Source: Stappia stellulata DSM 5886
GTDB taxonomy: Bacteria; Pseudomonadota; Alphaproteobacteria; Rhizobiales; Stappiaceae
Direction: 5' to 3'
NCBI RefSeq assembly: GCF_000423705.1
Contig: NZ_AUIM01000011.1
Span: forward strand, 124,001-188,000
Length of the DNA stretch: 64,000 nt
Shown one piece after another: positions 1-64,000 of the stretch. The stretch's first letter is position 1. Each line of letters begins with the position of its first letter. The position numbers and the translations under genes were made by a program. The notes under the pieces are model-generated. The model did no database searches and was not told the DNA's origin. It was given only the letters and a program-made list of their open reading frames with translations.

Positions 1-246
1 GAAACGGATGCCTTCGTTGCATTGTGCCGCGACGAGCTCAAGCTCGACATCGCCGGCCTGATGTGCATCCCGCCTGTGGAGGACATGCCGGGTCCGCATT
101 TCGCGCTGCTGCAGAAGATCGCCGCCCGCAACGGTCTCGCCGAACTGTCGATGGGCATGTCTGCGGACTTCGAGACGGCCATTCGCTTCGGCGCAACCTT
201 TGTCCGCGTCGGATCGGCGATCTTCGGTGCCCGCGACACGCATTGA
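1..246 (+). CDS. yggS: YggS/PROSC family PLP homeostasis protein, C-terminal fragment
   Basis: Only the last 81 codons are present; the gene starts before the window. The fragment carries the family's end signature, LSMGMSADFETAIRFGATFVRVG followed by a GAR-type ending (about residues 55-79 of the fragment), which forms the phosphate-binding end of the TIM-like barrel. YggS proteins bind pyridoxal 5'-phosphate without known catalysis and buffer the free PLP pool in the cytosol. The reading frame is open from base 1 and stops with TGA at 244-246. The next gene is convergent (trkH, minus strand), so no operon partner is visible here. Family assignment is firm. Confidence 0.9.
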   Translation, partial: ETDAFVALCRDELKLDIAGLMCIPPVEDMPGPHFALLQKIAARNGLAELSMGMSADFETAIRFGATFVRVGSAIFGARDTH

Positions 247-270
247 CCTGCTTGCCATGCGCGAAAGAGG

Positions 271-1713
271 TTAGCGCTCCAGCCAGAAGTCCGGCATCAG
301 GATGATGATGCCCGACACGATCTCGAGCCGTCCCAGGATCATCTGCAAGGCCAGCAGCCATTTCACGACATCCGGCAGGGACTGGAACGTGCCGGACGGA
401 CCGATGACCGGCCCCACTCCCGGCCCGACATTCGCAAGCGCCGTGATCGAGGCGCTGAGTGCCGTCTCAACGTCGAGGCCGGCCGCCGCATAGACCAGAG
501 CGAAGAGCGCGAAGGTCACGACATACAAAAGCGCGAAGACCAGCACGCCTTCGGTCACGCTCGGACTGAGGCGCCTGCCGGCAAACCGCGGCTCCGCGAT
601 CCGGTGCGGACGACACATGCCGTTCACAAGCGAACGGATCAGCTGGATCAACACCAGCATGCGGAAGGCCTTGAACCCGCCGGAAGTCGAGCCGCTGCAA
701 CCGCCCAGAAACGTCACCAGGAAGAACAGCGCTGTTGCGAAGGCCCCCCATTGCAGATAGTCGCCCGCCGCATATCCGGTCGTGGTGATGATCGACACGA
801 CGTGAAAGACGGACAACGTCAGCTCTCGAAACGGCGCGTCGCTCGCCCCCAGATGCAGCACCGCGAAAGCCGCAAGGCTTGCCGTGGCAGCCAGGCCGAC
901 GAAAAAGACCACCTGTTCGTATTCGCGGAAATCGCGCCGCTCCACCACACGGATCATGAACAGGAAGGGAAATCCCGACAACAGCATGAAGACGATCGCA
1001 ACCCAGAGGACCGACAGGCCCTCGAATTGTCCCATCGACTGGTCGGAGGTGGAAAAGCCCCCGGAGGAGACCGTCGTCAGCGCGTGGTTGAGGGCCTGAA
1101 ATCCCGTCATGCCGGCAAATCGGTAGAGCGCCATGCAGACGAGTGTCAGCCCGCCGTACAGCAGGAGCAGCCGAACGAGAAACGGCTCGATGCGTCCGTA
1201 GGGCTTGGCCGAGGTTTCCGAGGATTCGATGGCGAAGAGCTGCGAGCCCCCCACCCGCAGCCCCGGGAGCAACCAGATACCAAGCACAACAATTCCGATG
1301 CCCCCGACCCATTGCAGCAGCGACCGCCACAGCAAGATGCCCGGCGGCAAATGATCCAGTCCGGTAAGAACGGTCGCGCCTGTCGTGGTCAGCCCGGAGG
1401 CCGCCTCGAACACGGCATCCGTGAGAGAAAGGTCGAGGCCGCTGAGGTAAAGCGGCAATGCACCGGCAAAGGTGAAGGCGAACCAGGTGGCATTGACCAG
1501 CACCAGCGTTTCTCGGATGCCGAACCTGTTGTCCCTCTTCATGAAGGCAAGCGTCACGACGCTGCCGAAACAGCCGACGACAAGGGCCGAGACGGCAAAC
1601 GCCACCCAGTCCGGATTGCCGACCATGAGATCGGCCGCGGCCGGCACCAGCATGAAGAGCGAGAGGAGAACCATCAGCCGCCCGACGGGCAGCGCAACCG
1701 CGCGGCAGTCCAT
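271..1713 (-). CDS. trkH: TrkH family potassium uptake channel protein
   Basis: A 480-residue integral membrane protein of the usual TrkH length, hydrophobic almost throughout. It shows repeated pore-type elements such as ASGLTTTGATVLTGLD (about residue 105-120), TTVSSGGFST and GGCSGSTSGGFKAF, each with the central Gly that forms the K+ selectivity filter in the four M1-P-M2 repeats of this superfamily. It should sit in the inner membrane and import K+ together with a cytoplasmic TrkA NAD-binding subunit, which is not encoded here. The ATG at 1711-1713 opens directly into a membrane segment. It is convergent with yggS and divergent from ffh, hence probably monocistronic. Confidence 0.93.
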   Translation of the reverse strand: MDCRAVALPVGRLMVLLSLFMLVPAAADLMVGNPDWVAFAVSALVVGCFGSVVTLAFMKRDNRFGIRETLVLVNATWFAFTFAGALPLYLSGLDLSLTDAVFEAASGLTTTGATVLTGLDHLPPGILLWRSLLQWVGGIGIVVLGIWLLPGLRVGGSQLFAIESSETSAKPYGRIEPFLVRLLLLYGGLTLVCMALYRFAGMTGFQALNHALTTVSSGGFSTSDQSMGQFEGLSVLWVAIVFMLLSGFPFLFMIRVVERRDFREYEQVVFFVGLAATASLAAFAVLHLGASDAPFRELTLSVFHVVSIITTTGYAAGDYLQWGAFATALFFLVTFLGGCSGSTSGGFKAFRMLVLIQLIRSLVNGMCRPHRIAEPRFAGRRLSPSVTEGVLVFALLYVVTFALFALVYAAAGLDVETALSASITALANVGPGVGPVIGPSGTFQSLPDVVKWLLALQMILGRLEIVSGIIILMPDFWLER

Positions 1714-2128
1714 GAAAGGGTCCTCGACAGCGCAGGCGCGCGATCCGGAAGCCCAGGCCCCGTTCGCATGCCCGTATCGCGAGAGCCCTTACTCCCATTT
1801 GGCCACACCCTGCAACGCAAAGATCCGGCCCCGTCGTGCAACCCGGCGAAACAAAGCGATGTCCTTGACTCTTTCGCGGTTTTCAGGCAACTGCATTCCA
1901 ACTCCGCAAGAGTGACGAAACACAAGGCAACCGACCGGGACCCGCGAAGGTCTAAAGAGATCCCGGAGGTCAACACCCGACAGCGCGATGCGCCCTCGGG
2001 TGTCGCGATGCTTTGCATCATGCGCCTTTAGGTTCCGCGTTCACGCCTTGCATCTCTCGACGCCGGGAACGCGGGCACCGCCATGTGCCCGGCTTCCGGC
2101 AAAAACGGCAACCCGGAAGGGCCGAAGC
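1714..2128. other. Divergent trkH/ffh intergenic region with two dyads
   Basis: No convincing gene is found in these 415 bases. Two inverted repeats precede ffh: ACACCCGA (1973-1980) with TCGGGTGT (1996-2003), and GATGC-TTT-GCATC (2007-2019). Either could fold in an ffh leader or end an upstream transcript, although no U-tract follows. A TTGACT at 1865-1870 is a possible -35 box but has no good -10 box at standard spacing. Confidence 0.4.
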
Positions 2129-3661
2129 ATGTTCGAAAGTCTGTCCGATCGCCTGAGCGGCATCCTCGACAAGCTGACGCGACGCGGCGCGCTGTCGGAA
2201 GCGGACGTCGGCGAGGCGCTTCGCGAGGTGCGTCGCGCGCTGATCGAGGCCGACGTGGCGCTTCCGGTGGTGAAGTCCTTCACCGACAAGGTACGCAACC
2301 GCGCCGTCGGCCAGGAAGTCCTCAAGTCGGTCACGCCGGGCCAGCAGGTCGTCAAGATCGTGCACGACCAGCTCGTCGAGATGCTGGGAGCCCAGGCCGA
2401 GCCGATCGACCTCAATGCGCCGGCGCCGGTCGCCATCATGATGGTCGGCCTGCAGGGGTCGGGCAAGACAACCTCCACCGCCAAGATCGCTCTGCGCCTC
2501 ACCCGCGACGACAAGCGCAAGGTCCTGATGGCCTCGCTCGACACCCGCCGTCCGGCGGCGCAGGAGCAGCTCAAGGTCCTGGGCGAGCAGAACGAGATCG
2601 ACACGCTGCCGATCATCGCCGGCCAGTCGCCGGTCCAGATCGCCTCGCGTGCCGCCACCGCAGCCAAGCTCGGCGGCTACGACGTGGTGATGCTCGACAC
2701 CGCCGGCCGCACGCATATCGACGAGCCGCTGATGGCGGAAATGGCCGAGATCAAGTCGGCCGCCTCCCCGCACGAGATCCTGCTGGTCGCGGATTCGCTG
2801 ACCGGCCAGGACGCCGTCAACCTCGGCCAGTCCTTCAACGAACGCGTCGGCATCACCGGCATCGTGCTGACCCGCATGGACGGCGACGGACGCGGCGGCG
2901 CTGCACTCTCCATGCGCGCGGTGACCGGCAAGCCGGTCAAGCTCATCGGCACGGGCGAAAAGGCGGACGCGCTGGAGGAATTCCACCCCTCGCGCATCGC
3001 CGACCGGATCCTCGGCATGGGCGACATCGTCTCGCTCGTCGAAAAGGCCTCGCGCGAGCTCGACCAGGAACAGACGGCCAGGATGGCCGCGAAGATGCAA
3101 AAGGGCACCTTCGACCTGGAAGACCTGGCCGAACAGCTCAAGCAGATGGAAAAACTCGGCGGCATGTCCGGCATCATGGGCATGATGCCCGGCGTCGGAA
3201 AGCTGAAGAAGCAGATGGGCGAGGCCAATCTCGACGACAAGGTGATCAAGCGCCAGGTCGCCATCATCCAGTCGATGACGCCCCAGGAGCGACGCAAGCC
3301 CGACCTCCTCAAGGCAAGCCGCAAGAAGCGCATCGCCGCCGGGTCCGGTGTCGAGGTCGCCTCCGTCAACAAGCTTTTGAAGATGCACCGCCAGATGGCG
3401 GACATGATGAAGCAGATGGGCAAGGGCAAGGGCGGCATGTTTTCCAAGATGATGGGCGGCATGGGCATGCCCGGCGGCGGCGCCGGCATGCCCTCGATGG
3501 ACCCCAAGGAACTGGAAAAGCTCGCCAAGTCCGGCCAAATGCCCGGCGGCGGCCTCCCGCCCGGCATGCCGGGCCTTCCCGGTGGCATGGGCGGCCTGGG
3601 CGGACCGAAACTTCCGGGTCTTGGTGGCATGCCCGGCATGGGGCGAGGAAAGAAGAAATGA
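2129..3661 (+). CDS. ffh: Signal recognition particle protein Ffh
   Basis: SRP54 homologue of 510 residues. The N domain (1-90) is followed by the GTPase G domain with P-loop GLQGSGKTT at about 107-115, the DTAGR motif (near 190) and TRMDGDGRGG. From about 300 the Met-rich M domain binds 4.5S RNA and signal peptides. The tail (about 430-510) is very rich in Met and Gly, as in many alphaproteobacterial Ffh proteins. It targets ribosome-nascent chain complexes to FtsY at the membrane. I chose ATG 2129 because it gives the canonical MFESLSDRL start and has GGAAGGG just upstream. The open frame continues further upstream but without family similarity. It overlaps the next gene by ATGA. Confidence 0.98.
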   Translation: MFESLSDRLSGILDKLTRRGALSEADVGEALREVRRALIEADVALPVVKSFTDKVRNRAVGQEVLKSVTPGQQVVKIVHDQLVEMLGAQAEPIDLNAPAPVAIMMVGLQGSGKTTSTAKIALRLTRDDKRKVLMASLDTRRPAAQEQLKVLGEQNEIDTLPIIAGQSPVQIASRAATAAKLGGYDVVMLDTAGRTHIDEPLMAEMAEIKSAASPHEILLVADSLTGQDAVNLGQSFNERVGITGIVLTRMDGDGRGGAALSMRAVTGKPVKLIGTGEKADALEEFHPSRIADRILGMGDIVSLVEKASRELDQEQTARMAAKMQKGTFDLEDLAEQLKQMEKLGGMSGIMGMMPGVGKLKKQMGEANLDDKVIKRQVAIIQSMTPQERRKPDLLKASRKKRIAAGSGVEVASVNKLLKMHRQMADMMKQMGKGKGGMFSKMMGGMGMPGGGAGMPSMDPKELEKLAKSGQMPGGGLPPGMPGLPGGMGGLGGPKLPGLGGMPGMGRGKKK

Positions 3662-3975
3662 CGAACAGCACAGATGGGATCCTCGATCCCGTGTCGCAGG
3701 CGATGGAAGAGCTGGCGCGGCTGCGCGGGTCCATCGACAACATCGACGCCGCTTTGATCCACATGCTCGCAGAACGCTTCAAATGCACCCAGAAGGTCGG
3801 GGTGCTGAAGGCGCAACACAATCTTCCGCCCGCCGACCCGGCGCGCGAGGACCGGCAGATCGCACGACTGCGATCCCTTGCCAGGGACGCCAATCTCGAT
3901 CCCGATTTCGCGGAAACCTTCCTGAACTTCATCGTCAAGGAAGTCATCCGCCACCACGAAGCCATTCGCGGCTGA
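3658..3975 (+). CDS. Chorismate mutase, AroQ type
   Basis: A 105-residue all-helical AroQ-class chorismate mutase, translationally coupled to ffh (ATG 3658 overlaps the ffh stop TGA at 3659-3661). The [20 protein letters not shown] segment holds the conserved early Arg and Asp of helix 1, and [18 protein letters not shown] carries the active-site Lys and the region around the second Arg. C-terminal Phe/Val-rich helix ends in [11 protein letters not shown]. It converts chorismate to prephenate for Phe/Tyr synthesis. This gene is commonly sandwiched between ffh and rpsP in Hyphomicrobiales. It is monofunctional, with no prephenate dehydratase domain. Confidence 0.93.
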
Positions 3976-4009
3976 TGCCGCGAACACCAAACACACAGGA
4001 GATACCCCG

Positions 4010-4393
4010 ATGGCTTTGAAAATTCGTCTCGCCCGTGGCGGCGCCAAGAAGCGTCCGTTCTACCGCATCGTGATCGCCGACGTGCGCTCGCCGCGCGACG
4101 GCCGTTTCATCGAAAAGGTCGGCAGCTACGACCCGATGCTGCCCAAGGACAACGAAAACCGCATCACGCTGGACGCCGAGCGCATCCAGCATTGGCTGAG
4201 CCACGGCGCGAAGCCGACCGACCGCGTGCACCGTTTCCTCGATGCCGCCGGCCTGCTGAAGCGCGACGCGCGCAACAACCCGAACAAGGCGGAACCGGGC
4301 CAGAAGGCCAAGGAACGCGTCGAAGCCCGCAAGCAGGCCGCCGAGGATGCAGCCGCTGCCGCCTCCGAGGGTGAAGAAGCCGCCGCCGAGTAA
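4010..4393 (+). CDS. rpsP: 30S ribosomal protein S16
   Basis: The first ~80 residues are canonical S16 ([20 protein letters not shown] start, then the VGSYDPM and [20 protein letters not shown] motifs). After residue ~90 an Ala/Glu/Lys-rich tail extends to 127 residues, a frequent alphaproteobacterial feature likely to be disordered. S16 is an assembly protein of the 30S body. CAGGAG at -13 to -8 supports the ATG. It lies 34 bases after the chorismate mutase gene and is followed by an intrinsic terminator, suggesting that ffh-to-rpsP transcription is partly separated from rimM. Confidence 0.98.
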
Positions 4394-4411
4394 TCGACGG
4401 AAGACGTGACG

Positions 4412-4448
4412 GCCCGCGCCGCGCCCGACGGCGCGACGCGGGCTTTTG
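4412..4448 (+). terminator. Intrinsic terminator/attenuator between rpsP and rimM
   Basis: A 13-base stem with one mismatch (GCCCGCGCCGCGC 4412-4424 with GCGCGACGCGGGC 4431-4443, loop CCGACG) is followed by TTTTGCTT. It could set a lower level of rimM-trmD expression relative to the ribosomal protein gene. Confidence 0.8.
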
Positions 4449-4479
4449 CTTGCCTGCCGGTTGAAGGAGCTGCATCGCC

Positions 4480-5010
4480 TTGGCGCAAGATCGTATCCTG
4501 ATGGCCCGCATCGGTGCCGCCCATGGCATTCGCGGCGAGGTCCTGGTCAAGCCCTTCGGCGACGATCCGCTGTCCTTTACCGACTACGGTCCGCTGGAAA
4601 CGGCCGACGGCAAGCGCCGGCTGACGGTCTATGCCGCGCGCGTTCAAAAGAACATGGTGATCACCCGCTTCGAGGGGATCGACGACCGGAATGCCGCCGA
4701 AGCGCTGAACGGGCTCGACCTCTACATTCCCCGCGACGCCCTGCCGGAGCTGGAGGAAGACGACGACTTCTATCACGCCGATCTGCTCGGTCTGCGCGCG
4801 CACTCCCTGGATGGCGAAGAGCTTGGTAAGATTGTCGCCGTGCCCGATTTCGGTGCCGGCACGCTGCTGGAAATCCGTCCCGGCATCGGAACGTCCTTCT
4901 TCGTGCCCTTCACGCACGACGCCGTGCCGGAGGTCGACCTGACAGACGGGAAGGTAACGGTCGTGCTTCCGCCGGATTACGAGGACGAGGAGCGGGACGA
5001 AGAGGCCTGA
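4480..5010 (+). CDS. rimM: Ribosome maturation factor RimM
   Basis: RimM of 176 residues: N-terminal RimM barrel (RIGAAHGIRGEVLVKPF, residues ~9-26) and C-terminal PRC-barrel (YHADLLGLRAHSLDGEELGKIV then EIRPG and PFTHDAVPEVDL). It binds S19 in the 30S head during late assembly. The start is a TTG at 4480 served by AAGGAG at 4464-4469 (10-base spacer). The first ATG, at 4501, has no Shine-Dalgarno sequence and would cut 7 residues, so TTG is preferred. The 3' end overlaps the convergent VanZ-like gene by 34 bases. Confidence 0.96.
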   Translation: MAQDRILMARIGAAHGIRGEVLVKPFGDDPLSFTDYGPLETADGKRRLTVYAARVQKNMVITRFEGIDDRNAAEALNGLDLYIPRDALPELEEDDDFYHADLLGLRAHSLDGEELGKIVAVPDFGAGTLLEIRPGIGTSFFVPFTHDAVPEVDLTDGKVTVVLPPDYEDEERDEEA

Positions 5011-5471
5011 ACCGGGCGACGCGCCGTGTCCGTCAATTCGACCTCAAGGCCGGTGTCGCCGTGCGTATCGGCAAGGGCCGCGCGGGTCTCGGACCGCACC
5101 AGAACGACGATGGCGACGACGAGCGCGACGCCAACGCTGTTGGCCACGACATCGAGCAGCGAGGCGTGATGGTGCGGCGTGATGGCCTGGACGCCTTCGC
5201 CCGCGATCCCCATCAGCATCGCCGCACCGGCCGACAGACGCAGCCGGCAACAGAAGAACGCATGAATCGCCAGCGTCAGGAGCGCAAAGAAAACGAGGTG
5301 CTGGACCTTGTCCCAGGGATGATCGAGACCGGTGTTGAACACCAGCCCCACGGTCACGCCATAAGCGATCAGCACGAAAAGCGGCAGGACCCGCGCGAGC
5401 GAAAGATCGATATAGTCGCGTTCGGCATAACGCCGGATCCAGCGCGGCAGGAGAATGCTGATACTTGGCAT
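4977..5471 (-). CDS. VanZ-like membrane protein
   Basis: A 164-residue predicted membrane protein with about four hydrophobic segments. The VanZ-like signature is visible: DKVQHLVFFALLTLAIHAF (helix 2), then GEGVQAITPHHHASLLDVVANSVGV (helices 3-4). The function of this family outside glycopeptide resistance is unknown. ATG 5471 is preferred over upstream in-frame starts because the extension is Arg-rich, unrelated sequence and the family starts just before the first helix. The protein ends in a Ser-rich tail (ASSSRSSSS) that is encoded opposite the acidic C-terminus of rimM, so that tail is probably a by-product of the 34-base convergent overlap. Confidence 0.8.
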   Translation of the reverse strand: MPSISILLPRWIRRYAERDYIDLSLARVLPLFVLIAYGVTVGLVFNTGLDHPWDKVQHLVFFALLTLAIHAFFCCRLRLSAGAAMLMGIAGEGVQAITPHHHASLLDVVANSVGVALVVAIVVLVRSETRAALADTHGDTGLEVELTDTARRPVQASSSRSSSS

Positions 5472-5572
5472 GACGACCTCGCATAAGAGGCACGAGTCTA
5501 GCCTGCCAATCTTTAACCAAGCGTTCCCGCCGGCCGGCGCCGCGGAACGCGCCACACCCCGCCGGAGAACAG

Positions 5573-6295
5573 ATGCGCTTCGACGCGACCGTCCTGACCC
5601 TTTATCCGGAGATGTTTCCGGGTCCGCTCGGTGCCTCGCTCGCCGGCAAGGCACTGGCCCGGGGCGACTGGCATCTGAGCGCCCGGCAGATCCGCGACCA
5701 CGCCACCGACCGGCATCGCTCCGTCGATGACACGCCGGCTGGCGGTGGCGCAGGAATGGTGTTGCGACCCGATATTCTGGCGCAAGCCATCGATTCCGCC
5801 TCCGCGGCGGATGACCCGCGCCCGCGCCTGCTTATGAGCCCGCGCGGGCGGCCTCTCGACCAGGCCCGGGTGCGCGATCTTGCGGCCGGCCCCGGCGCGG
5901 TGATCGTCTGCGGCCGGTTCGAAGGCGTCGACCAGCGTGTGATCGATAGCCGTGCTCTCGAGGAGGTCTCCATCGGCGACTACATCCTGTCGGGCGGCGA
6001 GATCGCCGCCATGGTTCTCCTCGACGCGGTCGTTCGCCTGCTTCCCGGCGTCATGGGCAATGCGGAGAGCGGCGCGCAAGAAAGCTTCGAGGCCGGCCTT
6101 TTGGAGCATCCGCATTACACGCGACCACGCGACTTCGAAGGCATTCAGATCCCCGACGTCCTCACCTCCGGCGACCATGCTCGTATCGAGGCCTGGCGCC
6201 AGGCCGAGGCCGAACGGTTGACCCGCGATCGCCGCCCCGATCTCTGGGAGGCCCATCGCGCCGCAAAGAGCGCCAAACCGGCAAAAAACACATGA
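5573..6295 (+). CDS. trmD: tRNA (guanine37-N1)-methyltransferase TrmD
   Basis: A 240-residue SPOUT (trefoil-knot) methyltransferase that makes m1G37 in tRNAs reading CNN codons and prevents +1 frameshifting. Visible motifs are [16 protein letters not shown] at the start, [16 protein letters not shown], the knot segment with [11 protein letters not shown] and [11 protein letters not shown], and RLLPGVMGN. The catalytic Asp region lies in the LTSGDH segment near residue 200. ATG 5573 follows CCGGAGAAC. It belongs to the rimM-trmD-rplS set, 562 bases after rimM because the opposite-strand VanZ-like gene occupies the gap. Confidence 0.97.
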
Positions 6296-6528
6296 CAAAC
6301 GGGACCTCATGCGCTACGTACCGGCCCACTCGGGTATCGTTTCGGTGCCGCGTGCGGACTTTGGCGTGCATGATCGCCCTTTCCCCGCCTCGGCAACCGG
6401 GCAACGATCGCCCCAAACATATTCCATAGCCGGGCAGAGCGTCCGGTCGGCCAAAACGCGGTGAATTCGCCCCGGCGTCTGGAACGCTTGAGGACGCTCT
6501 GACCGAGCAAGACCCAAAAGGCAGTGCC

Positions 6529-7014
6529 ATGAACATCATCGAGGAACTCAACGCCGAGGAAATGGCGAAGATCGAAGCCGTGCGCAAGCTTCCGACCTTC
6601 TCCGCAGGTGACACCATCCGCGTCAACGTGCGCGTGACGGAAGGCACCCGGACCCGGACCCAGGCCTATGAAGGCGTGTGCATCGCCCGGTCCGGCGGCG
6701 GCATCAACGAGAACTTCACGGTACGCAAGATTTCCTACGGCGAAGGCGTGGAGCGTGTGTTCCCGATTTTCTCGCCGATGCTGGAAGGCGTCGAGGTCAT
6801 CCGGCGCGGCAAGGTGCGTCGCGCCAAGCTCTATTACCTGCGCGGCCGTCGCGGCAAGTCCGCCCGTATCGTCGAGGCGACCAACACCCGTGCCCGTCGC
6901 CTGAACGACGAGACCAAGGTCGAACTGGCCGCGGCGAAGGCGGCCAAGGAAGCCGAGCGCGCCGCCGCCCAGGCAGCAGCGAAGGCCGCCGCCGCCGAGA
7001 ATGCTTCGGAATAA
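6529..7014 (+). CDS. rplS: 50S ribosomal protein L19
   Basis: L19 of 161 residues; the core (1-120) has [32 protein letters not shown] and [14 protein letters not shown]. Beyond it lies an Ala/Lys/Glu-rich tail typical of alphaproteobacteria. L19 lies at the 30S-50S interface. The 233 bases between trmD and the ATG contain no gene and may form a leader carrying its own promoter. A strong terminator follows at 7054-7079. Confidence 0.98.
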
Positions 7015-7053
7015 GCCGCTGGCGTCACGGCGCAAGCGCGATGACACGAAACG

Positions 7054-7079
7054 AAAAGCGGCCTCCGGGCCGCTTTTTT
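7054..7079 (+). terminator. Intrinsic terminator of rplS operon
   Basis: AAGCGGCC (7056-7063), loop TCCG, GGCCGCTT (7068-7075) followed by a T-run. A-rich bases before the stem could let it also stop ftsX transcription from the opposite strand. Confidence 0.9.
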
Positions 7080-7118
7080 GTTTTGGGTCCGCGCGAGGGA
7101 CCGGCCGGCATGGAAAGG

Positions 7119-8204
7119 TCAGTCGATGCGGCGCAGATGCGCACGAACCGCCACCCGGGAGGTTGCAGCGGTGAGGATCGTCACCAGGAAGATGATCGCC
7201 AGCACGCCGAGATAGCCGGCGGCTCCGACCGACACGCCGCCGAAGAGCACCATCGCCTGTTCCATAGCCGCAAACCCGGTGTTGCCGTCGGCGAAGAAAC
7301 CGAGAACGACAAAGACGACGGAGGCGCTCACCCCCCCGGCGAGACCGCCCTTCAGCCCCAGCAGCAGGAAATGGCGCTGAAACTCGCGGGCGACAAAACT
7401 GTCCTCCGCGCCGACGAAATGCAGCACCTCGACCACATCCTTGTTGCCGGCCATGGCCGCGCGCGTGGCAAAGACCACTGACAGCACCATGGAGGCAAGC
7501 ACGAGCGCCAGGATCGCCAGTCCGGCCAGCACGACGGCATTGGCCATGGAGGCAAGCCGGCCCGTCCACAACGAGTGGTCGTCGACGCTGGCGCCGCTGA
7601 CACCGTCCGAGACCGCAACACGCAGGCCGGTCAGGTCGAACCGCGTTCCATCCTCGATTTCCACCTGGATGAGCCGGGGGACGGGCAGCGTGTCCAGGTC
7701 GAGACCGGTTCCGAGCCACGGCTGCAGCAGCTCGCGCGTCTGCGCGTCGGAAAGCGCACGCACGGCGCCCACGCCCGGCCGCGCTTCCGCGATGGAAATC
7801 GCCTTTTCGATCTCCCGCAGCATGTCCACGCCCTGGGCCGGACGGATCTGGATCGTCACCTCGCGCAGCAGATCGTTCGACCAGGCGTCGGCCGCGTCGT
7901 GAATGACCGTGACCATTCCGATCGTCAGGCAGGCGAGAAAGCTCATGATGGCAACGACCAGCGTCAGCGCGCGCCCTGCAACGGCTTGCGGCGGCACGAT
8001 CGGCGCGGAGGGGCGCAATTGCGCATCCGGATCCGCCCGGCGCTGCTTCGCAGGCTTCTTTGCGGGACGTTTGAGACGCGGCAGCCGCGGCGCCATCGAT
8101 TTCGAGGCGGATGGATTTCGCGCGCCGGGGCGCGAAGCGGCGCCCGTGCGGCGGTCTGCCTGTCCGCCGGACGGCCTGTCGGGAGTGTTCGGATCGTCAG
8201 TCAT
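7119..8204 (-). CDS. ftsX: Cell division protein FtsX
   Basis: A 361-residue FtsX-type permease. The cytoplasmic N-terminus is long, basic and Pro-rich (residues 1-80). It is followed by TM1 (about 85-108), a periplasmic domain (about 110-230) and three further TM segments with the MacB/FtsX fold. With FtsE it forms the divisome ABC-type complex that controls peptidoglycan hydrolases rather than transporting a solute. ATG 8204 is chosen because it overlaps the end of ftsE by 8 bases; the frame is open 14 codons further up, inside ftsE. Convergent with rplS. Confidence 0.92.
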   Translation of the reverse strand: MTDDPNTPDRPSGGQADRRTGAASRPGARNPSASKSMAPRLPRLKRPAKKPAKQRRADPDAQLRPSAPIVPPQAVAGRALTLVVAIMSFLACLTIGMVTVIHDAADAWSNDLLREVTIQIRPAQGVDMLREIEKAISIAEARPGVGAVRALSDAQTRELLQPWLGTGLDLDTLPVPRLIQVEIEDGTRFDLTGLRVAVSDGVSGASVDDHSLWTGRLASMANAVVLAGLAILALVLASMVLSVVFATRAAMAGNKDVVEVLHFVGAEDSFVAREFQRHFLLLGLKGGLAGGVSASVVFVVLGFFADGNTGFAAMEQAMVLFGGVSVGAAGYLGVLAIIFLVTILTAATSRVAVRAHLRRID

Positions 8205-8856
8205 GTATCTGCAACCGTCCGTCGGCCAGTTCCATCCGCCGCGCATGCACCTGATCCATCAGCGCAAGATCGTGAGTGGCGATCACCACGGAGGTGCCCA
8301 GCCGGTTGAGTTCGATGAAAAGCCTCAGGAGCCTGCGCGCAAGCGGCGGATCGACGTTGCCGGTCGGTTCGTCGGCCAGCAGCAGCTCCGGACGCGTGAT
8401 CAGGGCGCGGGCGATCGCCGCGCGCTGCTTCTCCCCGCCCGACAGCACCGGCGGCAGCACATGCATGCGTTCCCCGAGCCCGACCCATTTCAGCAGTTCG
8501 ACCACATCCGAGCGATACTGGCCTTCCTCCTGTCCGGCAACCCTGAGCGGCAATGCGACATTCTCGTAGGTCGTCAGATGCTGCAAGAGGCGAAAGTCCT
8601 GGAACACGATGCCGATGCGCCGGCGCAACGCCGGGATCTGGCTCTTCTGCAGCGCGGATGTGTCCTTTCCGAAGGCGCGAACCAGCCCGCGTGTCGGCGT
8701 GAGCGACAGGAACAAAAGACGCATGAGAGAGGTCTTGCCCGCGCCAGACGGGCCGGTCAGGAACTGAAAGGACTGCGGCTTTATCTCAAAGGTCAGGTCA
8801 CGCAGAACCTCCGGCCCCATGCCGTAGCGCAGCCCAACATTTTCGAATCGGATCAC
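8197..8856 (-). CDS. ftsE: Cell division ATP-binding protein FtsE
   Basis: A 219-residue ABC ATPase with Walker A GPSGAGKTS (~residue 36), the Q-loop near QDFRLL, signature LSGGEKQRAAIARAL, Walker B LLLADEPTGNVD and the switch His in VIATHDL. It pairs with FtsX in the membrane. The RYGMGPEVLRDLTFEI start matches FtsE rather than LolD or MacB, and the 8-base overlap with ftsX confirms the pair. The promoter region upstream contains a TTAA-N7-TTAAC box. Confidence 0.96.
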   Translation of the reverse strand: MIRFENVGLRYGMGPEVLRDLTFEIKPQSFQFLTGPSGAGKTSLMRLLFLSLTPTRGLVRAFGKDTSALQKSQIPALRRRIGIVFQDFRLLQHLTTYENVALPLRVAGQEEGQYRSDVVELLKWVGLGERMHVLPPVLSGGEKQRAAIARALITRPELLLADEPTGNVDPPLARRLLRLFIELNRLGTSVVIATHDLALMDQVHARRMELADGRLQIHD

Positions 8857-8902
8857 GGCATCCTCGTTTTCGCTTGATTGCAGGGACCCTACGCCCTGCT
8901 CA

Positions 8903-8918
8903 TTAACGCTTCATTAAC
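8903..8918. promoter_or_regulatory. Candidate CtrA box between ftsE and the cpdR operon
   Basis: TTAA (8903-8906), seven bases, TTAAC (8914-8918) matches the full CtrA consensus TTAA-N7-TTAAC exactly. It also reads as two CATTAACG repeats 11 bases apart. It lies 47 bases upstream of the ftsE ATG and about 155 bases upstream of the zinc-ribbon gene that begins the cpdR operon. Confidence 0.65.
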
Positions 8919-9073
8919 GATATGGGGGCGTGATGGGGCTTCGGCGAGCCGCACATCGCTCGCAATGCGTCGGCGTTTGCCCGGTGTTTACGCTCAGCAG
9001 GTGAGACTGCATCGGACAGGTCGCGAATGAACGCGACCTCACCCGTTCGGTCAAGACGAGGCCTCTTCGGAAA

Positions 9074-10090
9074 ATGAAGATCACCTGCCCGGACTGTTCG
9101 ACGTCCTACGAGGTCAGCGCGGTCGCGCTCGGACCCGGCGGGAGAAACGTGAAATGCGCGCGCTGCGGCAGCCGCTGGCATGCCGACGGTGCGGACGACG
9201 CGCGCCCCGACACCGCATCCATCGAAACGGACCTCCCGGCCGAAGCCGGCGACGACGCGCACGCGGCACCGGTCGACGGCGACACCCTTGCCGCAGAAAC
9301 GGGCGAGGGGGATGCTGAGGAGAGCGAAACCGACGGCGATCTTTCAGATGACTGGGCGGCCGCGCTGTCCGGCGCGGAAGAGTCCGGCGACGGGGACGAG
9401 GCCGACGCCGGATCCGACGGGACGTTTACCGACACATTCGACGACGACGGACTGGATGAAGCCGAAACCTTCGCCGAACCGCTGCCCGTGGCAAATGGCG
9501 ACAGCGATGCTCCGCCGCCCGCACAGCCCGTCGACATCGAGACCTTGGCCAAGAAGCCGAAGATCCAGGTAATCACGAAGCCACCGGAAGCGATTGCGAA
9601 GCGGATCGCGGGCGCGGCCCTGCAGCGCGCGCGTCGGATAAGGCCGAGGCGCGTGGTCGGGGCGGTGTTTTTTCTGGCCGCGCTCGCAGTCTGCGGGCTG
9701 GCGGTGGGCCTGCGCAATCCGATCGTGGCGCGCATGCCCGATCTGGCCGGCCTGTTTTCACTTGCCGGTCTCGACGTCAATCTGCGCGGGCTGGAATTCA
9801 GGGACCTGCGCACCTTTCGTGAGCTTGAAAACGGAACGATCGTTCTCGTCATCGAGGGCACGATCGAGAATGTGGAGCGCAAGCCGGCCTTCGTTCCGGC
9901 CGTGCGTTTCGCGTTGCGCAGCGAGGATGCCCAGGAGATATATGCCTGGGTTCTGGAACCCCGCCTGCGCCGCCTCGACGCGGGGACCACCACCCGGTTT
10001 CGCACCCGCTTGTCGTCTCCCCCGGAGCTGGCCGCGGATATTCAGGTACGCTTCGTCGAGCGCGGACAACAACAGGCCAGACTTCAATGA
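9074..10090 (+). CDS. MJ0042-type zinc-ribbon membrane protein (DUF3426-like)
   Basis: A 338-residue protein. Residues 1-38 form a zinc ribbon with paired Cys motifs C5-x2-C8 and C28-x2-C31. Residues ~40-170 are very acidic and low in complexity (Asp/Glu/Gly/Ala). A single TM helix (VVGAVFFLAALAVCGLAVGL, about 194-213) is followed by a C-terminal domain with repeated hydrophobic strands, consistent with DUF3426-like, SH3/beta-sandwich architecture. The expected topology is cytoplasmic ribbon and periplasmic C-terminus. The role is unknown. It is coupled to hpt by ATGA overlap, and the ftsEX/zinc-ribbon/hpt/cpdR arrangement suggests a link to the cell envelope or cell cycle. Confidence 0.85.
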   Translation: MKITCPDCSTSYEVSAVALGPGGRNVKCARCGSRWHADGADDARPDTASIETDLPAEAGDDAHAAPVDGDTLAAETGEGDAEESETDGDLSDDWAAALSGAEESGDGDEADAGSDGTFTDTFDDDGLDEAETFAEPLPVANGDSDAPPPAQPVDIETLAKKPKIQVITKPPEAIAKRIAGAALQRARRIRPRRVVGAVFFLAALAVCGLAVGLRNPIVARMPDLAGLFSLAGLDVNLRGLEFRDLRTFRELENGTIVLVIEGTIENVERKPAFVPAVRFALRSEDAQEIYAWVLEPRLRRLDAGTTTRFRTRLSSPPELAADIQVRFVERGQQQARLQ

Positions 10091-10641
10091 CCGACACACC
10101 CGACATTCGCACCCTTTACGACACCGACGAGATCGCCGCGCGGGTCGACGAGATCGCACGCGAGATCGCGGCCGCACGACCTTCGGGATTGCTGGTCGTG
10201 GCGGTTCTCAAGGGAAGTTTCATGTTCGCCGCCGATCTGGTTCGGGCCATGCACAAGGCGGGCCTTCAACCGGAGATGGAGTTCATTCATCTGTCGAGTT
10301 ACGGGGCGGGCACCGAGTCAAGGGAAATCCGCGTTTTGCGCGATGTTGAGAGCGATGTGGCCGGTCGGGATGTGATTCTCGTGGATGACATCCTGGAAAG
10401 TGGCCGCACGCTCTCCTTCGCACGAGACCGACTCACCGAGCGCGGCGCAAGGTCGGTTCACATCGCCGCGCTGCTCGACAAACCGATGCGCCGCAAATCC
10501 GCCATTTCTGCGGATTATGTCGGATTCGAGTGTCCGGACCGATTCGTTGTCGGCTACGGGATGGATATGGGCCACAAATGGCGCCAGCTCCCGTACATCG
10601 GCTATGTGGTTCAGGATGATGCGGCAACCGCGAATGTTTGA
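10087..10641 (+). CDS. hpt: Hypoxanthine phosphoribosyltransferase
   Basis: A 184-residue purine salvage enzyme (PRPP + hypoxanthine or guanine to IMP or GMP). The PRPP-binding motif VILVDDILESGRT (residues ~98-110) is diagnostic, and VVAVLKGSFMFAADL provides the PPi loop. The C-terminal DYVGFECPDRFVVGYGMD segment is the purine-binding region with the conserved metal-contacting Asp. ATG 10087 overlaps the upstream stop (ATGA). It lies between the zinc-ribbon protein and cpdR. Confidence 0.94.
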   Translation: MTDTPDIRTLYDTDEIAARVDEIAREIAAARPSGLLVVAVLKGSFMFAADLVRAMHKAGLQPEMEFIHLSSYGAGTESREIRVLRDVESDVAGRDVILVDDILESGRTLSFARDRLTERGARSVHIAALLDKPMRRKSAISADYVGFECPDRFVVGYGMDMGHKWRQLPYIGYVVQDDAATANV

Positions 10642-10656
10642 GAATGGGAGAGGGAC

Positions 10657-11058
10657 ATGGCCCATATTCTAGTTGCCGAGGATGACGAGGCGGTTCGCAG
10701 CTTCGTCAAGCGGGCACTCGAGCTGGACGGCCACCAGGTGGTCGCCGAGGAAGACGGTGCGGCCGCGGCCGAAACGCTTGCCCGCGAGAAGGGCAACTTC
10801 GATCTGATCCTCTCGGACATCAAGATGCCGGTCATGGACGGCATCGCCTTCGCCCTGATCGCGGCGCGCGACCATCCGCAGGTGCCCATCCTGCTGATGA
10901 CGGGGTTTGCGGATCAGCGCGAACGGGCAAACGGTCTGGATGCACTGATCCACGACGTTGTGACCAAGCCGTTCTCGCTTGCCGACATCCGGCGCGCCGT
11001 GGTCGACGCCCTCAACGGGATCACCCGCGACGAGACCGCCATGCGCCGCTACGCCTGA
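10657..11058 (+). CDS. cpdR: CpdR-type single-domain response regulator
   Basis: A 133-residue stand-alone receiver domain. It has acidic pocket residues in VAEDDEAVR (D9-D10), phospho-acceptor D54 in LILSDIKMPVMDG, the switch Thr/Ser in LLMTGF and the Lys in VTKPFS. There is no output domain. Its closest description is CpdR, which in unphosphorylated form recruits the ClpXP protease to the cell pole to degrade CtrA and PdeA. Phosphate comes from the CckA-ChpT relay. GGGAGAGGGAC precedes the ATG. A CtrA-type box heads the operon, which would fit feedback between CtrA and its own degradation. Confidence 0.9.
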   Translation: MAHILVAEDDEAVRSFVKRALELDGHQVVAEEDGAAAAETLAREKGNFDLILSDIKMPVMDGIAFALIAARDHPQVPILLMTGFADQRERANGLDALIHDVVTKPFSLADIRRAVVDALNGITRDETAMRRYA

Positions 11059-11108
11059 GCCGCGTCTTCGAACGCGGCCGGCGCGATGTCTCGCCGGGAA
11101 GAATAATG

Positions 11109-11135
11109 AGCGGGGCCGGGATGCCCCGCTTTTTT
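11109..11135 (+). terminator. Intrinsic terminator of cpdR operon
   Basis: AGCGGGGC (11109-11116), loop CGGGAT, GCCCCGCT (11123-11130), then five T. It lies 29 bases before the convergent end of the TIGR02302 gene and may work in both directions. Confidence 0.9.
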
Positions 11136-11164
11136 GCGCAGATCGTGTTTGCGGTCCCGCGCGG

Positions 11165-13747
11165 TCAATAGCGCCGCAGCAGTCGTTCCAGATAATCCAG
11201 TTCCAGCATCGGCCGGCCCGGGTCCGAGAAGCGCTTGCGCAGCTCTTCCAGAATGCGCCTTGCGCGCTGGACATCGATCTCGTCGGGAACTTGCACCCGC
11301 GCGCCGAAGTCCGGCCCTTCGGTCCGCCGCGGGCGCCCGAGCGGGTCCTCGTCCTGCGGATTGCCCTGCCGGCCGGCCATGCCGGGCCCCTGTCCCTGAC
11401 CCAGCATCTGTTCCGCCAGCCCCTGTGCGCCCTGACGCAGAGCCTCGAGCGCATTGCCCTGCTGTCCGAGCGCCTGACCGGACTCGCCTTCGCCGAGACT
11501 GTCGCGGGCGTTTCCCATTTCCTCGCCCGCCCGGCCCAGCTCGCCGTTTTGCGGCATGCCGTTCTCCGCCATCTGGTCGAGAAGCTGCTGCAATTGCCGA
11601 CCGAGCTCACCCTGCCCCTGTTGCAGCTGCCGCAATGCCTCGGCCAGTTGCTCCGGAGTCATCTGGCCTTGCTGCTGACCCTGCTGGCGCTGCTGGCCGG
11701 GGCGTTGCTCGCCGCCATTTTGCTGCTGCTGGTCAAATCGGTGGGTCTGATCCATCAGCTCCTGCTGACGCTGGATCATCTCGCCAAGTTCGTTCAGCGC
11801 CTCCATCATTTCCTGGGTCATGCCGTCCTGCATCATCTGCGGCCGGCCGGCCTGCATGTTCTCCATCATGCGCTGCATCTGCGCCAACAGTTCGCGCGCG
11901 GCATCGCGCGAGCCGGTCTTGGCCAGCTCCTCGATGCGCGACAGCATTTCGTCGAGGTCCTGCGGGCGCATCGACTGCGCGTTCGGGTCCATCTGCTGCA
12001 TCGCCTGCGGATTTTGCCGCATCTGTTCGGCAAGCGCCTGGAAATACTCGCTCATCGCCTCGCGCAATTCCTGCGTCAGCCGCGCGATTTCCTCGTCCGA
12101 AGCGCCCTCCTCAAGCGCCCGGCGAAGCGCCTCCTGCGCATTGCGCAAGGCCCGCTCGGCAAGCGAGAGGTCACCGTCCTCGATGGTCAGCGCCAGATCC
12201 CAGAGCAGGTCCACCGCCTCCCGCAACTCGTCGTCCGTTGTGGCGGCAATCAGGCGCGTGCGGGCGAAATCCATGCCGAGATAGGTCTTGGCGTCGTCGA
12301 TGAACCTCTCCGGCGCCAGCATCAGCCCATCGAACGCATCGACGACGCGCATCTGCGCATTGGCATCGAGCGCGAGGTCGCGGCGCTGTTCGACGATTGC
12401 CCGCGCCAGCGGCTTGGAAAAGCGGCGCTGCGGCAACGTGAAGCGATGCGGCGTCGAGTAGCCGGCCTGCCCCGCATGGTCCCGGGCGGAGAGCACCAGT
12501 TCCACCTCGGATCCGGCCCAGGGATGGCTGGTGAGGTCGCGGATCGTCTCCCCGGCGCCGCTCTTGCGCTCGCCTGCGGCCAGGGAAAGGGGAAACTCCG
12601 GCGCCGCCACCAGCGGGCGGGTCTTTTCCTTGCGGTCGAGACCGAGCACACGCACGGGCCGGATCGAGGCCGCCGCCGACACCAGGCCGTGGTCGTCGTC
12701 CGCGAGATAGCTGAGCTTGAGCGCGCCGCTGAACTGCTCTTCCGGATCGTCGAGAAGCCGGATGGTGGGAGCGGCGTCCGGTTCGATCGCAATGCGCCAG
12801 GCATTCACCAGGTCGCCACCGTTACGGATCTCCAGATCCGCGGACGCGTCGAGCATATGGCGCAGATTTACCGATGCGGGCGTCTCCGGACCGGCCTCCA
12901 TCGGCGTGGGGCCGCCGGTGCCGACAAGCCGAACGTCGAGATCGGTCACGCCCTGGGCGCGAACGATCAATTCGCTGCCTTCCGGCACGCTGACGGGCTG
13001 GTCGCTGTCGCGCAATCCGGCCGATGCCCCGGTGAGAAACACCGGCGCACGCCCGGTATAGACAGGCGGTGTGATCCACGCATCGATCCGCAAGGGCGCA
13101 GCCGGTGCGGCGTCGGCTTGCGGCGCGACCGGCAGCAGCCGCTGCCAGTGCACGCCACTGGCGGTGAAAAACCCGACCACGACCAGCATGGCCGCCAGCG
13201 CCCGCAGCGCATAGGGATCCTTGCGAAAGGCCTCCGGGCGGGGCGTGCCCGCCTTGAGCGCGTCGAGGGCTGCACGCGCCCGGCGCTGATGCAGCAGCCA
13301 CAGGGCGCGGGTCTGCGGCGTATCGCCGGCATCGAACAGACGGTCATCGAGCGCGGCGAGCGGCCGGTGCGAAAACCCGGAGATACGCTCCACCCGAGCC
13401 AGTGCCTCGGCCCGCCCGGGCCATCTTGCAGCGAGAAGAGGACGGGCGACCCAAAGGGCTGTAGCCAGAAAACCGAAAGCGACAATCAGCGAAAGCCAGG
13501 CAGGCAGCAGCGTCCAAAGGCCGAGCCAGGAGAGCCCGACGTAAAGCGCGGCGACGATGAGGACGCCCTGCAGGGTGGGCCACACACGTTCCCACCAAAG
13601 CGAGGCGGAGGCCTGCAGCAACGCACGCTCCAGCCGCCTGGGCGCATCGTCGGTGCCCGCGCGGGGGGCAACATCGTCGTTCAAGTCCGGCGGTAACGCT
13701 TCGCTCAAGTGCCCTGCCTCCACGGCCCGTTCAACCCGACCAAACAT
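11165..13747 (-). CDS. TIGR02302/DUF4175 family membrane protein
   Basis: A large 860-residue protein of the alphaproteobacterial DUF4175 (TIGR02302) family. Two TM helices lie near residues 55-100 and a third near 195-215. A long periplasmic region (~220-560) follows. The C-terminal part (~560-850) is Gln/Met/Glu-rich coiled coil with repeated QQQ, MQRMMENMQ and LRQLQQGQGELG stretches, and the last 60 residues (DPLGRPRRTEGPDFGARV) are conserved in the family. The function is unknown; a cell-envelope role is suggested by topology only. It follows lysA on the same strand by 79 bases, the standard argH-lptM-lysA-TIGR02302 order. Confidence 0.88.
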   Translation of the reverse strand: MFGRVERAVEAGHLSEALPPDLNDDVAPRAGTDDAPRRLERALLQASASLWWERVWPTLQGVLIVAALYVGLSWLGLWTLLPAWLSLIVAFGFLATALWVARPLLAARWPGRAEALARVERISGFSHRPLAALDDRLFDAGDTPQTRALWLLHQRRARAALDALKAGTPRPEAFRKDPYALRALAAMLVVVGFFTASGVHWQRLLPVAPQADAAPAAPLRIDAWITPPVYTGRAPVFLTGASAGLRDSDQPVSVPEGSELIVRAQGVTDLDVRLVGTGGPTPMEAGPETPASVNLRHMLDASADLEIRNGGDLVNAWRIAIEPDAAPTIRLLDDPEEQFSGALKLSYLADDDHGLVSAAASIRPVRVLGLDRKEKTRPLVAAPEFPLSLAAGERKSGAGETIRDLTSHPWAGSEVELVLSARDHAGQAGYSTPHRFTLPQRRFSKPLARAIVEQRRDLALDANAQMRVVDAFDGLMLAPERFIDDAKTYLGMDFARTRLIAATTDDELREAVDLLWDLALTIEDGDLSLAERALRNAQEALRRALEEGASDEEIARLTQELREAMSEYFQALAEQMRQNPQAMQQMDPNAQSMRPQDLDEMLSRIEELAKTGSRDAARELLAQMQRMMENMQAGRPQMMQDGMTQEMMEALNELGEMIQRQQELMDQTHRFDQQQQNGGEQRPGQQRQQGQQQGQMTPEQLAEALRQLQQGQGELGRQLQQLLDQMAENGMPQNGELGRAGEEMGNARDSLGEGESGQALGQQGNALEALRQGAQGLAEQMLGQGQGPGMAGRQGNPQDEDPLGRPRRTEGPDFGARVQVPDEIDVQRARRILEELRKRFSDPGRPMLELDYLERLLRRY

Positions 13748-13826
13748 CCCCCGAACTCAGCCCGACACCTAAGGGTGGGGCGTTTTGGTGCGCTTGGCAA
13801 GGCATGGACGCGACCACCAAGACAAT

Positions 13827-15101
13827 TCAGGGCTTCGCGAGCCACTCCGGCAGCACATCGAGCGCCAGCATGTCCTCATAGCTCGGCCGCGGACGCACCA
13901 CCGCGAAGCGATCGCCGTCGACCAGAACCTCGGGTATCAGCAAGCGGCTGTTGTAGGTACACGCCTGCACCGCGCCATAGGCGCCGGCCGACAGAACGGC
14001 GAGCAGATCGCCGGCCGCCACCTGCTCCATCTCCCGGTCCTGCCCGAGGTAGTCGCCGGTTTCGCACACCGGACCGACAATGTCGGCACGCATCCGCGGA
14101 TGGTCGGACGCATGCCGAACCACCGGCTTGATGGCATGAAAGGCGTCGTAGAGCGTCGGCCGGATCAGGTCGTTCATCGCCGCGTCGACGATGACGAAGG
14201 CCTTGTCGGCCCCTTCCTTCACGTAGATGACCTCGGTGACAAGGATGCCCGCATTGCCTGCAATCATCCGCCCGGGTTCGAAAATCACCTTGCAATCAAG
14301 ATGTTCCACATGTTTGCGCACCACCTGCGCATAAGCATCGGGAAGGGGCGGCGGTTCGTTGTTGTCGTGATAGGGAATGCCCAGCCCGCCGCCAAGGTCG
14401 ACATGGTCGATGACATGGCCGGCGCCGCGCAGATCCGCGATCAATCCGCCGAGGCGCGAGAAGGCGGCATCGAACGGTTCAAGCTCGGTGATCTGCGAGC
14501 CGATGTGCATGTCGATGCCCGACACCTGGATACCGGGAAGCCCGGCGGCCTGCTCATAGACCGCGCCGGCCCGCCCCCAGGGAATGCCGAACTTGTTCTC
14601 CGCCTTGCCGGTGGCGATCTTGGCGTGGGTGCGCGCATCGACATCCGGGTTGATCCGCAGCGACACGCGGGCGGTCTTTCCCTTTTCGACGGCGACACGC
14701 GAAAGCTGCACAAGCTCGGGTTCGCTTTCAACGTTGAAGCACAAAATGTCTTCGTCCAGCGCCAGCGCCTGTTCCCGTTCCGTCTTGCCGACACCGGAGA
14801 ACATGATGCGGTCGGCCGGCACGCCGGCCGCGCGGGCCCGACGCAATTCGCCCTCGGAAACCACATCCATCCCCGCGCCGAGCCGGGCCAGGGTGGTCAG
14901 CACCGCCTGGTTGGAATTGGCCTTCATCGCGTAACATACAAGCGTCGGAATGCCGGCAAAGGCCTCCTTGAACACCTGGTAGTGGCGGGTGAGGGTCGCC
15001 GTCGAATAGCAGTAGAAGGGCGTCCCCACCCGGGCCGCGATCGCTTCGAGCGGCACGTCTTCGGCATGCAGCCGATCATTCACATAATCGAAGTGATGCA
15101 C
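13827..15101 (-). CDS. lysA: Diaminopimelate decarboxylase
   Basis: A 424-residue fold-III PLP enzyme for the last step of lysine synthesis (meso-DAP to lysine + CO2). The PLP Lys is in VCYAMKANSNQAVL (about residue 60). HIGSQI, DLGGGLGIPY (Gly-rich phosphate loop), EPGRMIAGNAG and CETGDYLG complete the active site across the dimer. The start is GTG at 15101, preceded by AGGAACGACCC, giving the typical MHHFDY start. It follows lptM by 140 bases. Confidence 0.97.
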   Translation of the reverse strand: MHHFDYVNDRLHAEDVPLEAIAARVGTPFYCYSTATLTRHYQVFKEAFAGIPTLVCYAMKANSNQAVLTTLARLGAGMDVVSEGELRRARAAGVPADRIMFSGVGKTEREQALALDEDILCFNVESEPELVQLSRVAVEKGKTARVSLRINPDVDARTHAKIATGKAENKFGIPWGRAGAVYEQAAGLPGIQVSGIDMHIGSQITELEPFDAAFSRLGGLIADLRGAGHVIDHVDLGGGLGIPYHDNNEPPPLPDAYAQVVRKHVEHLDCKVIFEPGRMIAGNAGILVTEVIYVKEGADKAFVIVDAAMNDLIRPTLYDAFHAIKPVVRHASDHPRMRADIVGPVCETGDYLGQDREMEQVAAGDLLAVLSAGAYGAVQACTYNSRLLIPEVLVDGDRFAVVRPRPSYEDMLALDVLPEWLAKP

Positions 15102-15241
15102 GGGTCGTTCCTGCCTGTGATCTGCGCGCCGCAGCGTCGCCGGTTTGCCGGCCGCTGACCGGCCCCGCGGGCCTGCGCGTGGGATTAGTTTTTATTGGTC
15201 GGAAACCAGCGGGCGGCAAGGGCCGCAAGGCCCGTTGCCGG

Positions 15242-15454
15242 TCAGATGATGGAATCGAGCACGAAGCGCCTGTCGTCGCGGCCGGACGGCTGGACGTCTT
15301 GCGGTTGACCGGCAACGCCAACCGACACCGCCGGGTCCACGCTTGCCGGCGCGTCGAGCGCGCCCCGACGGCCACAGCCGGCCAATGTCAGCGCGAGAAC
15401 GACCGCGACCAGCACGCCGCCCTTCACCGGGCCGAAGACCCTACCCCTGCCCAT
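15242..15454 (-). CDS. lptM: LptM-like small lipoprotein
   Basis: A 70-residue lipoprotein. A hydrophobic signal (GGVLVAVVLALTLAGCG) ends in a lipobox LAGC with the acylated Cys near residue 25, followed immediately by GRRGALDAP, the motif of the LptM (YifL) family that helps the LptD/E outer-membrane LPS translocon assemble. ATG 15454 gives a normal short n-region; the frame is open for another 28 Arg-rich codons that do not resemble a signal peptide. The argH-lptM-lysA order is conserved in many proteobacteria. Confidence 0.87.
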   Translation of the reverse strand: MGRGRVFGPVKGGVLVAVVLALTLAGCGRRGALDAPASVDPAVSVGVAGQPQDVQPSGRDDRRFVLDSII

Positions 15455-15590
15455 GATCCGCTGCACTCCCGTCTCGCTGCGCGAGGCTCTCGCGCGTTCC
15501 TGCCTGCGTTTCCTCGCATGCGGCGCGATGCCCCGCAACCCTTTCGCGTTGCGCCACGGGCCGGAGGCCGGCCGGGGCCGCCTCGCACCG

Positions 15591-16994
15591 TCAGGAAGCG
15601 CGCGTGCGCGCCTCGCGTTCCAGTGTCTTCAGCCAGCGGCGCGCCTGCTTGCGCACGTTGGCAGGTGCCGTCCCGCCGTAGCTTGTGCGCGAGCGCACGG
15701 ACTTGTCGACGGTCAGCACGGAAAAGAGATCCGCCGTGATGCGCGGCTCGATGGCCTGCAGGTCGGCGAGCGGCAGCTTGTGCAGCGCCACGCCGCGCTC
15801 CACGCCGAGCGCCACGATGCGTCCCGTCACGTGATGCGCATCGCGGAACGGCATGCCGAGCACCCGGACCAGCCAGTCGGCGAGATCCGTGGCCGTGGAA
15901 TAGCCCGAGCCGGCGGCCTGTTTCATTGCCTTCGTGTTGGGCTGCAGGTCCGCGACCATGCCCGTCATCGCCGCAAGCGCCAGCGACAGGCTGGGCAGAC
16001 CGTCGAACGCCTGTTCCTTGTCTTCCTGCATGTCCTTGGAATAGGCGAGCGGTAGGCCCTTCATCATCACGAGAAGGGCGGTCAGCGATCCGTAGATCCG
16101 CCCGGTCTTGGCGCGGACCAGCTCGGCCGCATCCGGGTTCTTCTTCTGCGGCATGATCGAGGAGCCGGTCGAGAACTTGTCCGACAAGGTGACGAAACCG
16201 AACTGGGCGGAACACCAGATGACGATCTCTTCGGCGAGCCGCGACAGATGCATCGAACATATGGAGGCCGCGCCAAGAGACTCGATGATGAAGTCGCGGT
16301 CGGACACCGCATCGAGGGAATTCGCCGTCGGACGGTCGAAGCCGAGGCTGTTCGCCGTCATCTCCCGGTCGATCGGGAAGGAGGTTCCGGCAAGGGCGGC
16401 GGAGCCGAGCGGACATTCGTTCATGCGCGCGCGCGCATCGCGCATGCGGCTGCGGTCGCGGGCAAACATCTCGACATAGGCAAGAAGGTGATGGCCGAAG
16501 GTTACCGGCTGGGCCGACTGCAAATGCGTGAAGCCCGGCATCACGTCGCCGGCATGCTCCAGCGCGCGCTCCGAAAGCCCCTGGATCAGGGCGGTCAGCT
16601 GGTCGTCGAGCGTGTCCAGCGTATCGCGCACCCACATGCGGAAATCGGTGGCGACCTGGTCGTTGCGCGAGCGCGCCGTGTGCAGCCGTCCGGCCGTCGG
16701 CCCGATCAGTTCGGCCAGCCGCGCCTCGATATTCATGTGAATGTCTTCCAGCGAGCGCTGGAAGGAGAAGCCGCCGGACTCGATTTCTGACCGGATCGTG
16801 TCTAGACCGTGAGCGATCTTCTCAGCATCGTCAGCGGCGACAATTTCGCGCGCCGCGAGCATGCGGACATGGGCCTTCGAACCCTCTATATCCTGGGAGT
16901 AGAGCTTGCGATCGTAATCGATGGAGGCGTTGATCTCCTCCATGATGGCGTCCGGGCCTTCCGCGAACCGGCCTCCCCACATGCGATTGCTCAT
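15591..16994 (-). CDS. argH: Argininosuccinate lyase
   Basis: A 467-residue fumarase/aspartase superfamily enzyme that cleaves argininosuccinate to arginine and fumarate. Visible are [11 protein letters not shown] at the start, [13 protein letters not shown] (substrate binding), [14 protein letters not shown] with the catalytic His, and the superfamily signature [12 protein letters not shown] with the catalytic Ser loop. ATG 16994 is the canonical [10 protein letters not shown] start; the frame extends far upstream opposite tlpA, without family similarity. It is divergent from tlpA with only 43 bases between them. Confidence 0.97.
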
Positions 16995-17037
16995 GAACTT
17001 GCCCTTCTGGCGCCCTTGACGGACGGATAATGGATAG

Positions 17038-17700
17038 ATGACCAACGGACCTAAGACCCGGCGAACCCGCCCGATCGTCTTTGCTGCTCTCGCAGCCTTC
17101 GTACTTCTGGCAGGACTGGCGGCGGTATACGTGATCGGCGGCCCGGATGGCAACCGACAGCAGGCTGCAAGCTGCACGGGCGCCCTGCAGCTGGCCGAAG
17201 CCGTCGCGCCGAAGGCGACCGGCGAAGTCGCAGCCTTCCTTCCGGCCAGCAAGGCGCTGTCGCTCGCCGATCTTTCGTTCAAGGACGACACCGGCGCCGA
17301 CCGCACCATCGGCGATTTCGCCGGTCGGACGGTGCTCCTGAACCTCTGGGCAACCTGGTGCGCGCCCTGCCGCGAGGAAATGCCCGCGCTCGACGCGCTC
17401 CAGGCCGAACTTGGCAGCGAGGATTTCGAGGTGGTGACCGTCAGCGTCGACCGCGGGTCGGATGAAAAGCCCAAGGCCTTCCTGAAGGACATCGGCGTCT
17501 CGCAGCTGGCATTCTATGCCGATCCGACGATGCAGATCTTCCAGACCGCGCGCTCGCGCGGGCGCGCGCCCGGCCTGCCCTCGACCATGCTGATCGACAA
17601 GAACGGATGCGAGATCGGCACGTTGATGGGGCCGGCCGAATGGGCAAGCGACGACGCCAAGGCGCTCATCCGCGCAGCGCTTGGCGAAAGCGGGATTTGA
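17038..17700 (+). CDS. tlpA: TlpA-type membrane-anchored thiol:disulfide oxidoreductase
   Basis: A 220-residue thioredoxin-fold protein. An N-terminal TM anchor (about 13-35) leaves the domain in the periplasm. Active site WCAPC is at residues 107-111. Extra cysteines at 46 and near 183 match the second structural disulfide described for rhizobial TlpA. TlpA reduces apo-ScoI and CoxB for CuA-site assembly in cytochrome oxidase. The conserved cis-Pro is in GLPSTMLID. The gene is divergent from argH, as in other Hyphomicrobiales. Confidence 0.92.
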
Positions 17701-17707
17701 AGGAAGA

Positions 17708-17908
17708 TCAGACCGAGACGTCGACCCGGCCGCCCATCCCGGCGGCCGGCGGCGCCTTGGCGGCAGCGGCGGCCATTTCGGCGTTTTGTTCCAGAACGGC
17801 GACAAGCCCGGCTTCCGCACTCGCGTTCTGCTTGAGAAACGTGGCGGCAAGCGAGGTTTGGGTCTGGGCCTGTGAGGCGGCAACCATGGCACCGGCAACG
17901 CTGGACAT
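17708..17908 (-). CDS. YjfB-like putative motility protein
   Basis: A 66-residue protein without a signal peptide, with a helical pattern (MSSVAGAMVAASQAQTQTS at the start). Its length and Ala/Gln-rich helix agree with the YjfB/putative motility protein family (Pfam YjfB_motility), whose exact role is unknown. It is convergent with tlpA (7 bases apart). A TTAA-N7-TTAAC box in the correct orientation lies about 45 bases upstream of its ATG, which fits cell-cycle or motility control by CtrA. Identification rests on pattern recognition in a short protein. Confidence 0.7.
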   Translation of the reverse strand: MSSVAGAMVAASQAQTQTSLAATFLKQNASAEAGLVAVLEQNAEMAAAAAKAPPAAGMGGRVDVSV

Positions 17909-17950
17909 GAAAGACTCCTGAGACTTGCCCCTTTTCCTAGCCCGACAGGC

Positions 17951-17966
17951 GTTAAGCTCCGGTTAA
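17951..17966 (-). promoter_or_regulatory. Candidate CtrA box upstream of the YjfB-like gene
   Basis: Read on the minus strand this is TTAA, CCGGAGC, TTAAC, an exact TTAA-N7-TTAAC match. It is embedded in a larger dyad with GACAGG and CCTGTC arms on either side. Confidence 0.6.
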
Positions 17967-17985
17967 ACCTGTCGTCCTCTTGCCT

Positions 17986-19494
17986 CTACCCGCGCGCAGG
18001 CGTGCCGGACGTCAGGTCCTTGCGCCTGAGCTTTCCGGACGGCGTCCGCGGCAGGGTCGCGACAAAGCGATAGGCCTTCGGCCGCTTGTATTCCGCCAGA
18101 TGGCTCGCTGCATGGGTCGCCAGTGCGGTTTCGTCGGCATGCGCGCCCTCGCTCAGGATGACAAAGGCGGTGATCAAACGCACGCCCGGCGCGGCCTCCA
18201 CATCGGTGACCGCAACGTCCTGGATGTCCGGATGGGCAAGCAGCGCGTGTTCCACCTCCTGCGGCGCCACCCGGTAGCCGAAGGCGTTCATGACGTCGTC
18301 GGTCCGCCCGCCGTACCAGATATAGCCTTGCCGATCGATCGACGCCCGGTCGCCGGTCAAAAACCAGTCCCCGCGAAAGGCCGCCGCCGTGTCCTCCGGC
18401 CGCCCCCAGTAGCGCAGCATCAGGCCCGGATCGCTGTTGTGAATCGCAAGCAACCCCGTCTCCCCCGGGGCAAGCGGCGTCGCGTCCCCGCTGTCGGGAT
18501 CGAGGATCGCGATCCGCCGCCCGGGCTGGGCGCGCCCCGGACTGCCCGGGCGCGTCGGCGTGTCCGGGCCGCTTGAGACATAGGTGGAGATCTCGCTCAT
18601 GCCGAGCGCCTCGTAAAGCGGCCGCCCGGTTGCCTCGCACCACTCGGCATGCAGGGCCGGGGCCAGTGCCTCGCCCGCCGTCAGCCCGTGGCGCAGGGCC
18701 GGAAAGCTGCCCCGCCGGATGTCGCCATACTTGAGGATGCGCCGGTAGAGGCTCGGCACGGCCGCAAACAGCGTCGCGCCGCTCGCCTCGATCAGCTCCG
18801 GCCAGACCTCCGGATCGCGCGGACCGTCATAGACCAGGCTCGTCGCCCCGTTCGCCCAGGGATCCATCAGCCCGACACCCAGCGTGTATGTCCAGTTGAA
18901 GGCGCCCGCATGCAGCAGCCGATCTTCCGGCCCGATGCCGTACCAGCCGCGCGCCATCGGCGCGCGTCCGCGGGCCGAGCGCTGCGCATGCAACACGCCC
19001 TTCGCCCGTCCGCTGGTGCCCGAAGTGTAGACCAGAAAGGCCGGCGCATCGTCGTCGAGCTCGAGAAACGGGACCGGAGCGGCCTGCTTGAGCGCGAGGA
19101 GCTCTTCCGGCCCCAGCAAATGCGTTGTGCCAGGATCGGAGGGCAACGTCGTGTGGCCGTCGTGCAGGACGAGCGCCGCCCCGCTGTCGGCGAGGAGCGC
19201 GTTGCACTCGTCGGAGGTCAGCATCGCCGACGTCGGCACCGGCACGAGACCGGCGCCGATCGCACCGAAGAACATCAGGGGAAAATCGCTGGAATGGCCA
19301 AGCCGCAGCAGGACACGCGTCCCCGGCTCGAGGCCCAGTTTGCCGAGGCCGCCGGCCACGGCGTGAATGGCCGCGCTCAGATCGCCGTAAGTCCAGCGTT
19401 CCCGCACGACGGCCCCGGGGCCAAGCACCAGAAGCGCGTCGCGCGCGGGGGCCGGATCCGCCTGCGTCAGACAATACTGCGCAAGGTTGGTCAT
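17986..19494 (-). CDS. AMP-forming acyl-CoA synthetase (benzoate-CoA ligase-like)
   Basis: A 502-residue ANL-superfamily ligase. It has the P-loop-like motif LVYTSGTSGRAKGVLH (~residue 152-167), GMSEISTYVSSGPD (A5-type motif), the hinge region WFLTGDRASIDRQGYIWYGGRTDD and the C-terminal catalytic Lys in PRTPSGKLRRKDL. It activates a carboxylate with ATP and transfers it to CoA. The layout resembles benzoate-CoA ligase or medium-chain synthetases; the substrate cannot be read from sequence. ATG 19494 is used. It follows hbd by 28 bases on the same strand, so co-transcription is likely. Confidence 0.85.
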   Translation of the reverse strand: MTNLAQYCLTQADPAPARDALLVLGPGAVVRERWTYGDLSAAIHAVAGGLGKLGLEPGTRVLLRLGHSSDFPLMFFGAIGAGLVPVPTSAMLTSDECNALLADSGAALVLHDGHTTLPSDPGTTHLLGPEELLALKQAAPVPFLELDDDAPAFLVYTSGTSGRAKGVLHAQRSARGRAPMARGWYGIGPEDRLLHAGAFNWTYTLGVGLMDPWANGATSLVYDGPRDPEVWPELIEASGATLFAAVPSLYRRILKYGDIRRGSFPALRHGLTAGEALAPALHAEWCEATGRPLYEALGMSEISTYVSSGPDTPTRPGSPGRAQPGRRIAILDPDSGDATPLAPGETGLLAIHNSDPGLMLRYWGRPEDTAAAFRGDWFLTGDRASIDRQGYIWYGGRTDDVMNAFGYRVAPQEVEHALLAHPDIQDVAVTDVEAAPGVRLITAFVILSEGAHADETALATHAASHLAEYKRPKAYRFVATLPRTPSGKLRRKDLTSGTPARG

Positions 19495-19522
19495 GACGGA
19501 TACGCGCTCCGTCCCGTTTGCG

Positions 19523-20404
19523 TCAGCGCGTCGGGACCGGGGTCTCGCCGCGGTAATCGTAGAAGCCGCGCTGCGTCTTGCGGCCGAGCCAGCCGGCCTC
19601 GACATATTTCACCAGAAGCGGACAGGGGCGGTACTTGCTGTCGGCCAGGCCCTCGTAGAGCACCTGCATGATCGACAGACAGGTGTCGAGACCGATGAAA
19701 TCGGCCAGCTGCAACGGCCCCATCGGATGGTTGGCGCCGAGCTTCATCGCCGTGTCGATGGCTTCCACCGACCCGACGCCCTCATAAAGCGTGTAGATCG
19801 CCTCGTTGATCATCGGCAGCAGGATGCGATTGACCATGAAGGCCGGGAAATCCTCGGCAACCGCGGTGGTCTTGCCGAGCTTCCTGGTGAACACCTTCGA
19901 CGCCTCGAAGGTCTCGTCTTCCGTCGCAATGCCGCGCACCAGCTCCACCAGCTCCATCAGCGGAACCGGGTTCATGAAGTGAATGCCGATGAAGCGCTCC
20001 GGACGGTCGGTGGTTGCCGCCAGCCGGGTGATGGAGATCGAGGAGGTGTTGGTGGCGAGGATCGCCTCGGGCTTCAGAAGCGGACAGAGCTGGGCGAAGA
20101 TCTTGCGCTTGATCTGCTCGTTCTCGACGGCGGACTCGATGACCAGATCGACATCCGCGAGTTCGTCCATGCTTTCGGCCGGTTTCAGCCGGTCGAGTGC
20201 CGCCGTGCGTTCGTCCTCGGTGATCAGGCCCTTGGAGACCTGACGCGCCATATTGCCGTTGATCGATGCAAGTCCGGACTGGACCCGGTCGACGGAAATA
20301 TCGTTGAGCCACACATCGAACCCGGCCACGGCGCAGACATGCGCGATGCCGTTGCCCATCTGGCCCGCGCCGATCACACCGACCTTCTTGATCTCGACCA
20401 CCAT
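19523..20404 (-). CDS. hbd: 3-hydroxybutyryl-CoA dehydrogenase
   Basis: A 293-residue, NAD(P)-dependent short-chain 3-hydroxyacyl-CoA dehydrogenase of stand-alone type. The Rossmann motif VGVIGAGQMGNGIAHVCA starts at residue 8. The catalytic His-Glu pair lies in FIGIHFMNPVPLMELVELV, and the C-terminal helical domain contains PMGPLQLADFIGLDTCL. It oxidises 3-hydroxybutyryl-CoA to acetoacetyl-CoA, serving beta-oxidation and polyhydroxybutyrate turnover. It lies downstream of etfBA, separated by a terminator and about 236 bases; electrons from acyl-CoA dehydrogenases feed the neighbouring ETF. Confidence 0.94.
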   Translation of the reverse strand: MVVEIKKVGVIGAGQMGNGIAHVCAVAGFDVWLNDISVDRVQSGLASINGNMARQVSKGLITEDERTAALDRLKPAESMDELADVDLVIESAVENEQIKRKIFAQLCPLLKPEAILATNTSSISITRLAATTDRPERFIGIHFMNPVPLMELVELVRGIATEDETFEASKVFTRKLGKTTAVAEDFPAFMVNRILLPMINEAIYTLYEGVGSVEAIDTAMKLGANHPMGPLQLADFIGLDTCLSIMQVLYEGLADSKYRPCPLLVKYVEAGWLGRKTQRGFYDYRGETPVPTR

Positions 20405-20572
20405 TTTTCGTTCCGATTTGGGTTCAGCGCGTTTGATCGCGCTCTTGGAAAACTGAGGGGCTATTCATCGCAACTTCCCGCCCTGACCGCAAGAACCCCC
20501 CTCCCTTTTTCGCACACCGGAGGGGCGGCTTTCGCCGCTTGGAAGTCCGCCCGTGCGGCGGCTCAACGAAAA

Positions 20573-20595
20573 GAGCCCGCCGGACGGGCGGGCTC
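20573..20595 (-). terminator. Intrinsic terminator downstream of etfA
   Basis: GAGCCCGCC (20573-20581) pairs with GGCGGGCTC (20587-20595). On the minus strand the stem is followed by TTTTC. It lies 45 bases after the etfA stop codon. Confidence 0.8.
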
Positions 20596-20640
20596 TCGCT
20601 TTTCTCACGGCCGCCCGTCGGCTTTGGCCGAACGGGACAC

Positions 20641-21582
20641 TCAGCTCTTGGCGGCTTCCACGGCGGCCTTGAACTCCGGCAGGGCCTCGAACAGGTCCGC
20701 GACCAGACCGTAATCGGCCACCTGGAAGATCGGGGCTTCCTCGTCCTTGTTGATCGCCACGATCACCTTGGAATCCTTCATGCCGGCCAGATGCTGGATG
20801 GCGCCGGAAATGCCGCAGGCGATGTAGAGATCGGGGGCGACGACCTTGCCGGTCTGTCCGACCTGCCAGTCGTTCGGCGCATAGCCGGCATCGACGGCCG
20901 CACGCGACGCGCCCACAGCCGCGCCCAGCGCATCTGCGACCGGCAGCATGACTTCCTCGAACTTCTCCTTGGAGCCGAGCGCGCGGCCGCCGGAGATGAT
21001 CACCTTGGCCGACGCCAGTTCCGGGCGATCCGACTTCGACAGTTCCTGTCCGACGAAGCTGGACAGATCCGAGCTTGTCGCGCTCACGTCCTCGATCGCC
21101 GCCGATCCGTCTTCCGCTGCGGCCGCAAAGCTTGCGGTGCGCACGGTGACGACCTTCTTGGCGTCGTTCGACTTCACCGTCTGAAGCGCATTGCCCGCAT
21201 AGATCGGACGCTCGAAGGTCGAGGCATCGATCACGTCGGTGACGTCGGAAAGCTGCATCACGTCGAGCAGGGCGGCAACGCGCGGCAGGATGTTCTTGCC
21301 GTTTGCGGTCGCCGGCGCGACGATTGCGTCGTAATCCCCGGCAAGCGATAGCACCAGATCGGCCATCGGCTCGGCGAGCTGTTCGGCCAGACCGTCGCCG
21401 TCGGCGACAAGCACCTTCGCGGCTCCGGAAATCTTCGCGGCCGCTTCCGCGGCCCCGCGGCAATCCGTGCCCGCCACCAGCACATGGACGTCGCCGCCCA
21501 GGGCAAGGGCTGCTGTCATCGCCTTGTGCGTGGCTTCATTGAGAGTGCTGTTGCTGTGCTCGGCAACAAGAAGTGTGGTCAT
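20641..21582 (-). CDS. etfA: Electron transfer flavoprotein subunit alpha
   Basis: A 313-residue ETF alpha (FixB-type). The N-terminal domain (1-190) is followed by the FAD-binding C-terminal domain with [50 protein letters not shown] and [20 protein letters not shown], all diagnostic. With EtfB it carries electrons from acyl-CoA dehydrogenases to ETF-ubiquinone oxidoreductase. It lies 26 bases after etfB. Confidence 0.98.
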
Positions 21583-21608
21583 GGTCCTGTTCTCCCTGTC
21601 GTGAGCGC

Positions 21609-22358
21609 TCAGATGACGCCGGCTTCGGATTTGAGCTTCTCGACCAGCTCGGCAACGCTGCCGACCTTGATGCCGGCCTCGCGTGCGGGCGGCTCCGTGG
21701 TCTTGAGAATCTCCAGACGCGGGGCAATGTCGACGCCGCAGTCTTCCGGGGTCTTCTCCGCGATCGGCTTCTTCTTCGCCTTCATGATGTTGGGAAGCGA
21801 AGCATAGCGCGGCTCGTTGAGGCGCAGGTCCGTGGTGACCACGGCGGGCATCGTCAGCTTGACCGTCTGCAGGCCGCCATCGACCTCGCGGGTCACGTCG
21901 ACTGTGCCCTCGCCGAGATCCACATTGGAGGCGAAGGTGCCCTGCGACCAGCCAAGAAGTGCCGCCAGCATCTGGCCTGTCTGGTTGCAGTCGTCATCGA
22001 TCGCCTGCTTGCCGAGAATGACAAGGCCAGGGGCCTCTTCCTCGACGATGGCCTTGAGGATCTTCGCGACCGCAAGCGGCTCCGTGGTCTGGTCGGTCTT
22101 GACCAGGATGCCGCGATCCGCGCCCATGGCAAGCCCCGTGCGCAGGGTTTCCTGCGCCTGCTGCGGACCGACGGACACGACGACAATCTCCTCCGCCTTG
22201 CCGGCCTCGCGCAAGCGGATCGCCTCTTCGACGGCGATCTCGTCGAAGGGGTTCATCGACATCTTGACGTTGGCCAGGTCGACGCCGGAGCCATCCGCCT
22301 TCACCCGCACTTTGACGTTGTAGTCAATCACCCGCTTGACGGGGACAAGGATCTTCAT
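21609..22358 (-). CDS. etfB: Electron transfer flavoprotein subunit beta
   Basis: A 249-residue ETF beta. The start [20 protein letters not shown], the AMP-binding signature [17 protein letters not shown] and the recognition segment near [12 protein letters not shown] (docking to dehydrogenases) are all present. It forms the alpha/beta heterodimer with the next gene. The 210 bases upstream, before the rhomboid gene, hold no gene and may contain the etf promoter. Confidence 0.98.
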
Positions 22359-22568
22359 GGGGTTTTCAACCTCCCGCTAGCGCGGCTGCCTGCAAGCCGC
22401 CGGTCATGTGCCGAAACCAGATGCCGTAACGGCAGCTGCATCGGCTGAATTCTGCCATTTGGACTGTCGGGCGGCGACCGTACTGACGCGCCATCGCGGT
22501 GTCAACGCCGCGCAGACCGCCCGACCATCGCAAATCCGACGGATCTGCGCGGCGTCGCAAACGCGCGC

Positions 22569-23261
22569 CTATAATCCCCGGTCGAACAAGACCACGCCGG
22601 GTCGCCGCATCAGCATGATCAACGCCGCCCCCGCGGCGGCACCGGCCACATGCGCCCACCAGGCAACCTGTTCGTCCCCGGCTCCGAACGCCATCACCAC
22701 CTGAAACCCGATCCATGCGAGCAGCACCCATGCAGCCGGCAGGCGCAGCGGAACCCGCCCGAAGGCCAGCACCCACACATTGACCTTCGGATGCAGCACG
22801 AGATAGGCGCCGATCACGCCGGCAACGGCACCGGACGCGCCGATAAGCGGAGCAATCGAGGCCGGCGCGATTGCCGCATGCGCCAGACCCGCGGCCGCGG
22901 CACACAGAAGATAAAAAACGAAGTAGCGGAAATGCCCCAGCGCATCCTCGACATTGTCGCCGAAGACCCAGAGAAACAGCATATTGCCGCCCAGATGCAT
23001 CCAGTCGCCATGCAGGAAGGCATAGGTGACCAGCGAGGCCCCGTCGGGCAGGACGGCAAGCTCCGGCGCGAGATCGCGGATGTCGAAGAGCACCGCCGGC
23101 ACCAGCCCGTAGGAGAGGCTCGCGGCCTGTGACATCGGCCCGGAAAACCCTCCGCCCTGAACGACCACGAAGACCGCGATATTCGCCAGGATCAGGCCCC
23201 ATGTGACATATTGCCGCTGCACATGCCGCAGCGGATTGGTGTCATGCAGCGGAATGAACAT
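22569..23261 (-). CDS. Rhomboid family intramembrane serine protease
   Basis: A 230-residue polytopic membrane protein with six predicted helices. The catalytic dyad is visible: Ser143 in GASGAVAG (helix 4) and His204 in WWAHVAGAAAG (helix 6). HGDWMHLGGNMLFLWVFG (residues 84-101) is the conserved helix-2 motif with oxyanion-supporting His and Asn. It would cleave TM substrates within the inner membrane; its substrate is unknown. It is on the same strand as the adenosyltransferase gene, 27 bases downstream of it. Confidence 0.94.
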   Translation of the reverse strand: MFIPLHDTNPLRHVQRQYVTWGLILANIAVFVVVQGGGFSGPMSQAASLSYGLVPAVLFDIRDLAPELAVLPDGASLVTYAFLHGDWMHLGGNMLFLWVFGDNVEDALGHFRYFVFYLLCAAAAGLAHAAIAPASIAPLIGASGAVAGVIGAYLVLHPKVNVWVLAFGRVPLRLPAAWVLLAWIGFQVVMAFGAGDEQVAWWAHVAGAAAGAALIMLMRRPGVVLFDRGL

Positions 23262-23288
23262 CGCATCTCTCCTCCCCGCGCCGCCGGG

Positions 23289-23864
23289 CTAGCGGTTCTT
23301 GCCGGGCACCCACAAGACGTCTTGCGCGCCCTTGTCGTTGACCCAGCGCGACGCGACGAAAAAGAAATCCGACAGGCGGTTCATATACACCATTGCCTGG
23401 CGGTTGACCGTTTCTCCGGCGGCCAGCGCCGTCATCAGCCGTTCCGCGCGGCGCGAGACGGTGCGCGCCATGTGCAGATGCGCGGCCGCGGCGGACCCGC
23501 CCGGCAGCACGAAGGAGCGCAAGGGTTCGAGATCGGCGTTCAGCCGGTCGATTTCCGCCTCGATGGCCGTGACCTGCGCCTCGGTGATCCTGAGCGGCGG
23601 AAAGGCCGGCGCCTCGTCGCTCTCCGGCGTCGCCAGATCGGCACCGAGATCGAAAAGGTCGTTCTGGATCCGTCCCAGCACCACATCGAGCTCCGGATGC
23701 TCGGTGGCGGTCACCTGCCGCACGAGCCCGAGCACCGCATTGGTCTCGTCGACGGTTCCATAGGCGTCCACCCGAAGATCGTGCTTGGGCCGCCGCTCGC
23801 CGGAGGCCAGGGCCGTCGTCCCGGCATCGCCGGTCTTTGTGTAGATCTTGTTGAGAACAACCAT
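23289..23864 (-). CDS. PduO-type cob(I)yrinic acid a,c-diamide/cobalamin adenosyltransferase
   Basis: A 191-residue PduO-type ATP:cob(I)alamin adenosyltransferase. The ATP-binding start KIYTKTGDAGTTALASGERRPK and the YGTVDETNAVLGLVR segment are diagnostic, as are RLMTALAAGETVNRQAMVYMNRLSDFFF (shown here by its ends GETVNRQA and YMNRLSD) with the conserved Arg and Asn. It makes adenosylcobalamin for B12 enzymes such as methylmalonyl-CoA mutase. It lies between the twin-transmembrane protein and rhomboid genes, a frequent rhizobial arrangement. Confidence 0.93.
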   Translation of the reverse strand: MVVLNKIYTKTGDAGTTALASGERRPKHDLRVDAYGTVDETNAVLGLVRQVTATEHPELDVVLGRIQNDLFDLGADLATPESDEAPAFPPLRITEAQVTAIEAEIDRLNADLEPLRSFVLPGGSAAAAHLHMARTVSRRAERLMTALAAGETVNRQAMVYMNRLSDFFFVASRWVNDKGAQDVLWVPGKNR

Positions 23865-23906
23865 GTCCGCTCCCGTGCAGGTTGGATGTCGGTCACGCCG
23901 TGACGG

Positions 23907-24104
23907 TCACGGCGCGGACGTTGTCAGATAGAGCAGGGCCATGACGATAACCACGGCGAGAAACTGCAGCCCGACCCGCCAGCGCATCAATGACTGCGAC
24001 CGTGACGACGATCCCCCGCGCATCATGTTCCACAAGCCCATCATCAGGACCACGGCAACCGCTCCCACGGCAACCGGGATGAGCATCCGCAACACGTCCG
24101 TCAT
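23907..24104 (-). CDS. Twin transmembrane protein (HIG1-like small membrane protein)
   Basis: A 65-residue protein with two hydrophobic helices (about 6-24 and 45-61) joined by a basic loop with SSSRSQSLMRWRVGLQF. This matches the alphaproteobacterial twin-transmembrane family and resembles HIG1-domain proteins that associate with cytochrome oxidase. ATG 24104 has AAGG eight bases upstream and is preferred to a TTG two codons earlier. Its function is unproven. Confidence 0.82.
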   Translation of the reverse strand: MTDVLRMLIPVAVGAVAVVLMMGLWNMMRGGSSSRSQSLMRWRVGLQFLAVVIVMALLYLTTSAP

Positions 24105-24146
24105 CTTCAAATCCTTCTGTCCCGGCAGTCCTTGCCGGCCGGTCTG

Positions 24147-25025
24147 TCATTCTTCGGAGCGCGACGCCCGGGACAGAACCCGATCGAGCGCGCGTGTCGG
24201 CAGGAGCCGCTTCGCCACGGCCATCGCGACCGTGGGAACGGTGACCCGGTAACGTGCCTTCGGCCGCGGCGCCTCCACCGCATGTACCACCTGTTTCACA
24301 ACGGCGCGCGCCGGAAGCTTGAACAGCGACTTTTCGCCCGCCTGCATGCGCGCGACGCGCTTTTCATAGGCCTCGCGGTGCACCGAGGCGGCAATGCCGT
24401 CCTGCCCAATGATCCGGAGGAAGTTCTCCAGCGCATTTTCGGTAAAGCGGGTGGCGATCGGCCCCGGCTCGATCAGCGATACATGGATCCCGCTGCCGCG
24501 AAGTTCCAGCCGCAGGGTATCGCTGTACCCCTCCAGCGCAAACTTCGAGGCATTGTAGGCCCCGCGATAGGGCATGCCGATGAAACCGAGGATCGAGGAA
24601 CACTGCACGATGCGCCCCGCGCCCTGTCGGCGCATCGCCGGCAGCACGGCACGGGTGAGCGTATGCCAGCCGAAGAAATTCGCCTCGAAAATGTCGCGCA
24701 AGGCGGCGGTCGGCATGTCCTCCATCGCACCGGGAATTGCATAGGCGCCATTGTTGAACAGCGCATCCAGCCGCCCGCCCGTGCGCTCAAGCACGGCGGC
24801 CGCTGCCGCTTCGACGCTTGCCGCATCCTCATAGTCCAGGAGAAAGCTCTCGAAACCGTCGGCGCGAAGCCGGTCGACATCGCGTTGGCGCCGCGCCGTG
24901 GCGAAGACCCGCCAGTCGCGCCCGCGCAAGGTGCGGGCCGCGGCAGCGCCGATCCCCGACGAGCAGCCCGTGATCAGGATAATCCGCTGCGGCCGGTCCT
25001 GTTCGGCTGCCTTTTGCCCGGGCAT
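24147..25025 (-). CDS. SDR family oxidoreductase
   Basis: A classical short-chain dehydrogenase/reductase of 292 residues. Cofactor motif TGCSSGIGAAAA (near residue 20), NNGAYAIPG (the NNAG-equivalent), the catalytic Ser in QCSSILGFIG and the catalytic YNASK motif are all present. The C-terminal extension is basic. The substrate is unknown. The frame also opens at a GTG 8 codons earlier, but ATG 25025 has AAGGA at suitable spacing. It lies 27 bases after the UbiH-type gene, probably in the same transcript. Confidence 0.9.
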   Translation of the reverse strand: MPGQKAAEQDRPQRIILITGCSSGIGAAAARTLRGRDWRVFATARRQRDVDRLRADGFESFLLDYEDAASVEAAAAAVLERTGGRLDALFNNGAYAIPGAMEDMPTAALRDIFEANFFGWHTLTRAVLPAMRRQGAGRIVQCSSILGFIGMPYRGAYNASKFALEGYSDTLRLELRGSGIHVSLIEPGPIATRFTENALENFLRIIGQDGIAASVHREAYEKRVARMQAGEKSLFKLPARAVVKQVVHAVEAPRPKARYRVTVPTVAMAVAKRLLPTRALDRVLSRASRSEE

Positions 25026-25052
25026 CGATCCGGTGTTCCTTTCCGTCACGCC

Positions 25053-26291
25053 TCAGATCGGTTCCCCGGCAAGCAGACGTGGCACCGGGCCTTCCAGCCC
25101 TGCCGCCTGACGGATGAAGAACCGTTTCAGCGAGGGGAGCCGATCGACCAGTCCAAGCCCGATATCCCGTACCGCGCGCACTCCATCCATATCGTTGGAA
25201 AACAGGCGGTTCAAGACATCGGTGACGACCCCCATCTGGAAGGTGTCGAACCGGCGCCAGCGTTCATAGCGCTCCAGCACGTCGAGCGCACCGATGTCCT
25301 GCCCCAGACGGCGCGCCTCGACGAGCACCTCCGCAAGTGCCGCAACGTCCTTGAAGCCGAGGTTAAGCCCCTGTCCGGCAATCGGGTGAATGCCGTGCGC
25401 CGCGTCGCCGGCGAGCGCGAAGCGCGGCTTGACGAAGCCGCGCGCCAGCGTCAGCCCCAGCGGATAGGCGTTGCGCGGTCCGTCGAGATCGATCTTTCCG
25501 AGATGATGGCCGAAGCGCCGTTCCAGCTCCAGTTCGAAAGTGAAATCGTCCCCCTTCACCAGCCGTTCGGCTTCCAGCCGCCGCTCCGACCACACAAGGG
25601 AAGAGCGGTTGCCGGTCAGCGGCAGGATTGCGAAAGGTCCCGATGGCAGGAAGTGCTCTTCCGCCCGGCCGTTGTGCGGCCGTTCGTGCCGAATGGTGGT
25701 GACGATCCCCGACTGGTCGTATTCCCATTTCACCGTCTGGATGCCGGCCAGATCGCGGAGCCGCGAGCGCACGCCGTCGGCGGCGACCAGAAGCCGTGCG
25801 CGGCGCGTCTTGCCCGATCCCAGCGTGATGTCCACCTCCGCGTCGCCGACGGAAAAGTCGCTGACGCCGTCAGGGGCGATCAGTTCCACGCCAAGCGCCT
25901 GGGCCCGGTCGGCGAGGGCCGCCACCATCTTTCCGTTCGGCACCATATGGGCGAAAGGCTCCCCAGGCTCCACCTCGCCGTCGAAGGTGAGAAACACCGG
26001 GCGCACCGCGTCGCGCAGCTTGCTGTCGGTAACGATCATCTCCGTCATCGGCTGTGCATGCGGGGCGACCTCCTCCCACACGCCCAGCTGGTCGAGCATC
26101 CGGCTGGCCGCGGCCGCGATGGCGGAGGCGCGCGGATCGCCGGCCATCGCCTCGCGCGGACGCAGATCGACAACCGCGACCGACAAGGCGGGATCGGCCT
26201 GTTTCAGCGCGACCCCGAGGGAGAGGCCGACATATCCGCCGCCGCCGACCAGAACGTCGAGCATGGCATCGGCATCGGACTTGCGGGTCAT
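25053..26291 (-). CDS. UbiH/UbiF-type FAD-dependent ubiquinone biosynthesis hydroxylase
   Basis: A 412-residue flavoprotein monooxygenase. FAD-binding GGGGYVGLSLG lies at about residue 15-25. The internal DG motif is near RLLVAADGVRSRLRDL, and the GD motif FALAGDAAHGIHPIAGQGLNLGFKD (cited here by its core GDAAHGIHPIAGQGLN) is diagnostic of the UbiH/COQ6 family. It hydroxylates the ubiquinone ring (alphaproteobacteria use UbiL/UbiM variants with different regiospecificity). ATG 26291 is used; the open frame runs further up through hairpin-rich, non-homologous sequence. Confidence 0.92.
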   Translation of the reverse strand: MTRKSDADAMLDVLVGGGGYVGLSLGVALKQADPALSVAVVDLRPREAMAGDPRASAIAAAASRMLDQLGVWEEVAPHAQPMTEMIVTDSKLRDAVRPVFLTFDGEVEPGEPFAHMVPNGKMVAALADRAQALGVELIAPDGVSDFSVGDAEVDITLGSGKTRRARLLVAADGVRSRLRDLAGIQTVKWEYDQSGIVTTIRHERPHNGRAEEHFLPSGPFAILPLTGNRSSLVWSERRLEAERLVKGDDFTFELELERRFGHHLGKIDLDGPRNAYPLGLTLARGFVKPRFALAGDAAHGIHPIAGQGLNLGFKDVAALAEVLVEARRLGQDIGALDVLERYERWRRFDTFQMGVVTDVLNRLFSNDMDGVRAVRDIGLGLVDRLPSLKRFFIRQAAGLEGPVPRLLAGEPI

Positions 26292-26332
26292 GATGATCGG
26301 TCCTCTTCCTGCGGCGCGTCGCTGCGGCGCCT

Positions 26333-26454
26333 GTTCGCTTTGCCGGCGGCGGGACGCCGCCACCGTTCGCTTTGTCGGCGGCAAAACGCCGCCTGGGAAA
26401 CTTCGGCGTTGCGGGAAAACCCGCAACTCGGGGCCCGGAGGTGCCCTTTGGGCA
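26333..26454. repeat. Cluster of hairpins with a tandem 29-base repeat
   Basis: Two copies of a 29-base unit (26333-26361 and 26365-26393) begin GTTCGCTTTG and end ACGCCGCC. They differ at four positions, and each folds on GGCGGC/GCCGCC arms. A perfect 8-base stem follows (GTTGCGGG-AAAA-CCCGCAAC, 26408-26427), then TGCCC-TTT-GGGCA (26442-26454). The cluster lies in the divergent promoter region of the UbiH-type gene and tesB. It does not encode an evident protein. Confidence 0.8.
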
Positions 26455-26556
26455 GCCTTGACTTTTACCCCCGGCAAATCACACGGTCACGGGAACGTCT
26501 CCCCGGGCCTTTGTCCAGGACGTCTGCCACAGAACTTGCGAAAAGGTATTTCCCGC

Positions 26557-27423
26557 ATGCGCTCAGCCGTCGACGACCTCCTTTCGATACTCGATTTGGA
26601 GCCGCTGGAACACAATCTCTTCCGCGGCATGAGCCCGCAGGTGGGCTGGCAAAGGGTTTTCGGCGGTCAGGTGATCGGCCAATCGCTGGTCGCCGCCTCC
26701 CGCACCGTACCCGAAGAGCGCGGCGTTCATTCGCTGCACGCCTACTTCCTGCGTCCCGGCGACCCGTCGGTTCCCATCATCTACGAGGTCGACCGGATCC
26801 GCGACGGCGGCAGCTTTACCACCCGTCGCGTCGTGGCGATCCAGCATGGACATGCGATCTTTTCCATGTCCGCCTCCTTCCAGAAGCACGAGGAGGGACT
26901 GGAACACCAGATGACCATGCCCGAGGTCACCGCGCCGGAGGAGCTGCCGAGCGAGGCGGAGTTGAAGGAAAAATTCCTGGCGCATGCGCCGGAACCCGTT
27001 CGCCGCTACTGGGAGCGCGACCGGCCGATCGAGCTGAGGCCCGTTGACCTGACCCACTACTTCAGCCGCAAGAAGCTGACGCCGGCGCAAGATGTCTGGG
27101 TGCGCGCAAGCGCCTCGCTCCCAGACGACCCGCGCATTCATTCCTGCGTGCTGGCCTATGCCTCCGACATGACGCTGCTCGACACGGCGCTCTTCGCCCA
27201 TGGCACCAGCGTCTTCGACCCCAGGCTCCAGGTGGCGAGCCTCGATCATGCGATGTGGTTTCACCGCCCTTTTCGCGCCGACGAATGGCTGCTGTATTCC
27301 GAAGACAGTCCCTCGGCGTCGGGCGGGCGCGGCTTCACGCGCGGCGCGCTTTACGACCGCGCCGGCCATCTGGTCGCCTCGGTCGCGCAGGAAGGCCTGA
27401 TCCGCATGCGCAAGCAAAGCTGA
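26557..27423 (+). CDS. tesB: Acyl-CoA thioesterase II
   Basis: A 288-residue double-hotdog thioesterase, close to the usual TesB length. RVFGGQVIGQSLVAASRTV and SLHAYFLRPGDP are in the first hotdog; LDHAMWFHRPFRADEWLLY with the Asp of the Asp-Thr/Gln catalytic set is in the second; the C-terminus ends in VAQEGLIRMR. It hydrolyses acyl-CoA to free acid and CoA in the cytosol. ATG 26557 begins the homology; the frame stays open far upstream opposite the UbiH-type gene, but that stretch is a shadow. Confidence 0.94.
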   Translation: MRSAVDDLLSILDLEPLEHNLFRGMSPQVGWQRVFGGQVIGQSLVAASRTVPEERGVHSLHAYFLRPGDPSVPIIYEVDRIRDGGSFTTRRVVAIQHGHAIFSMSASFQKHEEGLEHQMTMPEVTAPEELPSEAELKEKFLAHAPEPVRRYWERDRPIELRPVDLTHYFSRKKLTPAQDVWVRASASLPDDPRIHSCVLAYASDMTLLDTALFAHGTSVFDPRLQVASLDHAMWFHRPFRADEWLLYSEDSPSASGGRGFTRGALYDRAGHLVASVAQEGLIRMRKQS

Positions 27424-27429
27424 GCCGCG

Positions 27430-28629
27430 TCAGGAGAACCGGCCGCTGAAGCCGGTGATCGCCAGCGGATTGTCGGAGATGGCGGCCTTGTCCGGCGTAT
27501 CGCTGGAAACGCCGCCGGTGAAGGCGTCGAACATGCGCTGCACGAAGCCTTCCGGCAGATCGCGGGTGATGAAGACCAGCCGCGTACGGTGATCGTCGTC
27601 CGGCCATTTCGGCAAGGTCGCGGGCGGATGAAACACATGCTGCACCCCGTGCAGCACCACCGGCCGGTCCGGGTCCTCGGCGATTTTCACGATGCCCTTC
27701 ATGCGCAGGAGCTTCGGCCCATGCGCGGAGCGCAGAAGATCGAGGAACATGTCGAGGCCGCCCGCGGAAATCGCACGCTCGCTCGTCAGCGAAAAGGCGC
27801 GGATGCCGTCGCCATGCCGGTTCACGTCATGTGCGTGATCGTGATGCGCATGAGCGTGATCATGACTTTGGCCGTGGTCGTGCGAATGGTCATGGCCGTG
27901 ATCGCCGCCATAGGCTTCCGCGTTGAGCCAGCGCGCCACATCGGCGGTCTTGGTCGCCGGGTCGTAGAGCCCGGTGGCGATCAGATGCGCCGCGTCCGCC
28001 TCGCCGTTGGCCGCGATGAGGACGGGGGCGGCCGGATTGAGCGCCGCGATGCGCCGGCGTAGCGACGACGCCGGGTCCAGGGCATCGGCACCGTCATCCA
28101 GATCGGTCTTGGTCAGCACGATGCGGTCGGCGACGGCGATCTGCTTTACCGCCTCGTCCTGCGCATCTAGCGTTCCAAGCCCGTTGACCGCATCGACCAG
28201 CGTCACCACGCCGTCGAGCTGATAGCGCATCACCAGATAGGGATGCTGCATCACCGTGTGCAGCACGGGCGCGGGATCCGCGAGACCCGTGGTTTCGATA
28301 ACGACCCGCGACAGGCGCTCGGTCCGGCCGTTGTCGAGCCGGCGCAAGAGGTTTTCCAGCGTTGTCACCAGATCGCCGCGAATGGTGCAGCACAGGCACC
28401 CCGACGACAGTTCGATGATGCCTTCCTCGCCGCCCTCGACGAAGAGATGATCGAGCCCGACCTCGCCGAACTCATTGATGATCACCGCCGCATCCGACAG
28501 CGCCGGATCGCCCAGAAGCCGGTTGAGCAGCGTCGTCTTGCCGGCTCCGAGAAACCCGGTGATCACGGTGAGCGGGATCGGCGGCTTGGGCCCGCGCGCG
28601 GGCTTTTGCAAAGACGATGGCTGCGTCAC
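27430..28629 (-). CDS. CobW/COG0523 family metal-chaperone GTPase, His-rich
   Basis: A 399-residue G3E GTPase. Walker A GFLGAGKTT is at 25-33, the metal-binding CLCC motif at 78-81, and the base-recognition LTKTDLDD near 172. A His/Asp-rich stretch of more than a dozen His (241-272) precedes the CobW C-terminal domain. The family inserts or delivers Zn, Co or Fe to client enzymes; the client here is not known. The start is GTG at 28629 with AAAGGGTG upstream; no ATG is suitably placed. The next gene upstream on the strand is the D,D-carboxypeptidase, 124 bases away. It is convergent with tesB. Confidence 0.9.
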   Translation of the reverse strand: MTQPSSLQKPARGPKPPIPLTVITGFLGAGKTTLLNRLLGDPALSDAAVIINEFGEVGLDHLFVEGGEEGIIELSSGCLCCTIRGDLVTTLENLLRRLDNGRTERLSRVVIETTGLADPAPVLHTVMQHPYLVMRYQLDGVVTLVDAVNGLGTLDAQDEAVKQIAVADRIVLTKTDLDDGADALDPASSLRRRIAALNPAAPVLIAANGEADAAHLIATGLYDPATKTADVARWLNAEAYGGDHGHDHSHDHGQSHDHAHAHHDHAHDVNRHGDGIRAFSLTSERAISAGGLDMFLDLLRSAHGPKLLRMKGIVKIAEDPDRPVVLHGVQHVFHPPATLPKWPDDDHRTRLVFITRDLPEGFVQRMFDAFTGGVSSDTPDKAAISDNPLAITGFSGRFS

Positions 28630-28753
28630 GGGACACCCTTTGTGGGACAGCACAGCGCGGGCGCTGCGGGAAAGCGAATGAAACCGGCGTCGATACGACA
28701 TGCCCGATGCGCTGCCGTCGATCAATCTTTCGGCAGGTAAATTCGGCCCGGAG

Positions 28754-30148
28754 CTACGGACGCGGGTTTTGCAGCGGGATCGGTGCGATGAGCAGCGGCT
28801 CGCCGCGGAAGATCGCTCCCGGTTTCGCCGGCTGTTGCGCGACCGACGCCGCCACGGCCGGCACCCTTGCAAGATCCGCGGCAACGGCCAGAGGCTTGGC
28901 CAACGGCTTGGGCGTGCCAGGAACGAGAACAGGCTCGCCCGCGACGATGCGCGGCGCGACGGCCGTGCGCGGCGCGGCGGTGGAGACCGGAACAGCCTCA
29001 TAGGCGCGGCGGCGCGGCCCGATCACCGTGTCCATCACCTTGGCCCAGTCGGTCTTGCCATCGGCGCGCTTGGGGACAGTCGACGATCCGACCTGACCGC
29101 TCGGACTCGGGGCGGGTGCGGCAACGATGCTGCGGCGGATGCCGCCGCCGTTGAGATCGCCGCGCGCGAAAGACAGGACCGAGGGCGAACGGGTTTTCCT
29201 GGCGAAGGCCGCCATCAGCTCCTCCGCCTTGGGGCGGGAATTGCGCTTGCAGTAGCCGTCCGCCGGCGGCTTGCCGGAGACGCCCGAAAGCTGGTCGACC
29301 GACCGGCCGCCGCGATCCTTGAAACCGGCGTCGATCAGCGCGCGCGCCTTGGCCGCCCGCTCCACGCCCGAGGCCGCCCCCAGGATCACCGCCATCACCG
29401 TGCGTCCGCCACGGGTCGCGGAAACGACGACATTCAGGCCGGAATTGCAGATGTAACCGGTCTTCATCCCGTTGGCGCCCTGTACCCGCAACAGGAACTC
29501 GCGGTTCGCCGAACGCAGCGTCTTCTTGCCGACGCGGATCCCGGCAAAATTGAAATAGGCGCGATGCTCGGGAAACTCGCGCCATACCGCTCGCGCCAGA
29601 ACCGCCAGATCGCGCGCGGACGACACCTGCCGGTTGTCGGGCAGCCCATGCGGATTGACGAAACGCGTCGCGCTCATGCCGAGGCGCCGGGCTTCCGCAT
29701 TCATCAGGCCGATGAAGGCCGGCTCCGAACCGCCGATCGCCTCGGCCACCGCGACGGCGACGTCATTCGCGGATTTTACGATGACCATCTTCAGCGCGCT
29801 CTCCAGCGAGATCCGCGTGCCCGGCTTGAACCCCATCTTGCTGGGCGGTTCGGCATGGGCATTGGCACTGATCGTCACGGCTGACTGAAGGGTCGCCCGG
29901 CCTTCCCGGATCGCCTTGAAGGTCACATAAGCGGTCATCAGCTTGGTGATGGAGGCCGGGTACCACTGGCGCAGGGCCTGCTTCTGGTCGAGCACGGCGC
30001 CGCTGTCCATGTCGACGACAATCCAGGCGCCGATATCGGCGCGCGCCGGAATCGCGGGAAGTGCGAGCATCGCAAGCGCCGCACACAATACGAAATTCCG
30101 CACCGGCCGGAGCGGCGCGAGGAGCGCTGCAGGAACTGATCGCAACAT
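28754..30148 (-). CDS. D-alanyl-D-alanine carboxypeptidase (low-molecular-mass PBP)
   Basis: A 464-residue S11-type peptidase. The Sec signal peptide ends near PAIPARA (residue ~37). Active-site motifs are SITK (Ser nucleophile, ~residue 66), SAN (~125) and KTG (in NGMKTGYICNS, ~225). The C-terminal ~150 residues are Pro/Ala-rich and divergent. It trims the terminal D-Ala of peptidoglycan in the periplasm. Divergent from the urease operon. Confidence 0.93.
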   Translation of the reverse strand: MLRSVPAALLAPLRPVRNFVLCAALAMLALPAIPARADIGAWIVVDMDSGAVLDQKQALRQWYPASITKLMTAYVTFKAIREGRATLQSAVTISANAHAEPPSKMGFKPGTRISLESALKMVIVKSANDVAVAVAEAIGGSEPAFIGLMNAEARRLGMSATRFVNPHGLPDNRQVSSARDLAVLARAVWREFPEHRAYFNFAGIRVGKKTLRSANREFLLRVQGANGMKTGYICNSGLNVVVSATRGGRTVMAVILGAASGVERAAKARALIDAGFKDRGGRSVDQLSGVSGKPPADGYCKRNSRPKAEELMAAFARKTRSPSVLSFARGDLNGGGIRRSIVAAPAPSPSGQVGSSTVPKRADGKTDWAKVMDTVIGPRRRAYEAVPVSTAAPRTAVAPRIVAGEPVLVPGTPKPLAKPLAVAADLARVPAVAASVAQQPAKPGAIFRGEPLLIAPIPLQNPRP

Positions 30149-30276
30149 GCCGTGCCTTCCGTCTTCGATAGGCCGTCTTACCGTTCAAGGACCGTATCTA
30201 ACCGAATCAGCAGCCCGAATGCAAAAAACACCTCGCGGAACGGCAGGTGCACACGGCGAAAGTGGCCGCGGATAAG

Positions 30277-30294
30277 GCAATTGCCCAAAATTGC
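30277..30294. promoter_or_regulatory. Inverted repeat upstream of urease promoter
   Basis: GCAATT (30277-30282), six bases, AATTGC (30289-30294): a perfect dyad about 110 bases upstream of the sigma-54-type promoter, at a distance suited to an activator site. The binding protein is unknown; it is not a match to the NtrC consensus. Confidence 0.4.
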
Positions 30295-30398
30295 GGCATT
30301 CGCGAGGCGCGCGCGCCGTCGCCCGCCGTGAGGACAAAGCCGGCCAGCCCGCCGACGCCCTCGCGGAATGCACGGCTTGCTGCACGGCGTCCGCCGAT

Positions 30399-30414
30399 TG
30401 GCCCCTGTCTTGCA
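30399..30414 (+). promoter_or_regulatory. Sigma-54-type promoter for ureD
   Basis: TGGCCC-CTGTC-TTGCA fits TGGCAC-N5-TTGCW with one mismatch, and keeps GG (30400-30401) and GC (30412-30413) exactly 10 bases apart. Transcription would begin near 30425, ahead of both possible ureD starts. Urease operons are often nitrogen-controlled through RpoN/NtrC. Confidence 0.6.
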
Positions 30415-30500
30415 ATGACTTGAGGAAAACGGAACCAGGACGACACGGCCACATGTCTCACGTTTCCAGAACACTCCAGAATGCGAGCGGATTCCCATCG

Positions 30501-31352
30501 ATGACGATAGACCCCGCCTTCTCCACCAGTCCGAATCCTCTCGGCCTGCAACGGGTCACGGGCCGTGCCCGGATCCGGTTCCAGAAGACAGGCGATACGG
30601 TGCGGCTGCGCGATCTCGACCAGAGCGGCTCGGCCAAGGTGCGCCTCCCCAAGACCCACGGCGACGCACCGGTGGCCGTTTTCCTCAACACCGCGGGCGG
30701 TCTCACCGGCGGCGACCGGCTGGAGTATGAGGCGGAAGTCGGTGAAGACGCCCAGGCCGTGATCACCACGCAGGCGGCGGAGCGCATCTACCGCAGCCAG
30801 GACGGGCCGGCGGAGGTGCAGGGCACGGTCAGGGTGGACGCCGGCGGCCTGGTCGAATGGCTGCCGCAGGAAACGATCCTCTTCGACAAGGCGGCCCTGA
30901 CCCGTGCGCTCGCCGTCGATCTGGAAGGCGACGCCCGTCTTCTGGCGGTGGAAAGCGTCGTGCTCGGCCGCGAGGCCATGGGCGAGGATGTCCACGCCGT
31001 CTCCTTTCGCGACCGCTGGCGCATTCGCCGCAACGGGCAGCTCGTCTTCGCCGACGAGGCGCGTATCAGCGGCGATGCGACGGATATTCTTGCAGGCTCC
31101 GCGACGGCTGCAGGCGGGCGGGCGTTCGCGACGCTGGTCGACTGTCGCGAGAACGCGCAAGCCGACATCGAACGCGCGCGGGACGCGGTCGCCGGCATTC
31201 GCCGCGACGGTCTGAACGCCGGCGTCAGCGCTCGTACCGGCTTGCTCATCTTCCGCTTCGTCGCGGAAAACGGGCAAATCCTGCGCAGCGGGCTGATGGC
31301 GCTGCTCGAGGTCTGGCGGGACACGCGGCTGCCACGCACATGGTATTGCTAG
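30501..31352 (+). CDS. ureD: Urease accessory protein UreD
   Basis: A 283-residue UreD (UreH). It has the family start [13 protein letters not shown], the [20 protein letters not shown] core and [13 protein letters not shown]. UreD binds apo-urease first and, with UreF and UreG, delivers nickel through an internal tunnel. ATG 30501 is chosen because homology begins just after it; an in-frame ATG at 30453 with AGGA 12 bases upstream would add 16 residues and cannot be excluded. First gene of ureDAB-lprI-ureC-gst-ureEFG. Confidence 0.92.
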
Positions 31353-31413
31353 ATATCGCAGGACGAGCCGTTTCGTCGGCTTCACGACAGGACAAGGGGT
31401 TGGGGACCGCCAG

Positions 31414-31716
31414 ATGAAACTGACACCGCGGGAAAAGGACAAGCTGCTCGTGGCGATGGCCGCCGAGGTCGCGCGCAAGCGGCTTGAACGGGGCGTCAAG
31501 CTCAACCACCCCGAGGCCATCGCCCTGATCACCGACTTCGTCGTCGAGGGCGCGCGCGACGGGCGCAGCGTCGCGGAAATGATGAGCGCGGGCGCGACGG
31601 TACTCACCCGCGACCAGGTAATGGACGGCGTCGCGGAGATGATCCACGATGTGCAGGTCGAGGCGACCTTTCCCGACGGCACCAAGCTCGTCACCGTTCA
31701 CCAACCGATCCGTTGA
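31414..31716 (+). CDS. ureA: Urease subunit gamma
   Basis: A 100-residue UreA with the canonical [20 protein letters not shown] start, [13 protein letters not shown] and [16 protein letters not shown]. It is a structural subunit of the (alpha-beta-gamma)3 enzyme in the cytoplasm. GGGGA lies upstream of the ATG. Separate ureA and ureB genes are the usual bacterial form; no fusion is seen here. Confidence 0.98.
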
Positions 31717-31726
31717 GGACGCCGCC

Positions 31727-32032
31727 ATGATCCCTGGAGAAGTCTTTCCCGCCGACGGCGAGATCGAATTGAACGCCGGACGGCCCACGCTCGAGATCGA
31801 CGTCGCCAACACCGGCGACCGGCCGGTGCAGGTCGGCTCGCACTATCATTTCGCCGAAACCAATCCGGCGCTCGCCTTCGACCGGGCGGCCGCACACGGG
31901 CTCAGACTGGACATTCCCGCCGGGACCGCGATCCGCTTCGAGCCGGGCCAGACACGCCCGGTCATTCTTGTTCCCTTCGCCGGAGACCGAACCGTCTACG
32001 GCTTCAATGCAAAGGTTATGGGACCGCTATGA
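31727..32032 (+). CDS. ureB: Urease subunit beta
   Basis: A 101-residue Ure[20 protein letters not shown] start, [19 protein letters not shown] and the [17 protein letters not shown] beta-core. It contacts the flap over the alpha-subunit active site. ATG 31727 gives the standard start; upstream codons overlap ureA in another frame. Ends with a 4-base overlap (ATGA) onto the lprI-like gene. Confidence 0.98.
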
Positions 32033-32454
32033 TGCAGACATTCATTCGATTGCCGCTGGTCGCTCTTGGCCTTGGGCTGTTCGCCTCCTCCACCGCGCAG
32101 GCCCAGGAGGTGGATTGCTCCGATCCGGTCACGCAGATGGAAATGACCTATTGCGCGGAACAGGACTGGCAGGCGGCCGACAAGGAGCTGAACGCGGCCT
32201 ACGGCCGGGCCATGGCGTCGATGAAGCGCATGGACGCGGATCTCGCCGACAGTCCGGCCCTCGCGGGCGCTGCAGAGGCCCTGCGCGAGGCCCAGCGCGC
32301 CTGGATCCCCTATCGCGACGCCGCCTGCGCCGCCTATGGCTTCCAGGCCCGTGGCGGCACGATGGAGCCCATGCTGATCTACCAGTGCCGCGCCGATCTC
32401 ACCGGTCAACGCACCCGCGAACTCGATGACCTCGCCGGCGGTCTCGGCAACTGA
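32029..32454 (+). CDS. LprI/DUF1311 family periplasmic protein inside the urease operon
   Basis: A 141-residue secreted protein. Its signal peptide (1-25) ends at AQAQ, and the mature part has the DUF1311/LprI pattern: cysteines in [18 protein letters not shown], [12 protein letters not shown], and [19 protein letters not shown] with the last Cys in LIYQCR. Four cysteines probably make two disulfides. Related proteins inhibit lysozyme, but no direct role in urease is known. Translationally coupled to ureB by ATGA. Confidence 0.85.
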
Positions 32455-32493
32455 GCATCGCCGAGACAAGCGCCGCACCGTCTGGAGACCCCG

Positions 32494-34206
<1,713 letters not shown>

Positions 34207-34245
34207 GGTCCGCGAGACACAACCGGGGATCGGGAGACACAACAT

Positions 34246-34854
34246 ATGTACACGGTGATCGGCTTTCCGCGCACACGCGCGATGCGCGTGATGTGGACGC
34301 TCGAGGAGCTTGGCCAGGGGTATGACCTGGTGCCGGCCATGCCGCAGAGCGACGAGGTGCGGGCACTCAATCCGCTTGGCAAGGTGCCGGTCCTGAAGGA
34401 CGACGCGCATGTGCTGACCGATTCCGTCGCGATCTGCCAGTATCTCGCCGACAAGCATGGCGCGTTGACCTTTGCCGCGGGCACGCCGGAACGCGCGCAT
34501 CAGGATGCGGCCACGCAGTTTACCGTCGACGAGGTGGAAGGCGCGCTTTGGACGGCGGCGAAGAACAGCTTCATCCATCCGGAAGAGCTGCGCGTGCCGG
34601 AGATCAAGCGCGTCTGCGCGGCGGAATTCGCAACCGCGATGCAGCGGCTCGAGGTCATGATCGGCGACGGCCCCTATGTGATGGGCGAGACGTTCACGGT
34701 GCCCGACATCCTGCTCGGCCATGCCGCCGGCTGGGCGCGGGCGGCGAAATTCGACGTGCCGGAGACCGGCCCCGTCGCCGATTACTTCGCCCGCGTCACG
34801 ACGCGTCCCGCCTTCAAGGCGGCACTCCTGCGCGGCAAGGACGCCGACGCATGA
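34246..34854 (+). CDS. Glutathione S-transferase family protein inside the urease operon
   Basis: A 202-residue GST. The thioredoxin-like N-terminal domain (1-75) has FPRTRAMRVMWTLEEL, the cis-Pro region LGKVPVLKDD and DSVAICQYLAD (gamma-Glu binding); the all-alpha C-terminal domain contains GETFTVPDILLGHAAGWAR with the N-capping Asp. No catalytic Cys is seen in the CxxC position; Ser/Thr or Arg may act. Its presence between ureC and ureE is unusual and its link to urease is unknown; possibly only co-transcription. Overlaps ureE by ATGA. Confidence 0.9.
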   Translation: MYTVIGFPRTRAMRVMWTLEELGQGYDLVPAMPQSDEVRALNPLGKVPVLKDDAHVLTDSVAICQYLADKHGALTFAAGTPERAHQDAATQFTVDEVEGALWTAAKNSFIHPEELRVPEIKRVCAAEFATAMQRLEVMIGDGPYVMGETFTVPDILLGHAAGWARAAKFDVPETGPVADYFARVTTRPAFKAALLRGKDADA

Positions 34855-35366
34855 TCCGTGTCGCCGAAATCCTGCCGGCCGGAAGCTGGGAGGGCGCACC
34901 CGACGACAGCGTGGTGCTCGACCGGGAAGACCGCCACCGGCGCCGTGCGGTGCTCGATGGCGCACGCGGAACGCAGGTGCTTCTCGACCTGCCGAAGGCT
35001 GTCCAGCTGCGCCATGGCGACGGCTTGAAACTTGAGGACGGGCGCCTCGTCGCGATCCTCGCCGCCGCCGAGGAGCTGGTGGAGATCGAGGCCGACGGGT
35101 TCGACGCGCTTCTCAGGATCGCCTGGCATCTCGGCAACCGCCACCTGCCGACGCAGCTCGTCCCCGGCGCATTGCGCATTCGCCGCGATCACGTCATCGA
35201 GGACATGGTGACCCGCCTCGGCGGGCGCATGAGCGTGATGACCGCGCCCTTCGATCCGGAAGGCGGCGCCTATGGTCACGGCACGGTGCAGGGTCACGAC
35301 CATCCTCATGACCACGGACACGGGCATGACCACGCGCATGGGCAGCCCCATTCCCATGACCACTAA
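34851..35366 (+). CDS. ureE: Urease accessory protein UreE with His-rich tail
   Basis: A 171-residue nickel metallochaperone. It has an N-terminal peptide-binding domain, then the metal-binding domain with IAWHLGNRHLPTQL (the interfacial His) and the typical DHVIEDMVTRLG. The last ~30 residues contain more than ten His in HxH patterns (from about residue 144), a nickel reservoir typical of long-tail UreE. Starts inside the gst stop (ATGA) and overlaps ureF by 11 bases. Confidence 0.95.
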   Translation: MIRVAEILPAGSWEGAPDDSVVLDREDRHRRRAVLDGARGTQVLLDLPKAVQLRHGDGLKLEDGRLVAILAAAEELVEIEADGFDALLRIAWHLGNRHLPTQLVPGALRIRRDHVIEDMVTRLGGRMSVMTAPFDPEGGAYGHGTVQGHDHPHDHGHGHDHAHGQPHSHDH

Positions 35367-36087
35367 CGTCGCCCTGTCCCCGCAAGCGCTGCATGCGTTG
35401 CTCGCCTGGATGTCGCCGGCCTTTCCCGTCGGCGCCTATACCTACAGCCACGGGCTGGAATGGGCGGTGGAGGAGGGCACGGTGCATGACGCGGCGAGCC
35501 TTGAAGCCTGGCTCGGCGATGTCCTGCACCATGGCGCGGGGCGCTCGGATGCCATCCTGTTGGCGCGCGCTATGGACGCGGCGACGGCCGGCGATGCATC
35601 CGCCTTTCGCGATCTGCTCGAGCTGTCGCTTGCGCTGCAGCCCTCCGCCGAGCGCTTCCTGGAGGCCAGCGCCCAGGGCGGCGCCTTCATCGCCGCCGTG
35701 CGCGATGCCTGGCCGGCCCCACAAGACTGCCCGGCTGCGGCCCTCTTCGACCAGCTGACAGCCGGGTCCGAGGCAATCGCGCGCGGCGGCTGGAGCTATC
35801 CGCTCGCCGTGGCGCTCGCCGCCAGCGCCCATGCGATGCCGGCCGCACCGGTCGCCGGCGCCTATCTGCATGCCCTCGCCGCCAATCTGGTCTCGGCGGC
35901 GGTGCGCGCGGTGCCGCTCGGCCAGACCGACGGCCAGCGCGTGATCCATGCGCTCGGTCCCGCGATCGCGGCCCTTGCCGACGAGGCACTCGACAGCGGC
36001 CTCGACGACATCGGCGGCTGCGCCTTTCTCGTCGACATCGCCTCGATGAACCACGAAACCCAGTACACGCGGCTGTTTCGCTCGTGA
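35356..36087 (+). CDS. ureF: Urease accessory protein UreF
   Basis: A 243-residue all-helical UreF. LLAWMSPAFPVGAYTYSHGLEWAVEEG is cited here by its conserved core PVGAYTYSHGLE near residue 25; the C-terminus has DIGGCAFLVDIASMNHETQYTRLF, with key residues SMNHETQYTRLF. It bridges UreD and UreG and gates GTP-dependent nickel insertion. ATG 35356 lies within the end of ureE, implying translational coupling. Confidence 0.95.
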   Translation: MTTNVALSPQALHALLAWMSPAFPVGAYTYSHGLEWAVEEGTVHDAASLEAWLGDVLHHGAGRSDAILLARAMDAATAGDASAFRDLLELSLALQPSAERFLEASAQGGAFIAAVRDAWPAPQDCPAAALFDQLTAGSEAIARGGWSYPLAVALAASAHAMPAAPVAGAYLHALAANLVSAAVRAVPLGQTDGQRVIHALGPAIAALADEALDSGLDDIGGCAFLVDIASMNHETQYTRLFRS

Positions 36088-36143
36088 CGTCACGCAGAAA
36101 CGGCCTGCCTTCCCTCATCGGACACAACGCGGAGACCGGATAG

Positions 36144-36776
36144 ATGGCATCCCTGAACGGCCCCTTGCGCGTCGGCATCGGCGGCCCCGTCGGCTCGGGC
36201 AAGACGGCGCTGATGGACGCGCTTTGCAAGAAGCTGCGCGATACCTTCGAGATCGCGGCGATCACCAACGACATCTACACCAAGGAAGACGCGGAGTTCC
36301 TGACCCGCTCGGGCGCGCTGGACGCCGCGCGCATTCGCGGCGTGGAGACCGGCGGCTGCCCGCACACCGCGATCCGCGAGGACGCCTCGATCAATCTCGC
36401 CGCCGTCGCCGACCTGGAAGCCGCCTTCCCCGCCCTCGACCTGATCCTGATCGAATCCGGCGGCGACAATCTCGCCGCGACCTTCTCGCCGGAGCTTGCC
36501 GATCTCACGATCTACGTCATCGACGTCTCCGCCGGCGACAAGATCCCGCGCAAAGGGGGGCCCGGCATCACCCGCTCCGATCTTTTGGTCATCAACAAGA
36601 CCGACCTCGCGCCACTGGTCGGCGCCTCGCTGGACGTCATGGACCGCGATGCACGCATGATGCGCCGCGAGCGCCCCTTCGTCTTCACCAACGTGAAGAC
36701 CGGCAGCGGCGTCGACGACGTCCTCGCCTTTCTGCTGAAGCGCGGGGGACTGCGGAAAACGGACCCCACCGGCTGA
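36144..36776 (+). CDS. ureG: Urease accessory GTPase UreG
   Basis: A 210-residue SIMIBI GTPase. P-loop [16 protein letters not shown] is at about 13-28, the nickel-binding CPH motif is in [15 protein letters not shown] (~72), and [11 protein letters not shown] gives base specificity. It delivers Ni(II) from UreE to the UreDF-apourease complex. The last urease gene of the operon; an 18-base palindrome (36781-36798) follows. Confidence 0.98.
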
Positions 36777-36780
36777 GCGC

Positions 36781-36798
36781 GCGCCGGCATGCCGGCGC
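36781..36798. repeat. 18-base perfect palindrome after ureG
   Basis: GCGCCGGCATGCCGGCGC equals its own reverse complement. No T-run follows, so it is at best a factor-dependent or RNA-stabilising stem at the end of the urease transcript. Confidence 0.6.
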
Positions 36799-36908
36799 AC
36801 GGCGGCCTCGCCCACAGGGAAAAGGCGACTGACAATGACTGCGACCTTCCCCGGCGAACGGATTGCGCTATAGGTTTGCACGCAAACGGCCGACGGGAGA
36901 CATGCGCG

Positions 36909-37307
36909 ATGATGCTGGACGGGATCAATCTGCTTGCGGTGCTGGCGGCAGCCATCGCCTCCTTCGTCGCCGGCGCGGCCTGGTACGGCGCGCTCGGCAC
37001 GCCATGGATGCGCGCGGCCGGACTGACCAAGGAACAGACCCGCCCCTCCGCGCTGCTCTTCGCCGGCACCTTCTTCTGCCAGCTGCTGATGGCCTTCGTC
37101 TTCGCCGGCCTTATCTATCACGCAGGTCCTGTGACGGTGTCCAACGGCCTGCTTTCGGCCGCCCTCGTCTGGGTCGGACTGATCGCCACCAGCCTGATCG
37201 TCAACCACCGGTATCAGGGGCGTCCCTGGTCTCTCACCCTGATCGACGGCGGCCACTGGCTGGCGGTTCTCCTCGTTCAGGGCGCGGTCATCGGCGCGGT
37301 CGGTTGA
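36909..37307 (+). CDS. DUF1761 family membrane protein
   Basis: A 132-residue protein with four hydrophobic segments. LLAVLAAAIASFVAGAAWYGALGTPWMRA (core GAAWYGALGTPWMRA) and the C-terminal DGGHWLAVLLVQGAVIG match DUF1761, a small membrane family of unknown function. ATG 36909 (or the adjacent ATG 36912) follows GGGAGA; upstream codons look non-coding. It lies between ureG and acs without overlap. Confidence 0.82.
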   Translation: MMLDGINLLAVLAAAIASFVAGAAWYGALGTPWMRAAGLTKEQTRPSALLFAGTFFCQLLMAFVFAGLIYHAGPVTVSNGLLSAALVWVGLIATSLIVNHRYQGRPWSLTLIDGGHWLAVLLVQGAVIGAVG

Positions 37308-37342
37308 TCGTCCTTCGGGGGGCTTTTCGGACCAAAGACTTA

Positions 37343-37355
37343 TGGGATAATCCCA
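37343..37355. promoter_or_regulatory. Palindrome upstream of acs
   Basis: TGGGATAATCCCA is a perfect 13-base dyad 122 bases upstream of the acs ATG, the only strong dyad in the acs leader. A regulator site is possible; the protein is unknown. Confidence 0.4.
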
Positions 37356-37477
37356 AGCCTACGAAAGAACGACGGCTGCCCAGTGGACGGCCCGGCCCCT
37401 CATCCCCATAATGCGCGGCATTCGCAAGCACCGCACCCGCGAACGTGCGGGGCACATGACATTTTGGGAGGGTCCGT

Positions 37478-39418
37478 ATGTCCGAAAATCTCTATCCGGT
37501 TCCGGCGGACATCGCCGCCACGGCGCTTGTCGACAACGCCAGGTACCAGGAAATGTATGAGGCCTCGGTCGCCGACCCGGAAGCCTTCTGGGCCCAACAC
37601 GGCAAGCGCATCGACTGGATCAAGCCCTATACCAAGGTCAAGAACACCTCCTTCGATCCGCACAACGTATCGATCAAATGGTTCGAGGACGGCACGCTCA
37701 ACGTGTCCGCCAACTGCGTCGACCGTCATGTGGCGACGCGCGGCGACAAGCCGGCGATCATCTGGGAAGGCGACGATCCGTCCGAACACAAGATCATCAC
37801 CTACAAGGAACTGCACCACGAGGTGAACAAATTCGCCAACGTGCTGCATGCCATGGGCGTGAAGAAGGGCGACCGCGTCACCCTCTACCTGCCGATGATC
37901 CCGGAAGCGGCCTATGCGATGCTTGCCTGCGCCCGCGTCGGCGCGGTGCATTCCATCGTCTTCGGCGGCTTTTCGCCCGACAGCCTCGCCCAGCGCATCA
38001 CCGGCTGCAAATCCAAGGTGGTAATCACCGCCGACGAGGGCCTGCGCGGCGGTCGCAAGGTTGCGCTCAAGGCCAATGTCGACAAGGCGGTCGAGGGTCT
38101 GGACGTCGACAAGGTCGTCGTCGTCAGGCGCACCGGCGGCGACGTCTCCATGAAGGACGGCCGCGACGTCTGGTATCACGAGGAAGCCGACCGCGTGTCG
38201 GACCATTGCGAACCGGTGGAAATGAACGCGGAAGATCCGCTGTTCATCCTCTACACCTCCGGCTCGACCGGTCAGCCCAAGGGCGTGCTGCACACCTCCG
38301 GCGGCTATCTCGCCTACGCCTCGATGACGCATGAGTATGTCTTCGACTGCAAGGACGACGACGTCTACTGGTGCACGGCTGATGTGGGCTGGGTGACCGG
38401 CCACTCCTATATCGTCTACGGACCGCTCGCCAATGGCGCCACCACGCTGATGTTCGAAGGCGTGCCGACCTATCCCTCGCCGGCCCGTTTCTGGGAGGTG
38501 GTCGACAAGCACAAGGTGTCGATCTTCTACACCGCGCCGACCGCGATCCGCTCGCTGATGGGAGCGGGTCCCGACCATGTCACCAAGACCTCGCGCAAGT
38601 CGCTGCGTATTCTGGGGTCCGTCGGCGAGCCGATCAATCCGGAAGCCTGGCAGTGGTACTACGATGTGGTGGGCGACGGTCGCTGCCCGATCGTCGACAC
38701 CTGGTGGCAGACGGAAACCGGCGGCATCCTGATCACGCCGCTACCGGGCGCCACCGACCTCAAGCCCGGTTCCGCGACCCGGCCCTTCTTCGGCGTCCAG
38801 CCGGCGCTGGTCGACGCGGAAGGCAAGATCCTGGAGGGCGCCACGGAAGGCAATCTCGTGCTGCTCGACAGCTGGCCGGGCCAGATGCGCACGGTCTACG
38901 GCGACCACGAGCGCTTCGTGCAGACCTATTTCTCTGCCTACAAGGGGATGTATTTCACCGGTGACGGCTGCCGCCGCGACGCCGACGGCTACTACTGGAT
39001 CACCGGCCGCGTCGACGACGTCATCAACGTCTCGGGCCACCGCATGGGCACGGCGGAAGTGGAATCCGCGCTCGTCGCCCATCCCAAGGTCTCCGAGGCC
39101 GCCGTGGTCGGCTATCCGCACGATCTCAAGGGGCAGGGCATCTACGTCTATGTGACGCTGATGGCCGGCGAGGAGCCGAGCGCCGAACTGGCCAAGGAGC
39201 TGCGGACCTGGGTGCGCAATGAAATCGGCCCGATCGCCTCGCCGGACCTGATCCAGTTCGCGCCGGGCCTGCCCAAGACCCGCTCGGGCAAGATCATGCG
39301 CCGCATCCTGCGCAAGATCGCCGAGGACAGCTTCGAAAACCTGGGCGACACCTCGACGCTGGCCGATCCGGCCGTGGTCGACGACCTGATCGAAAACCGG
39401 CAGAACCGTCCGGCCTGA
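37478..39418 (+). CDS. acs: Acetyl-CoA synthetase (AMP-forming)
   Basis: A 646-residue Acs of standard length that converts acetate, ATP and CoA to acetyl-CoA. It shows [16 protein letters not shown] (~residue 264), [31 protein letters not shown], and the C-terminal acetylation Lys in [14 protein letters not shown] (~609), the target of Pat-type acetyltransferases that switch Acs off. GGGAGG precedes the ATG. Possibly linked with the ActP-like symporter at 54 kb. Confidence 0.98.
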
Positions 39419-39452
39419 CGCCGGCTGACGGACCACGTCGAAACGAACGACA

Positions 39453-39480
39453 AACGCCGGGACCGCAAGGCCCCGGCGTT
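39453..39480. terminator. Hairpin between convergent acs and VWA gene
   Basis: AACGCCGGG (39453-39461) with CCCGGCGTT (39472-39480), a 9-base stem with a 10-base loop. There is no U-tract on the plus strand, so termination is uncertain. Confidence 0.45.
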
Positions 39481-39512
39481 CTGCAGTCTGGCGACCCGAC
39501 GCAGCCGTCCGC

Positions 39513-40898
39513 TCAGCGCGCGAGATAGGTCGTCTTGATCTGGTTGGCGATGGCCGAAAAACGCTCGATCAGCTCGTCGTCGTCATCGGCGAGATAATAG
39601 TCCGACGGCGTCGAGGCACATTGTTCCATGACCTTCTTGGCATTCGAATTGCCGCCGATCTGAAACCCGACGGTGATGATCTTGATGCCGCTGTCCTTGA
39701 CCTCCTTGCACAGCCGGATCGCGCGGTTGGTGGATTCCGGGGTGCTTCCTCGCATGAGCCAATCGTAATTCTTTCTCTTGAAGCGCAGCGGCGTGAAGTA
39801 TGTGTTGAACGCTCCGTCGGTCATCAACAGCATGTATTTCAGCACACGCTCGTCGGAATAGGGCGCCGGTCGCGCACTCGCCGGCCACAGGCCGGACCAG
39901 TTGCTCGACAATGTGTACCAGCCCCAGGCGATGCCGGATTGTCCCACGGTCTGCCCGCTGGCCCGGAGCTTGTCGATCGTATTCAGGATGCTGCCGTTTT
40001 TCGCCTTGGATCCCGGGTCGAGCGAAAGCGGGACCAGTTCCGCATCCGGACAGATCATGCTGCGACGTTCCAGTATTTTCCGCTCGTCGAAATAGCTTCC
40101 CTTCTTGTAGCCGGCGCGCACCGACCCCGGTCCGACCACCGCCGTTGTATAGCTGTCATCCGTATAGGCCTGCGCGCCGGTGCGTTCCGAAACGCAATAT
40201 TCGAACGACTTGCGCGACTTGTTCCATCCACCCGTCGCCTTGGTCGCCCGCGTCGTGCCGATATTCACCCCCGAGGCATAGGGAATGACGGCGATGCGGA
40301 CCTTCTCGTTGTCATCGGCGGAATCGGGCGGCACCAGCGTGTTCACAAAGGCCTCGGCGGCATCGCGCAACGCGCGGATCTTCGAACCGGCCATCGATCC
40401 GGTCACATCGAGCACCAACGCGGCCTCGACGCTCTTGGGATAGATCGCCTGCGCGGCGACCGACACGTCGAGCTTTTCCGGTCCAAGCCCCCCCAGGCTG
40501 ATGAAGAAGGTGGGAACGCTCGCGCTTGCCGCCACCGCAATCTGGCGGGTCTGCGTGTTGATCTGCGGCTCCTCGATCGTCACGGTCGCGCCGGCGACGC
40601 TGGAACCCTCGCCGTTGGCACCGAAATAGGCCGCGTAATTCTCGTCGAGGAACGACCGGATCTCGCCTTCCGACATGTTGCGGATCGACAGTTCGCGGGC
40701 CACCGCCAGCATCGCCGCGTCGAGGCCGCGCGACAGCGACTGGCGCTGGTTGACGGCCCGGGCAAAATCGATCCCCGCCCCGGCGGCCACGATCACGAAC
40801 ACCAGCACGATCGCAAAAAGCGGCAGGATCGCGCCCGCGCGGTCTTCGGCGAACGCGCACACACGCGCGATGTTCGCGTTGAACTTCCAGCCTGTCAT
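39513..40898 (-). CDS. TadG-like pilus-assembly/VWA domain protein
   Basis: A 461-residue protein. A Tad-type N-terminal TM segment (AILPLFAIVLVFVIVAAGAGIDFARA, core LPLFAIVLVFVIVAAGAG, about residue 24-42) is followed by an extracytoplasmic von Willebrand A domain starting at LVLDVTGSMAGSK (MIDAS, ~165) and ending with NSNAKKVMEQCAS and LADDDDELIERF. These proteins are secreted or anchored with Tad/Flp pili and bind surfaces or other proteins. No tad genes are adjacent. ATG 40898 follows GGAG; a CtrA-type box lies about 115 bases upstream. Confidence 0.88.
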   Translation of the reverse strand: MTGWKFNANIARVCAFAEDRAGAILPLFAIVLVFVIVAAGAGIDFARAVNQRQSLSRGLDAAMLAVARELSIRNMSEGEIRSFLDENYAAYFGANGEGSSVAGATVTIEEPQINTQTRQIAVAASASVPTFFISLGGLGPEKLDVSVAAQAIYPKSVEAALVLDVTGSMAGSKIRALRDAAEAFVNTLVPPDSADDNEKVRIAVIPYASGVNIGTTRATKATGGWNKSRKSFEYCVSERTGAQAYTDDSYTTAVVGPGSVRAGYKKGSYFDERKILERRSMICPDAELVPLSLDPGSKAKNGSILNTIDKLRASGQTVGQSGIAWGWYTLSSNWSGLWPASARPAPYSDERVLKYMLLMTDGAFNTYFTPLRFKRKNYDWLMRGSTPESTNRAIRLCKEVKDSGIKIITVGFQIGGNSNAKKVMEQCASTPSDYYLADDDDELIERFSAIANQIKTTYLAR

Positions 40899-41013
40899 CT
40901 CACGCACTCCAGCGGCGCCGTCGTCCGGCGTCCTTTTGCGGTGACAATGCGCGCGAAAAGACTTTGGCCTTGTTAACACCGCTGTACAGGCAGTGGGCAT
41001 TTTGCCTGCAGAA

Positions 41014-41029
41014 TTAACAAACCCTTAAC
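41014..41029. promoter_or_regulatory. Candidate CtrA box upstream of the VWA gene
   Basis: TTAA (41014-41017), CAAACCC, TTAAC (41025-41029) is an exact TTAA-N7-TTAAC match 116 bases upstream of the VWA start codon. The other flanking gene ends, rather than starts, here, so the VWA gene is the target if it works. Confidence 0.55.
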
Positions 41030-41059
41030 CCGACTGGAGAAAGCCGGGCGGGTCGCCGG

Positions 41060-41617
41060 TCACGGTTCCAGTTCGGTGTCCCAGTAAAGAAAGTCGAGCC
41101 AGCTGTCGTGGAGGTAGTTCGGCGGAAACTGACGGCCGTTGTTGTGCAGGTCCTGCACGCTCGGCGCAAACGGCATGTGGAACGGCCACATGCCGATGTC
41201 CTTGCAGGACTTGTTGGCCTTGCGCAGATTGCAGGGCGAACAGGCCGTTATCACGTTCTGCCAGGTGGTCTGGCCGCCGCTGGAGCGGGGCACGAGATGG
41301 TCGAAGGTCAGTTCCTCGCGGGCGCCGCAATACTGGCACTGGAACCGGTCGCGCAGAAAAACATTGAAACGGGTAAAGGCGGGATAGCGGTTTGGCTTGA
41401 TGTAGCTTTTCAGGGAAACAACGCTGGGAAGCCGGAATTCGCTGCTCGGACTTCGAACGGAAACATCATACTCGGAGACAATGTTCACCCGATCGAGAAA
41501 CACGGCTTTCACCGCGTCCTGCCACCCCCAGAGCGACAGCGGATAATAGGCAAGTGGCCGGTAGTCCGCATTCAAAACAAGGGCCGGATGCGCCCCTGGA
41601 GAGATAGCGACATTCAC
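41060..41617 (-). CDS. HNH endonuclease family protein
   Basis: A 185-residue HNH nuclease-like protein. It has LVLNADYRPLAYYPLSLWGWQDA (family N-terminus; core PLAYYPLSLWGWQDA), zinc-binding CQYCG and CSPCN, and the HNH core LTFDHLVPRSSGGQTTWQNVITAC. It is widespread on alphaproteobacterial chromosomes with unknown target, possibly repair or RNA/DNA processing. The start is a GTG at 41617 preceded by GAGGAG; an upstream ATG at 41722 would add 35 residues that do not look conserved. Confidence 0.88.
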   Translation of the reverse strand: MNVAISPGAHPALVLNADYRPLAYYPLSLWGWQDAVKAVFLDRVNIVSEYDVSVRSPSSEFRLPSVVSLKSYIKPNRYPAFTRFNVFLRDRFQCQYCGAREELTFDHLVPRSSGGQTTWQNVITACSPCNLRKANKSCKDIGMWPFHMPFAPSVQDLHNNGRQFPPNYLHDSWLDFLYWDTELEP

Positions 41618-41715
41618 ACCTTCGCTCCTCGTGCCGTTCAGGAACGGGAACAGCGCCTCGGCGCGTCCCGATGCCGGCATAGTGTAGAGCGACAGTGACA
41701 GTCTTGTGAAGCGCA

Positions 41716-41751
41716 TAACCACGCGCGACGTTGGGTCGCGCGTGGTTTTTT
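41716..41751 (+). terminator. Strong intrinsic terminator oriented on the plus strand
   Basis: AACCACGCGCGAC (41716-41728), loop GTTGG, GTCGCGCGTGGTT (41734-41746), then a T-run to 41751. The flanking genes (leuC and HNH) are both on the minus strand, where the stem is followed by only two T. Confidence 0.85.
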
Positions 41752-41761
41752 TGCCCTTGCG

Positions 41762-43174
41762 TCAGGCTTTCGGCCAGTCGCGGATGTCGACGAAGTGACC
41801 GGCGATGGCCGCAGCCGCCGCCATCGTCGGCGACACGAGGTGCGTGCGGCCCTTGAAGCCCTGACGGCCCTCGAAGTTGCGGTTCGAGGTGGAGGCACAG
41901 CGCTCGCCCGGCGCCAGCTTGTCGGCGTTCATGGCAAGACACATCGAACAGCCCGGTTCGCGCCATTCAAAGCCGGCGTCCTTGAAGATCGCATCAAGGC
42001 CTTCAGCCTCCGCCTGCGCCTTCACCAGACCGGATCCGGGAACCACCATCGCGCTGACGGTGTCCGCGACCTTGTGGCCGCGCACCACCTCGGCGGCGGC
42101 GCGCAGATCCTCGATGCGCCCGTTGGTGCAGGAACCGATGAACACACGGTCGAGCGTGATGTCCGTGATCGGCGTTCCCGCTTCCAGGCCCATGTACTGC
42201 AGCGCGCGTTTCTTGGAGGACTTGCGGTTCTCCTCCGCGATCTCTTCGGGGTCCGGCACGCTGCCGGTCACCGACACGACATCCTCGGGGCTGGACCCCC
42301 AGGTGACGATCGGCGGAAGGTTGGCCGCATCGAGACGGATTTCCTTGTCGAAATGCGCGCCCTCGTCGGTGAACAGCGTCTTCCAGTAGGCCACCGCCTG
42401 ATCCCACGCGGCGCCCTTGGGCGCCTTGGGACGGTCCTTGATATAGGCGAAGGTCTTCTCGTCCGGCGCGATCAGGCCGGCGCGCGCGCCCGCCTCGATC
42501 GACATGTTGCAGACGGTCATGCGGCCCTCGATCGAAAGCGCGCGAATGGCATCGCCCGCGTATTCGATCACATGGCCTGTGCCGCCGGCGGTGCCGATCT
42601 CGCCGATGATGGCGAGAATGATATCCTTGGCCGTCACGCCGTCCGGCAATTCGCCGTCGACGGTGACCCGCATGTTCTTGGCTTTCTTCTGGATCAGCGT
42701 CTGGGTGGCGAGCACATGCTCGACCTCCGAAGTGCCGATGCCATGCGCCAGCGCGCCGAATGCGCCGTGGGTGGACGTATGACTGTCGCCGCACACGATG
42801 GTCATGCCGGGCAGGGTAAAGCCCTGCTCGGGGCCGACGATATGCACGATACCCTGACGGTTGTCCGTCTCGCTGTAATACTCGATGCCGAAAGCGCCGG
42901 CATTCTTGGCGAGCGTGTCGACCTGCAGCGCCGATTCCGGATCGTCGATGCCATGGCTGCGGTCCGTGGTCGGCACATTGTGGTCGACAACGGCCAGCGT
43001 CTTGCCGGGCTGGCGCACCTGGCGACCGGTCATGCGCAGCCCCTCGAAGGCCTGCGGACTGGTGACTTCGTGCACCAGGTGGCGGTCGATGTAGAGCAGG
43101 CTCGTACCGTCTTCCTGCGTGTCGACGAGGTGGTCGTCCCAGATCTTGTCGTAGAGGGTTCTCGACGTGCTCAT
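41762..43174 (-). CDS. leuC: 3-isopropylmalate dehydratase large subunit
   Basis: A 470-residue aconitase-family enzyme of leucine biosynthesis. [4Fe-4S] ligands are in FIGSCTNGR (~residue 349) and the CSMCLAMN motif (~412, 415). [22 protein letters not shown] and [18 protein letters not shown]-type segments (core [14 protein letters not shown]) are conserved. It works with LeuD, not in this window. AAGGAG lies upstream of ATG 43174. Confidence 0.98.
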
Positions 43175-43551
43175 CCGTCTCTCCTTGAAAAACTTGCGGG
43201 GGGCCGGCGCGTCGGCGCGCGGCGAACTCGGGGCCGTGTCAGCCCAGATCGTCCAGTCCGATGGCGGCGCTCAGCCGGGCATGGAAACGCGACGGCAGGC
43301 GCCGACGGTCGCACATGATGACGCGGCGCCAGGGCATCGTCCGCCCGGCGACTTCGTGTCCGCATGTATCGGCATTCGACATTCGAAAAAGGCCCTGCCG
43401 CTGAAAGATCCCTGATGCTCCGCCTTTCCCTCGAACCGCGGTCGTCTCGAGGCGGACAACGGGCGGTTCGCCAGACAAGGCGGCTCCGCGTCCTTCAATG
43501 GCGCAGAACCCCCGTTCGGGTCAAGGTCGGATCGTTCGCAAGGGCCGGCGT
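43175..43551. other. Intergenic region between the DUF2336 gene and leuC
   Basis: These 377 bases hold the leuC Shine-Dalgarno and presumably its promoter. I see no convincing gene, leucine-codon leader peptide or terminator-antiterminator pair. Confidence 0.45.
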
Positions 43552-44616
43552 TCAGCGCATCTTCAGGAGGCGGACGGCGCGGCTTGCCTCCATCTGGCTG
43601 AGGGCGGAGAACTCCCGAACGGCGGCGTCCACGGTGTCATCGGCAAGCGACAGCGCCTGACGGCGCGCGGTGGCGACCAACCGAAATGTCGCCTCGCTCA
43701 CGCCCAGCGCCCGGCCGAGAATGACGGCGGTGTCGACGGCGAGCGCATTGAAGGCCCCTTGCGCGATCGCTACCGGGATCTGAAGGATCTGGGCGGCGAG
43801 CCAGCCGAGATCGTCGATCCGCTTCTCACGGGCCAGATGCGTGACCGCCTCGTCCACCTGCATCTTGCCGGCGTTGATCTCGTCGAGCATCAGCTTGCGC
43901 GCCATGCGCGCGCGCCGGGCCACCCCTTTTTCGGCCATATAGGCCTGCTGGGCAATCTCGACGGCATGTTCCATTTCATCCGCCGGCAACTGCGTCACGA
44001 AATCGCCGAGCTTCTTGCGCAGGCCTTCGGTGAGGGCATTGCGGATCTTGCCGGCCATGCTTCCGTCGTCGCGCGAGCGTGCCAGGAGGTTCTGCTGGAC
44101 GGTGGAGTCCTCGCCCCCGCGTTCAAGCAACACCTCGACGCCCTTTTGCGAAAAGGCAGCGCCCTCGTTTCCGGAAATTGCCTGGAGAACCTCGCGACCG
44201 CTCTTCTCGACGATCACCTCCGTCACCGCCTCAGACACGCTCTCGCGCTTGGCAATCGCCATGCGATAGGCGTCGTCGCGATTTTCCGCGATCTCGACGA
44301 GTTGCGCATCGGTGAGTTTCGTCGACTGTTCGAGCACCGGCCGGGCGACCGCGATGGACTCGTCGCTGGCCATCTTGAAGGCAAGGGCTTCCGGCGTTCG
44401 CTCCATCGGCGCCAGCTTCTGCGCCAATTCGGCGCGCACGGACTCCGTCAACTGGTCGAGGATACGTCCGACCACCTCGCAAAAAAGCGCGTTCTCGTCG
44501 TCGCTGGGCGTCTTTTGCACGGCGTCGAAGGCCTGGGTGATTGCCAGGACCAGACCGCGCCGATCGTCGGGAGTTGCGGCAAGGCTGAGAGCCTTGATAC
44601 TTGCGAGGGTTTGCAC
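43552..44616 (-). CDS. DUF2336 domain-containing protein
   Basis: A 354-residue, largely helical soluble protein with HEAT-like repeating helices: DDENALFCEVVGRILDQL, ALAFKMASDESIAVARPVLEQS (core ASDESIAVARPVLEQS) and EVLQAISGNEGAAFSQKGVEVL (core AISGNEGAAFSQKG) are typical of DUF2336. The family is alphaproteobacterial and of unknown function, sometimes linked to two-component or chemotaxis-like systems. GTG 44616, with GAGG nine bases upstream, is preferred to ATG 44673, which would add a basic 19-residue stretch crossing a hairpin. Confidence 0.82.
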   Translation of the reverse strand: MQTLASIKALSLAATPDDRRGLVLAITQAFDAVQKTPSDDENALFCEVVGRILDQLTESVRAELAQKLAPMERTPEALAFKMASDESIAVARPVLEQSTKLTDAQLVEIAENRDDAYRMAIAKRESVSEAVTEVIVEKSGREVLQAISGNEGAAFSQKGVEVLLERGGEDSTVQQNLLARSRDDGSMAGKIRNALTEGLRKKLGDFVTQLPADEMEHAVEIAQQAYMAEKGVARRARMARKLMLDEINAGKMQVDEAVTHLAREKRIDDLGWLAAQILQIPVAIAQGAFNALAVDTAVILGRALGVSEATFRLVATARRQALSLADDTVDAAVREFSALSQMEASRAVRLLKMR

Positions 44617-44636
44617 AGTGGACCTCGTCGGAATTC

Positions 44637-44657
44637 GGTTACGTTTTTGTTGTAACC
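44637..44657. promoter_or_regulatory. Inverted repeat in the DUF2336 leader
   Basis: GGTTAC (44637-44642), nine bases, GTAACC (44652-44657), a perfect dyad 20-41 bases before the GTG start. It may be an operator or a leader hairpin. Confidence 0.45.
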
Positions 44658-44853
44658 GTATTTGGGTCGGCAAAGACGAGGATTCGGTTAATTCGAATAA
44701 ACAAACACAGCTGACCCTGCGCCATGGTAAATATTGGTCATATCCAACGCTCCCCAGACTGTCGCGAACTGCGTTCGCATCCGGAATTTTGCCAGAATCG
44801 CGAGAAGATCCGTTAACGGGCTCACCTGTCCTTCCCGTTCTTGAGCCGGGTCG

Positions 44854-46146
44854 CTAGCGCATCAGGTCAGGCAGGAAAAGCACCAGCCCCGGGATCAGGA
44901 CGATCAGCGCCAGCCGCACGATATCCGCCGCCACGAACGGCAGGATTCCGCGAAAGATCGTCGAGAGCTTCACATCCGGGAGAACCGACTTCAGCACGAA
45001 GACATTCAGTCCCACCGGCGGTGTGATCAGGCTGATCTCGGTCACCACCACGACGACGATGCCGAACCAGACGAGGTCATACCCGAGCGCGGCCATCACG
45101 GGCGCGAAAATGGGCACGGTCAGGAGCACCATGGACAGGCTTTCCAGCACCATGCCGAGGCAGAGATAGACGAGCAGGACCGCGGCCAGGATGACGGGGG
45201 CCGGCAGCTCCGAGGCACGCGCGAACCCGGAGAGCGCCGACGGCAGGCCCGCGATGTTGACGAAATTGGAAAAGATCAGCGCGCCGATCAGCACCATGAA
45301 CATCATCGTCGTCGTCGCGGCGGTATCGGCGAGCGTTTCCAGCAGGCCGCGCAGGGTCAGCCGGCCGCGGGCGAGGGCGATGACGAAGGCACCGCTGGCG
45401 CCGATGCCGGCCGCCTCGGTTGCGGTGAAGGCGCCCGTGTAGATCCCCCCGATCACCAGGACGAACAGGCCGACGATCCCGGCCACCCCCCGCAGCGCCC
45501 TGAACCGGGCGGCATAGGGCATGCGCTCGGCCGGCGGCCCGGCGGCCGGATTGCGCCAGCAGGTGATGCGCACCGCCGCCATGTAGCCCAGGACGCCGAG
45601 GATCCCCGGCACGATACCGGCGATGAACAGCCGCGCGATGTCCTGCTGCGCCGTAACCCCGTAAAGAACCAGAATGACGCTCGGCGGAATGAGAATGCCG
45701 AGCGTGCCGCCTGCGGCGATCACGCCGCTCGCCAGACCGTCGTCGTAGCGGTAGCGGCGCATCTGCGGCAGCGCCACCTTGCCCATGGTCGCGGCGGTGG
45801 CGAGCGACGAGCCGCACACGGCGGAAAAGCCGCCGCAGGCAACCGCCGTCGCCATCGCCAGCCCGCCCCGGCGATGCCCGAGCCAGGCATGGCAGGCAGC
45901 GTAGAGTTCATCCGAGAGCCCCGCGCGCGTCACCAGATTGCCCATCAGGACGAAGAGCGGTACCACCGACAGCGAATAGGACAGACCGGTGTCGAAGGTC
46001 GTCTGGCCGACGATCGCGAGCGCCGGGCCGATGCCGAGCATCGCGGCGAGGCCGAGACCGCCCACGGCGGCCATCGCCATGGCGATGGGCACGCCCGCGA
46101 ACATCACCACGACGAGGATCAGGAGGCCGGGCAACCAGGTTTCCAT
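44854..46146 (-). CDS. TRAP transporter large permease (DctM)
   Basis: A 430-residue, very hydrophobic protein with about 12 helices and the DctM/ion-transporter pattern: FAGVPIAMAMAAVGGLG, GNLVTRAGLSDELY, GILIPPSVILVLYGV and LNVFVLKSV near the end. It carries the transport path driven by the Na+ or H+ gradient. ATG 46146 is used because GGAAG precedes it; a start 9 codons earlier lacks one. Last gene of the minus-strand catabolic operon. Confidence 0.93.
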   Translation of the reverse strand: METWLPGLLILVVVMFAGVPIAMAMAAVGGLGLAAMLGIGPALAIVGQTTFDTGLSYSLSVVPLFVLMGNLVTRAGLSDELYAACHAWLGHRRGGLAMATAVACGGFSAVCGSSLATAATMGKVALPQMRRYRYDDGLASGVIAAGGTLGILIPPSVILVLYGVTAQQDIARLFIAGIVPGILGVLGYMAAVRITCWRNPAAGPPAERMPYAARFRALRGVAGIVGLFVLVIGGIYTGAFTATEAAGIGASGAFVIALARGRLTLRGLLETLADTAATTTMMFMVLIGALIFSNFVNIAGLPSALSGFARASELPAPVILAAVLLVYLCLGMVLESLSMVLLTVPIFAPVMAALGYDLVWFGIVVVVVTEISLITPPVGLNVFVLKSVLPDVKLSTIFRGILPFVAADIVRLALIVLIPGLVLFLPDLMR

Positions 46147-46235
46147 GGAGACAGCTTCCAGTTGGATGCGCACGACAAAGCGGCGCGACAGGGACGGAAG
46201 ACGCTGGCGTGCAGCCGGACCGGACAGTCCGGCGG

Positions 46236-46736
46236 TCAGTCGCGCCGGAAGACAACGACGAGGGCAACCACGGCAGCGATGGCGGTGAAGGCAGCCATCG
46301 TGCCCGCAACCGGGCCGAGCGGGATGCCGAGATAGACGGTCGCGTCGCCATAAGCCATGAAATCGCCCGCGCTCACGAAGAGACGCCAGGCAAGCACCGA
46401 CAGCACCACGGCGGTGACCGCGGCCGCGCCGACGGCGAACCCGCGCCGCACCGGGCCGGGCAGGCGCGCGGTCAAAAGATCGACCGACACATGCTCGCGC
46501 CGCGCGGTCGCGATCGGCAGGCCGACGAAGATCACCAGGGCCAGCAGCACCTCGGTGAGTTCATAGGCCCCGGCCAGCGGCGCGGAGAAAAGCTCGCGCC
46601 CCAACACATCGACGAAGGTCACGACCATCATCGTCAACAGCAGGAGCGAGGCGACAAGGCGCAGCAAAAGGCCCGCCGCCCCGACGAGGCGGCGCATGCC
46701 GCCGCCCCCGTTTTCGCCGAACCTCGGTGCCGTCAT
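46236..46736 (-). CDS. TRAP transporter small permease (DctQ)
   Basis: A 166-residue protein with four helices. VVTFVDVLGRELFSAPLAGAYELTEVLL contains the DctQ core FVDVLGRELFSAPLAGAYEL, and ARREHVSVDLLTARLP is the conserved loop. It forms a complex with DctM. ATG 46736 overlaps the dctP stop (ATGA); the large permease follows after 89 bases. Confidence 0.92.
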   Translation of the reverse strand: MTAPRFGENGGGGMRRLVGAAGLLLRLVASLLLLTMMVVTFVDVLGRELFSAPLAGAYELTEVLLALVIFVGLPIATARREHVSVDLLTARLPGPVRRGFAVGAAAVTAVVLSVLAWRLFVSAGDFMAYGDATVYLGIPLGPVAGTMAAFTAIAAVVALVVVFRRD

Positions 46737-47758
46737 TGCGCTTTGGCGATCTCGGCCCTGAGCATCTCGAGCGCGGCCGCACCGTCGATGTCGCTCTTGG
46801 CAGCCGCATCGATGAAGCCCTGCTCGATGCCGGCCAGCTTCTCCTCGAGCGCGGCGGTCATGGCCGCATCGGCCTGCGAGAGGGCGACGCCCTTGTCGGT
46901 CATCACCTCGGTTCCGGCCGCATCCGCCGCATCCCATGCCTGGCCCGCGAGCCGGGCCATCGCTTCACCGGAGACGCTGTCGATCGCCGCCTTGTCTTCC
47001 TCCGACAGCCCGTCCCAGGTCCGGCGGTTCATGACCACGAAGAACGAGGTGTTATAGAGGCCGCCCGGCACGGAAACGCCGTTGCGCACGACTTCGTCGA
47101 TACGGAAGAAAGGCACGGATTCGGCCGGAAACAGGATGCCGTCGGCAACGCCATTGGCGAGAATTTCATAGACCTGCGGCGAAGGGGCCTGCACGCCGAC
47201 CATGCCGAGCCGGTCGGCAATCTTGGCGACGATGCCGCCGCCGATCCGCATCTTCAGGCCGGAGAGATCGGCGACCGAGGCGACCGGGGTATCGGTGGTG
47301 TAGATCATGCCCGGCCCGTGGGTGAAGACAGTCAACAGCTTGACGCCATTGTGTTCGTCGGCCGTGTCGAGCATGGCCTCCTGTACGCGCCAATAGGCAA
47401 CCGAAAGCGCTTCGGCACTGTCGGAGAGGAACGGTCCCTCGACAATCGGCGTCAGCTTGAACCGGCCCGGCGTGTAGCCGTGCACGCCGTAGCCGACATC
47501 GGCGGCCCCCGAGCGGACCAGGTCGAACTGGGCCGGCGGCTTGCCGATGGGCGAGGTCATGATCTCGACCGTGACCCGGCCGTCGGTCGCCTCGCTCACC
47601 TGCTCGCCCCATGGGGTCAGGATGTCGCGCACGATCGGATGCGACGGCGGCAGCCAGTTGGAAACGCGCAAGGTGGTTTCCGCCGAGGCCGGCAGGGCTG
47701 TCGCGACGGCCGCCCCGATGGCGGCAACACTCGCCAGCACCCCGAAAAATTTCTTCAT
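46733..47758 (-). CDS. TRAP transporter substrate-binding protein (DctP)
   Basis: A 341-residue periplasmic binding protein with a Sec signal ending LPASA-ET (residue 25). It shows LRVSNWLPPSHPI, the hinge region and DLSGLKMRIGGG, whose Arg is the conserved salt-bridge to the ligand carboxylate in TRAP SBPs. So the ligand is probably an organic acid; its identity is unknown. The gene lies 28 bases after the CoA ligase gene, implying that the imported acid feeds these enzymes. Confidence 0.93.
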   Translation of the reverse strand: MKKFFGVLASVAAIGAAVATALPASAETTLRVSNWLPPSHPIVRDILTPWGEQVSEATDGRVTVEIMTSPIGKPPAQFDLVRSGAADVGYGVHGYTPGRFKLTPIVEGPFLSDSAEALSVAYWRVQEAMLDTADEHNGVKLLTVFTHGPGMIYTTDTPVASVADLSGLKMRIGGGIVAKIADRLGMVGVQAPSPQVYEILANGVADGILFPAESVPFFRIDEVVRNGVSVPGGLYNTSFFVVMNRRTWDGLSEEDKAAIDSVSGEAMARLAGQAWDAADAAGTEVMTDKGVALSQADAAMTAALEEKLAGIEQGFIDAAAKSDIDGAAALEMLRAEIAKAQ

Positions 47759-47786
47759 GTTCAATCCCCTCTGCTCGCCCGATTTG

Positions 47787-49325
47787 TCAGGCTTTATTGC
47801 TTGCAGTCCTGTCCTCCAGGGCATCCTCCGCCATTTTGCGGACCTTATCCAGCTGGATCTTGCCCAGCGCATTGCGCGGCAGTGCCGGTACGCAAACCAC
47901 GGCTTTCGGATGCTTGTAGCGCGCCAGGCGCCCGGCGAACTGCGGGAGCAGGGTGGCCTGATCGCATCCCCCCTCCGACACCGGAACCACGACCGCAACC
48001 GGGGTTTCGCCCCATTGCGCATCGGCAACGCCGACGACGGCAGCTTCGCGCACCTGCGGGAAACCGTGAAGGATCCGTTCGATTTCCGCCGGATAGATGT
48101 TCTCGCCGCCCGAGATGATGACGTTCTTCAGCCGGTCGCGGAACCAGTAGACACCCGCCGCATCCGCCTCGGCGAGATCGCCGGTGCGGAACCAGCCGGC
48201 ATGGAAACTCTCGTGCGTCGCTTCCGGCCGGTTCCAGTAGCCGGCGGTGACATTCGGTCCCTTGAGCTCGATCTCGCCGACCTCGCCGACCTCGGCCTCG
48301 CGCCCGTCGAGCATGATGCGGGCGGATGTGTGCAGGCCGGCGCGTCCGATGGCGCCGAACTCCTCCGCCGCGTCGTCGAGGCGCTGGTAGATCGAGACCG
48401 GGCCGGTCTCCGTCGCACCGTAGACCTGAAGCACCGGCACGCCGCGATCGACGAAGCCGCGCATCAGCTCGCGCGGCACATCCGAGGAACCGGTGGCCAC
48501 CAGCCGCAGGCTCGACAGGTCCGCAGCGGACCAGCCGGGGTGCGCCAGGACCGCCGCCAGCGTGGCCGGGACCAGCACGGTGGCGCTCGGCCGGTCGGCG
48601 GCAAGGCTTTTCAGCACATCCTCGGGATGAAACCGGGCATGCAAGATGACGCTCGCGCCGACATAAAGCGCCGGCGTGGTCTGGATGTTCAAGCCGCCGA
48701 CGTGAAACAACGGCAACACCGTCAGCACCGTGTCGGCGCTGGTCAGGCCCTGCATGTGGATGGCGTTGAGCGCATTGGCCTGAACCGCCGCCTGCGTCAG
48801 CACCGCCCCCTTGGGACGGCCGGTCGTGCCCGATGTATAGACCAGAAGCAGCGCATCCCTGGCCGTTCCCTCGCTCGCCTCGTGCCGGATCGGCGTGTCC
48901 CCGGCAGCCATGCGGATGACACCGCCCTCACCGGGATCGGCGCTGACACATTCGGGGAGCGGGCCTTCCGCCGCCATCGCCTCCAGGACCTGCGAAAAGG
49001 CCGGCTGGTGGATCAGCAGGCGCGCCCCGCTGTCGGCCACCGCATGCAGCAACTCGGGCGGCGCCAGCCGCCAGTTGAGGGGCACCAGGATCGCGCCGAG
49101 GCGCGCCGCGGCAAACAGCAGCACCAGCGTGTCCGGAGCATTGGTGCCGAGATAGGCGACCCGGTCTCCCCGGCGCACGCCATGGCGATCGCGCAGCAGA
49201 CCGGCGACGGTCGCGACCGCCCGCGCCATCTCGCGATAGCTCAGCACCATGCCGTCGAACAGCACCGCCGGCTTGTCGGGGGTGAAACGGGCATGCGCTT
49301 CGATCCAGCTGTCGATGGAGGTCAC
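47787..49325 (-). CDS. Class I acyl-CoA ligase (ANL family)
   Basis: A 512-residue AMP-forming CoA ligase. LVYTSGTTGRPKGAVLT is at ~161-177; YGATETGPVS, WFRTGDLAEADAAGVYWFRDR and the Lys in PRNALGKIQLDK (~490) complete the catalytic set. It activates a carboxylic acid as its CoA thioester; long-chain, aromatic or malonate-type substrates all remain possible. The start is GTG 49325, which overlaps the upstream stop by GTGA. It is in the putative operon between the dehydrogenase-like gene and dctP. Confidence 0.9.
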   Translation of the reverse strand: MTSIDSWIEAHARFTPDKPAVLFDGMVLSYREMARAVATVAGLLRDRHGVRRGDRVAYLGTNAPDTLVLLFAAARLGAILVPLNWRLAPPELLHAVADSGARLLIHQPAFSQVLEAMAAEGPLPECVSADPGEGGVIRMAAGDTPIRHEASEGTARDALLLVYTSGTTGRPKGAVLTQAAVQANALNAIHMQGLTSADTVLTVLPLFHVGGLNIQTTPALYVGASVILHARFHPEDVLKSLAADRPSATVLVPATLAAVLAHPGWSAADLSSLRLVATGSSDVPRELMRGFVDRGVPVLQVYGATETGPVSIYQRLDDAAEEFGAIGRAGLHTSARIMLDGREAEVGEVGEIELKGPNVTAGYWNRPEATHESFHAGWFRTGDLAEADAAGVYWFRDRLKNVIISGGENIYPAEIERILHGFPQVREAAVVGVADAQWGETPVAVVVPVSEGGCDQATLLPQFAGRLARYKHPKAVVCVPALPRNALGKIQLDKVRKMAEDALEDRTASNKA

Positions 49326-50593
49326 GCGTCGGTCTCTCCCGGCAGATACAGGCTTTCGCGACCAATTCTGTCGAGACAGATCTCCGCCGTCCAGGGCAAC
49401 ATCAGCGCTCCGCAGCGGCTGTCGCGGTAAAGCCGCTCGAGCGGCAGCGTCTTCAGCATCGACTGTCCCCCGCAAGTCCGCACGGCAAGCTGGCAGATCT
49501 CGTTGGCATTTTCCATCACCGTGTAATGCGCCGCCCAGGCGCGCATCAGCTGCTCGCGCGAGGGATCGGGGCCGGCTTCCGTGATCGCCTGGAACCACAG
49601 CGCCTTGGTCTGCTCCAGCATGAGCTGCATCTGGGCAACGCCGATCTGCTTGGTCGGGAACATCCGCCGCTTGACCGGAGGCAGGCCCGGCCATTCGCCG
49701 CGCAGGTACTTGATCGTGAAGTCGCAGGCGGCCTGGGCGATGCCCATGTAGGTCGGCGACAGCGTCATGAACATGTGCGGCCAGCGGCTTGCCGCCTGAT
49801 AATAGACGCCGCGCGGCATGAGCTGCTCGTGGTCCGGCACGAAGACGTCCTTGAAGATCAGCGTGCGCGAAACCGTGCCGCGCATGCCAAGCGGATCCCA
49901 GTCGCCGACGACCTCGATGCCCTCGGATCGCGCCGGCACGGCGATGTACATCGTGTCGCGGCGCGAGGGCCTTTCGCCCTCCTTCATCTCACCGCAGAGA
50001 ATGCCGTAATAATCCGCGTGGCCCGACAGCGAGGCGAAGATCTTCTTGCCGTTGATCAGCCAGCCGCCGTCGACCCGCTTCGCGCTGGTGGAAAAGGGCA
50101 CCGCGCCGGCCGCCGCCGCGCCGCCTTCGGAGAACGGCTGCGAGTAGATCGCGCCCTCGTCGAGAATGCGTGCGTAGTGGCGCGCCCGCCGCTCCAGATG
50201 CAGCTCGCGCTGGGCCGCACTCATCTCCAGATCGTCTGTCAGCGCGCCGGTCCAAAGGCACGAACACACATGCATGTTCCAGGTCAGCGCGGTCGCGCCG
50301 CAATAACGCCCGATCTCGGCCGCCGTCATCATGTAGGCGCGAAACGGCGCGCCGTGTCCGCCGTTCTCCTTCGGCACGCAGACGCCCAGCAACCCCGCCT
50401 CATGCATGTCGCGGTAGTTTTCCGTCGGGAAGGTCGCTTCGCGATCGTACATCTCCGCACGCGGCGCGAACTTCGACCGTCCGACACGGCGCGCAAGACG
50501 CGTCAGTTCGGCTTCCTGATCCGTGAGCCGGAACGCGTCTGGATCGAAGATCGGCCGGTCGATGTCCGTTTCGTCAGGGATGGCGATGGTCAT
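49322..50593 (-). CDS. Acyl-CoA dehydrogenase-fold flavoprotein, catalytic Glu missing
   Basis: A 423-residue protein with the acyl-CoA dehydrogenase fold: N-terminal helical domain (1-140, with VPKENGGHGAPF), beta domain (about 145-250: YSQPFSEGGAA, GWLINGKKIFAS, DPLGMRGTVSRTL) and C-terminal bundle (GGQSMLKTLPLERLYRDSR). At the usual YEGT position that supplies the catalytic base the sequence is LPWTAEI (399-405), so Glu is replaced by Pro400. The protein may be a dehydrogenase with a base elsewhere, or a flavin-dependent (group D-type) monooxygenase that uses reduced flavin from the divergent reductase. It overlaps the CoA ligase gene by 4 bases. Confidence 0.86.
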   Translation of the reverse strand: MTIAIPDETDIDRPIFDPDAFRLTDQEAELTRLARRVGRSKFAPRAEMYDREATFPTENYRDMHEAGLLGVCVPKENGGHGAPFRAYMMTAAEIGRYCGATALTWNMHVCSCLWTGALTDDLEMSAAQRELHLERRARHYARILDEGAIYSQPFSEGGAAAAGAVPFSTSAKRVDGGWLINGKKIFASLSGHADYYGILCGEMKEGERPSRRDTMYIAVPARSEGIEVVGDWDPLGMRGTVSRTLIFKDVFVPDHEQLMPRGVYYQAASRWPHMFMTLSPTYMGIAQAACDFTIKYLRGEWPGLPPVKRRMFPTKQIGVAQMQLMLEQTKALWFQAITEAGPDPSREQLMRAWAAHYTVMENANEICQLAVRTCGGQSMLKTLPLERLYRDSRCGALMLPWTAEICLDRIGRESLYLPGETDA

Positions 50594-50619
50594 GGAGCGG
50601 GTCCTCTCTGGTGTTTTTT

Positions 50620-51396
50620 CTAACGATCCGTGTCTTTCAGGAAGCTCCGGATTTCTCCGGTGAAGGCGTCGGGGCATTCCAGCGGCGCGAGATGGCCGAT
50701 GCCCTCAAGCTCGACGACGCGCGCGGCCGGGATCTTGTCCGCCATGCGCCGCATCGTCGGTGCGGGCGCGTTGCGGTCCTCGCCGCCGGCGATCAGCAGC
50801 ACCGGCACCGGGATCAGGGGAAGCGCGTCGCGCGCGTCGAAGGTCGCCAGGCAGCGGATCGCCGCGCGATAGGTCGCCTCCGGCACCTCTGACATCGCCG
50901 CGCGCGCCTGGTCCGCGGCCTCGGGCACGGCACGCGATCCGACAAGCCCGGGCACGAATTCGGCCGCGAGATCTGGCATTGTCCGTCCCGCGTCGAGCGG
51001 CGCGAGCCGCTCAATGACGAACTGTTTCTGAAAGCTCCCGTCGCGGCTGCCGAAGGCGGCTGTCGTTGCCGACAGCACAAGCGTGCGCACCCGCTCGGGA
51101 TGGCGCGCGACGAAGGCCTGCGCCAGCATGCCGCCGATGGAATGGCCGACGAGATCGACACGGGCGAAATGCAACCGGTCGAGAAAGGCCAGAAGCGCCG
51201 CCACCAGACCGTCGAAGGTCATCTCGCCGTCGAGGTCGTGTCCGCCATAGCCGGGCAGGTTCCAGCCGATCGCGTCGCAGCGCCGTCCCAGGTCGGCAAT
51301 CTGCGGAGCGAACATCTCCGCCCCCGCGCCGATCCCGTGCAGAAACACCACGGCGCGCGCGCCGCCGGTTGCGCGGATGTGATCTCCGCCGCTCAT
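50620..51396 (-). CDS. Alpha/beta hydrolase (enol-lactonase or deformylase-like)
   Basis: A 258-residue alpha/beta hydrolase with nucleophile Ser86 in LVGHSIGGML, Asp207 in LIAGGEDRNAP and His235 in EGIGHLAPLE; oxyanion-hole HGIGAGAEMF is near residue 20. The fold and size fit 3-oxoadipate enol-lactonase (PcaD) or N-formylmaleamate deformylase (NicD). As it overlaps the NicX-like gene by ATGA, a role directly after ring opening is likely, but this is inference. Confidence 0.88.
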   Translation of the reverse strand: MSGGDHIRATGGARAVVFLHGIGAGAEMFAPQIADLGRRCDAIGWNLPGYGGHDLDGEMTFDGLVAALLAFLDRLHFARVDLVGHSIGGMLAQAFVARHPERVRTLVLSATTAAFGSRDGSFQKQFVIERLAPLDAGRTMPDLAAEFVPGLVGSRAVPEAADQARAAMSEVPEATYRAAIRCLATFDARDALPLIPVPVLLIAGGEDRNAPAPTMRRMADKIPAARVVELEGIGHLAPLECPDAFTGEIRSFLKDTDR

Positions 51397-52439
51397 CGCA
51401 GTGCCTCGATCAGCTCGCCGTCGACGACCACCGCCTCGCCATCGAGCGCGATGGTGCAGCCGCGCACCGGAATGTCGAAATGTCCCCTGGTGAAACGTCC
51501 GGCGAATTCGTTCGCACCGGTCGAAAACAGGAAGTTTCCGGAATAGGCGCGGACTTCCGTTCCGTTGGTCTCGCGCTGGTCGTACATGGCGAGCGCCTCG
51601 TAGCGCGCCGCCTCGTTCATGCCGAAACCGACATGGCTGACCGCATAGGCCTCGCGTTCGCCCCAGGCAGCCAGATAGCGCCGGGTCAGTTCCACATCCG
51701 TCCCGTGACCGTCGATTTGTGTCACGTAATCATCGACGATGGTCAGCCGGACGGGGCTTTCCAGATAGCGCTTGAACGTCAGGTTCACGTCACCCGCATC
51801 GAGCACCAGTGTACCGTTGACGCTGCCGGTCTTCGGGAAACTGACGACGAGACCGGCCGGCCAGTGGGCGACGCTGCCGGGCCGGTCGCACCAGCCCCAG
51901 ACACCGGCGGTCGACGCCCCCGTCATCAAGACGGTGAGATCGGTGCCGGCCTGCGAGGTCACCGTCATGGTCGAACAGCCGCGGAGGCGCCCGACCGCGT
52001 CGCGCACCCGATCCTTGTCGCGGGGCTGCGGCAACAGCCGCTCGAGCGCATCCGGATGCTCGTTGGAAATCATCAGGACCCGCGCGCCGTGCTCCAGAAC
52101 GCGCGGCAGCTCCGGGGCATGAAGCAGGCCTTCGACGGTGAGATCCACGACGAGGCCGCTCGCGGCAAGCGCCGTGATGGCCGCGTCCTGACCGCCCAGC
52201 GCCGCGGAGGCGCCGGTCGATCGCACCGGCACGGGGGCGTCCTGCCGGGGCGTCGGCACCACGACATGAAAGACGGTGGCGCCAAGACGCTGCAGGGCGA
52301 GTTCCGCAATGTGAACGTTGAGCGGGCGGGACTGGGTTTCAGACAGCAGTGCGACGGTCTCGCCGGCGGTCACCTTGCACAGGACGAACACACGCTCGAA
52401 CGCGTCGATCCATTTGCCCTCGATCCGATCGGCAAGCAT
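51393..52439 (-). CDS. NicX-like ring-cleaving Fe(II) dioxygenase (2,5-dihydroxypyridine dioxygenase family)
   Basis: A 348-residue protein. The residue pattern recognised for the NicX family is present: WPAGLVVSFP near His192, a GTLVLDAGDVNLTFKRY segment, AVSHVGFGMN (His269), RAYSGNFLFSTGANEFAG, and GHFDIPVRGC (His320, Asp322). In NicX the iron ligands are His265, His318 and Asp320, so all three have close counterparts. NicX opens 2,5-dihydroxypyridine to N-formylmaleamate with O2. Here the substrate may differ, since other nic enzymes are absent. GGGAGGG precedes the ATG. First gene of the operon. Confidence 0.8.
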   Translation of the reverse strand: MLADRIEGKWIDAFERVFVLCKVTAGETVALLSETQSRPLNVHIAELALQRLGATVFHVVVPTPRQDAPVPVRSTGASAALGGQDAAITALAASGLVVDLTVEGLLHAPELPRVLEHGARVLMISNEHPDALERLLPQPRDKDRVRDAVGRLRGCSTMTVTSQAGTDLTVLMTGASTAGVWGWCDRPGSVAHWPAGLVVSFPKTGSVNGTLVLDAGDVNLTFKRYLESPVRLTIVDDYVTQIDGHGTDVELTRRYLAAWGEREAYAVSHVGFGMNEAARYEALAMYDQRETNGTEVRAYSGNFLFSTGANEFAGRFTRGHFDIPVRGCTIALDGEAVVVDGELIEALR

Positions 52440-52510
52440 GCGAACCCTCCCGAATGTTGTTCCTGGTCATGCTTTTGCGCAGGAACCGAAAAGAACTTGG
52501 AGGATCGTAG

Positions 52511-52524
52511 CAATATCGTTATTG
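52511..52524. promoter_or_regulatory. Probable MarR-type operator in the divergent promoter
   Basis: CAATA (52511-52515), TCGT, TATTG (52520-52524) is a perfect dyad in a strikingly AT-rich patch. On the minus strand TACAAT just upstream is a possible -10 box for the NicX-like gene. A second dyad, TTCCTG (52460-52465) and CAGGAA (52480-52485), lies nearer the NicX-like start codon. Confidence 0.6.
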
Positions 52525-52582
52525 TATGAAAAGGAATATTTTTAGATCTCAATGATCCAGTCGACACACAGGGGGCCGTGCC

Positions 52583-53074
52583 ATGATGACCGACCACCGG
52601 GACTTCCGGACAGCACTGGGCCGTTTCGCCACCGGAGTGACCATCGTCACGACGCTGGATGCCACCGGGCGTCCCGTCGGCCTGACGGCCAATTCCTTCA
52701 ATTCGGTTTCGCTCGATCCGCCGATGGTGCTTTGGAGCCTGGCCCGAAGTTCCCGGAACCTCGGCGCTTTCGAACGCGCGACGCACTACGCGATCAATGT
52801 GCTGGCCTCCGACCAGCGCGCGTTGTCCGACCGTTTCGCACGGCCCGCGCAGGACCGGTTCGCCGACGTCGACTGGTGCCCCGGACTGGGCGGCGTACCG
52901 GTTCTGGCCGGTGTCACGGCCGTGTTCCAGTGCCGCCACGACGCGCAGGTCGAAGGCGGCGATCACATCGTTTTCCTGGGCGCGGTGGAGGCCTTCGAAG
53001 GCCGGGAGCGCGAACCGCTTCTCTACCATGGCGGCCGATACGCGACCCCGCGCTACGCGCCGGCCCGGCCATGA
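52583..53074 (+). CDS. Flavin reductase family protein (HpaC-like)
   Basis: A 163-residue split-barrel flavin reductase. ALGRFATGVTIVTTLDATG at the start, LTANSFNSVSLDPPMVLWSL, FERATHYAINVLASDQ (flavin binding) and the C-terminal LLYHGGRYATP match NAD(P)H:FMN reductases of two-component monooxygenases. It would provide FADH2/FMNH2 to a partner oxygenase; the best candidate nearby is the ACAD-fold protein at 49322-50593. ATG 52583 or 52586. Coupled by ATGA to the MarR gene. Confidence 0.92.
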   Translation: MMTDHRDFRTALGRFATGVTIVTTLDATGRPVGLTANSFNSVSLDPPMVLWSLARSSRNLGAFERATHYAINVLASDQRALSDRFARPAQDRFADVDWCPGLGGVPVLAGVTAVFQCRHDAQVEGGDHIVFLGAVEAFEGREREPLLYHGGRYATPRYAPARP

Positions 53075-53508
53075 CCGGTTCGACCCGTTTCGTCGACGGC
53101 TATCTTCTCTATCTGCTGGCCCGCGCCTCCAGCGTGGCAAGCGCGGAGTTTCATCACGAAGTGCGCGGACAAGGCGTGTCGATCGCTGTCTGGCGCGTCC
53201 TCGCCTCCTTGAAGGGAACAAGGCAGGGCCTGACCGTCGGCGAACTGGCGCGCAGCTGTCTCGCCAACCAGCCGGCGATCTCCAAGACCGTCGACAAGCT
53301 CGTCGCCCAGGGCCTTCTGGAGCGGCATGCCGACGGCGAGGACCGACGGCGGGTCTGGGTCCGCCTCACCGCGGCCGGCGAGACACGCGCCGACGCGCTG
53401 GTCGACCGGGCAAAGGCCCACCAGGATCGCCTGCTCGAGGCGCTCGGACCGGACAATGCCGACATTCTCAAGACCGCGCTGACGCAGCTGATCGACCGCG
53501 CGCCCTGA
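53071..53508 (+). CDS. MarR family transcriptional regulator
   Basis: A 145-residue winged-helix regulator. VWRVLASLKGTRQGLTVGELA leads into the recognition helix ANQPAISKTVDKLVAQGLLER and the wing DRRRVWVRLT; helices at both ends form the dimer. MarR proteins usually repress the divergent genes and are released by the aromatic substrate; NicR of nicotinate degradation is one. The palindrome at 52511-52524 is a likely target. Confidence 0.92.
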   Translation: MTGSTRFVDGYLLYLLARASSVASAEFHHEVRGQGVSIAVWRVLASLKGTRQGLTVGELARSCLANQPAISKTVDKLVAQGLLERHADGEDRRRVWVRLTAAGETRADALVDRAKAHQDRLLEALGPDNADILKTALTQLIDRAP

Positions 53509-53847
53509 GCTTCGCCCGCCCTGCGGCGGCGGCTCCCATCCGCAGTATCCCGCATTAACCGAATGTCTCGGTTCGCCCGCGTCCGGCTTGATTGTATGGT
53601 TCGCTCACGGTGACGGACGCACGCATTGCGTGATGCCGTCATTTGTCCGGACCGGCGGAATGCGCCGCGCCGGCACGCATCGGACAAGATCGGCAATCGG
53701 AAAAGCCGGACAGACCCGGGACGACCACCGCACGACCGACACCGCGTCGGGCGAACGGTCGGGCTACGCGTACGCGCGACGCCCGCGGTCGGCTTTTCAC
53801 GGCCCATCTGCGAGATGCGATCGCGACGCAATTGTGGAGGAAATCGC
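53509..53847. other. Intergenic region upstream of the symporter pair
   Basis: No gene is seen in these 339 bases. AACCGA-ATGTC-TCGGTT (53557-53573) is a dyad that could stop MarR transcription, but it lacks a T-run. A larger dyad (TGACGG with CCGTCA, with ACGCA/TGCGT inside) lies near 53610-53640. Confidence 0.4.
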
Positions 53848-54114
53848 ATGAGCAACGAAAACGGCACGGAGGCGGGCAAGGCGTACTGGAAAGCCAACCT
53901 CGCCCTGATCCGCAACTGCCTGATCGTCTGGGCGCTGTCGTCCTTCGGCATGGGCATCCTGTTTCGCCCGCTGCTGACGGGCATCGAGGTCGGCGGCACC
54001 GATCTGGGCTTCTGGTTCGCCCAGCAGGGATCGATCCTGGTCTTTCTGGGACTGATCTTCTTTTACGCATGGCGCATGAACAAGCTCGACCACCAGTTCG
54101 GCGTCGAGGAATAA
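53848..54114 (+). CDS. DUF4212 small subunit of sodium/substrate symporter
   Basis: An 88-residue protein with two TM helices (about 20-40 and 57-76). AYWKANLALIRNCLIVWALSSFG and FWFAQQGSILVFLGLIFFYAWRMNKLD are typical of DUF4212 (cited cores KANLALIRNCLIVW and FFYAWRMNKLD). The family always accompanies a VC_2705-type symporter, encoded 19 bases downstream. GGAGGAAATCGC precedes the ATG. Confidence 0.93.
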   Translation: MSNENGTEAGKAYWKANLALIRNCLIVWALSSFGMGILFRPLLTGIEVGGTDLGFWFAQQGSILVFLGLIFFYAWRMNKLDHQFGVEE

Positions 54115-54133
54115 GCCCCGGGAGGCCTGATCG

Positions 54134-55909
54134 ATGGATCAAACAACACTCAATTACATCGTCGTGGGGCTGTCATTCGCGCTCTACTTCGGGATCGCCA
54201 TCTGGGCGCGCGCCGGGTCGACCGGCGAGTTCTATGCCGCCGGCCGCGGGGTTCCCCCGGTCCTGAACGGCATGGCGACCGGAGCCGACTGGATGTCGGC
54301 GGCGTCCTTCATCTCCATGGCCGGGCTGATTGCCTTCACCGGCTATGACAACTCGACCTTCCTGATGGGCTGGACCGGCGGCTATGTGCTGCTCGCCATG
54401 CTGCTTGCCCCCTATTTGCGCAAGTTCGGCAAATACACGGTGCCGGAGTTCATCGGCGACCGTTTCTATTCGCAAACCGCGCGCATCGTCGCCGTGATCT
54501 GCCTGATCGTCGCCTCGATCACCTATGTCATCGGCCAGATGACGGGCGTCGGTGTGACCTTCGCCCGCTTTCTCGAGGTCGATGTGACCACCGGCCTCTT
54601 GATCGGCGCGACGGTCGTGTTCTTCTATGCGGTGCTCGGCGGCATGAAGGGCATCACCTATACGCAGGTCGCCCAGTACGTCGTGCTGATCACGGCCTAT
54701 ACCATCCCGGCGATCTTCATCTCGCTGGCGCTGACCGGAAATGCGATCCCCTCGCTCGGCCTGTTCTCCGAGCACACCGCCTCGGGCCAGCCACTTCTCG
54801 CCAAGCTCGACCAGGTCGTCACCGATCTCGGTTTCGCCAGCTACACCGGCCATCACACCAACACGCTGAACATGGTGCTCTTCACCATGTCGCTGATGAT
54901 CGGCACGGCGGGCCTTCCGCATGTCATCATCCGCTTCTTCACCGTGCCGCGGGTCGCCGACGCGCGCTGGTCCGCCGGCTGGGCGCTGGTTTTCATCGCA
55001 CTGCTCTATCTGACGGCTCCCGCTGTCGGCGCGATGGCACGCCTCAACATCATGGACACGATCCAGACCGGCGAAATCGGTGCGCCGGAGGGCAATCTCG
55101 CTTACGAGAACCGGCCGCAGTGGTTCAAGAACTGGGAGGAGACCGGGCTTCTCAACTTCGAGGACAAGAACGGCGACGGTCGCATCCAGTTCTACAACGA
55201 CAAGAACGCCGAGTTCGCCGAAAAGGCCCAGGAATTCGGCTGGAACGGCAACGAGCTGGACGTCAACCGCGACATCCTCGTGCTCGCCAACCCGGAGATC
55301 GCGCAGCTTCCCGGCTGGGTGATCGCGCTTGTCGCCGCCGGCGGTCTCGCAGCCGCGCTGTCGACGGCCGCGGGCCTCCTGCTCGCGATTTCCTCGGCGA
55401 TCTCGCACGACCTGATCAAGTCGGTCATCAACCCGCGCATCTCGGAAAAGGGCGAACTCCTTGCCGCCCGCATCGCGATGACCGGTGCGATCATCGTCGC
55501 GACTTGGCTCGGGCTCAATCCTCCGGGCTTCGCGGCCCAGACCGTGGCGCTCGCCTTCGGCCTTGCCGCGGCGTCGATCTTTCCGGTGCTGATGATGGGC
55601 ATCTTCTCCAAGCGGGTAAACGCGCCCGGTGCGATCTGCGGCATGCTGACGGGGCTGATCATCACGGTCGGCTATGTCTTCACCTACCTGGGCATGTTCT
55701 TCATCCCCGGCACCAACCTGCTGCCGAACACGCCGGACGCCTGGCTCTTCGGCATTTCCCCGGCCTCCTTCGGCACGATCGGCGCGATCTTCAACTTCGC
55801 GGTCGCCTATCTCGTGTCGATGCAGACGGCGGAACCGCCGCAGGAAATCCAGGACCTGGTGGAATCCGTGCGCATCCCGCGCGGTGCCGGTGTTGCCGTC
55901 GACCACTGA
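54134..55909 (+). CDS. Sodium:solute symporter, VC_2705/ActP-like
   Basis: A 591-residue SSS-family symporter with about 13 helices. Core SSS features are GRGVPPVLNGMATGADWMSAASF (core NGMATGADWMSAASF), the FIGDRFY signature and GLAAALSTAAGLLLAISSAISHD (core AALSTAAGLLLAISSA). A hydrophilic extracytoplasmic loop (about 320-395) contains an EF-hand-like DKNGDGRIQFYN (344-355). Substrate is probably acetate or another short carboxylate, by similarity to ActP. GGAGG lies 9 bases before the ATG. Confidence 0.93.
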   Translation: MDQTTLNYIVVGLSFALYFGIAIWARAGSTGEFYAAGRGVPPVLNGMATGADWMSAASFISMAGLIAFTGYDNSTFLMGWTGGYVLLAMLLAPYLRKFGKYTVPEFIGDRFYSQTARIVAVICLIVASITYVIGQMTGVGVTFARFLEVDVTTGLLIGATVVFFYAVLGGMKGITYTQVAQYVVLITAYTIPAIFISLALTGNAIPSLGLFSEHTASGQPLLAKLDQVVTDLGFASYTGHHTNTLNMVLFTMSLMIGTAGLPHVIIRFFTVPRVADARWSAGWALVFIALLYLTAPAVGAMARLNIMDTIQTGEIGAPEGNLAYENRPQWFKNWEETGLLNFEDKNGDGRIQFYNDKNAEFAEKAQEFGWNGNELDVNRDILVLANPEIAQLPGWVIALVAAGGLAAALSTAAGLLLAISSAISHDLIKSVINPRISEKGELLAARIAMTGAIIVATWLGLNPPGFAAQTVALAFGLAAASIFPVLMMGIFSKRVNAPGAICGMLTGLIITVGYVFTYLGMFFIPGTNLLPNTPDAWLFGISPASFGTIGAIFNFAVAYLVSMQTAEPPQEIQDLVESVRIPRGAGVAVDH

Positions 55910-56028
55910 CGGCGCGCCACGCCACACCGAGACCGGCCCCCGCCCACGGGCGGGGGTCGCACACCTGGCGGTTTGCACCGGAGGCTCCGGCACATCCAGA
56001 CCGCATGACACTGGCGACAAGGTGAGCC

Positions 56029-57876
56029 ATGACCCTCGACACCGCCTCCCTGACCGCCTTCTTCTCCCGACATCACCCCTTCGACCTGCTGCCCGAGGCC
56101 GAAATCGCGGCGCTCGCGCAAACCGCCAAGCGGAAAACGCTCGCGCCCGGCCTGCCGCTTTTCAATGTCGGCGAGACGCTGACCCACATCCATGTGGTGG
56201 AAAGCGGCGAAGTCGATCTCCTGTCTCCACAAGGCGATCCGGTCTCGCGCGCCGCCAGCGGCGAAATCCTCGGCGCCAAGGCGCTGCTGCGCGACGGGAC
56301 CGCGACCCTGCGCGCCGTCGGCGCGAGTGACAGCGCGTTGATCGCCATTCCGGGCACGGTGTTTCGCGCCCTCCTCGGCCGGCATCCGCGCTTCGACGCC
56401 TTCTTCGATCCCTTGCGCGACACGCCGAAACGTCGGGCGACGGGCCCATCGGACGGGGCCGATGCGGCCCTCGTCTCCGTCGAACTGCGCGACATCATGA
56501 CAGCCGACCCGCTGGTGTTGCCGCAAGGCATCGGCGCCCGGGACGCCGCGCGCATCATGGCGGACAAGAACATTTCCTGCGTGCTTGTCGGCGACAACGC
56601 AACGCTTGCCGGCATCGTTACCACCGGCGACCTCACCGCCCGGGTGCTCGCCGCCGGCCGCGACCCGCTGACACCGCTTCGCGCAATCATGACCGCCGAC
56701 CCTGCTTCGCTGCCGCCCGGCGCGCTGCTCCTCGACGCCTTGATGCTGATGAGCGGTCGGGGGATCGGCCATCTGCCGGTCTGCGAGGAGGGGCGCGCCG
56801 TCGGCATCGTCACCCGCACAAATCTGGTGCGCCACCAGTCGCTCTCGGCCGTCTCGCTGATCTCCGACATCGCCCGCCAGGACACGCAAGACGCGCTTGC
56901 CGCCACCGTGGCGCAGGTGCCGCAGCTACTCGCGCAGCTCGTCGGCCTCGGCGTGGAAGCCCATCGCATCGGCCATCTGATCAGCAGCGTGACCGACGCG
57001 CTGACCCGGCGGCTGATCGAGCTTGCCGAACGCGATCTCGGCCCCGCGCCCGTGCCCTGGCTCTGGGCGGCCTGCGGATCTCAAGGAAGGCGCGAGCAGA
57101 CCGGCGTTTCGGACCAGGACAATTGCCTGATCCTCGACGACGCCTATGACGAGGCGCGCCACGGCAAATGGTTCGCCGACTTCGCCGCGCGCGTCTGCGA
57201 CGGACTGAACGCCTGCGGTTATGTCTATTGTCCGGGCGACATGATGGCGACCAATCCGCGCTGGCGACAGCCGGCGAAGGTCTGGAAGGGCTATTTCGAG
57301 GGCTGGATCGCAACCCCCGATCCGATGGCGCAGATGCTGGCGAGCGTGATGTTCGACCTGCGCCCGATCCACGGGGAGACCGCACTTTTTTCCGGCATGC
57401 AGCGCCGCACTCTGGATCTGGCGCGGCGCAATTCGATCTTCCGCGCCCATATGACGGCCAATTCCTTGAAACACACGCCTCCGCTCGGCCTGTTTCGCGG
57501 CTTCGCGCTGATCCGCTCGGGGGAGCACAAGGACACGCTCGACCTCAAGCACAGCGGCGTCGTTCCCGTCGTCGATCTCGCCCGGCTCTATGCGCTGGAA
57601 GGCGGGCTTGAGCCGGTCAACACGCGCGAACGGTTGATCGCCGCGCGCGAGGCGGGCACCCTCAGCCCGTCGGGCGGGCGCGATCTCGTCGATGCCTACG
57701 ACCTGATCGCCAACATCCGTCTGGCGCATCAGGCAAGACAGGTGCGCGCGGGGGAGGCGCCAGACAATTTCATGGCCCCGGCGAGCCTGTCGGCGCTGGA
57801 GCGCAATCACCTCAAGGACGCCTTCGGCGTGATAAAGACCCTGCAATCGGCCATCGGCCACGGCCGCACGCTGTGA
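56029..57876 (+). CDS. cNMP-binding/CBS/DUF294 nucleotidyltransferase-like signalling protein
   Basis: A 615-residue multidomain protein. It has an N-terminal cyclic-nucleotide-binding-like domain (10-125: HVVESGEVDLLSPQGD), a CBS pair (~150-270: TADPLVLPQGIGARDAARIM and MTADPASLPPGALLL), the DUF294 nucleotidyltransferase with WAACGSQGRREQTGVSDQDN (~350-369) and its C-terminal substrate-binding domain (~470-600). Such proteins accompany acetate/solute symporters and probably control them by adenylyl- or uridylylation, not yet demonstrated. It lies 119 bases after the symporter gene. Confidence 0.9.
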   Translation: MTLDTASLTAFFSRHHPFDLLPEAEIAALAQTAKRKTLAPGLPLFNVGETLTHIHVVESGEVDLLSPQGDPVSRAASGEILGAKALLRDGTATLRAVGASDSALIAIPGTVFRALLGRHPRFDAFFDPLRDTPKRRATGPSDGADAALVSVELRDIMTADPLVLPQGIGARDAARIMADKNISCVLVGDNATLAGIVTTGDLTARVLAAGRDPLTPLRAIMTADPASLPPGALLLDALMLMSGRGIGHLPVCEEGRAVGIVTRTNLVRHQSLSAVSLISDIARQDTQDALAATVAQVPQLLAQLVGLGVEAHRIGHLISSVTDALTRRLIELAERDLGPAPVPWLWAACGSQGRREQTGVSDQDNCLILDDAYDEARHGKWFADFAARVCDGLNACGYVYCPGDMMATNPRWRQPAKVWKGYFEGWIATPDPMAQMLASVMFDLRPIHGETALFSGMQRRTLDLARRNSIFRAHMTANSLKHTPPLGLFRGFALIRSGEHKDTLDLKHSGVVPVVDLARLYALEGGLEPVNTRERLIAAREAGTLSPSGGRDLVDAYDLIANIRLAHQARQVRAGEAPDNFMAPASLSALERNHLKDAFGVIKTLQSAIGHGRTL

Positions 57877-57974
57877 CGAGCCCTGCACCGGCAACGCGCG
57901 CCATTTGACAGCGGCGCCGGCAAGCCCCATCCCTGACCGGCGCCGACAATTTCAAAGCGAAGGCAACGAATCCC

Positions 57975-58487
57975 ATGTTCTTCACGCTGATCAGCACCTT
58001 CGTCCTCGGCCTCGCCGTCGCCGGCATCATTCTGCTGGTGAACCGCACCATCGGCGGACGCCTGCCGCGCTGGACGACCCCGGCCGCTGCCGGGCTTGCC
58101 ATGCTCGCCTACACGATCTGGACGGAATACGACTGGGTCGACCGCACGACGCGCGGCCTGCCGAACGGGCTGGAGGTGGTGCGCACCTATGAGACCTCAA
58201 ACATCCTGCAGCCCTGGACGCTGATCGCGCCGCGCATCAACCGTCTGGTCGCGCTCGACCGGCCGAGCATCGAGACGAACGAAAACGCCCCGCGCTACCG
58301 CAAGGCGTCGCTTTATCTCTTTGCCCGCTTCGACCAGCCGCGCGAATTGCGCCAGATCTACGACTGCGAGCAAAACCGCCGCATCGACCTGCTGCCGGGC
58401 GAAACCGTCGATCCGGCCGAGATCCCCGACGCCGCCTGGGAACAGCTCTCGAACGACCCGGTTGCAACGGAAGTGTGTGGCGGGTGA
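57975..58487 (+). CDS. Unknown two-helix membrane protein
   Basis: A 170-residue protein without a recognised family. TM1 (about 3-25, FTLISTFVLGLAVAGIILLV) and TM2 (about 37-54) are followed by a soluble domain of about 110 residues with Arg-rich central part, one Cys (CEQNRRID) and a C-terminal Cys (EVCGG). The two Cys could pair outside the cytoplasm. It follows the DUF294 gene by 98 bases, the same strand, with AAGG before the ATG. It might belong to the symporter module. Confidence 0.6.
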   Translation: MFFTLISTFVLGLAVAGIILLVNRTIGGRLPRWTTPAAAGLAMLAYTIWTEYDWVDRTTRGLPNGLEVVRTYETSNILQPWTLIAPRINRLVALDRPSIETNENAPRYRKASLYLFARFDQPRELRQIYDCEQNRRIDLLPGETVDPAEIPDAAWEQLSNDPVATEVCGG

Positions 58488-58590
58488 GGGGAAGAAATTC
58501 GCAGCGAGACCGGCCGGCGCCATTCAGAACCGGCGACAGCAAAGACAATCGGTTGGCGCGACCAAACCGACGATAGGGGATGAGAAAAAG

Positions 58591-58666
58591 TGGTGCCGGT
58601 GAACGGACTCGAACCGCCGACCCCATCATTACGAATGACGTGCTCTACCATCTGAGCTACACCGGC
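58591..58666 (-). tRNA. tRNA-Thr(CGU)
   Basis: A 76-base cloverleaf on the minus strand: acceptor GCCGGTG with CACCGGC, D-arm GCTC/GAGC, anticodon stem CGTCA/TGATG with loop TTCGTAA (anticodon CGT), T-loop TTCGAGT and encoded CCA. It decodes ACG. Confidence 0.97.
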
Positions 58667-59100
58667 GCACCAAACCGGGACGTGTGCGTCCCGTATGTCT
58701 TCCAAAGCAAGGCGCTTCGGACGTTCGCCCGTCCCGGTCTTTCGGGGCGGACAGACCCCACGTCATCCGCGACAGCGAATACGGTCGCTGTCAGGCGTTC
58801 GGCGAGGTGGCCGCTTGATACCCGACCGGGCGGCGCGGCGCAAGAGGCTTTACGTGCCCCCTCGCGCCTTTTGGACAAAGCGGCAAGGCACCGCGATCTG
58901 GCAAGCGAAACGCCCCGACCCGTATGAGGGTCGGGACACGTCGAGACGCCGATCGCATCCCCGCCCCGAGGCGGGGACAACGCCCGCAAATGAAGCCGTG
59001 GCGAAGCCTCCCGCCTCCATCGGCGTATCGGGTCCCTGCCATCGAAACGGCCGGCCTTCCCGGCCAAGCGCGTGGCGCCGCCGGGCAGGCCGGGCATTCG
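58667..59100. other. 434-base region with three perfect 8-base hairpins
   Basis: No gene is seen. Three perfect 8-base stems are present: GACAGCGA/TCGCTGTC (58771-58792), CCCGACCC/GGGTCGGG (58914-58935) and TCCCCGCC/GGCGGGGA (58958-58977). The latter two may serve as factor-assisted terminators of hemY, but T-runs are short. Confidence 0.5.
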
Positions 59101-60957
59101 TCAGTTGAAGAAGCGGAAACCCGGCTTCTTCTGGCTCGCCTTGTCCGCCTCGTCGTCCGGCCCCGGATCGTCGGGCATGTGTTTCAGCGGAAACTCGATC
59201 GGGCGCGACAGGTCGTCCTTCCCCTTGCCAGCGGTTTTGCCATCGGCCTTGGGGTCTGTCTTCGCGTCCGTCTTGGCGTCCGCTTTTGCAGCCTCCTTCG
59301 GGGCGTCGTCCTTCGGCTCGGCCGCACGTGCCGCAGCTGCCGGCGCCACTCCGGTCGCGTCCGCCGCTTTTACCGGGTCCGATGTCTCGTCCGTCCGGGC
59401 TGCGTCCTCTTGCGCCGGGGCGGCTGTATCCGCAGCTCGCGTGGCATCGGCCACGGGATGCGCCTCGGCGGCGGAGGCCGCCGCACCGCCGGGAGGAGAG
59501 GCCGGTGCGGGCGCCTGCGCGGCGCCGGACACAGTCTCGCCGGTCGCCTGCGGGCTTGCCTCGCCGGCCGGCGGCTTGCGTTCCAGCGGCGTCGCTTCCA
59601 GATGCGCCGGGGCGGCCGGAAGCGCTTCCAGAAGCGTCTCGTCCAGCGCCTCGAGCGGATCGTCGTGGTGATCGCGCGTTGCCGGGGGGGTGGTCCAGAC
59701 GAAGGCATCCAGCCGTCCGTCGACCGGCGACACCGGCGACCAGGTGTCGCTGACGACGCCATCCGCCACCCAGGCCGGGTCGGAGGGCGCGCGCACCGCG
59801 CGGGCGAGCCATTCGCGCACCCGGCCCCTGTCGCCGTGCTGGCGTTCCTCCAGGTCCGCCATCATCAGGAACACGCGCTGCGTCGGCTCCAGGCGAAGTG
59901 CTGCCTTCATCTGCGCACGCGCCAGATCCCAGTCGCCCGCCTCGATGGCGGCCCGCGCCAGCGCCAGCGCGCCTTCCGCATTGTGGGCGCGCAGCGCGGC
60001 GAGCGACTTCACCCGCTTCAGCCGGTCCTGCGCCGAGTCGCCCGTGCGCGCATGGGCATAGGCATCGGCAAGCTCGGGATGCGGGGTGTGCTTCCAGGTG
60101 GTCTCGGCGATTTTCATCGCCTTGCGGATATCGCCGCGCCGTGTCGCGAGACGCGCGGCAGCCACCGCCGCCGGCACCAGCGCGGGCGCCAGTCCGTGTG
60201 CCTCGTTCGCCTTCTGGCGTGCGGCGTCCGGATCGCGATCCTCAAGCTCCAGCGCCTGCGCGGTCAGCAGCACCGCCTTGTGGCGGCGGAAGGTCTTCTT
60301 GTCGACGAGCTTGGAGGCGTAGTTCTTCTCCAGCGTCTTGATCGCATCGGCCCAGTCGCCGCTCACCGCCTGATAACCGAGCACCGCGCGCCCGGCCCAG
60401 TCGAGGCCCGGCATCAGCTGCGCGGCTTCCTCGGCATAGTGGCGCGCTGCAACCGGTTCGTTCAGCCGCTCCGCCTCGATGTAGAGACCGTGCAGACCCA
60501 CGGGACGCAGCGCCGGATCGTCGAGCATCGCCTCGAAGCGCGACCGCGCCTCCTCGTGCCGTCCGTCGAGCTGGGCACTTTGTGCCAGCAGAAGCTGCGT
60601 CGCCGGTTCGCCGGACAGAAGCTTCGCGGCCTCCGCGCCGTGACGGCCCGCGCCGGCGGCATCGCCCACGCCCAGCGCCAGCAGGCCCTTGGACATGGCG
60701 TCATAGCCGCGGTCCTTGCGCCGGCGGCAGAAGAAGCGGCTCACGTGGTCGGGCGTGCGCAGGATGAACAGCGCAACGTTCCAGAAGACGATCCCGAGCA
60801 CCAGGAGACCGAGCAGCGCGACGGCCGCCGTCATCACGCCGGTCTCGATCTGATAGCCCTGCCAGTCGAGGGTGACGATGCCCGGCTTGTCGGCGATCCA
60901 GGCGGAGGCCACCGCGACAAGGAACACAAGAGCGATGAAGATCAGCAAGCGAATCAT
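59101..60957 (-). CDS. hemY: HemY-type tetratricopeptide membrane protein
   Basis: A 618-residue protein of the HemY_N family (not the oxidase of the same name). Two TM helices (about 4-20 and 40-68) and the HemY_N segment VTLDWQGYQIETG and FFCRRRKDRGYDAMSKGL are followed by TPR repeats (~85-400). The last ~150 residues are Ala/Asp/Lys/Pro-rich and disordered, ending PGFRFFN. Its role in heme synthesis is inferred from gene position with hemD and hemC. It follows the Mic60-like gene by 91 bases. Confidence 0.9.
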   Translation of the reverse strand: MIRLLIFIALVFLVAVASAWIADKPGIVTLDWQGYQIETGVMTAAVALLGLLVLGIVFWNVALFILRTPDHVSRFFCRRRKDRGYDAMSKGLLALGVGDAAGAGRHGAEAAKLLSGEPATQLLLAQSAQLDGRHEEARSRFEAMLDDPALRPVGLHGLYIEAERLNEPVAARHYAEEAAQLMPGLDWAGRAVLGYQAVSGDWADAIKTLEKNYASKLVDKKTFRRHKAVLLTAQALELEDRDPDAARQKANEAHGLAPALVPAAVAAARLATRRGDIRKAMKIAETTWKHTPHPELADAYAHARTGDSAQDRLKRVKSLAALRAHNAEGALALARAAIEAGDWDLARAQMKAALRLEPTQRVFLMMADLEERQHGDRGRVREWLARAVRAPSDPAWVADGVVSDTWSPVSPVDGRLDAFVWTTPPATRDHHDDPLEALDETLLEALPAAPAHLEATPLERKPPAGEASPQATGETVSGAAQAPAPASPPGGAAASAAEAHPVADATRAADTAAPAQEDAARTDETSDPVKAADATGVAPAAAARAAEPKDDAPKEAAKADAKTDAKTDPKADGKTAGKGKDDLSRPIEFPLKHMPDDPGPDDEADKASQKKPGFRFFN

Positions 60958-61048
60958 GATGTTTCCCTCCCCCCAACCCGGCCTTGCGGGTCATGACGGC
61001 ATGCGGGGCAATTGACGGGTCCGCCGGCAGTGGCGGTGAGCGCGGCCC

Positions 61049-63049
61049 TCATTGCGGCGCCGCGCTCAGCGATTTCAGCACGTCGCGCGTCACCTGGTCC
61101 ACCAGCCGGTCGGCGGCAAGCCGCGCCCGCGCGTTGCCGACCCAGTCGCTCCCGGCAGCGCGCACGTTTTCCGGCAGCGTCTCATAGGCATCGAGCGCCC
61201 CGGCGAAATCGCCCGCATCGACCCGGGCCTCCATGCGGCCAAGGGCGGCCGACGGCGTGTTGGCGTCGCTTTCCCCCGGCTGGCGGATCGAGATGAGCGA
61301 GCGCGCATTGGACCAGAAGCTGTCGACCAGATCGCCATCGGCGGGGGCATCCAGCTTCGCGCTCATCGCACGCGCGGCGGCGCCAAACGCCGCCTGCAGC
61401 GCATTGCGGGTGGGAACGCCCTGCGCGGCACGCGCCTGCAGCGGCCCGAGATCCGTGTCCGCGGGAAGCGCGGACGCCACCGCGGCAAGCTCCGTCTCGA
61501 ACGGCGCGCCCGCGTCCATGGCGGATTTCAGCGCCGAGACCGCGACGGCGCGCGCTGCCGTCTCGCGGGCGCCGACGCCGCCCATCTGCGCCTCGATCGG
61601 CGCGACCCGCTTTTCCAGGGCGGCGACCGTCGTCGAAACGCTTTTCAGCCCCTCGTCGACCCGGGTCTGCAGCGCGTCCTGCCCTTTGGTCAGGCTGGCC
61701 AGCGTCTCCCCCTGCGCCGACGCCTGGCTGTTCAGCGCAGCGATACTTTCCTGCAGGCCCGAGAGCTGATCCCTGACGCCCGACAGCCCGCCGAGCGTCT
61801 GGTCGAGCGAGGCGACGGTGTCCTCAAGCGCGGAAATCCGGCTGTCGAGCGCGGCACGGGCATCGCCGGCCCCGGCACTGTCGCCGATCTGGTCACGCAG
61901 GCTGGCGATGGTCTCGCCCTGCTCGCTCACGCTCTGGCCGAGCGCCTCCTGCCGTTCCTGAAGGCTGGCGAGACCGGCCGTCTCGCCGGCGCCGCCGGAA
62001 GACACGAACCGCCGCAGCTCCGCCAGTCCGCTCTCCAGTTGCGCAAGCCGCTCCGAAGCCGCCTCCGGAAGACCGGTGGCCGATTGCAGCCCGCTCTCCA
62101 CCGAGCTCTCAAGCGCCGACATGCGGGAGCGCAGGTCCTCAAGCGCGGCGGAGGCGGAGGAGGTCGCATCCTGCGTGTCGCTCAGTCCGGCGATGCGCTC
62201 CTCAAGGCCGGCGATGCGGCTTTGTGCCGCGGTCAACGCGGATTGCACCTCGGAGGCCGCCGGAGCGGCGCTCACCGGCAGATAACCGGCGCGATGCGCG
62301 CCGTAGGCACCGCCGAGCACGAGCCCCGCGCCGACGATCGAGGCAACGACGAGGGAGCTCACGCCGGCGCCGCCGGATTTTTCCGGGCGCGCGGCGTCGG
62401 CCGCCGGGGGCTTGCCCGTGCCGGCGGAGGACTGAGCGGAGGATGTGGCGGAAGCCGAAGACGCGCCGCCCCCGGATCCGCCGGGCTTTGCCGCCGACGA
62501 CGTTTCGCCGGGTTTCGCGCCGCTCGCGGAGGCCCCGGCCGGCGCCGTTGCCGGCGCGACGGCCGGTCCGGAAGCGGAACCGGCCGGCTTCTGGGGTGAA
62601 CCGGACGACGAGGCGGGCGAAGAGGCGGACTTCGATGCAGGGGAGGCGCTCGCCGACGCCGGCGCGGCGGATTTCGCACCGGAAGCCGGAGACGACGACG
62701 CGCTCGTGCCCGCGCCGGCCGGCTTCGCGTCACCGGGCTTCGCATCGGACTGTTTGGTGTCGGACGGTTTGGTGTCCGCCTGCCTGCCTTGCGCGGATTT
62801 CGTCTCGCTCGGCGTGCCCGGTGCCGCGGTGTCCGGCCCCTGAGAACCGCTTTTCTGGGACCCGGTGGACTGCGGGCCGGTCGCCGGCTTTTGCGCGGCT
62901 GGCTTGGCGCCGGGCACTTCCCTGGCTTCCAGATCGATGGTCACCGGCTTGCGGCCGGATGCACTCCCGGACGCCGCTCCGGACCCGGGTTTGGATGAGG
63001 CTTTCGCGGAGTCGCTCTTCTGGTCCGGCTTCTTGCTGTCGGCGGCCAT
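61049..63049 (-). CDS. Mic60/mitofilin-domain inner-membrane protein
   Basis: A 666-residue protein. Residues 1-228 are low-complexity Ala/Ser/Pro/Lys; one TM helix spans 231-251; a long coiled coil (about 265-500) follows with heptads such as RIAGLEERIAGLSD and SRISALEDTVASLDQTL; the C-terminal mitofilin-type domain (~510-666) has GDFAGALDAYETLPENVRA. Alphaproteobacterial Mic60 deforms membranes and is the ancestor of the MICOS subunit; its gene lies near heme genes as here. ATG 63049 is used; the open frame reaches 63157 without similarity. Confidence 0.88.
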   Translation of the reverse strand: MAADSKKPDQKSDSAKASSKPGSGAASGSASGRKPVTIDLEAREVPGAKPAAQKPATGPQSTGSQKSGSQGPDTAAPGTPSETKSAQGRQADTKPSDTKQSDAKPGDAKPAGAGTSASSSPASGAKSAAPASASASPASKSASSPASSSGSPQKPAGSASGPAVAPATAPAGASASGAKPGETSSAAKPGGSGGGASSASATSSAQSSAGTGKPPAADAARPEKSGGAGVSSLVVASIVGAGLVLGGAYGAHRAGYLPVSAAPAASEVQSALTAAQSRIAGLEERIAGLSDTQDATSSASAALEDLRSRMSALESSVESGLQSATGLPEAASERLAQLESGLAELRRFVSSGGAGETAGLASLQERQEALGQSVSEQGETIASLRDQIGDSAGAGDARAALDSRISALEDTVASLDQTLGGLSGVRDQLSGLQESIAALNSQASAQGETLASLTKGQDALQTRVDEGLKSVSTTVAALEKRVAPIEAQMGGVGARETAARAVAVSALKSAMDAGAPFETELAAVASALPADTDLGPLQARAAQGVPTRNALQAAFGAAARAMSAKLDAPADGDLVDSFWSNARSLISIRQPGESDANTPSAALGRMEARVDAGDFAGALDAYETLPENVRAAGSDWVGNARARLAADRLVDQVTRDVLKSLSAAPQ

Positions 63050-63170
63050 GACTGTCCTCTCGCTTGCCGGGCATCGGCCCGGTGTCTTTACCTGAAACAT
63101 GGGGTTCGCGATGGAACCGGTCGCCCCCATGATTGCCGTTTTCGCGCTGCAAAACAAATATGTCTGTCGA

Positions 63171-63881
63171 TTAGCATGTCTTTTCCAGCAAGGCGATCAA
63201 CGCCGCCTCGCTTGGCTCCGCCGCGACATGGCAGGGGCCGAGCGCATGCAACGGTTCCGCGACCTGGTCCGACAGCGCGAAGAAGACGAGCCCTTCGTGA
63301 ACGTCGAGCCGGGTCAGCGCAGCGATCAAGGCATCGGCGGAGCGGCGGGAATACACCAGCACCGCCAGCGGATCCTCGGGACCGCAGGACGCCAGCGCCG
63401 CGACAAGCGCGGCCGGCGGCTCGGCAAGCGCCTCCATGTCGTAGACCTCGTGCATCCTGCAGGGGATGTCGTTCGCCTGCAGGATGGCGCAAAGATCGCC
63501 GCTGCGTTGCCGGCCGGCCAGATAGACCACCGATCCGGGACGGGCGCGCAGCAAATGCGCGCACAACGATCCCAGATCCCCGTCCGCGGCCTCCACCCGC
63601 AGGGCACCCGCGTCTTTCGCGGCTGAGGCCGTCGCCTCGCCGACGGCAAAGACCGGATGCGCGCGCAGTCGCTCCCATGCGGGCGTTCCCTGCACAGCCT
63701 CGATGGCGCGCGCGCTTGTCACCGCGACCACGGCACCCGGCGGCACCTCGGGCACGCCGGCAAGGCCGATCGCGCGCATCCGCATCATCGGCGCGACAAC
63801 CGGCGCATAGCCAAGTCGCAGCAGCTGCCGCGCCGTGCGGCCCGCCACAGGTTCGGGTCGTGTCAGCAACACGCGCGACAT
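63171..63881 (-). CDS. hemD: Uroporphyrinogen-III synthase
   Basis: A 236-residue HemD with two alpha/beta domains: VLLTRPEPVAGRTARQLLRLGYAPV (core LLTRPEPVAGRTA) at the start, GAVVAVTSARAIEA and the second-domain YSRRSADALIAAL. HemD closes hydroxymethylbilane with D-ring inversion to make uroporphyrinogen III. The family is poorly conserved, but position four bases after hemC confirms it. Confidence 0.93.
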   Translation of the reverse strand: MSRVLLTRPEPVAGRTARQLLRLGYAPVVAPMMRMRAIGLAGVPEVPPGAVVAVTSARAIEAVQGTPAWERLRAHPVFAVGEATASAAKDAGALRVEAADGDLGSLCAHLLRARPGSVVYLAGRQRSGDLCAILQANDIPCRMHEVYDMEALAEPPAALVAALASCGPEDPLAVLVYSRRSADALIAALTRLDVHEGLVFFALSDQVAEPLHALGPCHVAAEPSEAALIALLEKTC

Positions 63882-63885
63882 GGCC

Positions 63886-64000
63886 TCAATCCCGGAAGAA
63901 GCCGGGGCCGCCGCGTCGTTTCAGCTCCGCGCCGGCGTCCTGTCCGAGCGCGGCCGCATCCGAGGCCGGCCCGTCGCGAAAGGTCTCATGCGCTTCCGAT
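63886..64000 (-). CDS. hemC: Porphobilinogen deaminase (hydroxymethylbilane synthase), C-terminal fragment
   Basis: Thirty-seven codons and a stop at the window edge on the minus strand. The fragment begins EAHETFRDGPASDA and ends RRGGPGFFRD, matching the usual end of Hyphomicrobiales HemC (domain 3). The stop is four bases before the hemD start codon, as in hemC-hemD operons. The identification rests on tail similarity and position only. Confidence 0.75.
   Translation of the reverse strand, partial: SEAHETFRDGPASDAAALGQDAGAELKRRGGPGFFRD

Follow-up and report, generated by a model that had tools for sequence, protein, structure and literature searches.

NicX, the 2,5-dihydroxypyridine 5,6-dioxygenase of Pseudomonas putida (structure 7cn3), is reported to be specific for dihydroxypyridine, and its residue Glu177 binds N1 and O1 of the substrate (PMC7910607). 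A relative of NicX is encoded in the operon that we describe here, and in both systems the gene for an alpha/beta hydrolase adjoins the gene for the dioxygenase.

Anthranilate is an amino acid with a benzene ring and is a product of tryptophan breakdown. The 2-aminobenzoyl-CoA monooxygenase/reductase pathway of Azoarcus evansii, as presented in an excerpt of PMC4539516, is like our operon in its dependence on CoA and on oxygen and possibly in having the same or a near substrate, but its key enzyme, of the PRK08255 type, is not encoded in the operon, which instead encodes an ACAD-like flavoprotein and a dioxygenase of the ring-cleavage type. The same excerpt mentions gamma-glutamylanilide and describes the conversion of anthranilate via 5-hydroxyanthranilate to gentisate in Nocardia opaca. 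A 5-hydroxylated anthranilate is a proposed intermediate in our scheme as well, but the ring cleavage that we propose would bypass gentisate. The enzyme and gene for anthranilate degradation via 5-hydroxyanthranilate were called unreported in a 2018 review (excerpt of PMC6221969).

In a 64,000-nucleotide window from Stappia stellulata DSM 5886 (the whole stretch of DNA that we analysed, from contig NZ_AUIM01000011.1), we propose that one operon and its divergent partner genes encode an aerobic pathway that degrades an aminobenzoate by way of CoA; the most likely substrate is anthranilate or a closely similar derivative. We hold this proposal tentatively, giving it a little less than an even chance.

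Layout and conservation of the operon

The locus (44854-53508) has nine intact open reading frames with plausible starts: seven genes on the minus strand and two divergent genes on the plus strand (Table 1). There are 4-base overlaps between nicX and abh, acad and the ligase, dctP and dctQ, and the reductase and marR; the remaining gaps in the minus-strand run are of 26, 28, and 62 or 89 bases. The sequence-only reading had described this same architecture, and both the coordinates and Pfam agree with it. Pfam supports the family of every gene except the NicX-like one.

Table 1. Features of the locus, with positions in the window.
Feature	Product or description	Position	Strand	Basis
nicX-like	NicX-like Fe(II) ring-cleavage dioxygenase (predicted), 348 aa	51393-52439	-	phmmer, fold, residues
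abh	alpha/beta hydrolase, 258 aa	50620-51396	-	Pfam; best NCBIfam kinship PcaD type, below cut-off
ACAD-like	ACAD-fold flavoprotein, 423 aa, Pro400	49322-50593	-	Pfam, alignment, fold
ligase	AMP-forming acid-CoA ligase, 512 aa, GTG start	47787-49325	-	Pfam, solved relatives
dctP	TRAP solute-binding protein	46733-47758	-	Pfam; nearest solved relative 4p56
dctQ	small TRAP permease	46236-46736	-	Pfam
dctM	large TRAP permease	44854-46146 (or to 46173)	-	Pfam
flavin reductase	flavin reductase, 163 aa	52583-53074	+	Pfam
marR	MarR-family regulator, 145 aa	53071-53508	+	Pfam
divergent region	intergenic; candidate operator/promoter	52440-52582	.	recurring block

The TRAP transporter set is complete, as the DctP, DctQ, and DctM models all score over their cut-offs. 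An arginine that had been picked out as conserved in DctP, Arg171 (precursor numbering), does align with an arginine of 4p56, whose ligand we take to be mandelate; import of an aromatic acid by this transporter is plausible. In other lineages the cassette has other importers: besides TRAP, we found a Peripla_BP_6 protein (locus L081), APC, TctA, and, beside the ABC genes of Bradyrhizobium, a binding protein whose best match is the SsuA family (below cut-off). In the divergent region, a block at 52520-52542 recurs 5' of nicX in the genus, and a diverged form is found in the family (22 loci viewed), so this block is a candidate operator or promoter. Comparison of the recurring block across loci did not turn up a common perfect palindrome in this region.

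Within the family of S. stellulata, 22 genomes (including this one) have the NicX-like protein at 67% identity or above. In all 22 of them, abh, acad, and marR lie beside the nicX-like gene, and in 20 the reductase does too. Because of this co-occurrence, which the sequence-only reading had offered as a way to check its candidate catabolic island, we conclude that the operon is one co-inherited catabolic unit rather than a chance grouping. Genera with the cassette include Stappia, Roseibium, Bradyrhizobium, and others. Across 44 loci that we compared (including 21 kynurenine-linked loci and 23 f193 loci), the flavin reductase is present in 43; in 5 of the 44, ACAD is found without NicX, which counts against the anthranilate reading. 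Some neighbors in the f193 loci look like housekeeping genes (by eye, from their translations) and were set aside.

Linkage to kynurenine genes and a second locus

We surveyed 200 genomes from 25 genera of another family, in which the cassette is linked to kynurenine genes. The ACAD gene is present in 34 of these genomes, from two genera, and in all 34 the contig also carries a kynureninase (over cut-off), at a distance of 5.2-6.3 kb. In each of the 21 loci that we fetched from these 34 genomes, kynB, kynU, and TDO adjoin marR-reductase-nicX-abh-acad-ligase (these names are over curated cut-offs in L202, the one locus of the 21 that was scanned). Similarly, in Bradyrhizobium sp. S69, kynU, TDO, and kynB (over cut-off) lie between genes of the cluster, 2.7-5.7 kb from nicX. 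Kynureninase yields anthranilate, so its presence beside the cassette counts for anthranilate as the substrate. In another alphaproteobacterium (G101), the operon nicX-abh-acad-ligase-dctPQM continues with a TDO-family gene, an enoyl-CoA hydratase (PRK08138, over cut-off), and a 3-oxoadipyl-CoA thiolase (PRK08131, 655 bits versus a cut-off of 622 bits). The thiolase link comes from this one genome (setting aside L293, which has a 38% thiolase). L174 has another TDO-family gene, upstream; both it and that of G101 are below cut-off. In the genus Stappia, kynU and TDO are found in all 14 genomes. Against the anthranilate reading, kynurenine genes adjoin none of the 23 f193 loci (some of which are short). 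The anthranilate gene antA (TIGR03228, over cut-off) did not significantly exclude the cassette (0/34 versus 9/166 genomes, p = 0.36), and no other anthranilate genes from our query set were seen beside the kynurenine genes in the 20 cassette-free loci that we fetched.

A second locus in S. stellulata also counts against the operon as the anthranilate route. This locus, near trpE, has PRK08255, a benzoate-CoA-ligase-family enzyme, and the enoyl-CoA hydratase PRK08258, and it may already handle anthranilate. If PRK08255 is the main route, then our operon could be a side branch that clears a related compound, such as 3- or 5-hydroxyanthranilate, an N-acylated anthranilate, or 5-hydroxyanthraniloyl-CoA, a by-product that the PRK08255-type 2-aminobenzoyl-CoA monooxygenase/reductase is reported to form when NADH is short (excerpt of PMC3534580). 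PRK08255 is present in all 14 genomes of the genus and in all 34 cassette-containing genomes of the kynurenine-linked family (versus 62 of the 166 others). Also, 37 of 165 loci include a PRK08255-type gene (the model is named for salicylyl-CoA 5-hydroxylase/oxidoreductase) at 3.6-8.5 kb from nicX, which counts for the anthranilate reading as well; most of the 37 (31) come from our set of 78 contig loci, mostly Bradyrhizobium. However, PRK08255 was also present in 8 of 9 cassette-free congeners that we fetched, so its co-occurrence with the cassette follows genus, and salvage of a hydroxylated CoA ester would need neither the importer nor the hydroxylase-type flavoprotein that the operon has. 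We consider a side branch unlikely.

Another tryptophan-derived or plant aromatic acid, such as kynurenate, an indole carboxylate, salicylate, or a substituted benzoate, could be degraded by the same chemistry. The variation in importers between lineages is in favor of this, as are the naming of PRK08255 for salicylyl-CoA and one of the two best solved relatives of the CoA ligase, 8wev (named feruloyl-CoA synthetase), which scores equally with the other, 8weu (named fatty-acyl-CoA synthase). Besides the adjacent kynureninase, a variant of the cassette argues against it. All 7 loci that have Thr at the position of NicX Glu177 have a glutamine-synthetase-like ligase and no such CoA ligase, and L209 and L210, which are of this type, additionally carry a GATase. 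We take this pairing to be as in aniline degradation, so the variant points, by analogy, to amine chemistry. We think that a different acid is improbable. We also considered a pyrrole-2-carboxylate route and an indole-3-acetate (iac/iad) route; for the latter, an ACAD, a flavin reductase, and a MarR regulator are all present in the operon.

The ACAD-like and NicX-like proteins

We propose that the ACAD-like protein is the hydroxylase of a two-component system. In all 23 aligned ACAD-like proteins (chosen from 100 found), Pro occupies the base position, which we take to be the site of the catalytic Glu of acyl-CoA dehydrogenases. The lack of this Glu, the ACAD fold, and a flavin reductase nearby in many loci recall HsaA, p-hydroxyphenylacetate 3-hydroxylase, and DszC, but the protein is over the cut-off of no curated monooxygenase model, and the HsaA, DszC, and hydroxyphenylacetate models score far below theirs. 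Among the 40 matches listed for its relatives on plasmids, identity drops from 50% straight to 30% or less.

Alternatively, the ACAD-like protein could be a true dehydrogenase or reductase in a pathway that oxidizes a CoA ester, with no ring hydroxylation and with the flavin reductase as an unrelated neighbor. It does match acyl-CoA dehydrogenase domains in Pfam, and most of its fold matches are acyl-CoA dehydrogenases, but two fold matches tie as the best, and one of these carries the title flavin-containing monooxygenase. The evidence from the reductase is mixed. It lies beside nicX in most loci of the family, as noted above, and within 1.5 kb of nicX in all 10 loci with Asn at position 177, but within that distance in just 11 of 78 contig loci. 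Of the 47 contig loci with the reductase, 35 (Bradyrhizobium) also carry a second, HsaA-like ACAD that adjoins it, and in the kynurenine-linked family it lies beside kynurenine genes in 15 of the 20 cassette-free loci. The reductase is not clearly dedicated to the cassette, which counts against a dedicated pair, weakens the anthranilate reading, and strengthens the dehydrogenase alternative. Of the two-component flavoenzyme that the sequence-only reading proposed, a flavoprotein that lacks the dehydrogenase base is supported. We consider a true dehydrogenase quite unlikely.

The NicX-like protein matched no Pfam or NCBIfam model at E = 0.001, but phmmer matched it to P. putida NicX (E = 1.7e-59; about 36% identity), and its predicted structure has a TM score of 0.89 to NicX. 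The TM score was at most 0.57 to M29 enzymes and there was no M29 Pfam match, so we rejected an M29 aminopeptidase, in agreement with the sequence-only reading. The iron ligands His269, His320, and Asp322, which had been recognized from the sequence, are kept, as is a fourth, Ser306 (Ser302 in NicX). All four are kept in all 165 loci (160 distinct sequences). The equivalents of His105, His189, Trp190, and Arg293 are also common to both proteins. However, the window's protein has Val180 in place of Glu177 and Phe in place of Glu308, and it falls in a separate clade (support 100/99). Across the 165 loci, position 177 is Val or Ile in 127, Gly in 14, Asn in 10, Thr in 7, Ala in 1, Ser in 1, and Glu or Gln in 5. 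A CoA ligase is nearby in 117 of the 127 Val/Ile-type loci and in none of the 10 Asn-type loci, and the latter counts against the anthranilate reading.

The sequence-only reading had allowed for either an N-heterocyclic or an aromatic acid. A pyridine-type acid that is hydroxylated and then opened by the NicX relative would fit the shared fold and active-site residues, the specificity of NicX itself, and the pairing of the dioxygenase with an alpha/beta hydrolase, which recalls NicX and NicD. But position 177 is Glu or Gln in the clade to which loci carrying nicF/nicE-type genes belong, none of the 5 Glu/Gln loci has the ACAD, and Glu177 is replaced in every ACAD-bearing locus. Because the residue that binds N and O is replaced and the genome context points to anthranilate, we consider an N-heterocycle very unlikely. 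The known nicotinate or picolinate route is also unlikely, as the sequence-only reading had argued for nicotinate, given the replaced residue and the lack of nicC, nicE, or nicF types among the nine genes (by Pfam), where NicX's neighbors give way to the ACAD-like protein and the CoA ligase.

A proposed route for anthranilate

From gene content, conservation, residues, predicted folds, and linkage, we infer the reactions, their order, the position of hydroxylation, and the exact substrate. Anthranilate would be imported by the TRAP transporter, or supplied from tryptophan through kynureninase, and the ligase would convert it to the aryl-CoA. The sequence-only reading had placed activation by CoA last; this is less likely than CoA activation first because the operon of G101, a single genome, continues to 3-oxoadipyl-CoA thiolase. 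The ACAD-like protein, with reduced flavin from the reductase, would then add a ring hydroxyl, probably in the position para to the amino group, to give 5-hydroxyanthraniloyl-CoA. The NicX-like iron enzyme would cut the bond adjoining the new hydroxyl, and Val180 in place of Glu may leave room for the carboxyl or thioester where NicX holds the pyridine nitrogen. The alpha/beta hydrolase, a proposed deformylase or thioesterase, would remove the formyl group, the role that NicD has after NicX, or serve as the thioesterase. Anthranilate minus formate has six carbons, as does 3-oxoadipate, and this product would lose ammonia on its way to the 3-oxoadipyl-CoA thiolase step. MarR would control both divergent units.

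Two further observations count against this route. NicX is reported not to open the rings of phenol, hydroquinone, or catechol (PMC7910607), which argues against cleavage of a benzene ring. Also, the identity of the hydrolase to its counterparts in two NicX loci (L181 and L182) is only about 24%; in both of these loci, an isochorismatase-family gene adjoins the nicX-like gene, and L181 has an Asp/Glu racemase as well.

It is possible, although doubtful, that these genes represent a further anthranilate pathway, by way of a CoA ester, ACAD-fold two-component hydroxylation, NicX-type cleavage of a benzene ring, deformylation, and 3-oxoadipyl-CoA, alongside related variants that put a gamma-glutamyl tag on the amine instead of forming the CoA ester. 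The residue at position 177 of NicX tracks the adjoining activating enzyme, which offers a clean structure test. If our proposal is true, it would assign genes to the anthranilate route through hydroxyanthranilate, it would add benzene rings to the pyridines on which the NicX family acts, and it would suggest how Stappia, Roseibium, Bradyrhizobium, and other genera consume anthranilate.

A conserved catabolic unit

The minus strand of the window carries seven genes, for a NicX-like dioxygenase, an alpha/beta hydrolase, an ACAD-like flavoprotein, a CoA ligase, and a TRAP importer (dctP, dctQ, and dctM), and genes for a flavin reductase and a MarR regulator diverge from them. The gene overlaps and gaps described in the sequence-only reading were correct on re-checking, and the catabolic island that it proposed is a real and conserved unit, whose neighbours are kept across loci from the family and a scan of named genomes.

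At E 1e-30, the NicX-like protein was found in 28 of 87 genomes from the family; these comprise all 14 genomes from the genus, with this genome (4.6 Mb in 12 contigs) counted. In 22 of those 28 genomes the protein was at least 67% identical; the hydrolase, ACAD, and MarR genes adjoined in all 22, and the reductase in 20. All three importer genes were present in 12/12 wide loci fetched around cassette-type members from the family. At the class level, 30 of 385 genomes matched at E 1e-70. The scan of named genomes, which also recovered the window-type locus in named Stappia records, gave at least 592 pattern matches and at least 545 relatives; we kept the best 80 of these as loci, which Bradyrhizobium dominates and some of which lie on short contigs. 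Among these best 80 of at least 545 relatives, the number of loci with each gene was 72 for the ACAD gene, 70 for the ligase, 67 for the hydrolase, 47 for the reductase, 22 for marR, and 10 for dctP. Given these counts, the core is the NicX-like protein, the hydrolase, the ACAD-like protein, and the ligase, and the importer is exchangeable.

Of 44 fetched ACAD loci, 39 had the NicX-like gene (four of the other five had the ACAD and the reductase, and one the ACAD alone). The ACAD protein matched in 95 plasmid records; seven of these reached 50% identity (the other matches listed were at 30% or less), and the NicX-like gene adjoined in six of the seven. The seventh ACAD is an orphan with the rest of the cluster absent; its surroundings have a Tn3-family transposase and XisH/XisI genes. 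In Bradyrhizobium clusters, the ligase and nicX are separated by an octopine-dehydrogenase-domain gene and a 3-hydroxyacyl-CoA-dehydrogenase-family gene (PRK08269, over the cut-off).

Coordinates of features in the window and in fetched loci
Feature	Sequence	Coordinates	Remark
DUF2336 protein	window	43552-44673	directly downstream of dctM; adjoins the operon in some genomes of the genus
Second NicX-like cluster	L069 (G076, same genus)	8479-15730	NicX-like protein 50% identical; hydrolase and MarR
PRK08255 locus	L332 (this genome)	3538-11653	near trpE
Orphan ACAD	L183 (Dolichospermum MAG plasmid)	7995-9242	57% identity
NicX-like frame	L038 (G396, contig C13)	13395-14429	one in-frame TGA
Octopine-dehydrogenase-domain and 3-hydroxyacyl-CoA-dehydrogenase-family genes	L077	7889-9967	between ligase and nicX; also in Bradyrhizobium loci

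The dioxygenase pocket, the activating enzyme, and the flavoprotein

The protein matches NicX from P. putida, and its predicted fold (AlphaFold model, mean pLDDT 84.6) is nearer to NicX (TM 0.89) than to M29 peptidases (TM of at most 0.57). The four iron ligands are invariant in 165/165 loci (160 distinct sequences; the counts ignore kinship). The earlier assignment as NicX-like with retained iron ligands holds. In NicX, Glu177 binds N1 and O1 of the dihydroxypyridine and His189 binds O1; NicX reportedly opened none of the phenol, hydroquinone, and catechol rings (PMC7910607). Across the 165 loci, His189 is retained in 158, and the position of Glu177 is occupied by V/I (127 loci), G (14), N (10), T (7), E/Q (5), A (1), and S (1). 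In a tree of 69 rows, the E/Q group is split off by a branch with support of 100/99, at a deep split where the program warns of long branches meeting. The T, N, and G+Tyr189 types each form one group, while V requires two changes and G four. The dioxygenase is a NicX-type enzyme with an altered pocket.

The residue at position 177 tracks the activating enzyme, as ligase types sort by residue class: a CoA ligase of the window's type lies within 6 kb in 117/127 V/I loci, 6/14 G loci, and no N (0/10), T (0/7), or E/Q (0/5) loci, and a glutamine-synthetase-like ligase adjoins in 7/7 T loci and 1/14 G loci. This would be expected if the residue faces a changed substituent, but common descent alone could give the same pattern. 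The order in Ensifer is NicX-like, ACAD-like, hydrolase, TetR, glutamine-synthetase family, flavin reductase, and APC permease; Aminobacter has a similar order with the reductase upstream, and L209 and L210 add a GATase and a TctA importer. Aniline is handled by a gamma-glutamyl ligase and an amidotransferase. By analogy, the variant with the glutamine-synthetase-like ligase and amidotransferase points to an amine as the substrate (gamma-glutamylanilide is mentioned in PMC4539516). In Aminobacter, a gentisate/5-aminosalicylate-type dioxygenase is nearby, below both curated cut-offs.

Some NicX-like clusters differ in content. The L069 cluster, which is a parallel pathway, has an FAD_binding_3-type hydroxylase and a similar TRAP importer, with no adjoining CoA ligase or ACAD, and the two substrate positions of its NicX-like protein are occupied by Gly and Tyr. 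L088 and L089 have Gly at position 177 and an adjoining MttB-family gene (in L089 by similarity); an M81-family gene also adjoins in L088.

The model of the ACAD-like protein (pLDDT 85.8) matches ACAD-fold proteins, with two equal best matches titled putative acyl-CoA dehydrogenase and flavin-containing monooxygenase; none of the curated monooxygenase models scored over its cut-off. At the base position of acyl-CoA dehydrogenases (residue 400), proline was found in 23/23 aligned sequences (chosen from 100 found). Among the best 80 of at least 545 named-genome relatives, the reductase was within 1.5 kb of nicX in only 11 of 78 contig loci, and 35 of 47 reductase-bearing loci also had a second, HsaA-like ACAD, which the reductase adjoins; Bradyrhizobium places it next to another ACAD. 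In 15 of 20 fetched kynurenine loci without the cassette (L306-L325), a related reductase adjoins the kynurenine genes (58-93% identity among 12 compared). Because the reductase occurs in these other settings, it may not be tied to the cassette outside the window's family and f193.

Kynurenine genes and the likely substrate

The ACAD protein was found in 18 of 398 genomes of a phylum sample, which led outside the class; all nine fetched had the NicX-like gene. In G766, genes for arylformamidase (kynB), kynureninase (kynU), and tryptophan 2,3-dioxygenase (TDO), all over curated cut-offs, are next to the cassette. Among 200 genomes from this kynurenine-linked family, which looks like Burkholderiaceae, 34 (from 2 of 25 genera) had the ACAD. 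Kynureninase was over the cut-off in 140, including all 34, where it lies 5.2 to 6.3 kb from the ACAD on the same contig. All three kynurenine genes were next to the whole cassette in 21/21 fetched (20 plus G766). In Bradyrhizobium sp. S69, they are over the cut-off and 2.7 to 5.7 kb from nicX. By the established pathway, TDO, KynB, and KynU produce anthranilate when kynurenine hydroxylase is absent. A different TDO-family gene, below the cut-off, is upstream in L174. In the genus, kynU and TDO are present in 14/14 genomes, far from the operon or on another contig. Several results speak against the anthranilate reading: the other settings of the reductase, the absence of adjoining kynurenine genes from all 23 f193 loci (of which some were short), an exclusion of antA and the cassette that was not significant, a window hydrolase that is not close to those of NicX loci, and a thiolase link found in a single genome. 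The aminobenzoate class fits best, with anthranilate first.

PRK08255 is the model for a bifunctional salicylyl-CoA 5-hydroxylase/oxidoreductase, and 2-aminobenzoyl-CoA monooxygenase/reductase falls under it. A PRK08255 gene is 3.6 to 8.5 kb from nicX in 37/165 loci (31 of them among the 78 contig loci, mostly Bradyrhizobium). It was over the cut-off in 34/34 cassette genomes and 62/166 others (Fisher p = 4e-13), but it was also present in 8 of 9 fetched congeners without the cassette, so the association follows genus. All 14 genomes of the genus have it. In this genome it lies with a benzoate-CoA-ligase-family gene and an enoyl-CoA hydratase (PRK08258); by eye, this separate 2-aminobenzoyl-CoA-type locus also has a RidA-like protein and a regulator. 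Given this prevalence, these bacteria probably have a way to process anthraniloyl- or salicyl-CoA, and the operon need not be the sole route. A PRK08255-type enzyme reportedly releases 5-hydroxyanthraniloyl-CoA when NADH is short (PMC3534580), which is a suggestive link to the operon.

NicX cuts between C5, which bears the hydroxyl, and C6 to give N-formylmaleamate (PMC7910607). By analogy, a formyl-bearing C7 enamine would be the product of cleaving 5-hydroxyanthraniloyl-CoA or 5-hydroxyanthranilate; loss of formate would leave a C6 product, and loss of ammonia an unsaturated 3-oxoadipate skeleton. That skeleton would fit the 3-oxoadipyl-CoA thiolase found in a single case, G101, where a window-type operon continues into a TDO-family gene (below the cut-off), an enoyl-CoA hydratase, and the thiolase (both over the cut-off). 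A NicX-type unit with an altered pocket, and with aminobenzoate as the best substrate class, merits bench work.
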